Shown one piece after another: positions 1-64,000 of a DNA stretch of 64,000 bases (position 1 is the first letter of the stretch; each line of letters starts with the position of its first letter). The stretch is taken from contig JAPTYO010000002.1 in the NCBI GenBank assembly GCA_036873135.1, positions 50,648,204-50,712,203 of the forward strand, written 5' to 3'. A program made the position numbers and the translations under genes. The DNA is from Clarkia xantiana subsp. parviflora (Eukaryota > Streptophyta > Magnoliopsida > Myrtales > Onagraceae). Below the pieces are notes generated by a model. That model did not search any database, had not been told where the DNA came from, and worked only from the letters and a program-made list of their open reading frames with translations.

Positions 1-2935
1 CCACGAGGTCTGTGGCAGAAGGCTCCGTGATCGGGGGATCGGACTCTGGAAGATTGGCCGCGGGAGGATCGGACTCTGGGAAGTCAGCCGGTGAAGGGTC
101 GATCATCGGGGGCTCAGTTGTCGGGAGTTCTGCACTAGGAGGTTCCACCGTGCCTTCAGCACCCGCAGCCCCCTCGGGGGTGTTGGCCCTGTCGCTCTCC
201 TCAAAAAGGTTGAAGTACCTCTCCGCGAAGGGGGCGAGGGTCTGAGACTTGGTGAAATCGATGGCACCACCATACTCCAGATGGAGCTCCTCAACAGCGT
301 TAAGCTGGGTGGTCTCCACCTGCGCCGTATAGAACTTCACTGCATCCAGTTGGAAAGCCTCGGAGCCCCGATAATCTTCCCGTCCCTTGGCCTCAGCCTC
401 GGCCAGCTTGGTGGGAAACTCAGCAAGTTCCCGCTCCATCTGTCGGGACCGATTGGCGAGAAGGACTTTCTCAGCCTCCAACCCACCTTGGCATCCTCGA
501 GGGCCTTCTTCTCAGCTTCCAGCCCCGTCTTGGCGTCCTCGAGGGCCTTCTTCTCGAGGACAAGCTTGTCCCGATCCTCCGCGCGCCCCTGCTGCTCTTC
601 CTGGAGCCTCTGCCGCTCCTGCTTCAACAGCCGCTCGAAGTCGTGGACCTGCCTCAGGAGGTCTCGAGTCTTCTGGTTAAGGAGGGCCTGCTCCTTAACC
701 AACTTCCCCTTCGACGACTCGGAGGCAGCCAGATCCTCCTTGAGCTTGGCCAAGACCTCGGGGGCCGCCTTGGCTCGCTCCTGCTCTAGGGCCTCCTCCA
801 AGGCCAGGACATACCCGAAACAGCGGTGTTAATCCGCTATTTCCTGCGAAGAAGAAGAGAAGAGGTCAGTACACGAAAATATTCTGCCTTATATATACTA
901 AGTGTAAAGACAGGAAACCTTACCTCCACGCGACGAACGGCCATGGCGCGAATATCCGCGTGGATGTCCTCTCGAGCCAAGGAGAGCGGGAGCTTCATAG
1001 ATGGTGGAACTGAGCCTGCCAGCAGGTGCAGACCCAGTTCCGTGGACACATCATCCCGACGCAGCGGGACCCCCCGCAACGACTCGATCGGAGTCCAAGG
1101 AGCCGCCGCCTGGTCGGGGGAGTAAAGCTGGTAGAAGTTCCCGTCTAAGGGGACAGGGGGAACGACGCCCTGAGTATCGGAGGTGCGGGCCTCCGAGCCG
1201 CCATGAGAACCTGCCGGCTCCTCGGGAGTCAGGCTCAAGACCGGCGACAGCTGCTGTGCCGGAGAAGACGGAGGCGGCCCTTCGGGAGTCGGCTCCGGCG
1301 GGGTCTGCCTCGCCCCCCGATGACGAATCAGGGGTTGGCCCCCGCTCGCCTCCTCAGAAGAGTGACAGACGTCCAGGTCAAGCACCCGACGGAACTGACC
1401 GTCCGTCGGGGCGTCTTCAGTCCCCGATCCTCCTGGGGCTGGAAGAGAAAGGAGGGGCTCTCCGACCTGGGCGTCGGAGGGTGGCACCTCCGCCGAAACT
1501 CCAGCTCCCGATTGACCTGCAGCTGGAGGACGAGAAGCTTCAGAAATAAAGTCAGGAAGTTGATCAGGATCCTTACACCAAATGACGCGACGGGAGAGGT
1601 ACTGGTCCTTCCCGTAATAATTGTAGTAACCCGCTTTGAGGATGCGGGGAGTTTCTCCTTGCAGGATGCGTTTGATCCCTTCGATCCTGGCTCCTTTATC
1701 GGAGGGGATTAACTCCTTAGGAATACGTCTCCTGTATAATCGAATTGCTAAGCGGAGCTGTTTACCTTCCTCGGGAGTCTTAGTGTTGAAGATCTGCTCC
1801 ATCTTCTCCACCCGGGCCCGCTTGATTTGCTCCGAGGTGGGAGGTGCCGATGAGGAGGCGGCCCTCTTTGAAGACTTTCTCTTCATTGCGGGGCGTGGGA
1901 CAGCATTAGTCTCCGCCTGCTTAAGCACGAGATTGGTCAGCAATGATACCTTCTTAGCTGTAAAGATGAAAACAAAAGTACAGTTAGAATATTACCCAAG
2001 GAACGAGGTTAGAAGGGCCGTCGAAGAGTTGACCCCCGGAGACGACATCAAGGAGACGGATCCCGGTCAGAACCAGGTCCCGCTTCCTGATGGAGTTGGC
2101 GTCGAGGGGAGCGAAAGAGTCCCCCCAACGATAAAGCTGGATGCAGTGGAGAATCTGGAAATCCTCCTCGGAGTAAGTGTGAAAGGCGGGAGCAAGGTCC
2201 GCCTAAACCTCCCATCGGGGCCATGGGATGGAGCTGTTTCGGATGAAGAAATAGCTCCTCTTCCAGCCACTGTTGTCGGGCCCCGAGTCAGTGATGAGCC
2301 CCCGACCCTTGGCGACCTTCCAGGTGTCACTATTCCAGCTGTACCGAGAAAGCTGCGCCTTGCTCCACTTAGGCATCCGAGGGTAGAAGGCGCAGACCCC
2401 GGCATCATTGCATTTCATCCCGTAGAAGGTTCGGAAGAGTCGGAGGCTGTAGGTCCACTGTTGGCGAAGGCAGAGGACAAGGAAAGCATTCCACACACGG
2501 ATGGCGTGGGGGGGAGAAAGTAGTCGGATGTGTTTTATAATATTCACACATCTCGACTAAGTTCCCGCAGAAGGGGAATCGGATCCCTGCCAATATTTGC
2601 CCGGTGGAGACAAATACCTCCCCTTCCCGGGGACGAGTGACCACAGGGTCATCCGGGACGCGAGGCCAATGAAAAGGGAAGCGAGGTTCCCAGGTGGAAG
2701 TAATGCACCCCTCCCGGAGAGCTGCATCATAGGCAGTGTCTGAAATCTCATTGCAAGCATAGTCGAACTTGAAGGGCTTCCTCCCCCCGGAACTGGACTC
2801 ACCGTCTGGAAAGTAATCAGAGCAAGAGAAGGCACAGTCGATTTCCACAAAAGTTCGGGTAAGTTAATTGAGATAAAAGGAAAAGCTATGCTAACAAGTC
2901 TCTTCGGAATCGAAGGAGGAAATCTTACCGGACAT
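1..2935 (-). pseudogene. Antisense gene of element F (Transposase_28-like, coiled-coil protein), 3' end outside window
   Basis: Read on the minus strand. The start codon is at 2935-2933, followed by only seven coding bases before a GTAAG donor at 2928; the acceptor is at 2806. Exon 2 gives an acidic, Ser-rich start, then the Transposase_28-like core (AGIRFPFCGNLVEMCEYY, later WTYSLRLFRTFYG and KRSYFFIRNSSIPWPRWEV). A short GT...AG interval near 1957-2003 leads to a basic Lys/Arg-rich exon (837-1943), and another near 843-927 leads to a long coiled coil (about 340-800) with an acidic Pro/Ser tail running off the window. Breaks: one extra C in the C-run near 2512 shifts frame, a TAG follows RWEV near 2203, and the coiled coil shifts frame near 478. 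Role unknown; the family is known only from its association with gypsy-type elements. Confidence 0.7.
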
Positions 2936-3080
2936 GTTGAATCGAAGAGGAAAGGATGATCTTGATGGTCGGAGATCCTGGTCGCCGGAGAGTTGATCAG
3001 AGATAGAAAGGAGAGCTCGAGCTTTTGAAAACACAGAGAATGAAACGGTAAAGGAGAACTGAATAGTGCCAAGATTTGGG

Positions 3081-3088
3081 GTTTTATA
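3081..3088 (-). promoter_or_regulatory. TATA box of the antisense gene of element F
   Basis: On the minus strand this reads TATAAAAC followed by CCC, about 145 bases before the ATG at 2935. The leader between them is pyrimidine-rich with no upstream ATG in a strong context. The related gene in element E has the same layout. This suggests transcription independent of the LTR. Confidence 0.5.
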
Positions 3089-3419
3089 GGATAGAGGATA
3101 GCCAAAGAGACTTTGCAATCTGAACCGTTGAAGATTAAACGCCTCAATCTGAATCGTCGAAGCACTAGAGATAAAACGGCTAGAAAGTGCTTTTTCAGAA
3201 AAAACAGGCACGGGTACCCAAACCGTCGCTTCGTCACCTGCTGCATTTGATAGTTGAGTGACCGAGAAATCTATTCGGATTCGGTGGTTATCCTCGAAAT
3301 ATCGGGGAATCTTGAAGAAGGAGATCTGCTTCAGAAGATTTTTCGTAAAATCAAAACCCTCCGATACCGATATCGTGAGGTCCGGAACTGGAAGACACGA
3401 CGAACTATAAGTCCCTCAT

Positions 3420-3433
3420 GTCTTGGGGGCAAA
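3420..3433 (+). other. Polypurine tract of element F
   Basis: The run TCTTGGGGGCAAA lies immediately before the TG of the 3' LTR at 3434. The same sequence precedes the LTR of element E at 30388. It is the expected primer site for plus-strand DNA synthesis. Confidence 0.8.
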
Positions 3434-4123
3434 TGATGGGTTTTGATATAGCCGTTAGGCCCATTAACGACGACTAAACGGCGAAGTAGGCCCACTGGGC
3501 CCCAAACGAGGCTTAGAAGACCAATGCGAGGGGTCCCGACAAGGTCGGTCCCGATATATGAGATGAACGCTCCCGATGTTATGCCTTTAGGTAGGCCCCG
3601 ATGATATGCTTTTTAGTAGTCCCCGATGTTATGCCTTATAGTAGGCCCCGATGATATGCCTTTAAGTAGGCCCCGATATTGAATCCCTGAGAAGATTGGC
3701 CCTGTCCCGATGACGAGGGGCCCCGAGCGGTGACCAAAGGAGATAACTCTGGAGTCCCCGACTTCCGTCGGGACTTGCCACCAGAGCACGAGGCCGAGAA
3801 ATACGCCCACTATCGACATAGTGGGGAAGTGGCCGGAAAAGACGGAACGTGGGTTACTGGCCGAGATAAGCGGAACGTGGCAGTTATCCCAACAGGTAAC
3901 TGAGGTAACCCCTCCCCTATATAAAGGAAGGAGTTACCTCAGGATTGATACGTTCACATACTTACATACTGATACTTGCTTGCCTGCATCGAGATACTCA
4001 TTTAAGCATCGGAGAGGGATTCTGGGTCACCGCCCGGTCTATCCCCTTCTTGCAGGATTGCTTGGAGCGAAGGAGTTTGGACTTCCGTCAAGAACGTACC
4101 GGAGTTCCAACCGTGATCCAACA
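3434..4123 (+). repeat. 3' LTR of element F
   Basis: 690 bases, starting TGATGGG and ending GATCCAACA. It contains a TATA box (3919-3926) inside an inverted repeat, the core TTTAAGCATCGGAGAGGG at 4001-4018, and a Cys-poor unrecognised GC-rich U5. About four tandem copies of a roughly 32-base unit (CCCGATGATATGCC type) lie at 3570-3680; the LTRs of E and G have about one. Confidence 0.9.
3900..3942 (+). promoter_or_regulatory. TATA box in the centre of an inverted repeat, LTR of F
   Basis: CTGAGGTAAC (3900-3909) and GTTACCTCAG (3933-3942) are perfect reverse complements. TATATAAA (3919-3926) lies between them, and the inner flanks (CCTCCCC and GGAAGGAG) partly pair. The LTRs of E and G have the same layout with changed arm sequence. 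Confidence 0.7.
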
Positions 4124-4763
4124 TAAGTGAATGTTTATTTCAGTCACAACTTTTCATATGATTCGATTATAGTACCTCAACTTTATTACATCGCCTTATA
4201 TTAGATTTGTAATTACTTAATTATCAGTTTTATTTGGCCAAATTTTTTTTTTATCAGTTTTATCAAAAAAAAAAAAAAAACTATCTTACATAAATGAATC
4301 CAGCCCAATATTTTTTAAGTTTATTTTTACGTTATATTATTTTAAGCATAATAATGTAAAGTAATCATTTTCTAACGAAATCTTATCAAACTATAAATGT
4401 AAATAATTTTTTCAAACAAATCTTTATTACTACTATGATCAATTAATAAAAATAAGTATATTATTTTTATTATGATATAAATTCAAAGACATCTTATATT
4501 TAGCATGAAGTATTTACTAATGTGATACTTTACGAATATATTATAAATTTTTTAATAATAATATTTTTCTTAATATAATTAGGAATGTTTAATACACTTG
4601 GTTCAATTATATAATAAATTACAGACTAAACTTTTGTCTATACTAGTAATAAAAATATATAAAAAACACTTATATATTATAGTATAATGAATGAACATAT
4701 CTCTTTATTATTTTTCTACTTAATCTATATCAGTGTTTTATTGAGCCTATAGAAAGTACTATT
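4124..4763. other. AT-rich spacer without recognisable gene
   Basis: About 640 bases of AT-rich DNA between the LTR of F and element A, with poly-A and poly-T runs near 4240-4280. I see no coding potential, terminal repeats or RNA gene. It is probably old host DNA or degraded transposon; its last five bases are the CTATT target duplication of element A. Confidence 0.6.
4759..4763. repeat. Target site duplication of element A (left copy)
   Basis: CTATT here is repeated exactly at 16085-16089, directly after the right LTR. A five-base duplication is the usual product of gypsy integrase. Confidence 0.9.
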
Positions 4764-4924
4764 TGTTGGATCACGCTACCAATTGGTTCGGGTCGGGCGT
4801 AAACCAATCGGTCGGTATCCGATAGAAATGTATGAACCTGTAAAAATATCCGTCTTTGGAGTGTGATTCCCTTCGTAGGAATGATTTCCGCTTTGGCGAT
4901 CCACCTAAAGACGTTGGGATATTA

Positions 4925-5160
4925 TCTTCATTCCGATATTCCACCTAAAGACGTCGAAGGTGATCCTTGTTCTGATGTTCCACCTAAAGACGCCGAAGGT
5001 AATCCTTGCTCTGATATTCCACCTAAAGACGTCGAGGGTAGTCCTTGCTCTAATATTCCACCTAAAGATGACGAAGTTAGTCCTTGCTCCGATATTCCAC
5101 CTAAAGACGTCAAAGGTAGTCCTTGCTCCGATGTTCCACCTAAAGACGTCGAGTGAGAGG
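4925..5160. repeat. 39-base minisatellite in the LTR of element A
   Basis: About six copies of a unit containing CCACCTAAAGACGTCGAAGG. Because 39 is a multiple of three, one plus-strand frame is open and reads as a 13-residue repeat of the IPPKDVEGDPCSD type. The same array lies in the right LTR (about 15258-15480). Translation is unlikely, since this is U5 of a minus-strand element. Confidence 0.85.
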
Positions 5161-5339
5161 GTTGTCCTCGTTCTCCTATCTCCGATCTCCGTTATGCTCC
5201 GAGTACCTGCAAATGGACTACCGAGCACCAAAGGGGGGGGGTGCTCGGTGAGCCCACTCCGATGCCTAAATAAGTATATGCTCTAGAGAGAGAAAGTCTA
5301 GAGAGAAGGGAGAGCAAAATGCTTGTTCAAATGAAATGG

Positions 5340-5365
5340 CAAGAGTCCTATTTATAGGGCTCTTG
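5340..5365 (-). promoter_or_regulatory. Palindromic TATA region of the left LTR of A
   Basis: Arms CAAGAG and CTCTTG enclose TCC, TATTTATA and GGG, so the whole 26 bases read nearly the same on both strands. On the minus strand the box is TATAAATA. The right LTR has the same sequence at 15685-15710. Confidence 0.75.
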
Positions 5366-5680
5366 GACCATTAGTCAACTAATCGCAAAATTAGTCCGTT
5401 AATCATGCGTTTAACTAAGATAAGTAAGGATTAGGCCAAGCTAAGCATCAGAGGTGTGGGGAACGATTTTGGTAGTTCGGGGTATGCGCGGCCCGAGGGG
5501 GAGACCCCCGGGCCGAAAATGTTCGGTTAGGGGGTGTTCCTAGCCGAACTTTGTCTCGTGGGTCTTTGGCGGTGATTTTCTCTAAGTTCGGGTTTTTTCG
5601 TGTGTCGGTCTAAGACCTTTTTGGGTCCGAATGGTGAGTAAGCCGGGTCGAAACGGGTCTAAGTTGGTGTATATCCATCA

Positions 5681-5696
5681 TTTGCCCCCGAGTCAA
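5681..5696 (-). other. Polypurine tract of element A
   Basis: On the minus strand this reads TTGACTCGGGGGCAAA and abuts the TGATGG start of the 3' LTR. It resembles the tracts of F and E (CTTGGGGGCAAA). Confidence 0.8.
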
Positions 5697-7764
5697 GTAA
5701 TGGCGTAACCCTTTTCTTGACTCTATTTTTAGACGGCATAGACACTCAACTTGGAGCCGTTCGATACGGGTTACCTCATTCGGTGCTTTCCATGTTGATA
5801 TTTTCGTCGATCCTTGTCTTCGTCCTTCCTGTCTTATGAGATTGTCATATTTGGAAACGTTAGTACGGATATAGAACTGTATGTGATATTTTCATGTATA
5901 TACCCCCTTTAAATTGTCATGCGGAAAATTTTCCGAATCATGAGATTTTTCCTTTGGTCCGATTTTTATGACATGTATAAGATGACATGATGATATTTTG
6001 AATAGATATGTTACCTCCATGCCTTAGCATTTGAATTTTACCATGTGTTGGAAATGTGTGGTTGTGAATTAATCACCATAAAAAACTATCAATCCTCATT
6101 TTTATACCCCCACCCACCATTTTTGTCCTCATTCTCCTCATTGTACTATCCCACCTTCTCTCTTCTTCTTCTCCAACCTACCATACCTCTCCACATCTCC
6201 TCTTCTTCCGTCACTATTTCTCTTCCATTTTTCCATTCTTGCAAGACACTCCATGAAGCTAACATTAGAGGTTGGCGTGCTTTGATTTAGAGCTCGGTCT
6301 TGTTTTAGCTTGGGTGGAGCAACACAAAGGGTGGAGAGTTCCGGCGGCTTGGAGGTGCTCGACGGCGGCGGCAGGTCGACCACCGGTGGCACGTCGGAGG
6401 GTGGGTGGTGGGTCGGTGGGGGAGGGCAGTTCGTGGTGGGGCCGGTGGAGCGTTAGCGGGTCGGGTTCGGCGGGGCTTGTCGGGAGGAGCGCGCGGGTCG
6501 GGTTCGCGCGGGGTGGGTTGATTATTGGCTTCTTGCCCTACATTTCCGAGGTTCGATTTCGTGAATTCTTCCGATATTTTTCCTTGTATGACTTTCGATT
6601 TGATGATTGTTGGTAATGCCTTGCTTTGATACGTGCTTGTTGAATACCCTATCGTGTATTGTGTTGGTCTTGGAAAAATATTTCGAAGCAACAAAATGAC
6701 TAGACCCCCCCTTTTTTGACTTAGAACATTCTTGCGGAAAAGTTGATGGTATCCCCCTTTTTAGACTTTGAAAAAAAAAATCGATGGAAAATGTAATTAT
6801 ACCCCGTTTTTTGGCCCTTGAAGAATTTTTCGATAGTAAACGTGATGGGACCATCCTATTTAGGCTTAGAAATGTTTTTGGTGGAAAATGTGATGGTATC
6901 CCACCTATTTAGTCTGAGAAATTTTTTTGCGGAAAATTGGCCGATACTCCCCTTTTTGGTCCTCGAAATTTTTTTTCGATGGAAAATGTAATGATACCAC
7001 CCTATTTGAACTAAGGAAGGCTTTTGATGGAAAATGTGATGGTATCCCACCTATTTGGGCTTAGAAATTTTTTTTCGGAAAATTGGCCGATACTCCCCTT
7101 TTTGGTCCTCGAAAAAAAAAATTCGATGGAAAATGTGATGATACCACCCTATTTGGGCTTAGAAAAATTCAGATACTCCCTTTTTGGTCCTCGAAAAAAA
7201 AATTTCGGTGGAAAATGTAATGATACCACCCTATTTGAACTTAGGAAGGCTTTTGATGGAAAATGTGATGGTATCTCATCTACTTGGTCTTAGAAAAAAA
7301 ATTTGCGGAAAATTGGCCGATACCCTCCTTTTTAACCTTCGAAAAAAAAATTTCGATGGAAAATGTGATGATACTACCCTTTTTATACTTAGAGAAATTT
7401 TTAGGCGAGGTAGTGATTATACCCCCTTTTAACGTCGGAAAATTTTCCGAGGCGAGGTAGCGGTGCTACCCCCCTTTTTGGTGTTTCGTTGCGTCCTCGT
7501 GTGACGTCTTGTTGGAAGTTCTCAACTTCGAGAATATTTGGCTACTCTCCTTTTATAATGCGTTGCACACTTGTGTAACGTCTTATTTGGAAAAGTTCTA
7601 GGCGGAGAATTTGGAATTCTCCCATCTTTTTCGTTGTACCGTATCATTGGTTTATATCGTTGACTTATTGGTGTTATGTAGTTGTTGATGGTATTTTGTT
7701 TCTAGTTGCAGGTTAATTCGGGCTATTCTTCGTTCGTCGCCTGTGATTAAGGATCGCGTTCATC
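5697..7764 (+). promoter_or_regulatory. Promoter and leader of the antisense gene in element A
   Basis: Non-coding on both strands. A TATA-like TTTATAC at 6101-6107 is followed by a pyrimidine-rich stretch (6115-6250) and a GC-rich leader rich in CGG triplets (6330-6520). Tandem repeats fill 6680-7480. A candidate leader intron ends at TTGCAG about 50 bases before the ATG at 7765. Elements B and C have the same order (TATA, pyrimidine tract, GC-rich leader, AG just before ATG). Confidence 0.5.
6680..7480. repeat. Imperfect tandem repeats in the leader of the A antisense gene
   Basis: Units of about 70-80 bases with the shared phrases TGGAAAATGTGATGGTATCC, CCACCTATTTG and CGGAAAATTGGCCGATACTC alternate in a higher-order pattern and contain many A or T runs. 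No protein family is recognised in any frame. Confidence 0.7.
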
Positions 7765-10179
7765 ATGCCAAAGCTTCGCAAGTCTACTCTTTGCCCCCTC
7801 ATATCATCCTCTTCGGACGAAGAGGATGTTACCTTGAAGTCTAGTCGTTTGCCCGTTTCCGGTTTAGCCGATATGCCTGATGATGATTTGCATGTTGGTG
7901 TGGGTTCTAATGTGTCATCTTACTCGGATTCTGATGCCCCCGTGGCCGAATTTTTAAGGAACTATCTTAAGCTTTCCACATATAGGAGTCCTATTAAGAT
8001 GGCTGGTTTGCAGTTCGAGGACATGCCTTGTTATCCGTACGATTCGCTTCCTGAGGGTTTGCCGCTTGGATGTGTGACTCTTCCTCCGCAAGGGTGGTCT
8101 GTTGTGTACCCTAGTCAGTTCAAGGCAGGGCTTCGTTTTCCGTATTGTGCCGCCTTGTGTGACCTTTGTCGATATTATGGAATATCTCCTCTCGAATTAG
8201 TGCCTAGCGCTCATCTTGCTTGGGTGGGGTTTCGCGTCTTGTGTCATAGGAATTCTTGGGCGTATTCTCTTACTTTGTTCCGACATGTACTCCTTTGTGT
8301 GCCGCTTTCCATCCATGGATGCCGGTGGGTTTCGCTCGTTAGGTTTTATTGACCATAGGTGAGATAACCGTTATAGGTTTGTTGTTGGTAGTGAGGTTTC
8401 TCGTGGGGTGTGGGCTAAGCAGTATTTTTTCATTTTCGACCGTCATACTTCCTGGAGTCTGCGTAGTAGGGGTCATGCAGACATGCCTCCTTGCTTTGAA
8501 GAGTTGTCACCCTCTGATTGTGAGGCCTTGGCGGCTATTTTTTGTTCTCATTGAGATCGTTCATATAAGACCGTTAAGGCTGTGACTGACGAGGAGTTGT
8601 ATGCGACGGAGATATGTGCTACCTCTCCCTTGGTATGTTAATGATGTTCTACATGGTTGTGTTTCTTTTCGTGTTGGTGGGTTCTATGATAAGGCTACTT
8701 CTTTTCAGGGGGTTGGACCTGTAGACGAGCTTGTTGACGATGGGAGGAGGACTCCTCCCTATGCGTCTCCGGGATCTTCTAGAGTTACTCGCGCTAGTCG
8801 TAGTGTTGTTGGTATGTGGGTTTTGTTGTTTCTCGATTCTTCATGGCTTATGTATACATGTCCTTTCTAACGGTTTACTCTTTTTTGGTGTTGTCAGGTG
8901 CCTCGCAGAAAGCGGAGTCTTCTCGTCCTCCTATGAAGAAGTCCGACTTCGAGATTAGGTCTTCTGATGCTTCTCTTCGCAAGAGGAAGACTGTATTGGC
9001 CATCCCGAGCTTGAGAGCGCCTTTCTGTAATAGAGGAAAGGCTACTGAGCCTTCTCCTAAGGTTACCCATGACAGGGGCAAGGCTCCCGATTCAGGCGTT
9101 GTCGAGGGGGTGTTGGCCGATGGGTTTGTGGCCGATGATGATGTTGATATGGACGAGGTTCTTCCGACCGTTACCTCTCCCGGTATGTAGATGCTTCTAG
9201 TTGTTGTATTTGTTCATGGTTATCATGTATTGTCTTTATTGAGGTGTTTGCATTATGTAGGTATGGCTAGTCTTCCTCCCGTGGCCGTTGAAGAGCTCGT
9301 TAGTCCCTCTGAATGCGACATTCGTGGCATGACGTGGCATCCGATGGTTTCGACCCGCGACTTCCACTTTCCTAAAGGTTGCTCATTGTCTGCTCCCGAT
9401 GTTGGCATTAGGGTGTTTAATGCCATGATTCCTCCCTCCGATCGACTGCCTATGCCCTCTGATTCCGCTGAGATGGAGACCGCCCTTCAGGGGATGTTGT
9501 CCGAGTATATTCCAGTAAGTGTAGATGGGTTTTCTTCCTCGTTCTGTTATTGGCATATCCGTTTGACGTCTATGTTGTTGCTTTTCAGGCTACCGCCCAC
9601 ATAATGAATCTGTCGTTCTTTGCCCTCAATGCGACACGCAAAAGGGATGCTGCTCGTGCTCGGTTGGAGAAGGCCGATGCTACTCTGGCGGAGCACAAGG
9701 CGAATGTGCGGACCTTAGGTGTCAAAGTTGAGAATCTGAAGCTGTCCGAGTCGGAGAAGATGAAGCAAATATCTGATCTCGAGGAGCGCCTCTCGCAACT
9801 GAGGGTTGAGTATGACGCGAAATTTATCGTTGCGAGGGATGCTGCCCTTGCGAAGGCACAGGTGGAGGCTGTGGCCAAGTATAAGGCGTCGGAAGCCTTT
9901 ATTGATGATGCTCAACAGGCGAAATCCGAGATGTTGATGCAATATGGACATGAGCTGGTACGTACTATTTATGAGCATTGTCCCGATTTCCCCGTTGCGA
10001 AGCTAGGTGATCTTGAGTGCCTTGGGAAGCACTCTTCCTGTCTAGAGGGTGAGTGTGCCGGGGACATGGCCGTTGGCGATGAGGCGGAGGGCTCGACTCC
10101 TGCCCTTGATGGTACTGGGATTGTGGTTTCCGATGATGAGGGAGGTGGCGCTGGGGATCCTCCGACTGGTCATATCTGA
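7765..10179 (+). pseudogene. Antisense gene of element A (Transposase_28-like domain, middle domain, coiled coil)
   Basis: Starts at ATG 7765. Exon 1 gives an acidic Ser-rich head, then the Transposase_28-like core (AGLRFPYCAALCDLCRYYG, WVGFRVLCHRNSWAYSLTLF). The frame shifts near 8310, and TGA codons at 8360-8362 and 8552-8554 interrupt the continuation (WAKQYFFIFDRHTSW). GT...AG introns are seen at 8812-8897, 9183-9260 and 9515-9588; the first intron (donor 8633) has lost a clear AG. Exon 4 holds the middle domain (CSLSAPDVGIRVFNAMIPPSD); the last exon (9589-10179) holds a coiled coil, the motif YKASEAF and an acidic tail. The gene is clearly broken in its first exon. Function unknown. Confidence 0.75.
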
Positions 10180-11707
10180 GACTTGTTTGCTTTACGTGTT
10201 TGTTTAGAACTTCTTGTACCTCTTTTAATGTATTGTTGGATGTATGCCTTTATCTTGTAGACTTGGTGGGTATGTCGTGGACTTGTTGCTTGGATTTGAC
10301 TGGGGTGTTGCGCTTGTCATGTTAGACGCCTTGATTGTACCTGTTTCCTTATCATGTTATGTGTGTCGGATGAATTTGATTATGCATATTGTGGTTTTAA
10401 CGAAATCGTTAATGTTATTGCCCCCCTTGGCTATATTGGTTTTTGCCCTTGCATATGATCTTTTCTTCTAGACTTTCATTGTATAGAAGACCTGGTTAGC
10501 TGTGTCAATGAGACAGCTTGATGTAACCTTCTTTATTATGTGTCGAGATATTCCGACATGCTGTGTCAATGAGGCAGCATGTTCGGTATGCCCCCCTTTT
10601 TTGAGGTTGTAGATATGGATCATAGTTGAACTCGCGTTATGGATATTTCATTATAACTTGCGACGTACATTGCTGTGCCTCCTGGTCACAACGCATGTCG
10701 TTATGTGTTTCCCCGATAAATGATTGTCGCCTATGGTTTGCGGCCTATTTCACGTTATCTTGTATTGTTGTTCTCGTTATTGTATACTTGCGTTCGTATT
10801 CTCGGAGGTTGCCATGGCTAAGGCTTGGTGTTTTATGGTTGTTTGGATTGGGATGTGGCCGAATGTGTTTGGGTATGTTTGGTGTTGGTATGGAGTATTG
10901 GAAATGGGATATCGTTTATATACCAGCTGGTCTTGTTCATGCCTCTATTTGGTTTTCTTCCAATATAGGGCCTTTACGCTAGTTGGTGGTAATCCAACTA
11001 CGTTTTAACCTTCGCTTGGACATATTCCCAAGCAAGGCCAACGCGCTAAACTGGGTCTATAACCAGGTTAGGGTTGTTTATCCGTAACCCCTACCAAGTT
11101 TCCGGTTTAACATGGGGCCAACACGCTAGAAGGTGTGAACTCCTTCAAGGGTTGTTCCTTTAGAACCTTTACCCAGTTTCGCCCCTGGCGTAAAGGCCAA
11201 CACAACATCCAGTGGGAACTCCGGAGTGATTGGTTGTAGGCCACTGTCAGGTACAAAGTCCAGCGACAGGGCAAGATCTTAGGTGGTTCATTCTTTTTTT
11301 TTTTTTATGTTTCTCATTTTTACACCGGCCGGTTTTTGACTCTTTGTTCTAAAGACTATATTACAACTATTGGAATGACACGTATTGTTAGACTCGAATT
11401 CGTTGGAGTCTTTATGCTTGCTTGTTGGTCTTTGTTGCTTGTCTTGGTACCTGCTTTACTCATGCAAAAAACATACATAATTTCATTAGATGGCGGGGTC
11501 ATAACATGTTGGACATGATACTACAAAAGCTTGCATAGGAATGTAAACTACTATAAGCTCCACACATTGAGTGTTTTCTTTACTACATAGCTTAGCATAA
11601 TAATAAAAAAAGGATAGTGGACAAGTGCATATGGGTATGCCCCTTGTCGGGTGGTGGGGGGGGGGGGGGGGGGGGGGTTGGTGGATGTGTTTCATGCAGA
11701 GGGCGCG
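10180..11707. other. Spacer between the convergent genes of element A
   Basis: About 1.5 kb without recognisable coding sequence. It includes repeated phrases around GGCCAACACGCTA at 11036-11230 and a run of 22 G at 11656-11677. It separates the end of the plus-strand antisense gene from the end of minus-strand gag', so both transcripts should end here. Short plus-strand open frames at 10244-11518 have no recognisable composition or relatives in B and C. Confidence 0.5.
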
Positions 11708-12285
11708 TCATGCCTTAAAGTGGTTCAATTGTCCATGACAGACCATTGTCTCGATCTCGTCTTTTAGGGCGAGGCAGTCGCCGGTCTCATGCCCTCATGT
11801 CTCGTGATGTTCACACCACCTATCGAGATTTGGTCCGACGAAGGCTTTTCGGGGAAGGGTGGCTCGATGAGACCTTGAAGGTGCTCCCTGAATAGTTCGC
11901 CCACTCCGATTCTGAGCGGCGTGAAGTCGTAAGATGGTGTATAGCTTTCGAGTCTAGCCGTCTCATTGCTTGCCCTGTCGGTGTCGACATCCTCGTCCGT
12001 GTCACATGGATGTCCCATGACCTCTTCCCATATTAGTGTGCTTTCCTCCTCCTCCCACATCATTGCGAAGGCCAGCTTGTCCCTGAAATCTTTCATTGTT
12101 TGGGTTGTCATGATTCCATAGCCTCCTCCGAAGAACCTGCTTTTCTGGAATTCCAAGTTTCTATAGAAGGCTCGTATGACCTCCCCTGGGGTTGCGTCTG
12201 CCGCTGCCGCGTTCTTGCTAAACCTGCGAAAATAAGAACGAATACTTTCCCTTTTCCTTTGAACGACCGCGTCTATATTGATCAC
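11708..12285 (-). pseudogene. Second gag-like module (gag') of element A
   Basis: Follows the protease on the minus strand. Visible motifs: IRSYFRRFSKNAA, PGEVIRAFYRNL, YGIMTTQTMKDFRDKL, YDFTPLRIGVGELFREHL, then, after a frame change, WCEHHET, a TGA where Trp stands in element B, and GHETGDCLALKDEIETMV. The last part is a CX2HX4HX4C knuckle like that of the true gag. Elements B and C have the same order at the same place. Likely a duplicated gag C-terminal half; RNA binding is an inference from the knuckle. Confidence 0.7.
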
Positions 12286-12564
12286 GTCTCCTGTTATATT
12301 TGGGTTGTCTTGTTCCCCCCTCCTTTCTTCACGAGTCCCTGCATGAGGTGGGGACTCCTAGGGTACCTGCATAATGTCAACTTCGGTTGTCTCCTCCTCT
12401 TCGTCGTGTGTTGGTGCCTTCCTTGACGGGGTGAAGCATAGTAACCTACTTAAGCGTAGTGAGCATGTGAGGAATTTTGCTTTGCCCCTCCTTCGTTTCT
12501 TTTCCTTTCCCGTCTCTTCTTCTCCCTGTTCTTCTGGTATGTTGATCATATTGATCGAGGTGTG

Positions 12565-13140
12565 TCAGTGTGCCTTAGGCTTCATGGCATTTAGGTAGCA
12601 TCTACGAGCTGTCACTTGGTCGCCCAATACTTCACCTATTCCGTTTGGGGTTGGGAACTTCATTTTTTGATGGACTGTGGAGGCGATGATTCCTGTCGGG
12701 TTGATGGTCGTTCGGCCCAAGATACCATTGTAAGCCCCTAGTTCCTCTACCACCACGAAGTTGACGTTCACCTGGATTTGTGCCCATTGTGCCCCCATCG
12801 TGACTGGGAGCACGATTGTGCCCAAAGGGTAGGTTGTTGCACCTGCGAAGCTAACAAGTGGGAAGTTCACCTGTTTTAGATCTTGTCTCCTCTTTCCCAA
12901 TTTTTCGAGCACTCTTACATGTAGTAAGTCTGCCGAACTGCCCCCATCGACGAGGATCCTTTTGACGTCGAAGCCATCCACTTCCAAGGTGACGACCAAT
13001 GCGTCGTCATGCGGGTATACAATCTGCTCCATGTCTTTTCTCGAGAATTGGATGACCTCTTCCTCCTCGACCCTTGGGCGCTTGCCATAAAGTTCCATGT
13101 TAGTTTGGGAGGCGTATACCTCCCTGGCGTTTGATACTCT
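12565..13140 (-). pseudogene. Aspartic protease of element A
   Basis: Minus strand, gypsy-type retropepsin region. The active-site motif appears as ILVDGGSSADLL (near 12930-12960), the usual Tat-lineage form of D-T/G-G-S/A, and the C-terminal hallmark is YNGILGRTTINP. The region after it (FPTPNGIGEVLGDQ) is conserved in B, C and G. It ends at a TAG after KPKAH. A TGA just upstream (near 13145) separates it from gag in the same order as the gag-protease fusion of element G. Protease would cut Gag-Pro into mature parts in the virus-like particle. Confidence 0.8.
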
Positions 13141-13143
13141 TCC

Positions 13144-15040
13144 TCATGCGGCCGGTCCTCCGTGGATGACATTGATGGTTCCCCTTTTGATCGGGGGTGG
13201 GCGCTCGCCCACCTTCTCTTTTCCTTTGTTCTGAGTGCCTTGTGCTTGTGGTGTGCCTCCATTACCCCTTTTTCGATTGTCCACGAATTGTCGTAGCCCT
13301 CCTTGTCTGATGATGTGGTGTATGTTCGAGAGGAGGGTGTAGCATTCGTCTGTCGTATGTCCGTGCACTTCATGGTTATTACACCATTGGTCTAGCTTGC
13401 CCCCGATTGGTCTGTCCTTGTACCTTAGTGGTGTCTTCCAGATATTCATTTTTTTCATCACTCCTAAGATCACGGAGGGTGTTGCGTTCAGTGGGGGCCT
13501 TGTTGTTGGTTGGTTGGTCTCCCTCACGATGTTGACAGGTTGAGGCCTCTGTTGCTGTTGCATTGATGGTTGTTTCCATATTGGTGGCCTTCCTTCGAAT
13601 GGCTTGTTTTGCCTCATCGATCATCCAGCGTTCGTCTGGGGGAAGGTGTCCTTAACTTTCGGTTGTGCCTATCTCTCTCCAAGTCGATGTATTGTTTCAC
13701 GCGGGCTGCTAGTTCCTCCTGTGATGCTACTGGTTTTATCACCAATTTGTCTGCTAGGGCGCTGCTGTTCTTACCAAGGTTCCTGGTGAATGCCAGAACT
13801 ATCTCCCGATTCTCAAACTCCTCGTCGATATCTGCAATGTTTTGATTGAATCGGGTATAATAGCTAGCCAAGTTTCATCGTTACCTTGTCGTACATCATC
13901 CAGGGATCCTGCGCTTTTCCCTAGTTGCCGTTCACCCAAGTACCTTTGCAAGAAATTCTTCTTGAGGTATTCCGAAGAGGTGACGGAGTTCCTCAGGAGG
14001 CCGAAGAACCAATGTGCCGCTGGACCTGTTAAAGTGGCTGCGAACAATAGAGCGACTATGTTCTCATTGTGGGTTCTTCCGAAGAGCGCAGCCTCATGTT
14101 GTTGTATATGTTCCATCGGGTCCCCTTTGCCATTGTATTTCTCTCTTCCTACATTTAGACCATCCGGCACGTGGCTATGTATTATGTCCTGTGTGAATGG
14201 GTGGGATGCCTTGTCGCTGAGGACATGCATGGCCCTTCCCTTAGCCTCCGCCATCATTTTCGTTATTATTTCCTCCACCTCTTCTGAGGTCATTGTTGGA
14301 GGGTTTGTGTACGGAGTTGTGTCGGCGCCTACTCCGATTCTTGTTTCTCGTAACTCCTAACGTGGGGCTTGGAGTCCTCCGTTGTTTCCGACGTGGTGGT
14401 CATGTCCTCCCGGGACTTGGCGGTTATCGTCGTTGCCGGCGTGTTCCGCTTGTGCATGGTAGCCTCTACCATTCCCTGCACGTTGTTCATGTCCTGTCGG
14501 GGGTTGGGGGTACCCCTCTTCATGGAAGCCTTGTGGCGGTGGTACCTGTTCATCATCAAAAAACCGTTCGTTTCTTGGGGGTGGCATGGTCTCCTCATCA
14601 TGGTGGTTGTTTGCATCTCGAAACACCTGTCCTCCTCCTTGGGCGTAAGCCACTCTTGCATGGGGAACTTCCTGTGGTGGTATGTCATACCCATTCCGGT
14701 TGTAGAACCGGCTATCGTAGGATGAATGTCCATGTGAGATACCTGCGAAGGGCATGCCATATGGTGGGAAACCATAGTGAAAACCGTGTGGGGGCATCCC
14801 GTAAAGGGAGCTATGTGAGAAGGTCCTGCGATGTCTCCGTTCCACTCCTCCTGATTGATGCCGACTCCGTGGGGTGCTTGATGCCGACGATGCATCCACG
14901 AGCATATTCTGTTGTTGGTGTTGTTGCTCCGTCGGAGTGTTCTCCTGTACCTGTCCCTATACTTCGATGTTTACCCTTGGACGATCATCCTGTCCGTTGG
15001 GTGGCCGTTCCCTAGGTGGTGGTTCGCTTCGTGCGGCCAT
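13144..15040 (-). pseudogene. Gag of element A (broken)
   Basis: Begins at ATG 15040-15038, 50 bases after the PBS. Order: Pro/Gln/Gly-rich N-terminus, with a TAG near 14958; a frame break near 14330; the retrotransposon gag domain (YNGKGDPMEHIQQHEAALF, AAHWFFGLLRNS, FLQRYLGER); another break near 13860 (YYTRFNQNIADI continues it); and the knuckle QWCNNHEVHGHTTDEC with spacing CX2HX4HX4C near 13330-13390. The order matches the intact gag of B, so this is a decayed copy. Expected role: capsid and RNA packaging in cytoplasmic particles. Confidence 0.82.
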
Positions 15041-15069
15041 TCCTCGAGTGATCGTAAGGCTTTTTGTTC

Positions 15070-15090
15070 GAGTCACGCAGACGACGCCAC
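15070..15090 (-). other. Primer binding site of element A
   Basis: On the minus strand TGGCGTCGTCTGCGTG directly follows the 5' LTR. It differs by two bases from the TGGCGCCGTCTGTGGG of elements B and G. The first nine bases of that form complement the 3' end of plant tRNA-Asp. Confidence 0.75.
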
Positions 15091-16084
15091 TGTTGGATCA
15101 CGCTACCAATTGGTTCGGGTCGTGCGTAAACCAATCGGTCGGTATCCGACAGAAATGTATGAACCTGTAAAAATATCCGTCTTTGGAGTGCAATTCCCTT
15201 CGTAGGAATTATTTCCGCTTTGGCGATCCACCTAAAGACGTTGGGATATTGTCTTCATTCCGATATTCCACCTAAAGACGTCGAAGGTGATCCTTGTTCC
15301 GATGTTCCACCTAAAAACGCCGAAGGTAATCCTTGCTCCGATATTCCACCTAAAGACGTCGAGGGTAGTCATTGCTCTGATATTCCACCTAAAGATGACG
15401 AAGGTAGTCCTTGCTCCGATATTCCACCTAAAGACGTCAAAGGTAGTCCTTGCTCCGATGTTCCACCTAAAGACGTCGAGTGAGAGGGTTGTCATCGTTC
15501 TCCTATCTCCGATCTCCGTTATGCTCCGAGTACCTGCAAATGGACTACCGAGCACCAAAGGGGGGGGGGGGGGTGCTCGGTGAGCCCACTCCGATGCCTA
15601 AATAAGTATATGCTCTAGAGAGAGAAAGTCTAGAGAGAAGGGAGAGCAAAATGCATGAGAGCTCAAGTTGTTCAAATGAAATGGCAAGAGTCCTATTTAT
15701 AGGGCTCTTGGACCATTAGTCGACTAATCGCAAAATTAGTCTGTTAATCATGCATTTAACTAAGATAAGTAGGGATTAGGCCAAGCTAAGCATCAGAGGT
15801 GTGGGGAACGATTTTGGTAGTTCGGGGTATGCGCGGCCCGGAGGGGAGACCCCCGGGCCGAAAATGTTCGGTTAGGGGTGTCCTAACCGAACATTGTTCG
15901 GTTAGGGGGTCCTAACTGAACAATGTTCGGTTAGGGGGTGTCCCTAGCCGAACTTTGTCTCGTGGGTCTTTGGCGGTGATTTTCTCTAAGTTCGGGTTTT
16001 GTCGTGTGTCGGTCTAAGACCTTTTTGGGTCCGAGTGGTGAGAAAGTCGGGTCGAAACGGGTCTAAGTGGGTGTATATCAATCA
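15091..16084 (-). repeat. 5' LTR of element A
   Basis: 994 bases. Same order as the left LTR: 39-base minisatellite, G-loop hairpin (15548-15556 with 15572-15580), core at 15585-15603, palindromic TATA at 15685-15710. It is 77 bases longer than the left copy, mainly because the hairpin unit TTCGGTTAGG...CCTAACCGAA occurs three times (about 15867-15955) rather than once. Confidence 0.92.
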
Positions 16085-16281
16085 CTATTCAAAATAAAAA
16101 AGGGATGTAATTCTATTTGATTTGATTAGACAATAGCTCGTTGCGAAATAAACAATTCTAAGATATAAAATCAACGTTAAAGACTTTAAAGAGACATAAT
16201 CCTGTTTGATTAAAGTAGATAATAATAAATTAAAAAATCAGTAATACTGAGACATAAATTTTTTTAAAAAGTTTATGAACC
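16085..16281. other. AT-rich spacer
   Basis: About 200 bases of AT-rich DNA between element A and the relic LTR C1. It begins with the right CTATT duplication. No gene or repeat recognised. Confidence 0.6.
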
Positions 16282-16750
16282 TGTTGGATTAAGCCCGTCA
16301 AGGTTCGTCCGTAGAGTGCGCCTTCGAGGTCTTGATCCGTGAATGTGCTCGCCTTCTCCTTATGCTCCCGTAGACCTGCAAAAAGGATTGCGCCGGAGGG
16401 GGTGGTTTCCGGCGAACCCTTTCTGATGCCTAAGTAAGAGCTCGGTTTCTAGAGAGATAAAGTAGAGAAATGTCAGAGCATTTTTTATTCACTTACCTTG
16501 AATGAAGAATGTGGGGTGGTATTTACAGAGTTTGAGAATTTGGCCACGAGGGGCCCGCCGATGTAGGGTCCACGGAATATTCCCTTTACGATAGGGAGAA
16601 AGGGTATGCCTGTAGGTCGGGAGTGCGCAAATCTGGTGTGCGGACGTTGGAAATTTGGGGTGACCGTAGGTCGGGTATAGGTCACTCGAACGTCGGGGCC
16701 GACTGCTGGAGCGCGTCGGCCCCGGCCGACCGGACTAGTCCGACCCTTGG
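16282..16750 (-). repeat. Truncated LTR relic (C1)
   Basis: Starts TGTTGGATTAAG and carries the LTR landmarks in the order seen in A: a hairpin with a G-run (GCGCCGGA and TCCGGCGA, 16390-16415), the core CTGATGCCTAAGTA (16417-16436), and TAGAGAGATAAAG. It ends abruptly where the LTR of element C begins (16751), so C probably inserted into it. Its other half is not in the window. Confidence 0.6.
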
Positions 16751-17354
16751 TGTTGGGACCTTGACTGGACAGAAATTCGGGTCCTGGTGAATGCGCTTCG
16801 GGTCATCGAGGTAGCGGGTCTTCGCACGTGCCGGAATACATGCGTCTTCAGACACATGCACGAGGGGCAGTATCGCACACCACGCAGGGGGGGGGGTGTA
16901 GCGCGATGAGCCTTCTCCGAAGCTTAAATTAGAGTTGTAGAGAGAGAAAATTTAGAGAGAGGTCAGATCTTCGACGTTAACTTAGTTGTGAAATGAATGA
17001 TCAATGCCCCTATTTATAGGAAACCTTGAAATCAGACCGGGTTTTGAACGGTCCAACGTCGGTTTAATTGTGAAAAAGTGAACCGGACGTGGACGAGCAT
17101 GAAGTTAACGTCGGAGAGTCCGACAAGTGTCGTACATGCGTATGTAGGAGTCACACGCATTTCTAGGCGCTATCCGGATTCCGGTCCGGATTGTCTGGAC
17201 AATCCGGACGAGTCCTATGTTCGGGGTACGCACGCGTGTACCCTAGGCCTTTTTAGACTTGCGGTTGATTATTTTAGGACCGCTTAGTGGGTTTGACGTG
17301 TAGGCGAAGTCCGAATAATTATAAAACGAACCCGAATCGGACATATACCCATCA
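16751..17354 (-). repeat. 3' LTR of element C
   Basis: 604 bases, TGTTGGGACC to ATACCCATCA in plus reading. Landmarks: G-run flanked by ATCGCACA and TGTAGCGCGAT (about 16872-16907), core CCTTCTCCGAAGCTTAAAT (16911-16929), CCTATTTATAGG TATA region near 17010. The polypurine tract (minus strand ACTTGACTCGGGGCCAAA) follows at 17355-17372. The left flank CTTGG (16746-16750) would be one target duplication copy; the partner is lost. Confidence 0.8.
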
Positions 17355-17372
17355 TTTGGCCCCGAGTCAAGT

Positions 17373-19082
17373 AATTATGTGACCCTTTCTTGACTCTATT
17401 TTCGATAGAGTATACGTTCGATTTAAGTTCGGGTGTTACCTTGATGTGGACATACTGTCCGTCGGCGCGTGGGCCTCAATGTCGCGTATCCCGCCTTTTG
17501 TTTAATAAGAGTGACTATAAATGTTGACATGGTTAGCACAGCAAGTGTACGTATATGACATGTATATATGTAATGATGTAAGACTATGTATGCAACAGGG
17601 ACGTGAACGCTAACGTGTGTACGACCATAGTATATGCATGCACGTGCATAGACGTGTGACATACAATGTCATGATAGTAAACATGTAGATACGATCGATG
17701 TTATGTATATAATGACGGGGATGTAAGTATATGCATGCCGGGATCATGATAATAGATTGTGACATGAATATGTAAACGGGCATACGTGTAAGCATTCATG
17801 TGCGCGCGTGGGTGTGTATGCATACTCATGTGTTAATAACTCATACAAAAGAGTTAGAAAAAATATGGAGGAGATAGGGAATTATCCACATGTATATATA
17901 AAAGAGGAAAGTATGAAAATTCCTCTTCACTTTACCTCCACATTTCAAAATTGTCTTCTTCCTTTTCTTGAGGAGTAAGTGATTTAGCACCCAAGCCACT
18001 CACCCACCCACATTGTACCACCACCGGCCAACCACCACTCACTGGAGGGACCAGCGGCAGCAGACAGCACGGCGGCAAGGGCGCGGCGCACGGCGGAGAC
18101 GTGGGCGGAGCTACGGCGGGCTTCCGGGGGTCTAAAACAGGCGTCCAACCTCGATTTTTATGGTGATTTGGACTTTCGGGTTGATTAAAACCATTTCCAG
18201 GTATTTAGGCACATTTATTTGCCTCAATTTGATCAATCCTTATCTTGATTGAAACTTGACTATTCATGCCCACAAGGTGTTTCATGAAATGCCTAATACA
18301 ATTCAATATGGAAAAAAGAGCATGAAAATGGCTAAGTGTTTTAGCTCTAGTATGTATAGGATAGGAGTGTTACTTCCCATATTGATTGTCATTCTTGATT
18401 GCTTGATATGTTGGCGTGATATGCATGTATATACTTGATGGCATAGTGATGCTCGTAGCAATAATTGAATTTTGTATCTCCCAAGGTATGTATGAATGTA
18501 TCCATATCCTACATATGTTAGATAACATAGACACATAGATAATAATGTCATGAATATGTTTTGCATCAATTACCTTAGACATTCACCTTAGGCCATGCAC
18601 GTGGATGTAGATGCATGCAAGTGTACGTAGGCGAGCATAGGCATGCATGGATAAGTGTAGACACGCATGGTCATGTATAGACACATATACTTATGTGAGA
18701 ACGTATGTATGTGTGTGCGGACGTATGTAGTCGCGCGTGGGCGCGAGTAGGTGCACGCGGGCATATAGGTGCATATAGGCATACAAAATCGTGCATACAC
18801 ATATGTAAACCGTACAAGTGTTGGGACGAGGCCCTTACTGACATAGAGTTGCCCCCGTATAGAGGATGTTCGCTATGTAGTAGTTGAATACTTATAGGCT
18901 TATAAGTACGATGTTGCCCCCGAGCGGGGGGCGTTCGTTGTATTGTAGTAGTAGTTGTTGTCGTGATGAATATGTGCGCATGCGTTGAATAGATTATTGT
19001 TGTATACTTGTAGGAGTTGTAGAGTGAGGAGCTAGCGCGTCTGTCCTTAGGATTACCTTCTCGACTCACAGGGTTTATCAAT
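17373..19082 (+). promoter_or_regulatory. Promoter and leader of the antisense gene in element C
   Basis: No coding sequence. TATATATAAAA at 17893-17903 is the TATA candidate, followed by a pyrimidine-rich stretch and a GC-rich leader (18000-18130). The rest is AT-rich or alternates purine and pyrimidine (GTATGCATG type, 17520-17830 and 18590-18810). Two copies of GTTGCCCCCG...AGAGG-like repeat units lie near 18845-18930, the same unit that is repeated downstream of the gene. CTCACAG just before the ATG is a possible leader-intron acceptor. Confidence 0.5.
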
Positions 19083-21582
19083 ATGAGTAAGTCCCATATT
19101 CCAACTCCCTTAGTTAGACATTGTTCTATTTCGGATTCGGATCCTGAGTCGGAGGATCCGAAGTCGTCTGGGCCGGAGACTGTGGAGGATATATACTCTT
19201 CCCCCGAGTCGGAGCCTCACTCGGAATCGGGAGATCTTATCCAGACATTTGCTGGTAATGTGCTGGATCGAGACAATTATCAAATCTATGTCGATCGTTC
19301 TGGGCTTCATCTCTTGGTAGAGGCGTTCTTTCCCTTTGATGTCGTTAGGGATGCTGATGTGAGGACACCTACTGTGCCTCCGGCGGAGTTGTCTGCCGTA
19401 TGTACCTCCCATATTCGAGAGGGTCTGCGCTTTCCTTATTATCGGGACTTGCGTAGATTGTGTCTCTATTACAGGATTTCTCCTCTCGATCTTGCACCTG
19501 CCGGCATCCGGTATTGGGTTCACTTCCGAGTGCTATGCCATCAACAGTCGTGGCATTATCCGACTATGCTCTTCTGTTGCTTCTTCCGAATCCAGCGTCC
19601 GGACGTGTCTGGTTTGTGTTCCATTTCTGTCCGCTGGCCTTTGATGAAGGGGGACGATTTTTCTACCTTGGGACTGGGGGAGGTGAAGTGGGATGCTACC
19701 CTTCGCTCCGTTACTGCTGTCGACCGTTCCAAAGGCCATTGGAAGAAGCATTATTTCTTTACTAATGACATAGGGACAACCTGTCCTATCATTCACATTA
19801 CCAAGACTGATCCCATGCCAACCTTTCGCGAGTTTACAGAGTCGGACAAAGCAGGGATGAAGGTGATATACCGGGCGCACAGGGCGCGCACCTTTAGGGC
19901 TTTGCATCGCGTGATCTAGCGAGACTTGCGCGCGTCTGGGATTTACACACCTCCTTCGGGAGGTCCTTCAGTAATTATGAATCTTTATAACATCATTGTG
20001 TTGTGATGTAGGCCGGTGTCATGGAAAAACTTCGCGCTTGCAGGCGGGTTCTACGGGTGGTGCTGTTCCTCCCGTGCGGAGTGGCCGTACAGACGTTTCC
20101 AGTGTGCTCCAGGGCATGCAGCCTGGACGCGGGAAGGGAAGCACAGGTATGTTGTGTTTTTGTAGGATTGTTTTCCTTGTCTATGTATCACGTTTTTGTT
20201 CTTATCTTGCTTTGTTCCTTTTGTAGGTCGGTCCCCGCTCGTGACTGAACGTGTTGCTGCAGCTGATACTCCGCCTCGGTCTAAGGCGAGGCGTCCTGAC
20301 TTTGACGTGCGGCCCTCGAGCGATCCTAAGCACTCAAAGTCTGGAGGCGAGGCGTCGAAGACTCCCCTTAGCAAAGGGAAGGGAGTTGAAGGCCGGTTCG
20401 TACTCCCAGTATGTCTGCCCCCCGATTGAGGGACCGGACGTCGAAGGAAGGTACTCCCCGCTCATGTGTGTTGCTTGACTTTATTTCACTGCTATACTTG
20501 TCATATTTGCGTCTTTTTTTTATTCTTTGTGTATGTTTGTAGGTGTTCCACCCCTTGCTGCACTCACCCGTGCTGACTTGGTTTGTCATGAGAAGGACTC
20601 TACTGCTGGTGAGGAGTGGGCACCCTTTGCTGTTGGTTGACCCCGTTTCCCCAAGGAGGCCAGTCTGACTACTCCCGAGCTGGGGGTACGCATTCTTCAG
20701 CGGATTATCCCTCCTGGGGATCAGAGGGATTGTCCTAGGATGCGCATGCTTGTGCTGAGGGTGCGCTGGCTTGTCTTGCGCCTGTGAGTATTTCTCTTTA
20801 CTCTTTTGTAACTTGTATGTATGTTTTTCAGTGTTGTCATCACTTGTTTATTTTTGAGCTTTGTGTTACTTTTGTAGGTCGCTGCTCAAATGGCAAACCT
20901 TTCATCCTTCGTGATTGAACTCGCGGAGGAGAAGAAGGCACTCCAAGATAAGTGCAAGATCGCTTGTCATGAAGCGGAGAGCGCGAAGGAGAGAGAACAC
21001 TTCTTGGGTTCGAAGGTCGCTGATTTGAAGGCGGAGAGTTCTTCCCGTCAGGCTCGATTTGCTGCACTCGAGTCTGATCTTACTGCCCTTCAGAAGAAGG
21101 TTGTCGAGGATGGAGAGGCACATAGCCTTGCCTTGCAGGCTGTGAGGGAGGAGGTTCAGGAGGACAGCAAGGCTAAAAGAGTTGTAGAGTATAAAGCCTC
21201 CGAGTCTTATCTTGAGGATATCCGGGCAGGAGCCGATGAGTTGCTGTATGACTCCATTGAGGGTCTTATTGAGCATGTATATGCCCTTGCCCCCGATCAA
21301 AGCTTTGATCAATTGGGTCCGTATTCCACTTTTGTCGTTGGGCATGTTGTTGCTTTAAGTCTTAGGGACGGGATCGTTCCTCCTGCTGCTGTGGTGGATG
21401 CCACCCCGATTGTTGAGGCGAGTGCCCCTGCTGGTGTTGAGGCTGATACTCGTGAATACGAGTTAGTGTTTGATGATGATGGTGAGCCGCGTATAGTGGA
21501 GGGTACTACTCATGGTGAGGTTGTCCCGGGGGCATGTGGAGATGCCGTTGTTGTGGATGTCCCTGACGTGGCGTCAGGTTGA
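19083..21582 (+). pseudogene. Antisense gene of element C (Transposase_28-like domain, middle domain, coiled coil)
   Basis: ATG 19083. Exon 1 gives an acidic Ser-rich head and the core (EGLRFPYYRDLRRLCLYY, WVHFRVLCHQQSWHYPTMLF, WKKHYFFTNDIG). TAG at 19917-19919 falls where A and B continue. Introns by GT...AG and by alignment with A and B: 19971-20011, 20147-20226, 20451-20542, 20784-20877. Exon 3 reads SPLVTERVAAADTPP; exon 4 is the middle domain (LTTPELGVRILQRIIPPGD), with a TGA near 20638. The last exon (from 20878) is a coiled coil with EYKASESY and an acidic tail, ending at TGA 21580-21582. Two stops make it a probable pseudogene. Function unknown. Confidence 0.75.
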
Positions 21583-23500
21583 TTTCTAGTTTTATCCAAA
21601 CTTTGTATATAGTTTTGGCTCCCCGTGTTGGGTTGAGGTTGCTTATGGGGTGTTATCCCTTTGAACCCTTTATGCTTATGATTTTGTATTTGACATTGTC
21701 GTATGGATCCTGTCATGAATGGTTTAGTAATGAACGATAATTTGGTAGTAATATTACATACATTTGTTTGCATTATTGTTCATGTGGTGTGGGCTATAGA
21801 GTAGAGTTAAGACTCGTCATCTAATTGGATGTAACATCCGTAGTTGCAGTTAGGAGGCATATGTCCTTGCATTGTGCGCCCCTCTTGGTTATACCAAGGA
21901 ATGGCGGTGTTGTTACGTGTTAACCACATGTGTTGTCGGCCTGCCGCATCTCGCGGGTAGTAATGCGCAAGACTTTAGAGTGACACTTAGCATTTATGGG
22001 TAGTAATGCGTAAGGCCGTTGTCTCGGTACTTGGCATTTATGGTTAGTAATGTGCAAGACCCCTATACATGCGTGAGTGTGATGTCTCGACAAGGCGATT
22101 CCTTAGTTTTTACCGTCTCTTAGTCCACTCTAAGGGGACGTTGTCACAATACGCTACTTGTGTGTTTGGTGCGTTTTTCCATCCGTTAGTTGGGGACATC
22201 CCGCGTAACGTTGTTACAAGGCGTTCTGTTGGCTAACCCAATTACTTGCCTTGTGATGGTAATACGTCTCTATTTTTTTATTCAAAGGGACGTGATATAG
22301 GTCGTGTAATACACCTTGTAGTTTATACCGTCTTTTGGGCCATTCCAAAGCGACTTTGTAAAAAGTCACTACTTGCCATTTTGAAGTGTTTTATTTTCCG
22401 TACTTTGGGTACCCCCGCCGTATCGTTGTTGCAAGACGTTCTACTGGCTTGTAGTTACTTGTCCTGCGATGCTACTACACCTCTGCCTGGTTATTCCAGG
22501 GGGTTGTACAAGATCGCGTTGCACGACTTGCAATTTTTCCCGTCTCTTGGACCACTCCAAGGCGACGTTTGTGGCAAGACACTACTTGCTTGGTTGAGGT
22601 GTTTTATTTCTGTTATCTGTTCACGGGCAAGATAACATTTTACAAGACTCGACTTGTATATTTGGTGAGTTTTTTGCTGCGTTGTGCGTGGCAGCAATTG
22701 TAGAAAGGATTTCACACCATGTGCTAGCATAGAGAGGTGGTACGTAATAATGAACGCTACTTGTGGGTAGTAGTAGGTTCTCATGGGGTTGCCCTCGTAA
22801 AGAGGATGTCGCACCATGTTTTATGGGGTGAATCACTCCCAAGTGTTTAGTAATCTATACTGGGTTTTGTTTTCCTCAGTAAGATGTCATGGGGTTACCC
22901 TCGTAAAGAGGATGTCGCGCCATGTAAATGTGTGGGGTTGCCCTCGTATAGAGGATGTCGCACCACATGGTAGATGTTTTCCTCTTGGTTAAAAATTCCA
23001 AGGCATGATTGTTGTAATCATGGGGTTGCCCCCAAGTAGGGATGTCGCACCATGCTATTTGTAAGTAATCCTTAGAAAAAATTGTCTGGATGTACTTGTA
23101 TAGAGTAGATATGATAGATGTTGTGCGAGAGAGCGTATTGAGTATTCATTGTTGATGTCGAGTATTGACATGCTTGTGGCATATAAATGTCGTTTGTTGT
23201 GTTTAGTGTAATAGCTTGTGTTGTTGGTGCATGTTTAATGTGTATAGTCCACTACTTGGTGTTATTCCAGAGTAGGGAGTGTAAGGAAGTAATGTACCTA
23301 CGAAAATACGTTAACTTCATTAGTCTCCTTGTATTTACATTGCAGGATAGATGGGGTCAACTGATCACCCATATGTAAATAATCTACTAAGAGCTTAAAC
23401 TACTTAGGAAATTAAAGCTTGAAAGTTAATGGATGAATAAAGCTGTGCGTAACGCATAAAGTTGGGGGAGGGATGTGATTGTCGCCTCCCGATCTGTTTG
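21583..23500. other. Repeat-rich spacer between convergent genes of element C
   Basis: About 1.9 kb without recognisable protein. At 22060-22640 there are about three imperfect copies of a roughly 200-base unit (phrases such as CACTACTTGCC, CATTCCAAAGCGAC and GTTTTATTT). At 22786-23060 the phrase GGGGTTGCCCTCGTAAAG with GGATGTCGCACCATG occurs four times. Small open frames here are not conserved in A or B. Confidence 0.6.
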
Positions 23501-24002
23501 TTCACGTGGTGTGGTGGGTACACGCCACACGATGCTGTAGAGCTCCAAGGGCTATCATTTCTTCGATTTCAACTCGCAGGATGAGAGAGTCGATTGTAAT
23601 GTGACCCCAGGCGCTGTGGAATTTGCACCAATGCATGATGTCGGTTCCTAGAAACGCATGTGGTGTTTCCCGAGGGGGGGGGGGTAGTTTATTTTGCAGG
23701 ATGCTCACAAACAGTAGTTTCGACCTCTGTGTTCAGAGGCGTAAATGCATATTCTGGGCCGTCATGTGTGCTCCTTCTTGTGCCTTGCTGAAAGAGTATC
23801 TCTCCTTGGCCTGCGGGTGGTTTGCTCCACCCCAGTTCATGTTCACAAGCGACTGCTCTTTCGAGTTTTTCCTTGAGGTCACTCATTGACTGAGTGGTCC
23901 TCCAACCGTATTCTCTTCCAAGTAGAAGGAAGGATCGTGCGTTCGAGTTGATGAATAACGCGCTGATTACCGCCTCCTTAGTTGCCCCCAGCAGAGCTGC
24001 CT
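23500..24002 (-). pseudogene. Second gag-like module (gag') of element C
   Basis: Minus-strand fragments in shifted frames reproduce the gag' order of A and B: EAVISALFINSNARSF, REYGWRTTQSMSDLKEKLERA, EYAFTPLNTEVETTV, and the knuckle HWCKFHSAWGHITIDS with the last Cys replaced by Ser. Spacing is otherwise CX2HX4H. It directly follows the protease. Decayed, but order and position are clear. Confidence 0.6.
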
Positions 24003-24880
24003 TTAGCGCAAAATGCCTATAGTATTTTGAGGTTGGCTCATCCTCCTCCTATTTGATGTCCCAAACACTCTGTGGTGTCGGGACTTGTTCGAGAAGAGTT
24101 GTTCGAGACGTGCTTCTTCTACCTGCTTATCTTCTTCTTGCTTGGGAATATCCTGCCTTATCATGGCTATTGAGAGTTGTTGTTTACGCCTTAAGGCGTT
24201 TACATAGCACTGTCGTGCTGCAGTTTGATCTCCCAGGATTTTTCCAACTCCATTCCTTGTCGGGAACTTCAGCTTCTGGTGCGCTGTGGATGACACTATT
24301 TCATAAGATTTATGGTTGTTCTTCCCAATATCCCATTATACGCCCCAAAAGTTTCAACCACAATAAAGTTGACGTTGATGTCCAACTTTGTCCAACCTTC
24401 TCCCAGTGTTATCGGGAGTGTGATTGTACCCATGGGGGGTATGTTGCAGCACCCGCAAAGCTAATTAATGGAAACGTTCCAGGGCTCAAGTCAGCCTTTG
24501 TGCGACTAATCTGTTCTATCACCTTGATAGTTAGGATGTCTGCAGAGCTTCCTCCATCAACGAGAATTCGTTTGACGTCGTACTCCGCGATAGGCATGGT
24601 GATGACGAGTGAGTCGTCATGGGGGTACGCGATATGTCTCATGTCTTCTTTAGAAAACACGATGACCAGATCTTCCTGCTCACCCCTTGGTCGCTTGCCG
24701 TACTTTGGATGTGTCTCTACCTGGGAGGCATAGACATTCCTTGAGTGTGAGCCCTGGCCGTCGGCAGCTGGTCCTCCATGTATGACGTTTATCACACCCC
24801 GTTTAGGAGGAGGTGGATTTTCATACATCTTTTCTTTTCCTTTGCTTTTCTTTGAGGGTTCTCCTTGATGCTTTGTGGGG
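24003..24880 (-). pseudogene. Aspartic protease of element C
   Basis: Motifs: GVINVIHGGPAADG at the gag-protease junction, SKEDMRHIAYPHDDSLVIT, the active site RILVDGGSSADIL (near 24546-24575), then a frame change near 24430 and the C-terminal STAHQKLKFPTRNGVGKILGDQ and ARQCYVNALRRK. Gag knuckle and protease are in one frame here, as in element G. Inactive as written because of frame changes. Confidence 0.75.
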
Positions 24881-25915
24881 GTGCTGTCGCCTTGGTCGAC
24901 ATAGTGTTTTAACTCTCCACGCAGGATAACATTGTTGATACTCATTCTTTGGCTGAAACAATTGTCGGTGTCGTGCCCATTGACTTCATGGTTTGCACAC
25001 CACTTTTCCATTTCTTTTCCCAAAGGGCCTTTTTGCCAGATGTTTGTCTCTTTCCAGAGATTAGTTTCCTTCATCTCTTTTAAGATCACCGACAAGGGTG
25101 CATTCAGCGGAATGAGGTTTGTGGCATTTACCTCCTTCGGTTTCTGGAAGCCTTCTTGGGCGGGTCACTTAGGTTGTGGTTGTCACTGCCTTTGCGGTTG
25201 ATTTACTTGGGGGTGTTTGGCTTGACCGGCCTTGTTATTGTCTTTGTTGTGCTCCGCATTCAGTTTTGCCTTAGCTCTTGCTCTGAACCTTTCGAGGTCC
25301 ACAAACTCTTTGACGCGTGAGGCTAACTCCTCCAGAGTTTCTGCCGGTCATTTTGACATTTTTTCTCCCAAGGAGAATCCTAAACGGCCCAAGTTCCTTA
25401 TGAATGCTTGAATTATATCGTGCTCAGACAGGTTTGTATGGATATCTGCAATATTCTGATTGAAGCGGATGTAGTAATCCGCTAAAGATTCATCATATTG
25501 CTGCTTCACGTCGTCTAGCGCAATTGAATCCTTGAGCAACTTGCGTTCACCCATGTACCTCTGGATGAACTTTCCTTTTAAGTAAGGCCAGGAGCTGACA
25601 CTTTCATTAGGAAGGGAGAAGAACCAGTGTGTCGCAAAACCTGCTAAGGTTTGCGGGAACGAAACCGCTACATGGTTTGGGTTTGTTGTTCTCCCTAACA
25701 ATGATGCCTCATGCTGTTGTACATGCTCGATAGGATGACCTTTTACCGAGTATTTCTCAATTATGATGTTGTTTAGGATTCCCGGAACCCTTTCATACAA
25801 CATCTCCTTGGTGAATGGGTGGCTTGCGCTATCAGCTAGGATATGCATTGGTCTGACTTTTGATTGCTTCAACTTTTGCTCTATAAGACCCTCCAATGCT
25901 TTGGACGCCAGTCTT
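24881..25915 (-). pseudogene. Gag of element C (N-terminus lost)
   Basis: The retrotransposon gag domain is visible (ASHPFTKEM, YSVKGHPIEHVQQHEASLL, ATHWFFSLPNES, FIQRYMGERKLL, YYIRFNQNIADI), then the knuckle KWCANHEVNGHDTDNC, CX2HX4HX4C, near 24950-25000. A frame break lies near 25100-25350. The upstream Pro/Gln-rich region is absent because copia sequence replaces it from about 25915. Confidence 0.75.
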
Positions 25916-27178
25916 GTGAAAGCACTGCCCTTCTTCCCAGTAGGAGTGATGCTTAGATAAGAAGAATTATCCTGAGTGGGAGCAATGTTCAGACTCAAGA
26001 TGGGATAAGCGAGCCTAGACGAAGTCAAAGGCATCGAACTTCTCCCAAGAAGTATCCCATCGAGAAGGGTTAAATATTCACCCTAACTTCCGTTGACGAA
26101 CCGGTAACGGTTCAACAAGCGTTGAAATGACCTCAAGCGAAGAAATGGAGGAAGAGATCGCCTCAATGAAAGCCAATTTGGTATGGTCTTTAGTTGATTT
26201 ACCTGCTAACCGCAGAGCCATAGGGGCTAAGTGGGTTTTGAAACCGAAACTCACTCCTGATGGAAATTCGAGCGATACAAAGCATGACTAGTTGCGAAAG
26301 GATACACCCAGCTTCACGAAGTGGACTTTGATGAAACATACTCACCGATTGTGCGTTACACCACTGTCAGGGCAATCCTAGCCCTGGTCGCATGGCTCGA
26401 TCTAGAGCTGCACCAAATGGATGTTAAGACCGTGTTCCTCCACGGAAACCTGGAGGAAGAGATCTATATGGAGCAACTAGAGGGTTTCATTACTCCTGGT
26501 AACGAACGAAAAGTTTGTAAACTCCAAAGATCCATTTACGGTCTTAAACAGTCGTCTCGGCAATGGTACCGCGGATTCCACGAGGAAATCACTGGAAACG
26601 GATTCATGAACCTCCACGAGGATCCATGTGCGTATACAAAGACCTCTAAGTCTAAGTACGTTATCTTAACCTTATACGTGGATGACATACTTTTTGCTGC
26701 GAACGATGTGAGTTTCATGAATGAATCAAAGTCCTGGTTGGCATCTGTATTTGAGATGAAAGACATGGGAGAGGCTACGTACATCTTGGGCATTAAAATT
26801 TCTAGAGATCGTGCCGCCCTGATGTTATGTCTATCTCAGGAAGCCTACATCAACAAACACTTGAAAAGGTTCAGATTACAAGATGCCAAAACTGTGGAGA
26901 CGCTGGTAGTATTCGGGTGCCCGTTGTCAAAACGTGACGGCCCCAAGAACCAGCAAAAGCGTGAACAGATAAGGAAAACATAGTATTCAAGCATGGTCGG
27001 AAGTCTTATGTACGCCATGCTTTGCACTCGTCCGGACATCTGTTACGTTGTGGACCTAGTAGCAAGATTCCAATTAGACCCTGCCTATCAACATTTAAAG
27101 GATGTAAAACGGATCATACGTTATCTGAAAGGTACTGCCGACTACAAAATGTGCTATGAGGGCTGGAAGTTAGAATTG
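25916..27178 (+). pseudogene. Copia pol fragment D (reverse transcriptase)
   Basis: Ty1/copia reverse transcriptase cut at both ends. Visible: WVLKPKLTPDGN, then after a break FDETYSPIVRYTTVRAILA, LHQMDVKTVFLHGNLEEEIY, GLKQSSRQWY, the catalytic LYVDDILFAA (YVDD at 26674-26685), and further motifs to CTRPDICYVVDLV and YLKGTADY. Longest open frame 26321-26983. Breaks include a TGA near 26130, a TAG near 26291 and a TAG at 26981. The left end matches the pre-RT region of copia J (about 57480). The right end stops inside the RT-RNase H connection and runs straight into gypsy sequence. Confidence 0.85.
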
Positions 27179-29834
27179 GCAGAGGGATCCACAGGATTGG
27201 CTTCGGGAGGATTGGCTATCGGGGCGTCCGCACTTGGAAGTTTAGAAGCGTCTTCGACAATTATGGGGGTACTCCCCCCATCACTCTCCTCGGAAAGAGC
27301 AAAATACTTCTTCGCAAAGGGAGCGAGGGAAGGAGACTTGTCGAAGTTGATTGCATCCCCGTACTCCAGGTGGAGCTCCTCAACCGCATTGAAGAGAGTG
27401 TTCTCCACCTCCGCGCCAAAGAACTTCATGGCATCAGCTTGGAAGCCCTCAGACCTCCGATAGTCCTCCCGGCCCTTTACCTCCGCTTCGGCCAGCTGCG
27501 CAGGAAATCCCGCGATTAGCTCCTCCAGAGTCTTCTTCTCAAGGACCAGTTTGTCCTCGGCAACCTTCTTCTCCTGGGTCAGCCTGTCCACAACTGCCCC
27601 CCGCTCCTGCCGCTCTTGCCTCAAGAGCCCCTCGAAGTCCGCGATCTGCTGCTGGAGGTCTCGAATCTTCTGATTGAGGACAGCCTGCTCTTTGACAAGC
27701 ATCCCCCGCGAAGACTGGGAGGCCTTGAGATCCTCCTGAAGCTGCTCGCGGACCCCTCGGTCCCGCTCCCGGGACTCATCGTAGGCAATAACATACCCGA
27801 TGAGGCGGTTGAAGTCCCCGAGCTCCTGAAACAAGAAGGAAAAATGTTAAAGGACAAACGACCCGATTTATCATCAAAAGATGAAGAAGCGAAGTTTTAC
27901 CTGTATACGGCGCATGGCCATATTCCGGACATCCCGCTGCATGTGCGTCCGATTGAGGCAAATCGGATGCCGCATAGTAGGCAGGATCGAACCTGCCAGC
28001 AGATGCAGGGCCAGCTCCTGGTCCTGTTCCCCTTGTGTGAGCGGGACTCCTTGAAGCGTCTGGATAGGAGTCCAGGGGGCATTCTCTTGTGAAGAATCGA
28101 AGGGCTTGTAGAAGTTCCCATCAAGAGCAAGAGGAGAAACAGGACGAGGAATGGAAGGGCACGACTCCGTCTCGGCCCGAACAGGGGAAGGAGTGAACTC
28201 ATGAATAGGCGATGGCTACCGCTGCTGCGGAGAAGATGAAGGAGGCGGCCCCTGAGGGGTTGGTTTCAAGGGGGATTGCCCCGCCTTCCGACGCTGACGA
28301 GGGGGGCCACCCTCGTCAGTCTCCTCAGAGGAGTCCAAGGTCTCCACCTGACGAAATTTTTCGCCAGTTGGTGCCTTCTCTCCAGCTGAGGAAGGCACCC
28401 CCGCTGAAGTCGGTGCGTCTGCGGAAGCTGCAGCACCCGATGGAGCTCCTGAGCGACCTGCACCTAGAGGATGAGAAGCTTCAGAAAGGTAGTCAGGAAG
28501 TTCATCGGGATTCTTACACCAAATGATACGTCGGGAGACGTATTGATCCTTCCCACGATAATGATAGTAGCCTGCCTTCAGAACTCGGGGAGTTTCGCCT
28601 CGAAGGATTCTTTTGACGTCAGCGATGCGGGCTTCCTTGGTCGAGGAAATCAAATCCTTCGGGACCATCCTTTTGTATGATTTAATAGCAAGTCGGAGTT
28701 GTTTACCTTCTTCAGCATTCTGGACATCGAAGAGCTGGTCCAGATCCACCCGCTTCCGCTTGGGTTGTTCCGCTGAAGGAGACCCCGACCTAGCAGCAGT
28801 CTTCTTGGCGGACTTCCTCTTCCGCGAGGGGCGGACAGCATCAGTCTCCCCCTGCTTAAGGAATAGATCGGTCAGCACAGATACCTTCTTGGCTGCAAAT
28901 AGTAAACAAAGAAGAGTTAGAAGTTTACCCAAGGGACCATATTAGAAGGGTCGTCGAAGAGCTGCCCCCCAGAAACAATATCGAGGAGTCGGATCCCGGC
29001 CTGCACCAGGTCCCGCTCCACGAGGGAGTTAGCGTTGAGAGGAGTGTAAGACTCCTCCCACCGATAAAGCTGGATAAGTTGGAGAGTTTCAAAATCCTCG
29101 TCGGCATAAGTGTGGAAGGCAGGCGGAGGGTCTGCTGCCACCTCCCATCGAGGCCAAGGAATTGAGGAGTGACGGATGAAGAAGTAGCTCTTCTTCCAGC
29201 TACTGTTGTCGGACCCTGTATCAACCATGAGTCCCCGACCCTTGACCACCTTCCAGGTGTCATTAGTCCAGCCACATCGGGCAAGCTGCTGCTTACTCCA
29301 TTTAGGCATCCGAGGGTAGAAGGCGCAAACCCCCGCCTCATTGCACTTCATCCCATAAAAGGTTCTGAAGAGCTGGAGGCTGTAGACCCACTTCTGTTGG
29401 AGACAGAGGACTTAAAAGGCGTTCCAGAGGCGGATGGCATGGGGAGAAAAGGTAGCGGGGTGCGTTCTGTAATGATGGCATAGCTCGACCAGATTACCGC
29501 AAAAGGGGAACCTGATCCCCGCTGATATTTGTCCCGTAGAGAAAAATACCTCCCCTTTATGGGGACGAGTAACCTCAGGGTTACTCGAGGGGCGATGCCG
29601 AGGATACGGGAAACGAGGTTCCCAGGTGATGGTGATACAACCCTCTCGGAGAGCTGCATCATAAGCAGTATTGGAGATCTCATTTGGAGCATAATCAAAA
29701 TTAAAGGGTTTTCTCCCCTCGGAGCTGGAACCGCTGTCTGAAAAGCAACCATGGCAAGAAAATACAGTGGGACTCTTGGAAAACTAAAAAGGAAAAGACG
29801 AACAAGCAACGAAGGGGGATCCCTTACCAGACAT
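27179..29834 (-). pseudogene. Antisense gene of element E
   Basis: ATG at 29834-29832, seven coding bases, donor GTAAGG at 29827 and acceptor at 29738, giving MSD then SGSSSEGRKPFNFDYA. Core: AGIRFPFCGNLVELCHHY, then a TAA in VLC near 29413, then WVYSLQLFRTFYG and KKSYFFIRHSSIPWPRWEV. A short GT...AG interval (about 28893-28928) leads to a basic exon (GKQLRLAIKSYKRMVPKDL, GYYHYRGKDQYVSRRIIWC) with a TAG at 28215-28213. A further interval near 27834-27900 precedes a long coiled coil and the motif YRRSEGFQADAMKFF. Two stops suggest it is dead. Closest relative in the window is the gene of F. Confidence 0.72.
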
Positions 29835-29995
29835 GATGAAGTAGAGGTTGAAGGAGATGAACGAAACGTCGCCGGAAAGATGATTGGAGAAACTCCAAAG
29901 ACCTTCGAAATCACAGAGCTTGGAATCGCAGAGGAATCGCAGAGAGCTCTTGAGAATTCGAAGACGGTAAAAGTTAAATTATGACCATGGCTAGG

Positions 29996-30003
29996 GTTTT
30001 ATA
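29996..30003 (-). promoter_or_regulatory. TATA box of the antisense gene of element E
   Basis: Minus strand reads TATAAAACCCTAGCC, about 165 bases before the start codon. AAACCCTAG is the telo-box motif common in plant gene promoters. The F copy keeps TATAAAACCCC. Confidence 0.5.
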
Positions 30004-30374
30004 GTCGAAGAAGATGGTTGAAAGGACACTTCGATCCGAGTCGTCGAAGTCGAAGAGTCTTAATCTGGACCGTTGAGATGAAACGTGCAGAAGGACAACG
30101 GGCGTAATGATGAAACGGCCCAAAAAGCACTTTTCAGAAAAGGACAGGCGCGAAAAATTAGGCACGTGGGCTGAAAACGTCACTCCATTATCTACTGCAT
30201 TTAATGCACTAGGAAACCGAGGAGACCCTTGGGATATAACAGTTATCTACAAAACCCTGAGGAAACGTGGAGGAGAAGACTAATAACTGAGTAACTGAAC
30301 TAAGGAAAAGATCCCCGACTCTAGTATTGGAAGATCGGGAGTTGGAAGACACGACGAACTAAAAGTCCCTCATG

Positions 30375-30387
30375 TCTTGGGGGCAAA
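30375..30387 (+). other. Polypurine tract of element E
   Basis: GTCTTGGGGGCAAA abuts the LTR start at 30388, identical in its last 12 bases to the tract of F. Confidence 0.8.
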
Positions 30388-30704
30388 TGATGGGTTCGAC
30401 TACAGCCGTCAGGCCCTTTAACGGCGAGGAAACGGCAAACAGGCCCACCAGGCCCAAAATGAAGGTCAAGATGACTTAGGAGAAGGGTCCCGACGAAGGG
30501 AGTCCCGACGAAGCAAGGTCCCGACAGAGTCGGTCCCGACGGTTGAGCTAGAAGCTCCCGATGAGAAGCCTTTAAGTAGGCCCCGATGATGAATCCCTGA
30601 GAATGATTGGCCCTGTCACGATGACGAGGGGCCCCGAGCGGTGACACAACGAGATAACTCTGGAGTCCCCGACGGGAGTCGGGACTCGTTATCAGAGGAT
30701 AAGG

Positions 30705-30835
30705 CCAAGATATGCGGGGCGTGGCCGGGATACGCGGAACGTGGTTAAGATACACGGAGCGTGGCCGAGATACGTGGGGCATGGCTGAGATACGCGAGAT
30801 CACGTCCGAGATATGCGGGATACGGGCTAACCACC
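30705..30835 (+). repeat. Tandem repeats just upstream of the TATA box, LTR of E
   Basis: About six degenerate copies of a unit near GGCCGAGATACGCGGAACGT. F and G have about two copies, with AAGCGG instead of ACGCGG. A changing copy number directly upstream of a TATA box is typical of LTR enhancer repeats. Confidence 0.65.
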
Positions 30836-30855
30836 CCTAACGGTTCACCAGGTAC

Positions 30856-30899
30856 CTGAGGCATCTCTTTGCCTATAAAAGGGCAGGAGATCACCTCAG
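30856..30899 (+). promoter_or_regulatory. TATA box in the centre of an inverted repeat, LTR of E
   Basis: CTGAGG and ATCTC (30856-30867) pair with GAGAT and CCTCAG (30887-30899) with a small internal mismatch, and TGCC pairs with GGCA around TATAAAA. The inner arm differs from that of F (TAAC/GTTA), yet pairing is kept. Confidence 0.65.
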
Positions 30900-31084
30900 A
30901 AAGACTTACGTTGAGTTCAATACACTTTGAGATTACTGCTTGCCAGTCATACGAGATACTCATTTAAGCATCGGAGAGGGATTCTGGGTCACCGCCCGGT
31001 CTATCCCCTCTTGCAGGATTGCATGGAGCAAAGGAGCTAGGATTGCCGTCAGAGTCCGTACCGGAGTTCCACCGTGATCCAACA

Positions 31085-31577
31085 GTATCAATGTGTTTGG
31101 TTCTGTTGTGAAACTTAGGATCCTTTGCAAAAGAAATTGTTGCTTGACTGTCACAATAAACCAAAATTGGTTCAGTCTTTTCTGCAATATCCATCAGATG
31201 CTCAAGGAACCTCTTTAACCAAATAGACTCTTGGGTAGCTGTCGCGAGTGCCACATATTCGGCGTCCATGGTAGAAAGGGACACACAAGACTGCTTCTTG
31301 CTATTCCAAGAGATAGCACCATTGCACATCTTGAACACATATCTAGAGGTGGACTTTCGTTCGTCAAGGTCTCCTGAATAGTCGATATTGCTATATTCGT
31401 TTAGACGGAGACTCTCGCCACCTCGGTAACAAAGTGCGTAATCAGCAGTCCCTTTCAGGTATCTCATTGATCCTCTTCACAGCTTTCCAATGTGACGGTC
31501 CTGGATCGAATTGAAATCTAGTTACCAAGCCCACAGCCTGAGAACTATCCGGTCTAGTGCATGTAAGCATATGGTAA
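31085..31577 (-). pseudogene. Copia H: RNase H fragment
   Basis: Minus strand: CTRPD and VGLVTRFQFDPGPSHWKAV of the RT tail, a one-base frame change near 31465, then YLKGTADYALCY, KKQSCVSLSTMDAEYVALA, the RNase H motif VYCDSQATISFAKD and RTKHIDT, cut by the end of element E. Its sequence differs clearly from copia D and J, so it is another copia family. Upstream it is cut at 31578 by copia L. Confidence 0.8.
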
Positions 31578-32161
31578 TGGGCGTCGTAAATGGAAGCCCA
31601 TTATATGTATATATTACCTAATTAAACTGGGTATATGTCACGTTAGGACATTGGGCCAGACCCAAATCCCAATTGACATGAGAATGCCCAAAATTGGGCC
31701 TCCCTATGCTTTACATGGCCGACCGAAATTAGGGTGGAGTTAAAGTGGAATTTTGTCCACTTTACTCCTCCTATATATATGGGGAGTTAGGGGTTTTATT
31801 AGGGTTAATAACAATTCCCTTTAAGTGGTGTTTTGAGAGAAAACCCTTCCCCCAGAGACACCATATTCGGCCGAACCACTACCTTACCAAGGGTGTGCCG
31901 ATTTGCCTTCGAGCAAACACTTCGGAGATTAATCCCCTTGCCAAGAATCGATCAGAGGCTTTACTGTGGAGAATATACCACGCAGGGCTTCCTTCACAAG
32001 AACCCCTACGGGTGCCGACCGAAGGATCGTGAACTCCCTCCTGCGAAGATCTTGGGCCTAAGGATAACTTTAGAAGTATGTGTAAATCTTTCGCTGCGTA
32101 ATTTCGATCTAGCACGTACCATGATTTAGTTTCCGTAGTGATTACTCCCCGTAATCTATCA
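31578..32161 (+). repeat. 5' LTR of copia L
   Basis: Starts TGGGCGTCG, ends GTAATCTATCA. Contains an inverted repeat AAAGTGGA...TCCACTTT just before a CTATATATAT TATA region near 31770-31785. Homologous in parts to LTRs at 33631-34114, 50910-51463 and 51911-52469. Confidence 0.65.
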
Positions 32162-32775
32162 GCAGTATCAGAGCCTGTGTTAGGAGTTCATGATTTGATA
32201 AATTGGTGTTCTTGAAAGTTTTTTTTTTTATAATTCTTGACCGAAATTTTTAAAAGGAGGATTTTAAAATTTCGAAATTTTGGTTTATGTGTGGTCCGAA
32301 ATTTTAATGATGTTCTTAAGAAAATTGATGTTTGTGATCTTCAAGAAAATGGTGATATTTATCAAAATCAAACATTGGATTGTAGATCTTATTAAACTTT
32401 GATCTTAAAATATGACCACTTGTTCCCAATTATGTGTTTGTGCCGAAACCCTAGGTGAATTACAAGATAAAATTTTTAATTTCTTAGTCACCAAGGGACA
32501 TAATTCGGCCAAAATATTAAAAATATTGTTTACCATATTTTTTTTTTTATTCTAGGTAACAATATATCTATAATTGGGAACATTAGAATAGATTCACATT
32601 AATAATATCAATATATATAACTATCAATATATCTAAATAATTATATAGGTTAAAGATATTATTGATAGATTTTAGTTACCTAAAAGATTGAGAAAATATG
32701 TTGTAACTATATGTTTCCCTATTTAAGATATTGACAATAAGTAAAATATATATTTATATGTATGTGCAGAATTTT

Positions 32776-32836
<61 letters not shown>

Positions 32837-33630
32837 ATTGATTTAATCTTAAAGATAGAATCTTGGCAATAAATATATATATGTAGTAATATTGGCCGAA
32901 ATATATATATATATATTCAATATTGGTAATTATTTTTTATATAGTTAATGTTACTTGGTGGCTAAGTTAAATATTTTTGGACTTTAAAACCTTACTTGGG
33001 CCACAAGTAAACATTTCGGCCCAACCCTTTCAAATTTTAATAATTGGGCTGGTCCAATATGTCAAACCGGGAAGAATTTAAATCGAACCGGCTTTTCTCA
33101 ATCGGTTCGACCTAATCGGGTCGGGTCGGACCTGGGTAACTAAGTGGATCTAACCAAACCAAATTTTTTTTGTGTTGTACTGAACCGAACCCTATTTTTA
33201 TTGGACCGGTTCGGACCAAAGCAGATTTTAAAATTAAAACCGGACCGAAACGAACCTAATTTTATCGGACCGGACTGAACTGGATTTTGCCGAACCGGAC
33301 CGAACCAGATTTTATGGATCGAACCGAACCGGACCAAACCGAACCGAAATTGACTGAACCGAACCGTATTTTGAAAACCGAATTCAAGTCAATTAAAATA
33401 AGGAGGTCAAGTTTTAAAATCCAAAATGTTTTGAAACTTAATAGGCCTACATAGTGCTCAAGGTTTTCTAACATTTATGCCTTGTTTCGATTATGGGGAT
33501 GGATCTCGGAGATACATGTTTTGGGACTGGTTAAACTAGTGGGCTGAATTGCAATTGTTTATTATTCGATATATATTTATGCATAATTAGAAATGTTGTC
33601 TTGACTGAGTCAGGCTAGCTGGATATTGCA
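32162..33630 (+). other. Leader of copia L with microsatellite and GAACC-rich stretch
   Basis: Non-coding. An (AC)n then (AT)n microsatellite lies at 32776-32832. At 33060-33370 degenerate copies of ACCGAACCGGACC crowd together. The same two ingredients recur in the leaders of copia I and J. Confidence 0.65.
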
Positions 33631-34114
33631 TATTGTGGGCCTAGCCCTGTTTCCCCTATGCATAGTGGCCGGCCGAACTATGTAGGTGGGTAAAGTGGAA
33701 TTTTGTCCACTTTACTCCTTCTATATATTTGGGGTGTTAGGGCTTTTATTAGGGTTAATCATAATTCCTCCCTAGTGGTGATTTGAGAGAAAACCATTTT
33801 TCCATAACCACCATAAGTTCGGCCGAACCTCTTCACCACAAGGGTGTGCCAATCTGCCTTCGAGCAAACACTCCGGAGATCTGTCCATAGCCAAGAATCG
33901 ATCAGAGGCTTTGTTGTGAATAATATACCACGTAGGGCTTCCTTCACAAGAACCCCTACAGGTACCGATCGAAGGATTGTGAACTCCCTCCTGTAAAGAT
34001 CATGGGACTACGGACTACTGTAGAGGTATGTGTAAATCTTCCGCTGCGTAATATCGATTACTTGCATGTACCATGGTTTTAGTTTCGGTAGTAATTACTC
34101 TCCGTAATCTAACA
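33631..34114 (+). repeat. Partial second LTR of copia L
   Basis: Matches 31690-32161 but lacks the first part of the LTR. Ends CCGTAATCTAACA at 34114, followed at once by minus-strand copia H gag. Confidence 0.6.
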
Positions 34115-34313
34115 CTCCGATGCGAGCCGTGTTTCCAGCTTCGGGTTCATTCATGACTTTATTTATGGCCTCCAGAGTTTCTTCGAATTCAAGAACATAC
34201 TGGATCTTAATGCTCCAGACGTCATAATTATCGCCATTCAGCTTCAAACCCTTGTTCAGCTCAGCGATAACGTTATTGCTTGAAGTTGCAATTTTTCACA
34301 TAAAACAATAGCA
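34115..34313 (-). pseudogene. Copia H: N-terminal gag fragment
   Basis: Minus strand reads SNNVIAELNKGLKLNGDN, then YDVWSIKIQYVLEFEETLEA, typical of the N-terminus of plant copia gag. The apparent ATG is followed at once by TGA, and the frame is cut at 34115 by copia L. With the RNase H fragment at 31085-31577 it shows that about 3 kb of copia H between gag and RT is gone. Confidence 0.65.
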
Positions 34314-36790
34314 TATCAAGATCATATTTGCATTCAAGATACAATGTTCCACACACATGCTTTCACTTAACTTATTTATTAACTAAATTAATTAACACAA
34401 GTATGACCCGGAGTAAAAAATTCACTATGTTCCCGATCATCGTCCTAAAGTACATGTTGCGTGATAATCAATTCAACCGATAAATAAGTCAAGTATCCCA
34501 CTCACGTTAATCATGAAAATGCTTCATAAATCACTTGATACGAGTTTACTAAACAAATTAGCATGTATCAATTTCATGGTGTTATCATGTATTCTAGCAT
34601 GTTAACATGAATGATAAGAACATGGATATGACATCAATACATATGATAAATCATGCTAGCATGGACATTGTGCAATCCTATACATGGATACTATATGAAT
34701 CTACATGTATAATGCTTAGCAAAATAAATCATGTCATATCTAGCAAACATGCATTCTTGGTTAATGTACCATACACATGGATACTAAACAAATTTAACAA
34801 GTATCATGCTTAATTCAACTATTATCTAGCACCCCATTCCGGACTTTTAGCAAGACTAACTTGCATCAAAACTCCGTTTAAAAAGACTTAGGGACCGTCA
34901 TGTAAATTCTCAAAAGTTACGTTAAGAGGAAAATTAACAGGTGGACCGAAGGGTTCTCGAGACAGGCCCCAACACTCCTGTTTCTTAGACAGAACATAGT
35001 TCCCAGACCTGGGAGTAGGGGGCGCGGCGTCAAGTTTCCACTTCAAACTCGGTCTTTCTAGACAGAATTATTTCCTCAATTTCAACTCGAGAATATTACA
35101 ATCAAGTCTCATAAGACTTTCGGGAAACTTATTCAACATGTAGTTGAAACAAATTCAAACTACGGGGGCCAACATGCAATTATATATAAATAAAAAGCAC
35201 CCTAAACATTATACTAATAAAATTAAGCATGCATTACATTGCTATAAAAATATAATAAATTTTTTTTGTCCCATTCTAAAAAAAAAAAAAAAAAACTTGG
35301 CCGATTAAATTTTTTTTTTTGGAAAAAAATTAGTTTGACCGAAGTCAACTCGGTTGGTTACAAATTTGATTCTCAGCAAGGAAAATTAGATAAATGGGTG
35401 CAACGAAAAAAAGTATTTGGCCCAAACTTTAGAAAAATGGCTCAGTCCAACTTTGGAAATAAAGATAGTCATGTGAGGGTCCAAAAACAAGCCGCGTGAC
35501 TTTTTAAAATTGGACCAGCCGACCCGAATAATAAAATGATATCCAACCCGCCCGTTACATCATCTTCTTAACCTGAAAATCACGTAGAAAAACTGCATGT
35601 AACCACCCAATATTAGGGATGGCAACGGGGCGGGTCGGGGCGGGTTTTCGCAGCCCCGGACCCGCCCCACGGGTCGGCGTGGATGATCCGGACCCGAACA
35701 AGTGTACATCCCGGGGAGGGAAAAAAATCCCGCGGGGCCCCGCTCCACCGTGTGAACCCGCCCCACCGTGTGAACCTGCCCCGCAGTGTGAACAATATTT
35801 GTTTTTTTCACTTCTCAATATTAAATACAATTTTTTTGCCAAAATATTACATTATATATAATTTCAAACCATAAATGTAACACCAATCAAATACAAACAA
35901 CAAATACATCAAATTCATCACAAAATACAAATGCAAATCCAAACACCAAATCCAAATTAACAAATCCTAATAATCTAAATATACATCTATTTATAATTTG
36001 GTCCATGTTATTTATATAGGTACTATATTAATCATATTGTTTAGTAAATATTACATCATATTAACATAATACATATATATATATTAGGAACTTCGGGGCG
36101 GGTCTGCGGGGCCCCGCGCCCCTAGACCCGGACCCGTCCCGCGCCCCTAGACCCGTCCCGCGCCCCTAGACCCGGACCCGCCCCGCCCCGAACCCGCCCT
36201 GTGACCCACGGGTCGACGAGTCAAAACCGGGTCGGGGCCCCGCGAGTCGGCGGGGCCCCGTGACCTGTTGTCATCCCTACCCACCATGCAACCCACGACC
36301 TAGCCACTACTCCCACTCATTCCTCAACCATTTTGCTCGTAATCGTTACCAACGACACAATATCGGAGAATCGTGGTAACCGTTTGTAAAAATACTCATT
36401 TCCGGCAAGAAATAGATTTTTGCAAAAAAACGTGTTTTGAGCTCGGTGTAGCGGCCATGGCCGCCACTTTTCTCATGGAGGTGCCTGTTGTCTCTCTCCA
36501 TGCTTAGGCCACACGAATGAACCGTGGATATGGCCAACGGACAATACAAATAGAGTGGGAGCTTCGCAGCCACACTCGGCCACGAAAACGACCGTTTTTC
36601 GTCGGGGTTTTGTCGGGAGCTCCTACCCTCACAGCTACGAATCTTCGTGGGTGATAATGAGCGTCGAATACTCATAGATGATAGGCCGGACACATCCGAA
36701 ATGGGCGGGACGTCGAAAAATCCGGAAATCGGTGAGAGTTCGGCATAACCGTCACGAAGACGATGCAGGTGCCGGAGACCGAACCTTCGG
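34314..36790 (-). other. Leader region of copia H, non-coding, with an inserted MITE
   Basis: About 2.5 kb between the gag start and the PBS of copia H. AT-rich apart from the MITE at 35614-36279 and a GC-richer part next to the PBS. Short open frames (for example 36346-36693 minus) have no recognisable family. Confidence 0.5.
35614..36279. mobile_element. hAT-like MITE with GC-rich ends
   Basis: Terminal inverted repeats: TAGGGATGGCAACGGG at the left and the complement of TAGGGATGACAACAGG at the right. Eight-base flanks CCCAATAT (35606-35613) and CCCACCAT (36280-36287) agree at six of eight positions, as for an old hAT-type duplication. The ends are arrays of CGGGTCGGGG and GACCCGGACCC; the middle is AT-rich. 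No transposase. Confidence 0.6.
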
Positions 36791-36802
36791 CTCTGATACC
36801 AA
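36791..36802 (-). other. Primer binding site of copia H
   Basis: On the minus strand TTGGTATCAGAGC directly follows the LTR. GGTATCAGAGC is the usual plant copia site pairing with initiator tRNA-Met. Confidence 0.8.
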
Positions 36803-37279
36803 TGAAAGAAAACCGACGTACATGCACAAGAAAACCAACAACCGAATTAGTAAATAAACAATACGGTAGATATAGGAACGATACGTTACCCTCGAACGTG
36901 GCGGTTTGTGGCGGCGGAAGCGGATCGTCGGAAGCGGTTTGGAATCACAGCGGCGGTTGGATGCCGGTCGGAGAGGTACGTCACTATGGCGGAGCGTACC
37001 TCGGTCTCCACAGATGATGACCCTAAGACAAGACTAGAGCTTTTCTATGTGTAGTATATGAGATAGGAAGAAACTAGCGTAAGTTGTATCTCCCGAGACC
37101 TGAACTATGGTCTTTATATAGGCAAATGAGAGGCCAAGAGAAGTTAACAACTTCCGGGACCTAACACTTTGGTCCCCTCTCTTTTTATGGAGCAGTTTTC
37201 GACTTTGGGGACTCGACACAACGGTCCATGATCTCTCCGAGACCTAAACTAGCACCCCGTATGGGTGCAATATCCTACA
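36803..37279 (-). repeat. 5' LTR of copia H
   Basis: 477 bases on the minus strand, TGTAGGATATTGC to GTTTTCTTTCA. TATATAAAG at about 37112-37120 (minus) is its TATA box. It interrupts the leader of plus-strand copia I, whose sequence resumes at 37280. Fits a copia LTR by its ends and the adjacent PBS, though no second copy is in the window. Confidence 0.7.
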
Positions 37280-38670
37280 ATATATATAAATATATATAAA
37301 TAGTACCATATATATATATATATATATATTTGTGCCGAATTATTTATATATATATATGTGTAAATATTGGAAACTATATCTATAGTTATTATTACTTGAA
37401 GGCTATGTTAAGTTATTGGTAGATTTTAAAACCCTACTTAGCCCACAAGTAACAATTTCGGCCACACCTAATGGGTAATGGGCCGGTCCAATTTTACACA
37501 ACCGGGTTGGGTCAACCAACCCAGAAGACCAATGGAACCCGACCGGATGGAACCGGGTCAACCGAATCGCTTCGGGTTCACGGGTCCAAAGCCGATGCGG
37601 GTCAACCAAACGAGGTTTTCTCAATCGGTCAAGCACATTCGGGTCGGGTCGGACCGGGGCAACTAAAATGGGTCGAACCGACCCGGTTCGTGTGTAGGAC
37701 CGAACCGAATTCCTATTTTAAAACCAAATCGGTTCGATCGAACCTTATTGGACCGAACTGGACCGAACCGAACCGGTATTTTACTGAACCGGACCGAACC
37801 ATGTCATTTTAAAATAGGATGGTCAAATTTTAAAATCCAAATGTTTTTGAACTTTAAAATTACCTACATAGTGCTTTTAGGTTTATACCTGATGCCTAGT
37901 TTCGGTTATGGGGGTGGATCTCGGAAATGCATAATTTTGGGACTGAGTCATTTGGTGGGCTGAATTGCAATTGCTATTTAATTGATATGATAATACATGT
38001 TGTGGGAGGAGCCATGGTTTTCAATTAATGAGATGCGCACTAGGATAGACATGTTGTGATGGTTGTAAATGCCTATGATTCATGTCTGGAAGAACGCATG
38101 TTTGATTGATAGCATGAATTGCAAGTCAGCCCCAAATGTTTTAAAACCGAAAATCAGCCGCCAAATATACATGTTTGTTATGGTGTGATCACGTTTGATG
38201 CGTATGCATGAATGTGGAGGATGTACAAGCATGTGATAATTTACTTAGGAAGTAGAATTATACATGCCAGCATGAGTTCCTCGGAACATTATACGCATGA
38301 CGTGTATGCATGATGAATGGTTTGTTTCGTGGAAGTGACCCGCGCATGATGATATACTTGTTTAGTAGAATTGTATGTGCAAACTTGAATGCTCGAAGTT
38401 TTAAAAAGGGTCTTGGGAAAGCCAAGATCAGGTGTTTTAAAAACCTCATGTTCTGGTGAAAGCGATTAAACCGTTTTAAAAGACTGGTTTATTAGAAAGA
38501 AGACGCCGGTAATGTGAACTCTTTCACGACCCCCTTCCCTCGGTTTACTGTCGGTCGGTTGGGTTAGATGGCTGAGAAATCATTATTTTTCGCCTTCTAT
38601 CTCATAGATATCTGATGTAAGCAATTCTTTTTCCAAAATTTTATTGTCTCCCTGCTTATGCATGATTGTC
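37280..38670 (+). other. Leader of copia I
   Basis: Non-coding: AT microsatellite (37290-37360), GAACC-rich stretch (37640-37800), and the shared leader phrases GTGGGCTGAATTGCAATTG and AGCCAAGATC. Its own 5' LTR is not here because copia H interrupts it. Confidence 0.6.
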
Positions 38671-39549
38671 GGTGTGTTAGTTTGAATAACTGCGATTAGC
38701 AATGTTATCTCCCAAATGAACAAAGTAGTGAAATTGAATTGTAAGAACTATAAAATATGGAATAAGCGAGCAAAGCATGTTAGGCCACAAAGGTTTGGAC
38801 CACTTAACCACAAAGCATGTTAGGCCAGAGGGAAACCTCACGGATGAACAGAAGGCATTCCATGACGAATGGAATGCTAAAGACCCGAAAATTTGTTCCG
38901 CCTTGATGTCGTTGCTGGAGGATGACATACTCTATGAGTTTGATCACCTTGAGTCTGCTAAGGACCTGTGGGACGGTCTAAAAGCAGGGTTTGGTGTCTA
39001 CACCATAGTCAGAAGCGATCGTTAAACATCGCTTTAGACTCATATAAAATGAATCCTAAGCATACGATGCAGGAGCATATTAGAAAAATGTCTAACATGC
39101 TTGCTGAACTCCAGGAGGCAGGAGAAACCCTGTCTAAGGAACAGAAAGTCCAGTGTGTCATCGGCTCTTTACCAGACTCTTGGAACATCATGAAAATGCA
39201 CCTTACCCATGCCACCCATATCGATACCCTCGAGAAGGTGCGAGCTCATATCGAGCTCGAAGAGGGTCGACTCAAGGATGAAAAGCCTAGAACTGAGATG
39301 TTTGTTGCGTCATCCTCCCCAGCTATATAAAAGGGTAAGTGCAAGAGAAAGGGTAAAGACCTTCAAAAGAAGGCTAATAAAACGTTTGGTCCAAACACAC
39401 AAAGAAAGTTCAAACCCAAACATTTTGGGGGTAAGAATAAGCAGAAAAGGCGCACACGAAGAGATGAATCTCGAACGTGTTTTAGGTGCGGCGTGAAAGG
39501 CCACCTAGCTGCTGCATGTACCAATCCTCCTAAGGTAAGTTCCGAGAAT
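38671..39549 (+). pseudogene. Gag of copia I
   Basis: Copia gag of the UBN2 type: AISNVISQMNKVVKLNCK and NYKIWNKRAK near 38695-38780, a local duplication of AAGCATGTTAGGCCA, then GLDHLTTKHVRPEGNLTDEQ, DHLESAKDLWDGLKA, a frame change near 39005, LPDSWNIMKMHLTHATH, a TAA near 39330, and the CCHC knuckle CFRCGVKGHLAAAC near 39477-39520. The copy in J (55108-55960) matches throughout. Dead because of the frame change and stop. Confidence 0.8.
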
Positions 39550-40028
39550 TAATGATGAAAGTCATAGATTCTCATCAAATTCCTACTTTCTCGAGAGTAA
39601 TTCAATTTCCTCTTTTTGAATTATAGAACTGAGAAGAGGAAGTAGGGTAGATATGGAGAGAATACCCCAGAATAAATAAGGATTGGATATAGAAACCGTC
39701 ATTTCTTGCTTGAAATTTTCTATTTTTCCTTTCAGTTATGAAGACTCTTGAATTTTGGTTTCCTCGTGGAAAGTGGGAAACTTTTATTGTGGGCATCTAA
39801 GAATGTTTGAATTGAGTATCGATTATTCCTATTATCATACACCTCGATCTGCTTGATCTTGTAGTTACTATTCAACACATTGCTAATTTGAGTGCGATCA
39901 ATTTGAATATTCCTTATTTGTTAGTACTCCATAAAATAATTTAATTGTAATGATGAACATGTGCGAAACCGATTAAATTAAATTTTGGAAACGAACCGAT
40001 TTCACCATGGGTAATGTCTGGTGATATG
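39550..40028 (+). other. Post-gag region of copia I
   Basis: Degenerate sequence matching 55960-56400 of copia J (GAGAGTAATTCA and TTTTGAATTA phrases). No frame recognised. It ends at the insertion site of element B; the five bases ATATG at 40024-40028 are the left target duplication. Confidence 0.6.
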
Positions 40029-40791
40029 TGTTAGGTTATAGGTTTCAGGTCAACGGGTCGCCGACCTAAATCCTACTTCTCACTGGAGAACTAGCGGATC
40101 CTGTGCTTCGTGAGCTCGGTCGTTCTGATCCGTATCCTTCTGCCCTTCTGCTTCTCTTCTCCACGTGCCCTGCAAGAGGGGAAATATCAAGCACGGAGGG
40201 GGGGGGGGTGGTGTTTGATGTACCCTCTCCGATGGTTAAGTCAATACGTTTCTTAGAGAGATAAAACTTAGAGAGATGTCAGAGCTAAATTGTACACTTA
40301 GCCAAAATGTTCAAATGAATGGTGGAAGGGTTATATTTATAGGCAACGGTGTCATTAAGGTGGCTTAATGACATCGTTAACCTTTAAACACAATTAATTA
40401 GCTCTGATCACATAATTAAAACCTTAAAGCACGGAGAAAGTCGGCGGAAATAAACTGAGTATGAGAGTCTGGAAGCGGTGCCGGGGCCCTTGGGGGGGGG
40501 GGGGGGGAGAAAATCCGACCCCCAAGGGTAGGGGTTGGGTGTGGCCACCCAACCCCTCCCTAGGGAGGATAGGGTTGGCCAACCCTATCTCCCCTAGGGG
40601 AGGTCGGGTGTGGCCACCCGACCTCACCTAGGTGAGTTTGCCGCGGTCCGGACGAGTATTTTGGCCTCGTCCGGACCGTTGGTGTTTCCGCGGGGTGTTT
40701 GGGTCGAAGTTTCGATTTATAATCGTTAACGGGGTGATCAAAATAAGACGATTCGGAAGTCAATGGGTTCAAATTGGGCGTATATCCATCA
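40029..40791 (-). repeat. 3' LTR of element B
   Basis: 763 bases, TGTTAGGTTATAGG to ATATCCATCA in plus reading. Hairpin arms ATCAAGCAC (40186-40194) and GTGTTTGAT (40211-40219) around a G-run; core on the minus strand at 40223-40241; TATATTTATA near 40332-40341; second G-run near 40493-40508. The polypurine tract (minus GACTCGGGGCATG) follows. Confidence 0.92.
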
Positions 40792-42319
40792 CATGCCCCG
40801 AGTCAACCAATGGCCTGACCCTTGATTGACTCTATTTTAGGATGGTATGACACGCGCAATTTGAAGCCGGGATTTTACCTTTTGTCGGAATCCTTACTTA
40901 CCCGTGGATATGTGTCTCTGACTCTGCTCCCTGTCTTATAAGATAGAGGAATTGCAAATGTCAGAATAGCCTGGACACGTGTCCAAGCACGTGTCCGTCT
41001 AAGATGGAAATAATAAATTTAACACCGCCATGGGTGTGTACTCGGAAAATATACGCTCATGTGGGGATGCAACATGAACACAGCTAAACGAGTCCATGTT
41101 TCAATTTCATGCCGGGGTAAGTCTAAGTGGTGGAGAAAATATTTAATTTTGGTCTAAAATTTTTCTAAGTATGGGATACTTAAAAATATACCCATGGGGT
41201 GTTAACTTGAGTGGAAATATGCCTAACCATAGTCTAAGGGAGGTAAATATGATAGTTTTTCCTTTAACCCTCAGATCTCTTCTAATTTTAAATGGAGGGT
41301 TGTGATTATGTCACTTTAAAAAACCCTACACCTTTTCAAATATATAGAGGAGTAAAGAAATTACTTCACTTAGCCACCATTGTCATCTTTTCCTTTTTTC
41401 CTCACACTTGGAGACCAAGGGAGGAATTCTTGCACACCAAGTAAAGGAGGCCGGCCGAAATTCCGGTGGAGGACCAGGAATTCCGACCAGCAGCTCGGGC
41501 AAGGAGGGACCATCGGCACGGGGCGGAGGCGAGGAGAAGGCCGGCGGAGGACGGCGGCGTGACGGCTGCCGGTCGGGACATCGACTCAGCTCGCGGCGGC
41601 GTGGAGGGTGGCTGAGGCGGAGACCGCAGTTCGTGACGGCGAGGGCTCCTGCGACTCCGGCGGACGGCTACGGCGGCGGGGCAGGCGGGACCAGGCGTAG
41701 CTCGGCTCCGGCGACGTCGAGACCAGATTTCCGGCGAGGGGCTGGTTCCGGTCAACATCAAAACTTGATTTCCGAACCCGTTTATCAAATCGGGTCGGGT
41801 TTTCCAAAGGTCCAATCTTTTCCTTTTCGTTACCGTATAAAATGTCGATACTTGGATTTCCGATATTCGATTGCCGATTCTTGATTGAATATGTGATTGC
41901 CGTAGATAGCCGCCGATTTGGGAAAATTTGCCATAGATAGCCACCGATTTGGGGAAATTTTTTTGGCCGGTTACCCGGAGATAGTTTTTTGTCCGTTTAA
42001 ACTATTCCCGCTTGAATTTGACGTTGTGGCACCATTTGCGTATTGGCTTCCATTGAGGGGCATAATTGTAATTTTACCCGGGAATTGATTTTCGGTTTGA
42101 GCAAAATTGCCCGATTTTATCGTTGTGGTGTCCTTGGCGCGTGTTTGTTACCTTTGTTGGATGCCTTTGAGTTTTTAGTTGTTATTTGTCGGGTGCCGGG
42201 GTATGCGCGGTTTTTCCAGAAATCTTCTTATCTTGACACCTGTCGTGCCGTGACAGGTACTGTACTCGTGGTGGTGCCCCCGTACGCAAACTTGGCAGAG
42301 GCGTTATATCCTTCGAAGG
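40792..42319 (+). promoter_or_regulatory. Promoter and leader of the antisense gene in element B
   Basis: No conserved coding sequence. TATATAGAGG at 41341-41350 is the TATA candidate, followed by a pyrimidine-rich stretch and a GC-rich leader with many CGG triplets (41450-41740). GTGACAG near 42256 before the ATG at 42320 looks like a leader-intron acceptor. Same order as in A and C. Confidence 0.5.
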
Positions 42320-44750
42320 ATGAGTAAGTTTCTCTTTCTTTCTATTCGTCGCATTGTTTTCTTTCCTGCCACTAGTTCGGTGTCGAATTCTGAGCCGTAT
42401 ACTGAGCCGGGGTGTTAGTCGGAGCCTGATTCGAGCTTGGGATTTCTCACTGCCTTTGATTTAGGTCTCGCTGCTTTGTCGGAGAACTACCAGACTAGCT
42501 CCGACTATAACGAGCATGTTACCTTAGGTGACATTTTTCCCTTAGATGAGCATTTATATCCCTTCCTTCCTTCTTTGGGAAACACCCGCCAGACAGTGAC
42601 AGAGCCCCCCCAGGGGGAAGGTTGTTGTTTATCCTTCCCAGATTCGGTTTGGATTGCGGCTGCCTTATTGCGATGATCTTGTAGAATTGAGAAGATTCTT
42701 TAGGATCTCCCCTGTGAACCTTGCCCCTAGTGCTATCCGCGTCTGGGTGGGCTTCCGGGTGTTATGCCACTGGTACTCCTGGAAGTATTCATTGGTCCTG
42801 TTCCGGTGCTTCTTCCGATTCCAGTATCAGAGGAAGGTAGGCTTCGCGAGTTTTGTGACTCGCTACCCACTCCTCAAAGATTCCCGATTTGCTGATTTCG
42901 GGTTGAGCGGAGCTGAGTGGGATACTTCTCTTCGTTTTGTGGCCCGGAGCGATAACTCGGTGAGCCACTGGGCCAAACATTATTTCTTTATCACGGATCG
43001 ATATGTTACCTGGCCGGTTTTGAATGAGGATCGGTCGGACGGCTGGCCTGCCTTTGGAGAGTTCTCTTCTGTGGACTTAGAAACTATGAAGATCATCTAT
43101 GAGAGCCACATGACTCAGTCATACTGCCCTGTGTCCTTGGTGACCGAGACAGATCTCTATGAGGCAGGGATTAGTTTGACTCCTGACTCCGGGGGTTCGG
43201 TATGTTACTTAGTCTTCTCATCTACATTTACTTTATGCTTTTCCCTTGTAGGTTGGTTTCACGGGAAAACGTATAACGTGCAGGCAGCACCGGTCGATCT
43301 GAGCAAGAGGAGGGCTCCCTCCAGCTCTACTCCGAAGAAGTCCCCTATGCTTGGGAAGACTGCTGGGGCCTCTGGTATACTTCCTTCTCTTTTCCTCTTA
43401 TGGTATACTTGTGTTTTTTCTTACGCTGCTTTCCTTGTATTGTTAGGGCACTCTCCTTTGGTGACCGAGAGAGTTGTCTCTGTGGGCAAGGGCTCTGGAC
43501 CCTCTAAGTCCAAGTCACGGAGGTCCAACTCTGAGGCCGGGGCCTCGGCTGTCAAGAAGAAGAAGGCTGCAGATCCTCCTCCCCCTGGTATTCGTCCCCC
43601 GACCCTGTCTCGCGACAAAGAGATAGTGGTCGAAGAGGCACCTTCCCGAGCTGATAAAGGGAAGCGGCCTGTTGGTGATGGTGGAGTGGTCACTGGTTCT
43701 CCATCCCCTGCCCCCCAGGCGAGGGCACGGTCGTCAGGTTCGATCTTCTTCATGTCATTGATGCTTCTATGTTCGTATTTTTCTTTATCTTGCTTTGTTT
43801 GTATAGGTGGGCCTCCGGCTTTGAGTTGGAAGGATTTTACGCGCCTTACTGACGAGGATATCGTTGGATCTGAGTGGACTCCTTTTGCTGGGTTGAAGGA
43901 GTTCCACTTTGATAGCGGATCTTCCTTGCGCACCCCGGAGGTTGGCATCCGTGTGCTTCGCGGTGCCATCGCTCCTGGTGATCGTGCCGCTCAGCCTAAG
44001 TCTCCTAGGGAGACCCGGCGTTTCGTTCAGGGTGTATTATCCCGTTATGTGCCTGTGAGTGGTGTCTCTCTTCCATTTTTACTTTCATGTGGTTGCTTTT
44101 CCAGTTACTTACCCTTGTTAAATTTTCAGGGTATGTCTGACATGGTGAACATGTCGTCCCTTGTGCTTGAGCTGTCAGATGAGAAGAAGGCTCTTGAGGA
44201 TAGCCAGGTATCCCTGAAGGCGGAGCTTGCCACTGCCGCTGAGAAGGCTCGCCTGTCTGACTTGCAGATGCAGGAGCTTAGGGACCAGGTGTCTTTACTT
44301 GAGACTACCGTAGGTAGCTTGCGCCGTGAGGCTGAAGTTGCATCGTTACTCCATTCTGAGGAGTTGAGGAAGCTTGAGGCAAGGTGCCGGGCAGAGGAGA
44401 GAGCTGTTGCAGTATCTGAGTACAAAGCTTCCTCTGCCTTTACTGCTGATTACAGTGTTCGGCTGAACCAGGAGATGAACCAGTTTGGCGATTATCTTGT
44501 TGATCACATCTTTCTTATTGATCCCCAGTTTCCCGTCGGTGATCTGGGTGACTTTGGACCGTATGCTACTGGTTATATGGCCGTCCTTAGGGGTCAAGCT
44601 GTCGTTGCTGATGAGCCTGCCCCTGCACAGGTGGATGCTACACCTGTGGATGTTGATAGTTCAGACTCTTCCTTCTCTTCTTCTATCTCTGCTGGTGGTT
44701 CGTCCTCAGAGGGTCAGGACCGTGAGGATTCTCTAGCAGGCTCTGGTTGA
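42320..44750 (+). pseudogene. Antisense gene of element B (Transposase_28-like domain, middle domain, coiled coil)
   Basis: ATG 42320 (MSKFLFLS, compare MSKSHIPT in C). A TAG near 42416 and a frame change near 42650 break exon 1. The core follows (LPYCDDLVELRRFFRIS, WVGFRVLCHWYSWKYSLVLF, WAKHYFFITDR). Introns by GT...AG and alignment: 43200-43251, 43375-43446, 43738-43806, 44055-44129; by chance the unspliced frame from 42654 stays open through all four. Middle domain: SSLRTPEVGIRVLRGAIAPGD. Last exon: MSDMVNMSSLVLELSDEKKA, a coiled coil, EYKASSAF and a Ser/acidic tail, TGA at 44748-44750. Function unknown. Confidence 0.78.
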
Positions 44751-46063
44751 TGTAATGATATCTCTCTATCTTTGTATATATGACTTTACTTTTCCTCCCC
44801 TTTGATGGTTGAGTGTCTCTCCCCTTGATGGGCCGAGTTCATTTTGGGATTGCTATACTTTGGATTTTGTGTTGCTTTCCTTCATCATATGGTTATGTTG
44901 GCAGTGTGTGGAACACTTGCCTTTTGATGGGTACTTCGTATGTTTCTGTATATATTCCTTTGATCATGCACTCTTCCTTTTGTTGTGTTTTCCTTTACTT
45001 ATCCTTCTTTTTTGTTTTCCTTCACATCATACCTGCTATCTCATCAAGAAAAAACATTATGTGTTCTTTATACAACTTTGCTTTGCAATTATTTTCTCAT
45101 GGGATCCTTCTTAGTATGGTGCAATGATCTCTTCTGATACCCTTTAAATGGTATGTTATGATACTGTTAGACCAAAGATACGCTCTTGGTGGGCGTCGAA
45201 TCTGTTAACGAGACAGGCTCTCGGAGGGCACTTAACGTTTCACAGGATAGGCTCCCGGAGGGCATAAGTTAGACCAAAAATACGCTCCTGGTGGGCGTCG
45301 AATCTAGTAGTTTGAAATCTACCTCAAGATACGCTCTTGGGGGCGTCGAATCTGGTAGTTTGAAATCTACCTCAAGATACGCTCTTGGGGGCGTCGAAGG
45401 TCGTAGTTTTTAGAAACTACTCTCAAGATACGCTCTTGGGGGCGTCGAAATTCGTAGTTTTTTGAAACCACTCTCAAGATACGCTCTTGGGGGCGTCGAA
45501 GTTTGTAGTTTTTAGAAACCACTCTCAAGATACGCTCTTGGGGGCGTCGAAGTTCGTAGTTTTTGGAAACCACTCTCAAGATACGCTTTTGGGGGCGTCA
45601 AAGTTCGTAGTTTTTGGAAACCACTCTCAAGATACGCTCTTGGGTGCGTCGAAGGTCGTAGTATGAAATCTACTCTCAAGATACGCTCTTGGGGGCGTCG
45701 AAGTTCGTAGTATGAAAACTACTCTCAAGATACGATCTTGGGGGCGTTGAGCGTCGTAGTATGAGAACTACTCTCAAGATACGCTCTTGGGGGCGTTGAG
45801 GGCGTTGCTGACTTGGAAGTCATATCTGTGTAAGGATAACATAATGATTGTATCATCACCTTCTTTGAAAGATACTTTTGAGTAACTTCTACTTCATTAG
45901 GAGCATTCATGCTTTATGTACACTTGGGGTGCCTTGGGTGGATCAAGACACCCTTTGGAAGAAATCAAAGATAGTTGTAGAGTCATAGTAACTTCTTGAG
46001 TTCTCCTTCTCAAAAGTTGTTTTTGGAAAACTCAAAATGCTTGAACATGCAAAATGCTTAATA
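44751..46063. other. Spacer between convergent genes of element B, with a tandem array
   Basis: Non-coding AT-rich sequence to about 45160, the tandem array 45165-45810, and unremarkable sequence to the gag' stop. A run of about 100 hydrophobic residues can be read at 44809-45127 but lacks relatives in A and C. Confidence 0.55.
45165..45810. repeat. 51-base tandem array in element B
   Basis: About a dozen copies of a unit near 51 bases containing GATACGCTCTTGGGGGCGTC and CGTAGTTTTTGGAAACCAC. The first copies are more divergent (GGCTCTCGGAGGGC forms). Within each unit CAAGA and TCTTG can pair around TACGC. Confidence 0.85.
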
Positions 46064-46669
46064 TTAAACTAAGGATATGGGGTGGTGAGTGCGTCTGTTG
46101 CCCTTTAGGCCTCCTTTGTAAATCATTTCCTCCACTTCCATCTTCAGCACCATGCAATCATTGGTTTGATGCCCCCAGGTCCCATGGTACTCACACCAAC
46201 CCTGTGCATCTCTTCCTAGGAAGGCTTTGCCCTCCTCTTTGCATGTGGGTAGCTCTTCCTTGAGGTACTTCTGGAAAATTTCCTCTATCTTCACTGTAAG
46301 GGGTGTCAATTTGAAGTTTACACCTCCTTTCAGTGTGTCAGTCTCTCTTCCTTCTTCAAGGACTTCTTCCGGTTGCCCTACCTCTTTTGCGAACGCCTTG
46401 TCCAGCTTCTGTTTGAGCTCCCTCATTGTGCTTGTCATGACCACCTCATAGAGCCCTCCATATGCTTCAAATGAGGTTGGATGCATGTTTCTAAGGAAGG
46501 CTCTTACGGCCTCTCTTCTTGTGATGTCCATGTTTGCACCATAGCTGAAGAATCTCTCAAAGTAACTTGATATGGGCTCCCTTGGCATTTGCTTGATGTC
46601 ATCTATATATTGTAAACCCCTTTCAATGGATTCCCTTGTTCTCTTTCCTTGGCACTCTCTGGCTGCCAA
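46064..46669 (-). CDS. Second gag-like module (gag') of element B
   Basis: 201 residues from ATG 46669 on the minus strand, overlapping the end of the protease frame by 67 bases in another frame. Order: basic head, SSYFERFFSYGANMD, REAVRAFLRNMHPTSFEAYG, TSTMRELKQKLDKAF, NFKLTPLTVKIEEIFQKYL, and a knuckle WCEYHGTWGHQTNDC with CX2HX4HX4C spacing, then LKMEVEEMIYKGGL. It resembles the second half of gag (WCDNHEAYGHDTNEC in the gag of this element) but lies after the protease, in the place of reverse transcriptase. Homologous modules lie in A and C. It could be expressed by frameshift or reinitiation. RNA or Gag binding is an inference. Confidence 0.72.
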   Translation of the reverse strand: MAARECQGKRTRESIERGLQYIDDIKQMPREPISSYFERFFSYGANMDITRREAVRAFLRNMHPTSFEAYGGLYEVVMTSTMRELKQKLDKAFAKEVGQPEEVLEEGRETDTLKGGVNFKLTPLTVKIEEIFQKYLKEELPTCKEEGKAFLGRDAQGWCEYHGTWGHQTNDCMVLKMEVEEMIYKGGLKGNRRTHHPISLV

Positions 46670-47454
46670 GGTATGCTTGTTACCCTTACAGCCTTACCTC
46701 TCTGCTTCTTCTTAGCTGGTCCTTGAAAGAACTGCCTACTCAGGCGGAGTGCAATTCCCTTTTTCATCTTTCCCTGCCTTGGCTTTTTCATCACCTTCTC
46801 TTTGTCTTGGATGGCCCCTGTCATGACCATAGCCACTGTGTCTGACTTGTGTGATCCACGTCTCATGGAGTTGACGTAGCACTGCCTTGCAGTTCGTTGA
46901 TCACCCAATACTTCCCCAATTCCGTTTTCAGTGATGTACTTCAGCTTCTGATGCACGGTAGATGGCACAATTTCATATGGATTTATGGTTGTTCTTCCTA
47001 AGATCCCGTTGTAGGCTCCCAGGCTTTCAACCACCATGAAGTTGACGTTCACTCTCAGCTGTGTCCATCCTTGGCCCATGGTCACTGGCAGGGTTATCAT
47101 TCCCAAGGGATAACTTGTTGCCCCTGAGAAGCCAACCAAAGGGAAATTGACTGGTTTGATGTCTGCTTTTGTTTTTCCTATCTCTTCCAGGACCCTTAGG
47201 CTTAGGAGGTCTACAGAGCTGCCCCCATCTACCAGTATTCTTTTTACATCGAAGTTATCGATGTCCATCGTGATGACTAAGGCATCATCATGCGGGAAGA
47301 CAATATGGCTCTTGTCCTTCTCCGAAAACTCAATCTTCATTTCTTCTCCTTCTCGTGGCCTCTTTCTCCACTTTGGTACTGAGCCCAACTTGGATGCATA
47401 AACTTCCCTTGCATTAGCTGTTGGGCCACCTGATGCCACTCCTCCATGTATCAT
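46603..47454 (-). CDS. Aspartic protease of element B
   Basis: Open frame of 283 residues from the internal Met at 47454. It is in the same frame as gag and separated from it only by a TAG at 47535-47533 plus 26 codons, so it may come from readthrough or be a broken Gag-Pro fusion. Motifs: SEKDKSHIVFPHDDALVIT, the active site RILVDGGSSVDLL (near 47215-47245), YNGILGRTTINP, KYITENGIGEVLGDQ and RQCYVNSMRRG, then a basic tail. The usual next domain, reverse transcriptase, is absent. Confidence 0.82.
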   Translation of the reverse strand: MIHGGVASGGPTANAREVYASKLGSVPKWRKRPREGEEMKIEFSEKDKSHIVFPHDDALVITMDIDNFDVKRILVDGGSSVDLLSLRVLEEIGKTKADIKPVNFPLVGFSGATSYPLGMITLPVTMGQGWTQLRVNVNFMVVESLGAYNGILGRTTINPYEIVPSTVHQKLKYITENGIGEVLGDQRTARQCYVNSMRRGSHKSDTVAMVMTGAIQDKEKVMKKPRQGKMKKGIALRLSRQFFQGPAKKKQRGKAVRVTSIPWQPESAKEREQGNPLKGVYNI

Positions 47455-47532
47455 GTTTATAGTCCCCCTCTTGTTGGGTGGGGGATTATAATCTACCTTT
47501 TCTTTGCCTTTATCCCTGTGTGATGGCCCTAG

Positions 47533-49410
47533 CTACATGCTGTTGCCACCGTGATCAACAAACTGTTTTAACTCCCCTCTCTGGATGATATTGTTGATAC
47601 TTAGCTTCAAGATAAAGCATTCGTTCGTATCATGCCCATATGCCTCATGGTTATCACACCATCTATCCTTGTGTGTCCCTACCATTGGCGCTCTCCATCT
47701 TCCGGGGGGCGACCATAGTTTCTGATTTCTCATCTCTCTTAGGACCACTGCTGGGGTGGTATTCAATGGTATGAACTTGATGACATTTATTTCCCTAGCC
47801 TTCAATGGCTCACCCATCGGATTTCTTTGCTGAGGCGGGCGCCACTCCTGTTGCCTTATGGGTTGAGGTGCCTGAGGTGGCTTTCCCTTATTCTGCTTTG
47901 TGTTGTCCTCCTTTGCTGCTTGAATCTTGGCTTTCTTACTCACCCTGTGCCTTTCTAGGTCTATATGAGTTTTCACTCTCCCTGCTAGCTCCTCTAAGGT
48001 GCTTGTCGGTTTCTTGGCCATCTTTTCTGCTAGTGTGGACCCGAAACGACCTAGGTTTCTTATGAAGGCTCTTATTATTTCACCCTCGGTGATGTCGCCC
48101 TGTATGTCTGCTATGTTCTGGTTGAACCTAGTGTAGTAATCAGCCAAAGATTCGTCATTTTCTTGCTTCACATCATCTAGGGAGCCTGTTCCTTTGACTA
48201 GCTTCCTTTCTCCTAGATATCTCTGAAGAAATTTCGCCTTTAGCTGCGCCCATAAGTGGATGCTCTCAATAGGTAGGCTAAAGAACCAATGTGACGCCAC
48301 CCCTGATAGGGTGTTTGGAAATAAGAGTGCCTTGTAGCCGTCATCAGTAGTTCTCCCGAATAGAGAGGCTTCATACTGTTGAATGTGCTCCAAAGGGTCT
48401 CCCTTGCCATTGTACTTTGCTATCTGTATTGTATGCAAGGAGTCTGGCACTTTGTTCATTTCCAACTCCCTCGTGAAGGGGTGGTTCGTGTTGTCACTCA
48501 GGCAGTGTAGTCCGTTTCTCTTTGACTCACTCATCTTTCTCACTATCATGGCTTCTATCTCCTCCGGGGTAATCATCACCGGCGTTGGAGTATAGTCTCT
48601 CTGATATCCTCCATAGTTATAAACTGGGCTTGCTGGGATCCCTTGTCCGTGTTGGTACGGACTGTAGGCGTATCCCTGATATCCTTGCTGGGGTACTTGT
48701 TGGAATTCTTGCCTCCTTGGAGGTCTTGCCTGTCTATCTGCCCCCAGCGGGGTGTATGCCCTGGCGTCCTGCTGCGTCTGTTGCTGCCTTGGAGGCACAA
48801 ACTGCTGCCTTCCCTCTGGGGGTGGCCCTTGGTTATCTCTCATTTGTTCTTCTCGCTGCCCTGTTCGAGGGTGCGAGTGGTGTTCTTCTTCTGGGGCTTG
48901 TTCTTCCTCATGAACTTCTTCTTCTTCATGCTGGTGTTGCCTTCCCTGCCTGTTCCTCAGAGTCTCTCTATAGGCTAGTAGCTCATCCAATGCGCTCATC
49001 AACCCTGGAGTCACTGTATGTGCTCCTTGTGTGTATGCGGGTCTTGTGCTGGTTGTGTGGGCGCGATTGTCGTTCCTTTGAGCCGACATCCCATATGGAT
49101 ATCCTTGAGGTTGCGCCTCATAGTAGTATCCCTGAGGAGGTGCCGTGTATTGGGATGGCACTCCCTGTTGCTCCCCCTCTCTTTGTGGCCTCCTTGCCAA
49201 TGGAGTTGAGGCTGTGGAAGACTCAGCCCCAGCTGGGCGTGAGGGCCCTCCTTCCTGGTTGTTAGGCTGGGGTGCCTGTGGGGGTACCTGAGGCTCTGGG
49301 TGTACAGGTTGTTTCTCTGGGTTAGGCTGCGTTGCTGGAGGTATAGGCTGTCTCCCTCTCCTATTGCCCCCAGGTGGGCGGTTATGCCTAAATGCTAAGC
49401 TATTCGTCAT
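47533..49410 (-). CDS. Gag of element B
   Basis: Intact 625-residue frame from ATG 49410, about 50 bases after the PBS. N-terminal 250 residues: Pro/Gln-rich, low complexity (QVPPQAPQPNNQEGGPSRP type). Residues about 290-480: retrotransposon gag domain (NHPFTRELEMNKVPDS, YNGKGDPLEHIQQYEASLF, ASHWFFSLPIES, FLQRYLGERKLV, YYTRFNQNIADIQGDI). Near residue 590: knuckle RWCDNHEAYGHDTNECFIL, CX2HX4HX4C, where copia gags have CCHC. It ends with TAG followed by CTA. Expected to form the particle and package RNA. The best-preserved gag of the three non-autonomous elements. Confidence 0.88.
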   Translation of the reverse strand: MTNSLAFRHNRPPGGNRRGRQPIPPATQPNPEKQPVHPEPQVPPQAPQPNNQEGGPSRPAGAESSTASTPLARRPQREGEQQGVPSQYTAPPQGYYYEAQPQGYPYGMSAQRNDNRAHTTSTRPAYTQGAHTVTPGLMSALDELLAYRETLRNRQGRQHQHEEEEVHEEEQAPEEEHHSHPRTGQREEQMRDNQGPPPEGRQQFVPPRQQQTQQDARAYTPLGADRQARPPRRQEFQQVPQQGYQGYAYSPYQHGQGIPASPVYNYGGYQRDYTPTPVMITPEEIEAMIVRKMSESKRNGLHCLSDNTNHPFTRELEMNKVPDSLHTIQIAKYNGKGDPLEHIQQYEASLFGRTTDDGYKALLFPNTLSGVASHWFFSLPIESIHLWAQLKAKFLQRYLGERKLVKGTGSLDDVKQENDESLADYYTRFNQNIADIQGDITEGEIIRAFIRNLGRFGSTLAEKMAKKPTSTLEELAGRVKTHIDLERHRVSKKAKIQAAKEDNTKQNKGKPPQAPQPIRQQEWRPPQQRNPMGEPLKAREINVIKFIPLNTTPAVVLREMRNQKLWSPPGRWRAPMVGTHKDRWCDNHEAYGHDTNECFILKLSINNIIQRGELKQFVDHGGNSM

Positions 49411-49443
49411 CGCTCTCGTGATTGCCAGGATTTCATTTCGAAG

Positions 49444-49461
49444 CCCACAGACGGCGCCAAG
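49444..49461 (-). other. Primer binding site of element B
   Basis: On the minus strand TTGGCGCCGTCTGTGGGC follows the LTR end. TGGCGCCGT complements the 3' end of plant tRNA-Asp; the rest is the extension common to element G. Confidence 0.8.
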
Positions 49462-50220
49462 TTTTAGGTTATAGGTTTTAGGTCAACGGGTCGCCGGCCT
49501 AATCCTACTCCTCACTGGAGAACTAGCGGATCCTGTGCTTCTTGAGCTCGGACGTTCTGATCCGTATCCTTCTGCCCTTCTCCTTCTCTTCTCCACGTGC
49601 CCTGCAAGAGGGGCAATATCAAGCACGGAGGGGGGGGGGGGGTGGTGCTTGATGTACCCTCTCCGATGCTTAAGTCAATACGTTTCTTAGAGAGATAAAA
49701 CTTAGAGAGATATCAGAGCTAAATTGTACACTTAGCCAAGATGTTCAAATGAATGGTGGAAGGGTTGTATTTATAGGCAACGGTGTCATTAAGGTGGCTT
49801 AATGACATCGTTAACCTTTAAACACAATTAATTAGCTCTGATCACATAATTAAAACCTTAGAGCACGGAGAAAGTCAGCGGAAATAAACTGAGTATGGGA
49901 GTCGGGAAGCGGTGCCGGGGCCCTTGGGGGGGGGGGAGAAAATCCGACCCCCAAGGGTAGGGGTTGGGTGTGGCCACCCAACCCCTCCCTAGGGAGGATA
50001 GGGTTGGCCAACCCTATCTCCCCTAGGGGAGGTCGGGTGTGGCCACCCGACCTCACCTAGGTGAGTTTGCCGCGGTCCGGACGAGTATTTTGGCCTCGTC
50101 CGGACCGTTGGTGTTTCCGCGGGGTGTTTGGGTCGAAGTTTTGATTTATAATCGTTAACGGGGTGATCAAAATAAGACGATTCGGAAGTCAACGGGTTCA
50201 AATTGGGCGTATATCCATCA
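49462..50220 (-). repeat. 5' LTR of element B
   Basis: About 759 bases, near-identical to 40029-40791. Its outermost TG has become TT in plus reading, so the exact left edge is uncertain by one or two bases. Hairpin arms ATCAAGCAC (49618-49626) and GTGCTTGAT (49645-49653) are perfect here. Core at 49657-49675. Confidence 0.9.
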
Positions 50221-50909
50221 ATATGCGCGTCACACGCAGAATTCCTCGATAGATGGAACACATCGATTCAAAGTACAAATTTAATACGAAATGTGTTTTT
50301 GATTTAATGCTTGATATAAATTTCACTTACATTTGAGACCCATTTTTGGGGTTTACTCATTGATTCCTAATAATCCGAGAAGAAGTATGCTTCAAAAGCT
50401 ACCACGATCTCGTAAAGAATCAATAGTTGCACAAGATGAAAACCTAATGCACAGTTCAAAGGTGGACGAAACCTCTGATACAGAGTATGTAATGAAACTT
50501 GATATGTCTGACAAATGACTATCCAGTTATATGGCTCTAACGATAAAGATTGACGGAGCATTATTTCAAAACATGCACTTCGAGGACATAGTGTGAAACA
50601 TGAGTCTTTAGTTTAACTTCAGATCACCTTCAAGGATGATGTGATGTTGAATTTCACTCATGTAGAGCTTTGTTCCCACAATATCGGTTATCACAACACC
50701 ACGTGAGCTATTAAATGATAATGAGAAGGATCTTACCATAATGCGACATTTTACTTGCAAAACGAACACACATTGTATCAACAACTGCAAAAGCAAAGTT
50801 GGAATCTAGAGTACTAAAAGGTAACTCTACAGCATGCATGTGTGTGGTAGCTCGGGAGAATGGTGGCGTGGTCGTACATGAGACGTTACATTTGTTAGCA
50901 TTTGGACTA
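50221..50909 (+). pseudogene. Continuation of copia I right of element B
   Basis: Begins with the right ATATG duplication, then matches 56440-57030 of copia J (GGAACACATCG, AAGTACAAATTTAATA, and later CGTGGTCG with ACATGA). This is degraded protease or integrase-region sequence with no usable frame. It ends where copia K starts at 50910. Confidence 0.6.
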
Positions 50910-51463
50910 TGGGCTGCCGTAATTGGGAGTCCATTAATTAAGTCCATGTACCTAAGAAATTAGGGTGGGTCACATTAGAGATTTTTGGCTAGGCCTAAAA
51001 TCCCAATTGGGCCTCCCTCCCTTACATGGCCGGCCGAATAGACATTAGGGAGGTGGGATTTACCCCGCCTCCTCTTATAAATGTGACCTATGGAAGGATT
51101 TTACAAGAGTTATTCTCTCTTCCTAAGTGGTGAGATTAAAAGAAAACCCTCATCCATAAAATCCTCTAGTTCGGCCGAACCTACCACACCACCAAAGATG
51201 TGCCAAATAGTGTCGAGCAATTAACTCCGAGTAGATCCATCTCACGAAGAATCGACAGAGGCTTTGCTGTGAGGCATAATCCGCGTTAGGCTTCTCTAAC
51301 AGGAACCTCTACCAGGAACCGTCCGGCGGATCGAGAACTCCCCTCAGAGGTCCTGGGCTACAAGAAACAATATGGGTATGTGCACATTCTTCCGTTGCGT
51401 ATTAGTTACCATGCACATATATAGGGTTTTGTTTCTGTAGCATAAATCCCCTAAATCCTATAG
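50910..51463 (+). repeat. 5' LTR of copia K
   Basis: Starts TGGGCTGCCGTAATTGG, ends near CCTATAG just before a PBS TGGTATCAGAGT (51464-51475). Shares the TTCGGCCGAAC and GAGAAC...CCT phrases with the LTRs of L and J. The first bases resemble the J LTR (GCCGTAATTGG). Confidence 0.7.
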
Positions 51464-51910
51464 TGGTATCAGAGTCTGTGTTAGGGAGTTCGTGTTTTTG
51501 ATAAAATTGATGTTCTTGGTTTTCTTAAGAGTTGGCCGATAATTTTAAAAAATTTTGCTTTTTAAAATTAATAATTTTTTGGTTAATATTTGACTGGCCA
51601 TGGTTTTTTCATGATGTTCATAGTGAAGTTTGATGCTCATGATCTTAAAGAAAAATAAGACTTTTATCAAATTTAAACTTTGGATTCTTGATCTATGAAA
51701 GATTTGATCTTGAAATTTGACCACAAACCCTAATTTTGGTGTTATTTCGGCCGAACTATACCTATAGGTGTTCAAGGTGAAATTTTTAATTTCTTAGTCC
51801 ACATGTAACCCTATAGTGACCGAAATATTGACGATATTTGTGCATATTATTTCGACCGAAATTTAATGTTAAAGATGATGCTAAAGTTAGGACAATATGT
51901 TAGTATGTGA
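51464..51910 (+). other. PBS and start of the leader of copia K
   Basis: The PBS matches initiator tRNA-Met sites with one change. The leader then runs as in L and J (GTGTTAGGGAGTTCGTG, GATGTTCTTG) for about 440 bases until a second LTR starts at about 51911. Confidence 0.65.
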
Positions 51911-52469
51911 TGACGTGCGCCGTAATTGGTAGCCCGTCAATGTTAAGGAAATTACCTAAGTTAATTAGGTAATTGTCATATTAGGTTAATTGGGCCAGAC
52001 CCAATCCTTAATTGACATGGGAGGCCCAAAATCGGGCCTCCCCCTTAATAAGCATGGTTCGGCCGAACCATGTACCACATTGGATGGACTGGACTTTTGT
52101 CCACTCCGCCAATGCTATATATAGGGGGTCTCCTAAGGGGTTTAACACATCAATAAAATTAATAAGTCCCTCCATTGAGAAACTTGAGAGAAACCCTCTC
52201 ACCCTTAGTTGAGATTTTCGGTGCACATCAGTCCGAGGTTCTGTCCCCGTTGAAGAATCGATCAGAGGATTTGCTGTGGAGCTTATACCGCGTAGGACTT
52301 CTTCTCACGAAGAACTTGTACATGTTCTGACCGGAGGATCAGAACTCCCTCCACAACATTCTCGGGCAGGAAAGATATTGAGATTTGTGTACATTATTCC
52401 GCTGCGTAATTAGATTACTTACTAGTACACGTTTAGCATTTCGTAGTATTAAGTCTCCGTAATCCAACA
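51911..52469 (+). repeat. 5' LTR of copia J
   Basis: About 559 bases, start at TGACGTGCGCCG (or five bases later), end CCGTAATCCAACA. TATA region GCTATATATAGG near 52110-52121. A degenerate PBS, GCGGTATCAATGC, follows at 52470. Its 3' partner must lie beyond element G, outside the window. Confidence 0.7.
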
Positions 52470-53021
52470 GCGGTATCAATGCTTGTGTTTGGAGTTCTTA
52501 AATTTTTGATAAACTGATGTTCTTGAACCTTGAAAAACCGAAATTTTTATGTTTATGAACACCAAGGTATGTTCCGAAAATTTAAAAAAGAAATCACGTG
52601 TTTGATCTTTAAAAACTTAAAATTTTCGGAATTTACATGTTTTTATAGATCAAAACCGAATTTTAGGTTTGAATTTGAATTCGATGTTCATGATCTTCAA
52701 GAACACGATGAGTTTTATCAAGAACACTTTTTGGATTAATGATCAAGTTATGGTTTGATCTTAAAATTTGACAATTTTTCCAAATTAAAGGTGTTTGTGC
52801 CGAAAACCCTGGTAAATTATTAGGTAAATTTTTTAATTTCTTAGGTTCCAAGCAAGGTAATTTCGGCCGGCCTGGGTTAGGGATATAGTTTGCCATATTT
52901 TAATTTTATTAAAAGGTAACTATATATCTATAAGTTGGAAAATATGGATAGGTTCACAATATAATATTGAAACATATATTAACTTTCAATATATATAGCT
53001 AAAATCTAGGGATTAATATAT

Positions 53022-53535
53022 AGGGTTAAAGGTACTTTTTATACCACATGTTTGACCGAATGTGGCTTTTAGTACTAGATGTTTACTTTTGTATACTTTT
53101 GGTACCAAACGTTTGAACAAATGTGGCTTTTGGTACATTCGTTAGTTGGCCGTTAATTTTGGCTGTTAAATGACATGTGCAAGTCACGTGATCGGTTCTA
53201 AACTTTTAATTTTGTTGAATTTAGTCCCTGAAATATATTCCTAACTTTTATTTTGTTTATTTTAGTCCTAAAGCTTCAAATCGAACCCAATTGGGACCTA
53301 TCCCCAATTGGGTAAATTTGACCCAAATTGGGCTATGTCAATTGAATTCGATTGGTTTAATTGGGTTCGATTTGAAGTAATATGACTAAATTAAACAAAA
53401 TAAAAGTTAGGAATATATTTGAGGGACTAAATTGAACAAAATTAAAAGTTTAAAGTCGATCACGTGACTTGCACTTGTCATTTAACGGCCAAAACATTCA
53501 GTCAAACGTGTGATATGAAAAGTACCTTTAACCCT
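53022..53535. mobile_element. Foldback MITE in the leader of copia J
   Basis: Left end AGGGTTAAAGGTACTTTT and right end its complement, with arms that pair over most of the element (TTAAATGACA, GCAAGTCACGTGATCG and TTTTAATTTTGTT occur on both sides in opposite orientation). The left arm has an extra stretch of about 100 bases with an internal repeat. AATATAT flanks both sides (53015-53021 and 53536-53542), though the region is AT-rich. No coding sequence. The corresponding leader of L lacks it. Confidence 0.7.
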
Positions 53536-53622
53536 AATATATATTGATAGATTTAATTGCTATAAAAGATTAAGAAAATATATTGTCTACATATATTTAA
53601 TCCCTAAAGATATATTTGAAAA

Positions 53623-53628
<6 letters not shown>

Positions 53629-53662
<34 letters not shown>

Positions 53663-53680
53663 TTTTGCCGAATATATATA

Positions 53681-53727
<47 letters not shown>
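53629..53727. repeat. AT microsatellite
   Basis: Two long (AT)n runs separated by a short GATTTTGCCGAA segment. Open frames here (Ile/Tyr repeats) are artefacts. Confidence 0.9.
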
Positions 53728-53732
<5 letters not shown>

Positions 53733-55107
53733 ATTGATTTACATCTTAAAGATAGAACCTTGACAATATTTATATATATATTTATATGTGTGCCGAATTT
53801 TTATATATATTAGCAATATTGGAAATTATTTTATATAATTAAGGTTTCTTGGTGGCTAAGTTAAGTTTTTAGTGGACATCAAAACCCTACTTAGCCCACA
53901 AGAAAGCCTTTCGGCCGAACCCTATGGGTTTATGCGCCGGTCCAATTGCTAAACCGAAACGGGTTAAACCAATCCGCGTTTTCTTAATCGAGTGGACCTT
54001 TTCGGGTCGGGTCAAACCGGTTTTATGTGATGAACCAAACCACAATCTTATTTATTGAACCGTTTCGGACCAAACCGGATTTTTAAAATCGGACCGACTC
54101 GAACCGGATTTTTAAAATGGACCGAACCAAATTTTAAATTTTTTTGGAAATTTTAAAATGTTCAATAAAATAGGATGTCGAATTTTAAATCCAAGATGTT
54201 TTCAAACTTTAAAAGTTAACCTAAACAATGCTCTTAGAGTTTACGTTTTAATACGTTTTCGGATAAAACCCTAATACATGGTTACGGTTATGGGGATGGA
54301 ACTCGGATATGCATGTTTTTGGGACTGGACTAAATTAGTGGGCTGAATTGCAATTGTTTACTTTCTGCAACATATATTAGAATTGTCGTCTTGACTCAGT
54401 CAAGCTAACTGGATAATAAATTGCGAGCATTGAGCTCTGGGATTTAAATATATGGTATGCGCAATAGGATAGACATGCTATGCTGATTGAAATTTCCTAG
54501 AATCCATATCTAGAAATTTTGCATGATTTACTGTAAGTATGAATTACAAGTCAGCCCCTAATATTTTCAAAATATATTTTTTTAACTGAAAATACCAGTC
54601 GCAAACTATGCATGATGTATGCGGAAGTTGCATGTTTTGACACGTATGCTAGAATGTTCATGAATGAAAGCATGTGGTAATTTACTTTAAGTAGAATTAT
54701 GTATGCTAAGGAACATTAGACGCATGACGCGTAAGCATGTTGGTTTTGATTTGCTCGATGTTTATAACGTGATATAGTATGCATGCGTAAATTATCGCAT
54801 AATTTTACAAAATCAAAAAGGTCCATGGGAAAGCCAAGATCGGGTATGCTTATTTGAAAATTTCTGTTCCGGTAATTTGCAATAGAATAACTGTTTTCAA
54901 AAGACTGGTCTATTGGATTGAAGACGACAATAGTGTGAACTTTTTCACAACACCCCATTCCCTCGGTTTATTGGAGGTCGGTTTGGTTTAGTGACTGAAG
55001 GATCACTATTCGTCGTATTCCATTCTAATAGATAATCCGATGTTTGCAATTCCGTCAAAATGTTATTGTCTCCCTAACTTTGCATAATTATCAATGTGTT
55101 AGTATCG

Positions 55108-55980
55108 ATGGCTGCAACTAGCAATGTCATTTCCCAATTGAACAAGGGAATAAGGTTGAATAGTAGTAATTATAAGATATGGAATAAACGAGTTAAGATG
55201 ATAACTTCTGAAATAAGAGGACTGGATCATTTGACCACAAAACAGACTAGGCCTGAGGGAGACCTCACGGAAGAGCAAAAGACATTCTATGATGAATGGG
55301 ATGTCAAAGATCATGATGTTCATTCCACCTTGTTATCTATCATGGAAGATGAGTTTCTCTATAGGTTTGATCATTTGGAACTGCTAAAGACCTCTGGGAT
55401 GGTCTTAAGGCAACATTCGATGTTTACACCATAGCCTAAAAGCGATCGTTAAACATCGCTTTTGACTCATATAAAATGAATCACAAGCATACGATGAAGG
55501 ATCATGTTATGCATGTGTGTAACTTGATCGCTGAACTCAAAGAAGCAGGTGAAAATCTATCTGAGGAACAACAGATCAATTACATGATCCGCTCTTTGCC
55601 CGACTCTTGGAACATCATGAAAATGAGCCTTACCCATGCCACCCATCTCGACACCCTCGAGAAGGTGCAAGTTCATCTTGAGCTGGAGGTGGATAGACTC
55701 GGGGCTGAAAAGTCTAGGTCTGAAGTGCATATTGCATCCTCCGCGCCAGCCGAACGAAAGGGAAAGCGCAAGAAAAAGGGAAAAAGTCCTCAGAATAAAA
55801 CTGAGAAGTTTGTGGCAAACAAAACCTAGAAGAAGTTTAAACGCAAACAAACTGGTGGCAAGAAAAGGCAAGCAAAACAAACACGGAAAGAGGAAACTCG
55901 AACGTGTTTTAGGTGTGGTGTAAAAGGACACCTGGCTGCTGCCTGTACCAATCCTCCGAAGGTACGCAAAGAGAAAAGAT
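55108..55980 (+). pseudogene. Gag of copia J
   Basis: ATG 55108, MAATSNVISQLNKGIRLN, NYKIWNKRVKMITSEIRG, then a frame change near 55390, LPDSWNIMKMSLTHATH, a basic stretch, a TAG near 55828, and the knuckle CFRCGVKGHLAAAC (CX2CX4HX4C, about 55909-55950). UBN2-type copia gag, about 290 residues if unbroken. Non-functional as it stands. Confidence 0.82.
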
Positions 55981-57753
55981 GATGAAAATCATTCATTCTC
56001 TTCCGCTTCTAAACATTCGAGAGTAATTCATTTTCCTTTTGAATTACAGAACCGAGAAACGGAAGTAACGACCTGATCGAGGATGTCCCAGTAGAATAAA
56101 GATAGAATGAAAGATTTTTATCTTTAAAGTTGCTAAAACTTCTTGACTTTTATTTTAAGATACTCTCAAATAAGTTCCGTAAAGGATCATATTATTTTTC
56201 CTAAGTATTCGAGAATACTTAAGTTGAGTATTGAATTTATCATCGTCCGTTTTAATCTTATTATTAACGCTATTCAACAAATTGCTAATACATCCTTATT
56301 TGAGATTAAGTACTCCATTAAATAATAAATTCCCCGGTTAATGTGCATGAAAAACCAATTTGATATTAAATTTTGAAAATGAAACGATTCAAAACCACGG
56401 GATAAAATTGGTTTTCTGCGCCGTACGCGGGTGTACCTCGAAAGACGGAACACATCGTTTTAAAGTACAAATTTAATAATGAAGTGTTTTAAAGTATGAA
56501 TGCTAATTTCCGTTTATGATTCCTTGGAAATAACTCATTGATGACTACCATGGTTAGAAGTACGCTTTAATGCTACTACGATCGAGTAGTACATCAACTA
56601 TAGCATTAAGCAGAAGCTCAAATGCATAATCCATGAGGTGGATAAGTCTCTGGATGAGTTGATAAACGAAAAGTAGTCAATAAAATGACACTCCCACTAT
56701 AGGCCTTTAAACGAAAAGTTTGGCTAAGCAATCATATTATTAAATACTTCGATAAACATAGTTTAAAATTACATTATGTTAGAACTCAACATTAATTGTT
56801 CCTATGGAATGAAATTAAGTTGATTTCATATTAATGTAAAACTATTTTCCAATAAAATCGGTTAGAGCGTTACCTTAAAAGCTAAGAAATGATACGGGTG
56901 AAACCTTATCATAAAGTAGCATTAATTTGCACATTATATATGTATTTATTAAGAGTACGGTCTACTATTAAAAGATACAAGTTTAAAATTAGCTTGGATT
57001 AATGGTAACGTGGTCGAACATGACACATTATAGAAATTTGAGGATGGACTTCCAATGCTTTGCGGAACGAACTAAAGTACTGATCGGATTAAAATGGATA
57101 ACGGTGATTCTCAGGTCCCACTTACTTCGAGTGGGAGAATGATATAGCATTAGTAAATGCATTAGTGAATGACATGGTAAATGATGATGGAAACATCCTC
57201 ATAATAAATCCAGTGGGAGGGCTCACTCCCCTCACATAATCATCATTAAATGTTAATGCGAATCAAGTCGGACCTGATAATCATAATGCTGAACCATTGG
57301 ATGAAAATCCAATAATCGTCGCAACTGCCCATTATTCCTAGTGGGAGGAAATGACTAACTTAATTCCAGATTCTAGTGATCAATGAATAAATCTCGGAGG
57401 TAAAATTCTGAGACCAATAGGTCATTCTAAGAAAGTTGTAGACCAAAATTTCAAGCACCGCCATTGTTCCCAGTGGGAGTAATGCTCCGAAAAGAAGCAC
57501 TATTCCGAGTGGGAGTAACGTCAGACTTAAGATGAGATTATCGAGCCTAGACTTAGTCTAAGTCAACGAACTTCTTTTAAGAAGTATCCCATCAAGTGAG
57601 ACATTCGTTCACGAACCAGTGACGGTTCAGCAAGTATTGGAAGAACCTCAAACGTCGGAATGAAGGAAAACAATGGAGGATAAAAATGCCTAAATTAGAA
57701 CATATTCAGTTTTGGTCTTCAGTTGATTAATCTTCTAACCACAGAGCTAGAAA
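55981..57753 (+). pseudogene. Degraded protease/integrase region of copia J
   Basis: About 1.8 kb where protease and integrase should be. No open frame of note and no integrase motif I can identify. Repeated phrases CCCAGTGGGAG or CCGAGTGGGAG occur four to five times at 57130-57520. The last part matches the left end of copia D. Confidence 0.5.
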
Positions 57754-59170
57754 GTGAAATTTTATAATTCACTACTGATGGAAAATTTGAGTAGTGCAAA
57801 ACTCGAACGATTGCGAAAGGATATACCCAAATTCACGGAAAGGACTTTGATGAAACATACTCACCAACTGTGCGTTACACCACAGTTAGGGCCATCCTTC
57901 CCCTTATTGCAAGCCTCGATCACGAGCCTGCATCAAATGGATGTTAATGACCGCATCTCTCCATGGAAACCTGGAGGAAGAGATCTATTTGGAGCAGCCA
58001 GAGGATTTTATGACTCCTGGCAAAGAACGTAAAGTTTGCAAACTCCAAAGATCTATTTACGGTCTTAAAAAATCGTCTCGACAATGGTATCGCAGATTCC
58101 ACGAGGAAATCGTCGGAAAAGGATTTGTTAATCTTCACGAGGATCCCTACGTTTACACCAAGACCTCCGGGTCTAAATATGTCATCATAACCTTATACGT
58201 AGATAACATACTCATTGCTGCAAACGATGTGAGTTTCATGAACAAATCAAAGTCCTGGTTATCATCAGCATTTGAGATGAAAGACATGGGAGAGGCCACG
58301 TACATCTTAGGCATTAAAATTGCCTGAGATCATGTCGCCCGAAGATTGAGTCTATCTCTAGAATCATATATCAACAAACTGTTGAAAAGGTTCAGAATCC
58401 TCGATGCTAAACTCGTGGATACGCCGGTTGTGTTCGGGTGCGTGCTGTCGAAGTGTGATGGTCCGAAGAACCAGCAGGAGCGTGAACATATGAAGAATGC
58501 AGAGTTTCTAAGCATGGTAGGAAGTTTAATGTACGCCATGCTATGTACTCGACCAAACATCTGTTACGCTGTGGGCCTAGTAGCAAGATTCCAATCAGAT
58601 CCTGGCTATCAACATTTAAAGGCCGTAAAATGAATTATGCGATATCTGAAAGGTACTGCTGACTATGTTCTGTGCTATAAGGGCATGCAAATCGAATTGA
58701 CTAGTTATAGCAACGCCGACCACAGTGGCGATCCGGACGATCGTAAGTCCACCACAGGGGGAGTTTTCCTCCTTGCTGATGCTGCCATATCATGGGTAAG
58801 CAAGAAGCAATCATGTGTCGCGCTTTCAACTATGGAATCAGAATTCGTTGCCCTTTCTAAAAACGCACAAGAAGCAGTTTGGCTGAAAAGGCTTCTTACT
58901 GCATTAACTGGCACTAATAAAGAGAGCAAACCTGTGAAGGTATACTCCGACAGTCAGGCAGCCATTGCAGCAGTTAAGAATCCAAAGTACCACAGTAGGA
59001 CCAAACACATTGATATGAAATACAATTATGCCAAATCAGTTGTGGAAGACAATATAATCACTTTAGAATACTTGTCCACAGACAATATGGTCGCAGACCC
59101 ATCAACTAAGCCATTACGTAGAGAAATTTTCGAAAAGCACGTAAATATGCTTGGATTACGTAGGGCTTAA
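57754..59170 (+). pseudogene. Reverse transcriptase and RNase H of copia J
   Basis: RT in several frames: frame changes near 57930, TGA at 58326-58328 and TGA at 58631-58633. Motifs: HGNLEEEIYLEQPEDF, GLKKSSRQWYRRFHEE, LYVDNILIAA (second Asp of YVDD changed to Asn, 58196-58207), CTRPNICYAVGLV. RNase H is open from 58637 to the TAA at 59170: GTADYVLCYKG, KKQSCVALSTMESEFVALS, VYSDSQAAIAAVKNPK, RTKHIDMKYNYAK, DPSTKPLRREIFEKHV. Classic copia order RT then RNase H at the C-terminus. Confidence 0.88.
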
Positions 59171-60069
59171 TAAGTGGCTTCTAAGAGTGATGGAATTTTT
59201 GACATTTGAAATAATGTTTCGATTGAATAAAAGAATTGCAAATTGAGTATATGATCTATCGACGTCATAAAGATCATCGGATTTTTCAGTCTATAAAATA
59301 AGTCGTAGGAAGAGGTAAAGCTCTTCCACCAAAATTATGTCGGATGTGAACCTTGCCTCGTCACACAGGCACAGTCATCTTGTAGGAGAGGGGAACCTCT
59401 ACCACAACAGGATTGGCTAAGAACCAGTGGAATAAACCTGGTTAAACGAAAAAGATAACTTGGTCACGCTTATAGCATGACTTAATCTTCGTTTTGCAAA
59501 TCGCCGTGTTGGACTCTGTCCATCATTAAAATCACATTCAGGGCCAGATGAAAGACTCTACGATAGCATGATTGACATATCCCGCCCCTGGCTTGTCCAG
59601 GTATGCTATCGACGCGTGCTTCATACTACGCGTGCCATGTTCGACCACGGGGTCATGCTCGGTTGTGCTAGCTAGAATCTTTGTGATTCAAAGGGCACAT
59701 ACTTCTTTACCTTGAGCGTGTGATTGATCCCTGGTGTCTTATGAAGAGGCACCCAAAGTATCCTCTCGGACTCAGAACTTATACCTAAGGTCTAACTCAA
59801 TGTTCGCTTTTCGGCGTACGAGCGTAGAGCCAAAGAAAACGGCCAAGTGACCACGTCTTGGAAACCGGTTGAGTTAGACTAAGGATATAAGCTATGGGGA
59901 TGGTCATTTTCATCTATAATTCCCCGACTCTTGTGTTCACTAGATAGCCACCAGCCGGATATTAGTTGAAGGTTGTGAACACTTGTACAGATGCCCTGGA
60001 GAAGTATTCCTATGTGGAAAACTGGGCAATTGGAGAATTATCAGTTGACCAAGGATACAGTGTGGTACA
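59171..60069 (+). other. 3' untranslated region of copia J
   Basis: About 900 bases after the RNase H stop with no recognisable coding sequence. Its 3' LTR is not reached because element G begins at 60070. The five bases GTACA (60065-60069) should be one target duplication copy of G. Confidence 0.6.
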
Positions 60070-60727
60070 TGATTGGTTTCGCTATAGCCGTTAGGCCCTT
60101 ACGACGAGTAAACGGTGAATAGGCCCACTGGGCCCTAAAAGAGGTCAAGAAGACCAATGCGAAGGGTCCCGACAAGATGGGTCCCGATGGTGAAGGGTCC
60201 CGACAAGGTCGGTCCCGATATGCGAGCTGGACGCTCCCGATAATATGCCTTTAAGTAGGCCCCGATATTGAATCCCTAAGAACGATTGGCCATGTCACGA
60301 TGACGAGGGGCCCCGAGCGGTGACCTAATGAGATAACTCTGGAGTCCCCGATATTGGTCGGGACTTGCTATCAGAGGTTGAGGCCGAGAAACACGCCCAC
60401 TATCAGAGTAGTGGGGAAGTGGCCCGAGATAAGCGGAACGTGGGCAAGTGGCCGAGATAAGCGGAACGTGGGCTAACTGCCCTGGCAGTTCATCAGGTAA
60501 CTGGGGTAACTCCTCTCCTATATAAAGGAGGAAGTTACCTCAGATCACATATACGCACCTACATACTGATACTTTTGCTTGCCTTGCCTGCCACGAGATT
60601 CTCATTTAAGCATCGGAGAGGGATTCTGGGTCACCGCCCGGTTTATTACCTTCTTGCAGGATTACGTGGAGTGAAGGATTTCGGATTTCCGTCAAGACCG
60701 TACCGGAGTTCCAACCGTGATCCAACA
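60070..60727 (+). repeat. 5' LTR of element G
   Basis: 658 bases, TGATTGG to GATCCAACA. Two copies of the GAGATAAGCGGAACGTGG repeat precede the TATA box TATATAAA (60519-60526). Core TTTAAGCATCGGAGAGGG at 60604-60621. Confidence 0.92.
60501..60543 (+). promoter_or_regulatory. TATA box in the centre of an inverted repeat, LTR of G
   Basis: CTGGGGTAACTCCTC (60501-60515) pairs with GAGGAAGTTACCTCAG (60528-60543) with one G-T and one bulged base, and TCC with GGA around TATATAAA. Confidence 0.7.
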
Positions 60728-60728
60728 T

Positions 60729-60745
60729 TGGCGCCGTCTGTGGGA
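60729..60745 (+). other. Primer binding site of element G
   Basis: TGGCGCCGTCTGTGGGA, one base after the LTR. TGGCGCCGT complements the 3' end of plant tRNA-Asp. Identical to the site of element B over 16 bases although their LTRs differ. Confidence 0.85.
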
Positions 60746-60782
60746 ACCTAACAAAAAGTCAAAGATAGCTTCTACTCGTTAA

Positions 60783-63143
60783 ATGGCGGCTGGCAAGCAG
60801 AAAAAGCAAGGGCAGACTGGTGGTTCTAACCTCCCTGCTGAAACTCAGAATTCAGAGCTGCCGGAGCGCAGTGTGGATCAAAATCCCCCTGCTGAGGTTT
60901 CCCGAACAGGGGGGCACAATGAAGTTCCTGAGGATACTGCTCGACACCAAGAGAATAGGGAGGAGGATGCTCCTCCAAACGCGGACCTGACGAAGGTAGT
61001 GGCGGATCCCATGCCGATGTTCTTGGAGGCCATAGAGGCTCTCCTAGAGTGGAGAGAGGCTGCCAAGAAGAAGGAGGAGGTGCCTCCGCCTCCGCCGAGG
61101 GAGGTTCGGAATGTGCAGGAGGCCCAACCCAGAAACCGGGACAAGGGCAAGGAGCCCGCTCAGTCGGAGCGATTTGAGATCGATGGGCCTGGACCGGTGC
61201 AGCATAGGACCATTCCTCTTAATGGTCCCATCACCCCCGACCAGGTGGTGAAGATCGTGAACATCTGCATGGGGGACCAGAAGCCGATGATGTGGGAACT
61301 GAGGGATCGATCCACCCATCCCTTTGTTCCCCGATTGATAGACACCCTCGCCCCGCCAGGGCTGGGTATCCCCACAATTAAGGAGTATGATGGCGAGGGA
61401 GATCCAGTTCGCCATGTCCAGAAGCATGTCATGGCCTGTCTGGGCAGAGCCCCGGATGATGATACTGTGTGTGTGTTGTTCCCGGCCACATTGGGAGAAA
61501 GGGCCCTGACGTGGTTCTTCAGCCTGCCCCCAGGGTGCATCTCCAGCTGGGCTGATATGCACGACCGTTTTATTCAGCAGTACCAGGGTCGTCGGCGCCT
61601 CTTGAAGAGCGTGAGGTCCCTGGCCCAGGTGGTGCAGAGGCCCGACGAAATGCTGGTGCATTATTACCAGCGGTACACTGCTAGTGTGGCCGAGATCGAT
61701 GAGGAGATATCAGAGGGAGAGACTATCCGCACCTTCCTTCGGAACCTGACAACCCCCTATGGTTTCGACCTGATGCACAGCGTGGCCGCGAAGGCCGTGT
61801 GGAGCATGGAGGCGTTGCAGACGAGGGTAAAGCAGCAAATCGATGTGCAGGAGTCGAAGATAGCTGCCGGAGAGCTTGATCCTCCGAAGTCAAATAAGGG
61901 GAAGCAGTCGTTCAAACCATTGGACGACCGTAAGTGGAGGGATAAATCCGAGGGCAGTCGGTGTCGAGGCCGCTCTGATCGAAGAGAGGACAGGCGTCCC
62001 CCGAGGAAGGACAAGCGGGAGGATCATCACATTCCTCTCAATAGTTCTATGGCTGCCGTGTTAACGGTGATGGATCGACAGGGTATCTCCAGGTACCCCC
62101 CGAAGAAGGAAGGAGAATTTTTGGGAGCTCGCACCGATCGTTACTGTCGGTTCCACCGCGCCAGCATTCACGACACTAACCATTGTCGGGAGTTGAAGAA
62201 GGAGATCGAAAAGCTGATCCAGAAGGGGAAGCTTAAGGAGTTTGTGGCTGGGAGGCGGAGTCGATCCCGCTCCCGATCTCGATCGCGGTCCCGTTCCCGA
62301 TCCCGCGATCGGTCCCCAAAGAAGAAGAAGTCTGAGCCGGAGTCTTCTGGTGTCCGTAAGGAGAAGCGGGGCACCATTAATGTGATTCATGGAGGATTGG
62401 CTGCAGGAGGTGATACCACAGCCTCTCGGGAAGTCTATGCCTCTAGAATTTCCGCTGCTGTGGTGCTAGGCAAGAGGACCCGATCCTGGACCGTGAAGGA
62501 AGAGATGGTGATTTCCTTTTCAGCGGAGGACCTGGTAGGTGTGGAGACTCCACACGATGATGCTTTGGTCGTGACCCTGGACGTGGATGGGTACGAGATG
62601 AAGCGAATTTTGATCGACGGAGGGAGCTCCTCCGATATTCTGTTTATGGATGCGCTGGAGGCCATGGGGAAAACGAAGAAGGACCTGAAGCAGGTGAACT
62701 TCCCGATGGTTGAATTCTCTGGTTCTACCTCCTATCCGCTGGGAATGATCACCTTACCAGTGGAGTTCGGTAGTGGGTGGAAAGCGGAGAGGAGGAATGT
62801 GGAGTTCGTGGTGGTTGAGTCCGCGGGGACCTATAATGCGATTATCGGGAGAACTACCATCAACCCGCTGATGGCAGTTGCCTCGACTGTTCACCAGAAG
62901 ATGAAGTTCCCGACTGACCACGGAGTAGGGGAGGTCAAGGGCGACCAGGTGGCTTCCAGGAAGTGCTATGTTAATGCCACCCGAAGGAGAATACGGGAGG
63001 CTATGACTATCCTCCAGACCGTTGCTGATCCCAGAGAGGAGTTTGGGCGTCCCGCCCCTATGGAGGATTTGAAGGAGGTCGAGATTGACGGACCTCAGAG
63101 GAAGGTGAAAATCGAGTCCGCCCTGTCTGACGAGAGGGCCTGA
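60783..63143 (+). CDS. Gag-protease polyprotein of element G
   Basis: 786 residues from ATG 60783, 55 bases after the LTR. N-terminus acidic/Pro-rich; gag domain about 195-375 (EYDGEGDPVRHVQKHV, ERALTWFFSLPPGC, FIQQYQGRRRLL, YYQRYTASVAEIDEEI); knuckle YCRFHRASIHDTNHC with Cys455, His458, His463, Cys468 (CX2HX4HX4C); Arg-Ser dipeptide repeats at about 490-516, followed by Lys-rich sequence; GTINVIHGGLAAGG linker; retropepsin with active site Asp612 in LIDGGSSSDIL and C-terminal YNAIIGRTTINP. Intact, ending in TGA 63141-63143. Makes the particle core and the maturation protease. The RS stretch is unusual beside the gags of A, B and C. Confidence 0.92.
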   Translation: MAAGKQKKQGQTGGSNLPAETQNSELPERSVDQNPPAEVSRTGGHNEVPEDTARHQENREEDAPPNADLTKVVADPMPMFLEAIEALLEWREAAKKKEEVPPPPPREVRNVQEAQPRNRDKGKEPAQSERFEIDGPGPVQHRTIPLNGPITPDQVVKIVNICMGDQKPMMWELRDRSTHPFVPRLIDTLAPPGLGIPTIKEYDGEGDPVRHVQKHVMACLGRAPDDDTVCVLFPATLGERALTWFFSLPPGCISSWADMHDRFIQQYQGRRRLLKSVRSLAQVVQRPDEMLVHYYQRYTASVAEIDEEISEGETIRTFLRNLTTPYGFDLMHSVAAKAVWSMEALQTRVKQQIDVQESKIAAGELDPPKSNKGKQSFKPLDDRKWRDKSEGSRCRGRSDRREDRRPPRKDKREDHHIPLNSSMAAVLTVMDRQGISRYPPKKEGEFLGARTDRYCRFHRASIHDTNHCRELKKEIEKLIQKGKLKEFVAGRRSRSRSRSRSRSRSRSRDRSPKKKKSEPESSGVRKEKRGTINVIHGGLAAGGDTTASREVYASRISAAVVLGKRTRSWTVKEEMVISFSAEDLVGVETPHDDALVVTLDVDGYEMKRILIDGGSSSDILFMDALEAMGKTKKDLKQVNFPMVEFSGSTSYPLGMITLPVEFGSGWKAERRNVEFVVVESAGTYNAIIGRTTINPLMAVASTVHQKMKFPTDHGVGEVKGDQVASRKCYVNATRRRIREAMTILQTVADPREEFGRPAPMEDLKEVEIDGPQRKVKIESALSDERA

Positions 63144-64000
63144 GAATTGATTGAGCTGCTGAAGGAGTTCAAGGAGCTGTTTGCCTGGTCCCCGAGTGAC
63201 ATGTCAGGAATCAGCCCCGATGTGATTGTGCATGAGCTGAAGATTGATCCCGCGATCAAGCCTATGGGCGTCCGATGGGCGCAGACAAGAGGATCACGAT
63301 CCAGCAGGAGGTGGGCAGGTTGCTCAATGCTAGATTTATCAAGGAGCTCCGATTCCAGACTTGGGTCGCCAACCGGTTCTGGTGAAGAAGAGCAATGGGA
63401 AATGGCAGATGTGTGTTGATTTCCGCGACTTGAATAAGGCTTGCCCGAAGGATTGTTACCCGCTTCCGAGGATCGACCAGTTGGTGGATGCCACGTCGGG
63501 ACACGAATTGCTGAGCTTCATGGATGCTTACTCTGGCTATAATCAGATCAAGACGGCTAAGGAGGATGCCCCCGACACTGCCTTTTATGCTGATAGTGAC
63601 ATTATCACTACGATGTCATGCCCTTTGGATTGATTAATACCGGGGCAACTTATCAAAGGATGGTGAAAAAGCTGTTCGGGGACATGCTGGGGAAAACCAT
63701 GGAGGCTTACGTGGACGATATGCTGGTAAAGTCCCGACAGGCCGAAGATCATGTAAGCAACTTGGCGGTGGCGTTTGAGCGGATGAGGCTTCATCAAGTT
63801 TGTTTTAACCCAGCCAAGTGCGCCTTTGGAGTGCACTCGGGGAAGTTTTTGGGCTTTATGGTAAGCCAAAGGGGAATTGAGGTGAACCCCGAGAAGCTGA
63901 GGGCAATCGAGGAGATGCAGTCTCCGACGAATCATCGGGAGGTGCAAGTGCTGAATGGCCGACTAGCTGCAATGAATCGCTTCCTGTCTAAGGCAAGCGA
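63144..64000 (+). pseudogene. Start of pol (reverse transcriptase) of element G, frameshifted and cut by the window end
   Basis: Directly after the TGA and in the same frame: LIELLKEFKELFAWSPSDM, typical of the start of Tat pol. Then frame changes near 63275, 63375 and 63605. Motifs recovered across frames: ITIQQEVGRLLNARFIKE, VLVKKSNGKWQMCVDFRDLN, KDCYPLPRIDQLVD, FMDAYSGYNQI, and the catalytic AYVDDMLVKS (YVDD at 63708-63719). RT is cut by the window end; RNase H and integrase would follow. Three indels mean this copy is inactive, unless they are sequencing errors. Confidence 0.85.

What the first reader, a model, noticed from the sequence alone, without database searches (positions are those of the whole stretch)
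46064..47454. A second gag-like module follows the protease, in place of pol, in three diverged gypsy elements
In B the minus strand reads gag, protease, then a 201-residue frame with gag-like motifs (SYFERFF, REAVRAFLRN, KLTPLTVKIEEIF) and its own knuckle WCEYHGTWGHQTNDC. A (11708-12285) and C (23500-24002) have the same motifs in the same order and place, although their LTRs and genes differ widely. None shows RT, RNase H or integrase. Retention across three families suggests gag' is a functional part of the non-autonomous lifestyle, perhaps a second RNA-binding or particle-interaction domain. Non-autonomous elements keeping gag alone are known; the gag-protease-gag' order I do not recognise.
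Basis: partly seen in the sequence, partly recalled or inferred. Interest (0 to 1): 0.88.

Follow-up and report, generated by a model that had tools for sequence, protein, structure and literature searches.

The report
Second half-Gag replacing pol in retrotransposons
Three distantly related plant jumping-gene families that lack their own copying enzymes carry, where those enzymes should be, a second shortened copy of the shell protein, and its sequence looks kept by selection, which suggests that it does a job in the particle.

Summary
Element B (minus strand, paired LTRs, target-site duplication) reads gag, protease, then a 185-codon open frame homologous to the second half of gag: capsid C-terminal domain plus zinc knuckle. 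Profile comparison with gag gives 99.3% probability; 0 of 1000 shuffles reach the blastp score; the AF2 model of the first part matches capsid C-terminal domains. A and C carry the same module at the same place. A 99/98 branch parts the three gag' from four gags, and pN lies below pS in 4 of 4 gag' comparisons. The antisense Transposase_28 frame and tandem repeats place A-C near Retand (Tat) elements. A fourth element, D, runs gag-protease-RT without gag'. I favour a truncated Gag acting through contacts with full-length Gag, its own or a helper's; Ty1 p22 is the nearest parallel in domain content. Function, expression and spread in other plants were not tested: the own-genome search did not complete (14 tries). 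New variant of a known kind.

The parts
46064..46693 (-). B gag': truncated second Gag (capsid C-terminal domain + CHHC knuckle); homology to gag from about 46621 down
46603..47532 (-). B protease frame, same frame as gag behind one stop (TAG); overlaps the stop-to-stop gag' frame by about 90 nt
   Evidence: 60% to A, 58% to D. No Pfam match in B; the homologous part of D's ORF gives a sub-cut-off aspartyl-peptidase-like match (PF20729, E 0.00046). Name also from the DGGSS stretch and its place (recalled)
47533..49482 (-). B gag, 649 aa, Retrotrans_gag at residues 387-477, CHHC knuckle near the end
   Evidence: E 3.2e-13
49461..50220 (-). B 5' LTR, followed by PBS-like TTGGCGCCGTCTGTGGG; preceded by CATAT
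   Evidence: LTR pair K80 0.0255; target-site duplication CATAT read by eye
40029..40791 (-). B 3' LTR, followed by CATAT
45280..45796 (.). B tandem array, 51-bp unit, 10.4 copies, between gag' and the antisense frame
42600..44750 (+). B antisense ORF with Transposase_28 (PF04195)
   Evidence: E 1.7e-6, 28.6 bits (cut-off 26.2)
11711..12300 (-). A gag' (same frame as A's protease behind two stops; one frameshift and one stop inside)
12418..14890 (-). A gag and protease (broken by stops and frameshifts)
4764..16084 (-). Element A, LTR to LTR, target-site duplication AATAG; antisense ORF similar to B's at 8083-10083 (+)
   Evidence: LTR pair K80 0.0290
23505..24048 (-). C gag' (stop at the start, one frameshift; last knuckle ligand is S)
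24159..25911 (-). C gag and protease, broken; 5' end cut at about 25.9 kb where a copia-type fragment begins
60783..64000 (+). Element D: gag, protease, then RT, no gag' (runs off the window)
   Evidence: RVT_1 E 8.4e-17 on 63600-63998

Best explanation
Shown by sequence: A, B and C are Retand-like LTR elements without detected RT in which the place of pol is taken by gag', a truncated second Gag made of the capsid C-terminal domain (with an MHR-like motif) and a CHHC zinc knuckle, without the capsid N-terminal half or the N-terminal region of gag. The three gag' group together apart from the gags, and their differences show purifying selection. Inferred: one origin before A, B and C diverged; gag' is made together with Gag and protease, as a C-terminal extension of Gag-protease or as a separate product; it works in the particle by CTD-CTD contacts with full-length Gag. 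The reversed charges (CTD basic and linker acidic in gag', CTD acidic and linker basic in gag) suggest a heterotypic partner rather than a second shell builder or RNA binder. The most likely benefit is to admit the element's Gag-protease and RNA to particles that carry a helper's Pol. A damping, p22-like action is the main variant.
Confidence: 0.42

Rival explanations
1. Self-encoded damper: gag' acts like Ty1 p22/p18, disturbing particle assembly so that copies do not overrun the host or the helper.
For: Same domain cut as p22/p18, whose minimal active part is a CA-CTD fold and which targets Gag (passages of PMC8458377; PMC4599808). No capsid N-terminal half in gag'. Faster change than gag would fit conflict.
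Against: [quoted passage not shown] gag' is a separate, diverged copy (26%). A separate damper gene should be easy to lose, yet three lineages kept it. No internal promoter was looked for.
Confidence: 0.22
2. Second RNA-binding or packaging module.
For: CHHC knuckle kept in B and A with all four ligands, in C with three.
Against: The basic linker is replaced by an acidic one in 3 of 3. The stretch from knuckle to end does not speak either way: net 0 in B gag', -3 in B gag.
Confidence: 0.12
3. Recombination scar: template switching joined a protease to the 3' part of another gag, and the piece has no function now.
For: A and C frames are broken; B's is out of frame with protease; gag' spans from a domain start to the gag end, as a copied gag tail would.
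Against: pN below pS with gag' sequences grouped apart from gag; MHR-like and knuckle residues kept; B frame open for 185 codons (chance about 1.5e-4 at the stop rate next door). The breaks in A and C also hit gag and protease, so they say little about gag' alone.
Confidence: 0.18
4. gag' belongs to an autonomous ancestor or sister with gag-protease-gag'-RT, and A-C only lost the RT part.
For: Only one RT-bearing relative was seen, so it cannot be excluded.
Against: D goes from protease to RT-like sequence with no room for gag', and gag' finds only D's gag there. The table and text that I read of the Retand survey PMC11963269 (section 11 part 1) name no such domain, though a domain as diverged as this misses Pfam's cut-off and could go unseen.
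Confidence: 0.06

Closest known systems
Retand lineage (Tat clade, Ty3/gypsy)
   Same: Antisense Transposase_28 ORF and tandem arrays before the 3' LTR; LTR and internal sizes of A and B within the published range (PMC11963269: passages, section 11 part 1; sizes here)
   Different: A-C show no RT and carry gag' after the protease. The surveyed clusters appear all to have RT (my inference from its table and RT tree), so elements like A-C would fall outside it
Wheat RLG_Sabrina_SA and RLG_WHAM, 'semi-autonomous' GAG-Pro elements
   Same: Encode Gag and protease only and rely on a partner; two Sabrina variants encode proteins with capsid-like folds (passages of PMC9744471)
   Different: There the capsid-like ORFs stand in place of GAG-Pro; here a second Gag half follows gag and protease
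Ty1 p22/p18 copy-number-control factor
   Same: C-terminal half of Gag with the CA-CTD fold, no NTD (passages of PMC8458377, and PMC4599808)
   Different: p22 is a shorter product of the same gag; gag' is a separate, diverged sequence, and inhibition is untested
TR-GAG elements
   Same: Non-autonomous, gag retained (title seen in a reference list; the paper is not held)
   Different: Recalled as small elements with gag alone; not checked

Membership tests
Retand lineage | Antisense ORF with Transposase_28 between coding region and 3' LTR | tested here: met
   B: 28.6 bits, cut-off 26.2; C: E 1.4e-5 but 25.6 bits, just under the cut-off; A: similarity to B's ORF only, 63% over 67 residues and 28-29% further on
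Retand lineage | RT phylogeny | not testable with these tools
   A-C show no RT; D's RT was not placed on a reference tree
Retand lineage | Tandem arrays before the 3' LTR (about half of published elements) | tested here: met
   B 45280-45796, A 6783-7399; C a weak repeat 22104-22609
Semi-autonomous GAG-Pro element | Gag and protease coded, RT and integrase absent | tested here: met
   RT by two query pieces, integrase and RNase H by Pfam on 10 ORFs only; gag and protease are intact frames in B only, with a TAG between them
Semi-autonomous GAG-Pro element | Mobilised by a named partner | not tested
   Own-genome search did not complete; D shares B's PBS-like sequence but only 17 nt of LTR
Ty1 p22-like factor | CA-CTD fold without CA-NTD | tested here: met
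   with the caveats on model quality
[quoted passage not shown]
   26% identity to B gag
Ty1 p22-like factor | Inhibits particle assembly | not testable with these tools
   needs an experiment
Retrotrans_gag (PF03732) | Score above Pfam's cut-off | tested here: not met
   gag' of A and B 14.4 bits each against 24.1, profile 53-95 of 97 only; B gag 50.1 bits

The most novel reading that the evidence does not exclude
A long-lived lineage of plant retrotransposons gave up pol and instead keeps a second, specialised half-Gag with reversed charges that pairs with full Gag: a dedicated capsid partner or regulator encoded as its own domain, reached independently of Ty1 p22 and of host restriction factors derived from Gag.
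Probability: 0.25. Interest if true: 0.85.

Novelty: new variant of a known kind. Interest (0 to 1): 0.6.

Why it matters
How elements without pol persist is an open question. A conserved extra capsid module in place of pol gives a concrete, testable handle: do such elements gain entry to a helper's particles, or regulate them, through capsid CTD contacts? It would also mean that surveys keyed on RT miss a class of structured, selected elements.

Tried and rejected
Protein database: gag' and, as a control, the last 361 codons of B gag found nothing at E 1e-3; since even gag finds nothing, the database seems to hold no near plant relatives and the negative says little. Viral contigs: none for gag' or protease. 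Sequence search of solved structures: only weak matches, best 0.68 (a kinase) and 0.82 (a p24 capsid) for gag', 0.059 (Arc) for gag. -1 slippery site: one heptamer-like match, wrong phase. A splice-donor-like site in the protease/gag' overlap was not followed. Junction protease/gag' between A and B at the DNA level: not above shuffles (score 50; 200 shuffles, mean 34, maximum 63). Rooting gag' against gag: no outgroup, so duplication inside this lineage and capture from another gag are not told apart; the branch between them is long (1.06 + 1.19). Separate acquisition of gag' by A, B and C from one unseen donor is not excluded. In one search the queries D_prot, D_RT_f0a and D_RT_f1b were in a wrong frame and are not used; the valid RT queries are D_RT_f1 and D_RT_f0b. 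Literature: searches (20 of 26 listed; 15 of 728; 15 of 108; 0 found; 25 of 133; 15 of 37; 12 of 31; 12 of 35) show no gag-protease-gag' element in titles or abstract starts; the held library lacks most subscription papers.

Full report
Check of the observation. B lies on the minus strand between LTRs 49461-50220 and 40029-40791, with target-site duplication CATAT (read by eye). Reading 5' to 3': gag (649 aa), a TAG, protease in the same frame, then gag' in the -1 frame, whose stop-to-stop frame overlaps the protease frame by about 90 nt. gag' matches B's own gag residues 430-639; 0 of 1000 shuffles reach its score. Profile against profile, gag' of A, B and C aligns to gag of A, B, C and D over 180 columns at 99.3% probability (both profiles hold pieces, because A and C are broken). 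In six frames of the whole window a strict MHR-like pattern ('MHR', major homology region, is a recalled name) occurs 5 times, 5 of 5 in gag or gag' of these elements, against 0.075 on average in 40 shuffles; the strict CHHC knuckle occurs 7 times, 6 of 7 in gag or gag', against 0.2. C's gag' shows up only with looser patterns.

Which elements. B has an antisense ORF with Transposase_28 and a 51-bp tandem array. C has the same domain just below Pfam's cut-off, A a similar ORF. The Retand survey PMC11963269 (passages; section 11 part 1) gives these as Retand traits. D has gag, protease and RT in a row and no gag'. D shares B's PBS-like TTGGCGCCGTCTGTGGG but only 17 nt of LTR, whereas A, B and C share short stretches of LTR (78-147 nt) at 70-76%. 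So D is a relative, not a proven helper.

Selection and age. Between A, B and C, gag' shows pS 0.73-0.85 and pN 0.40-0.48, with the difference above zero in 4 of 4 comparisons (three pairs for the capsid part, one for the knuckle part); two wrong-frame comparisons of A and B include zero. dN of gag' (0.57-0.76) exceeds that of gag (0.33-0.45) and protease (0.27-0.31). The tree parts the three gag' from four gags at 99/98 (7 rows, 130 columns). So the substitutions counted happened after gag' arose, unless the three elements took it separately from one unseen donor family. LTR pairs give K80 0.0255 (B) and 0.0290 (A), about 1 million years at 1.3e-8 per site and year (rate recalled): both moved recently, with no RT of their own found.

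Charge. K+R-D-E of the capsid C-terminal domain is -4, -3, -5, -3 in gag A, B, C, D and +7, +2, +1 in gag' A, B, C. For the linker to the knuckle it is +13, +13, +6, +8 in gag and -13, -4, -4 in gag' (bounds set by eye, A and C linkers cut at frameshifts). This argues against a second RNA-binding domain of the usual basic kind and for a part that meets another Gag.

Expression. In A gag' is in the protease's frame behind two stops; in B it is in the -1 frame. The TAG between gag and protease in B is not in A, C or D at that place. Whether B's differences are its own lesions or its way of expression needs more copies. No canonical -1 slip site in phase was found.

Comparison. The nearest system by lifestyle is the wheat Sabrina/WHAM group, called semi-autonomous because only Gag and protease are coded (passages of PMC9744471). 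The nearest by domain content is Ty1 p22/p18 (passages of PMC8458377, and PMC4599808), which targets Gag and disturbs particles; gag' differs in being a separate, diverged copy. Reviews of extra ORFs in plant LTR elements (PMC7264820, part 1 of 3 read; PMC6317226, passages) mention no second gag in what I saw. The listings of searches showed no gag-protease-gag' order in titles or abstract starts; most hits of the larger searches were not listed.

Verdict. A real and conserved domain order that I did not find described; a new variant of a known kind (non-autonomous Gag-protease elements). The mechanism is inferred. The main gap is breadth: three elements of one window, with the host-genome search unanswered at 14 tries.

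Noticed in passing
2053-2632 and 28986-29564 (minus): Two more antisense frames similar to B's Transposase_28 ORF lie before D-like LTRs (3433-4124 and 30387-31084), so the antisense frame seems to be in D-like elements too.
   Followed up: partly
25920-27163 and 57453-58684: Two fragments 78% alike; the ORF at 26288-26983 matches the copia-type RVT_2 at E 8.1e-53.
   Followed up: no
4932-5152 and 15259-15479: A's LTRs hold a 39-bp tandem array, 5.7 copies in each.
   Followed up: no
53157-53494: Inverted repeat with 136-nt arms, 91% complementary, 66 nt between the arms.
   Followed up: no
46699 (minus): Splice-donor-like AGGTAAGGC in the protease end of B, close to the start of the gag' frame.
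   Followed up: no
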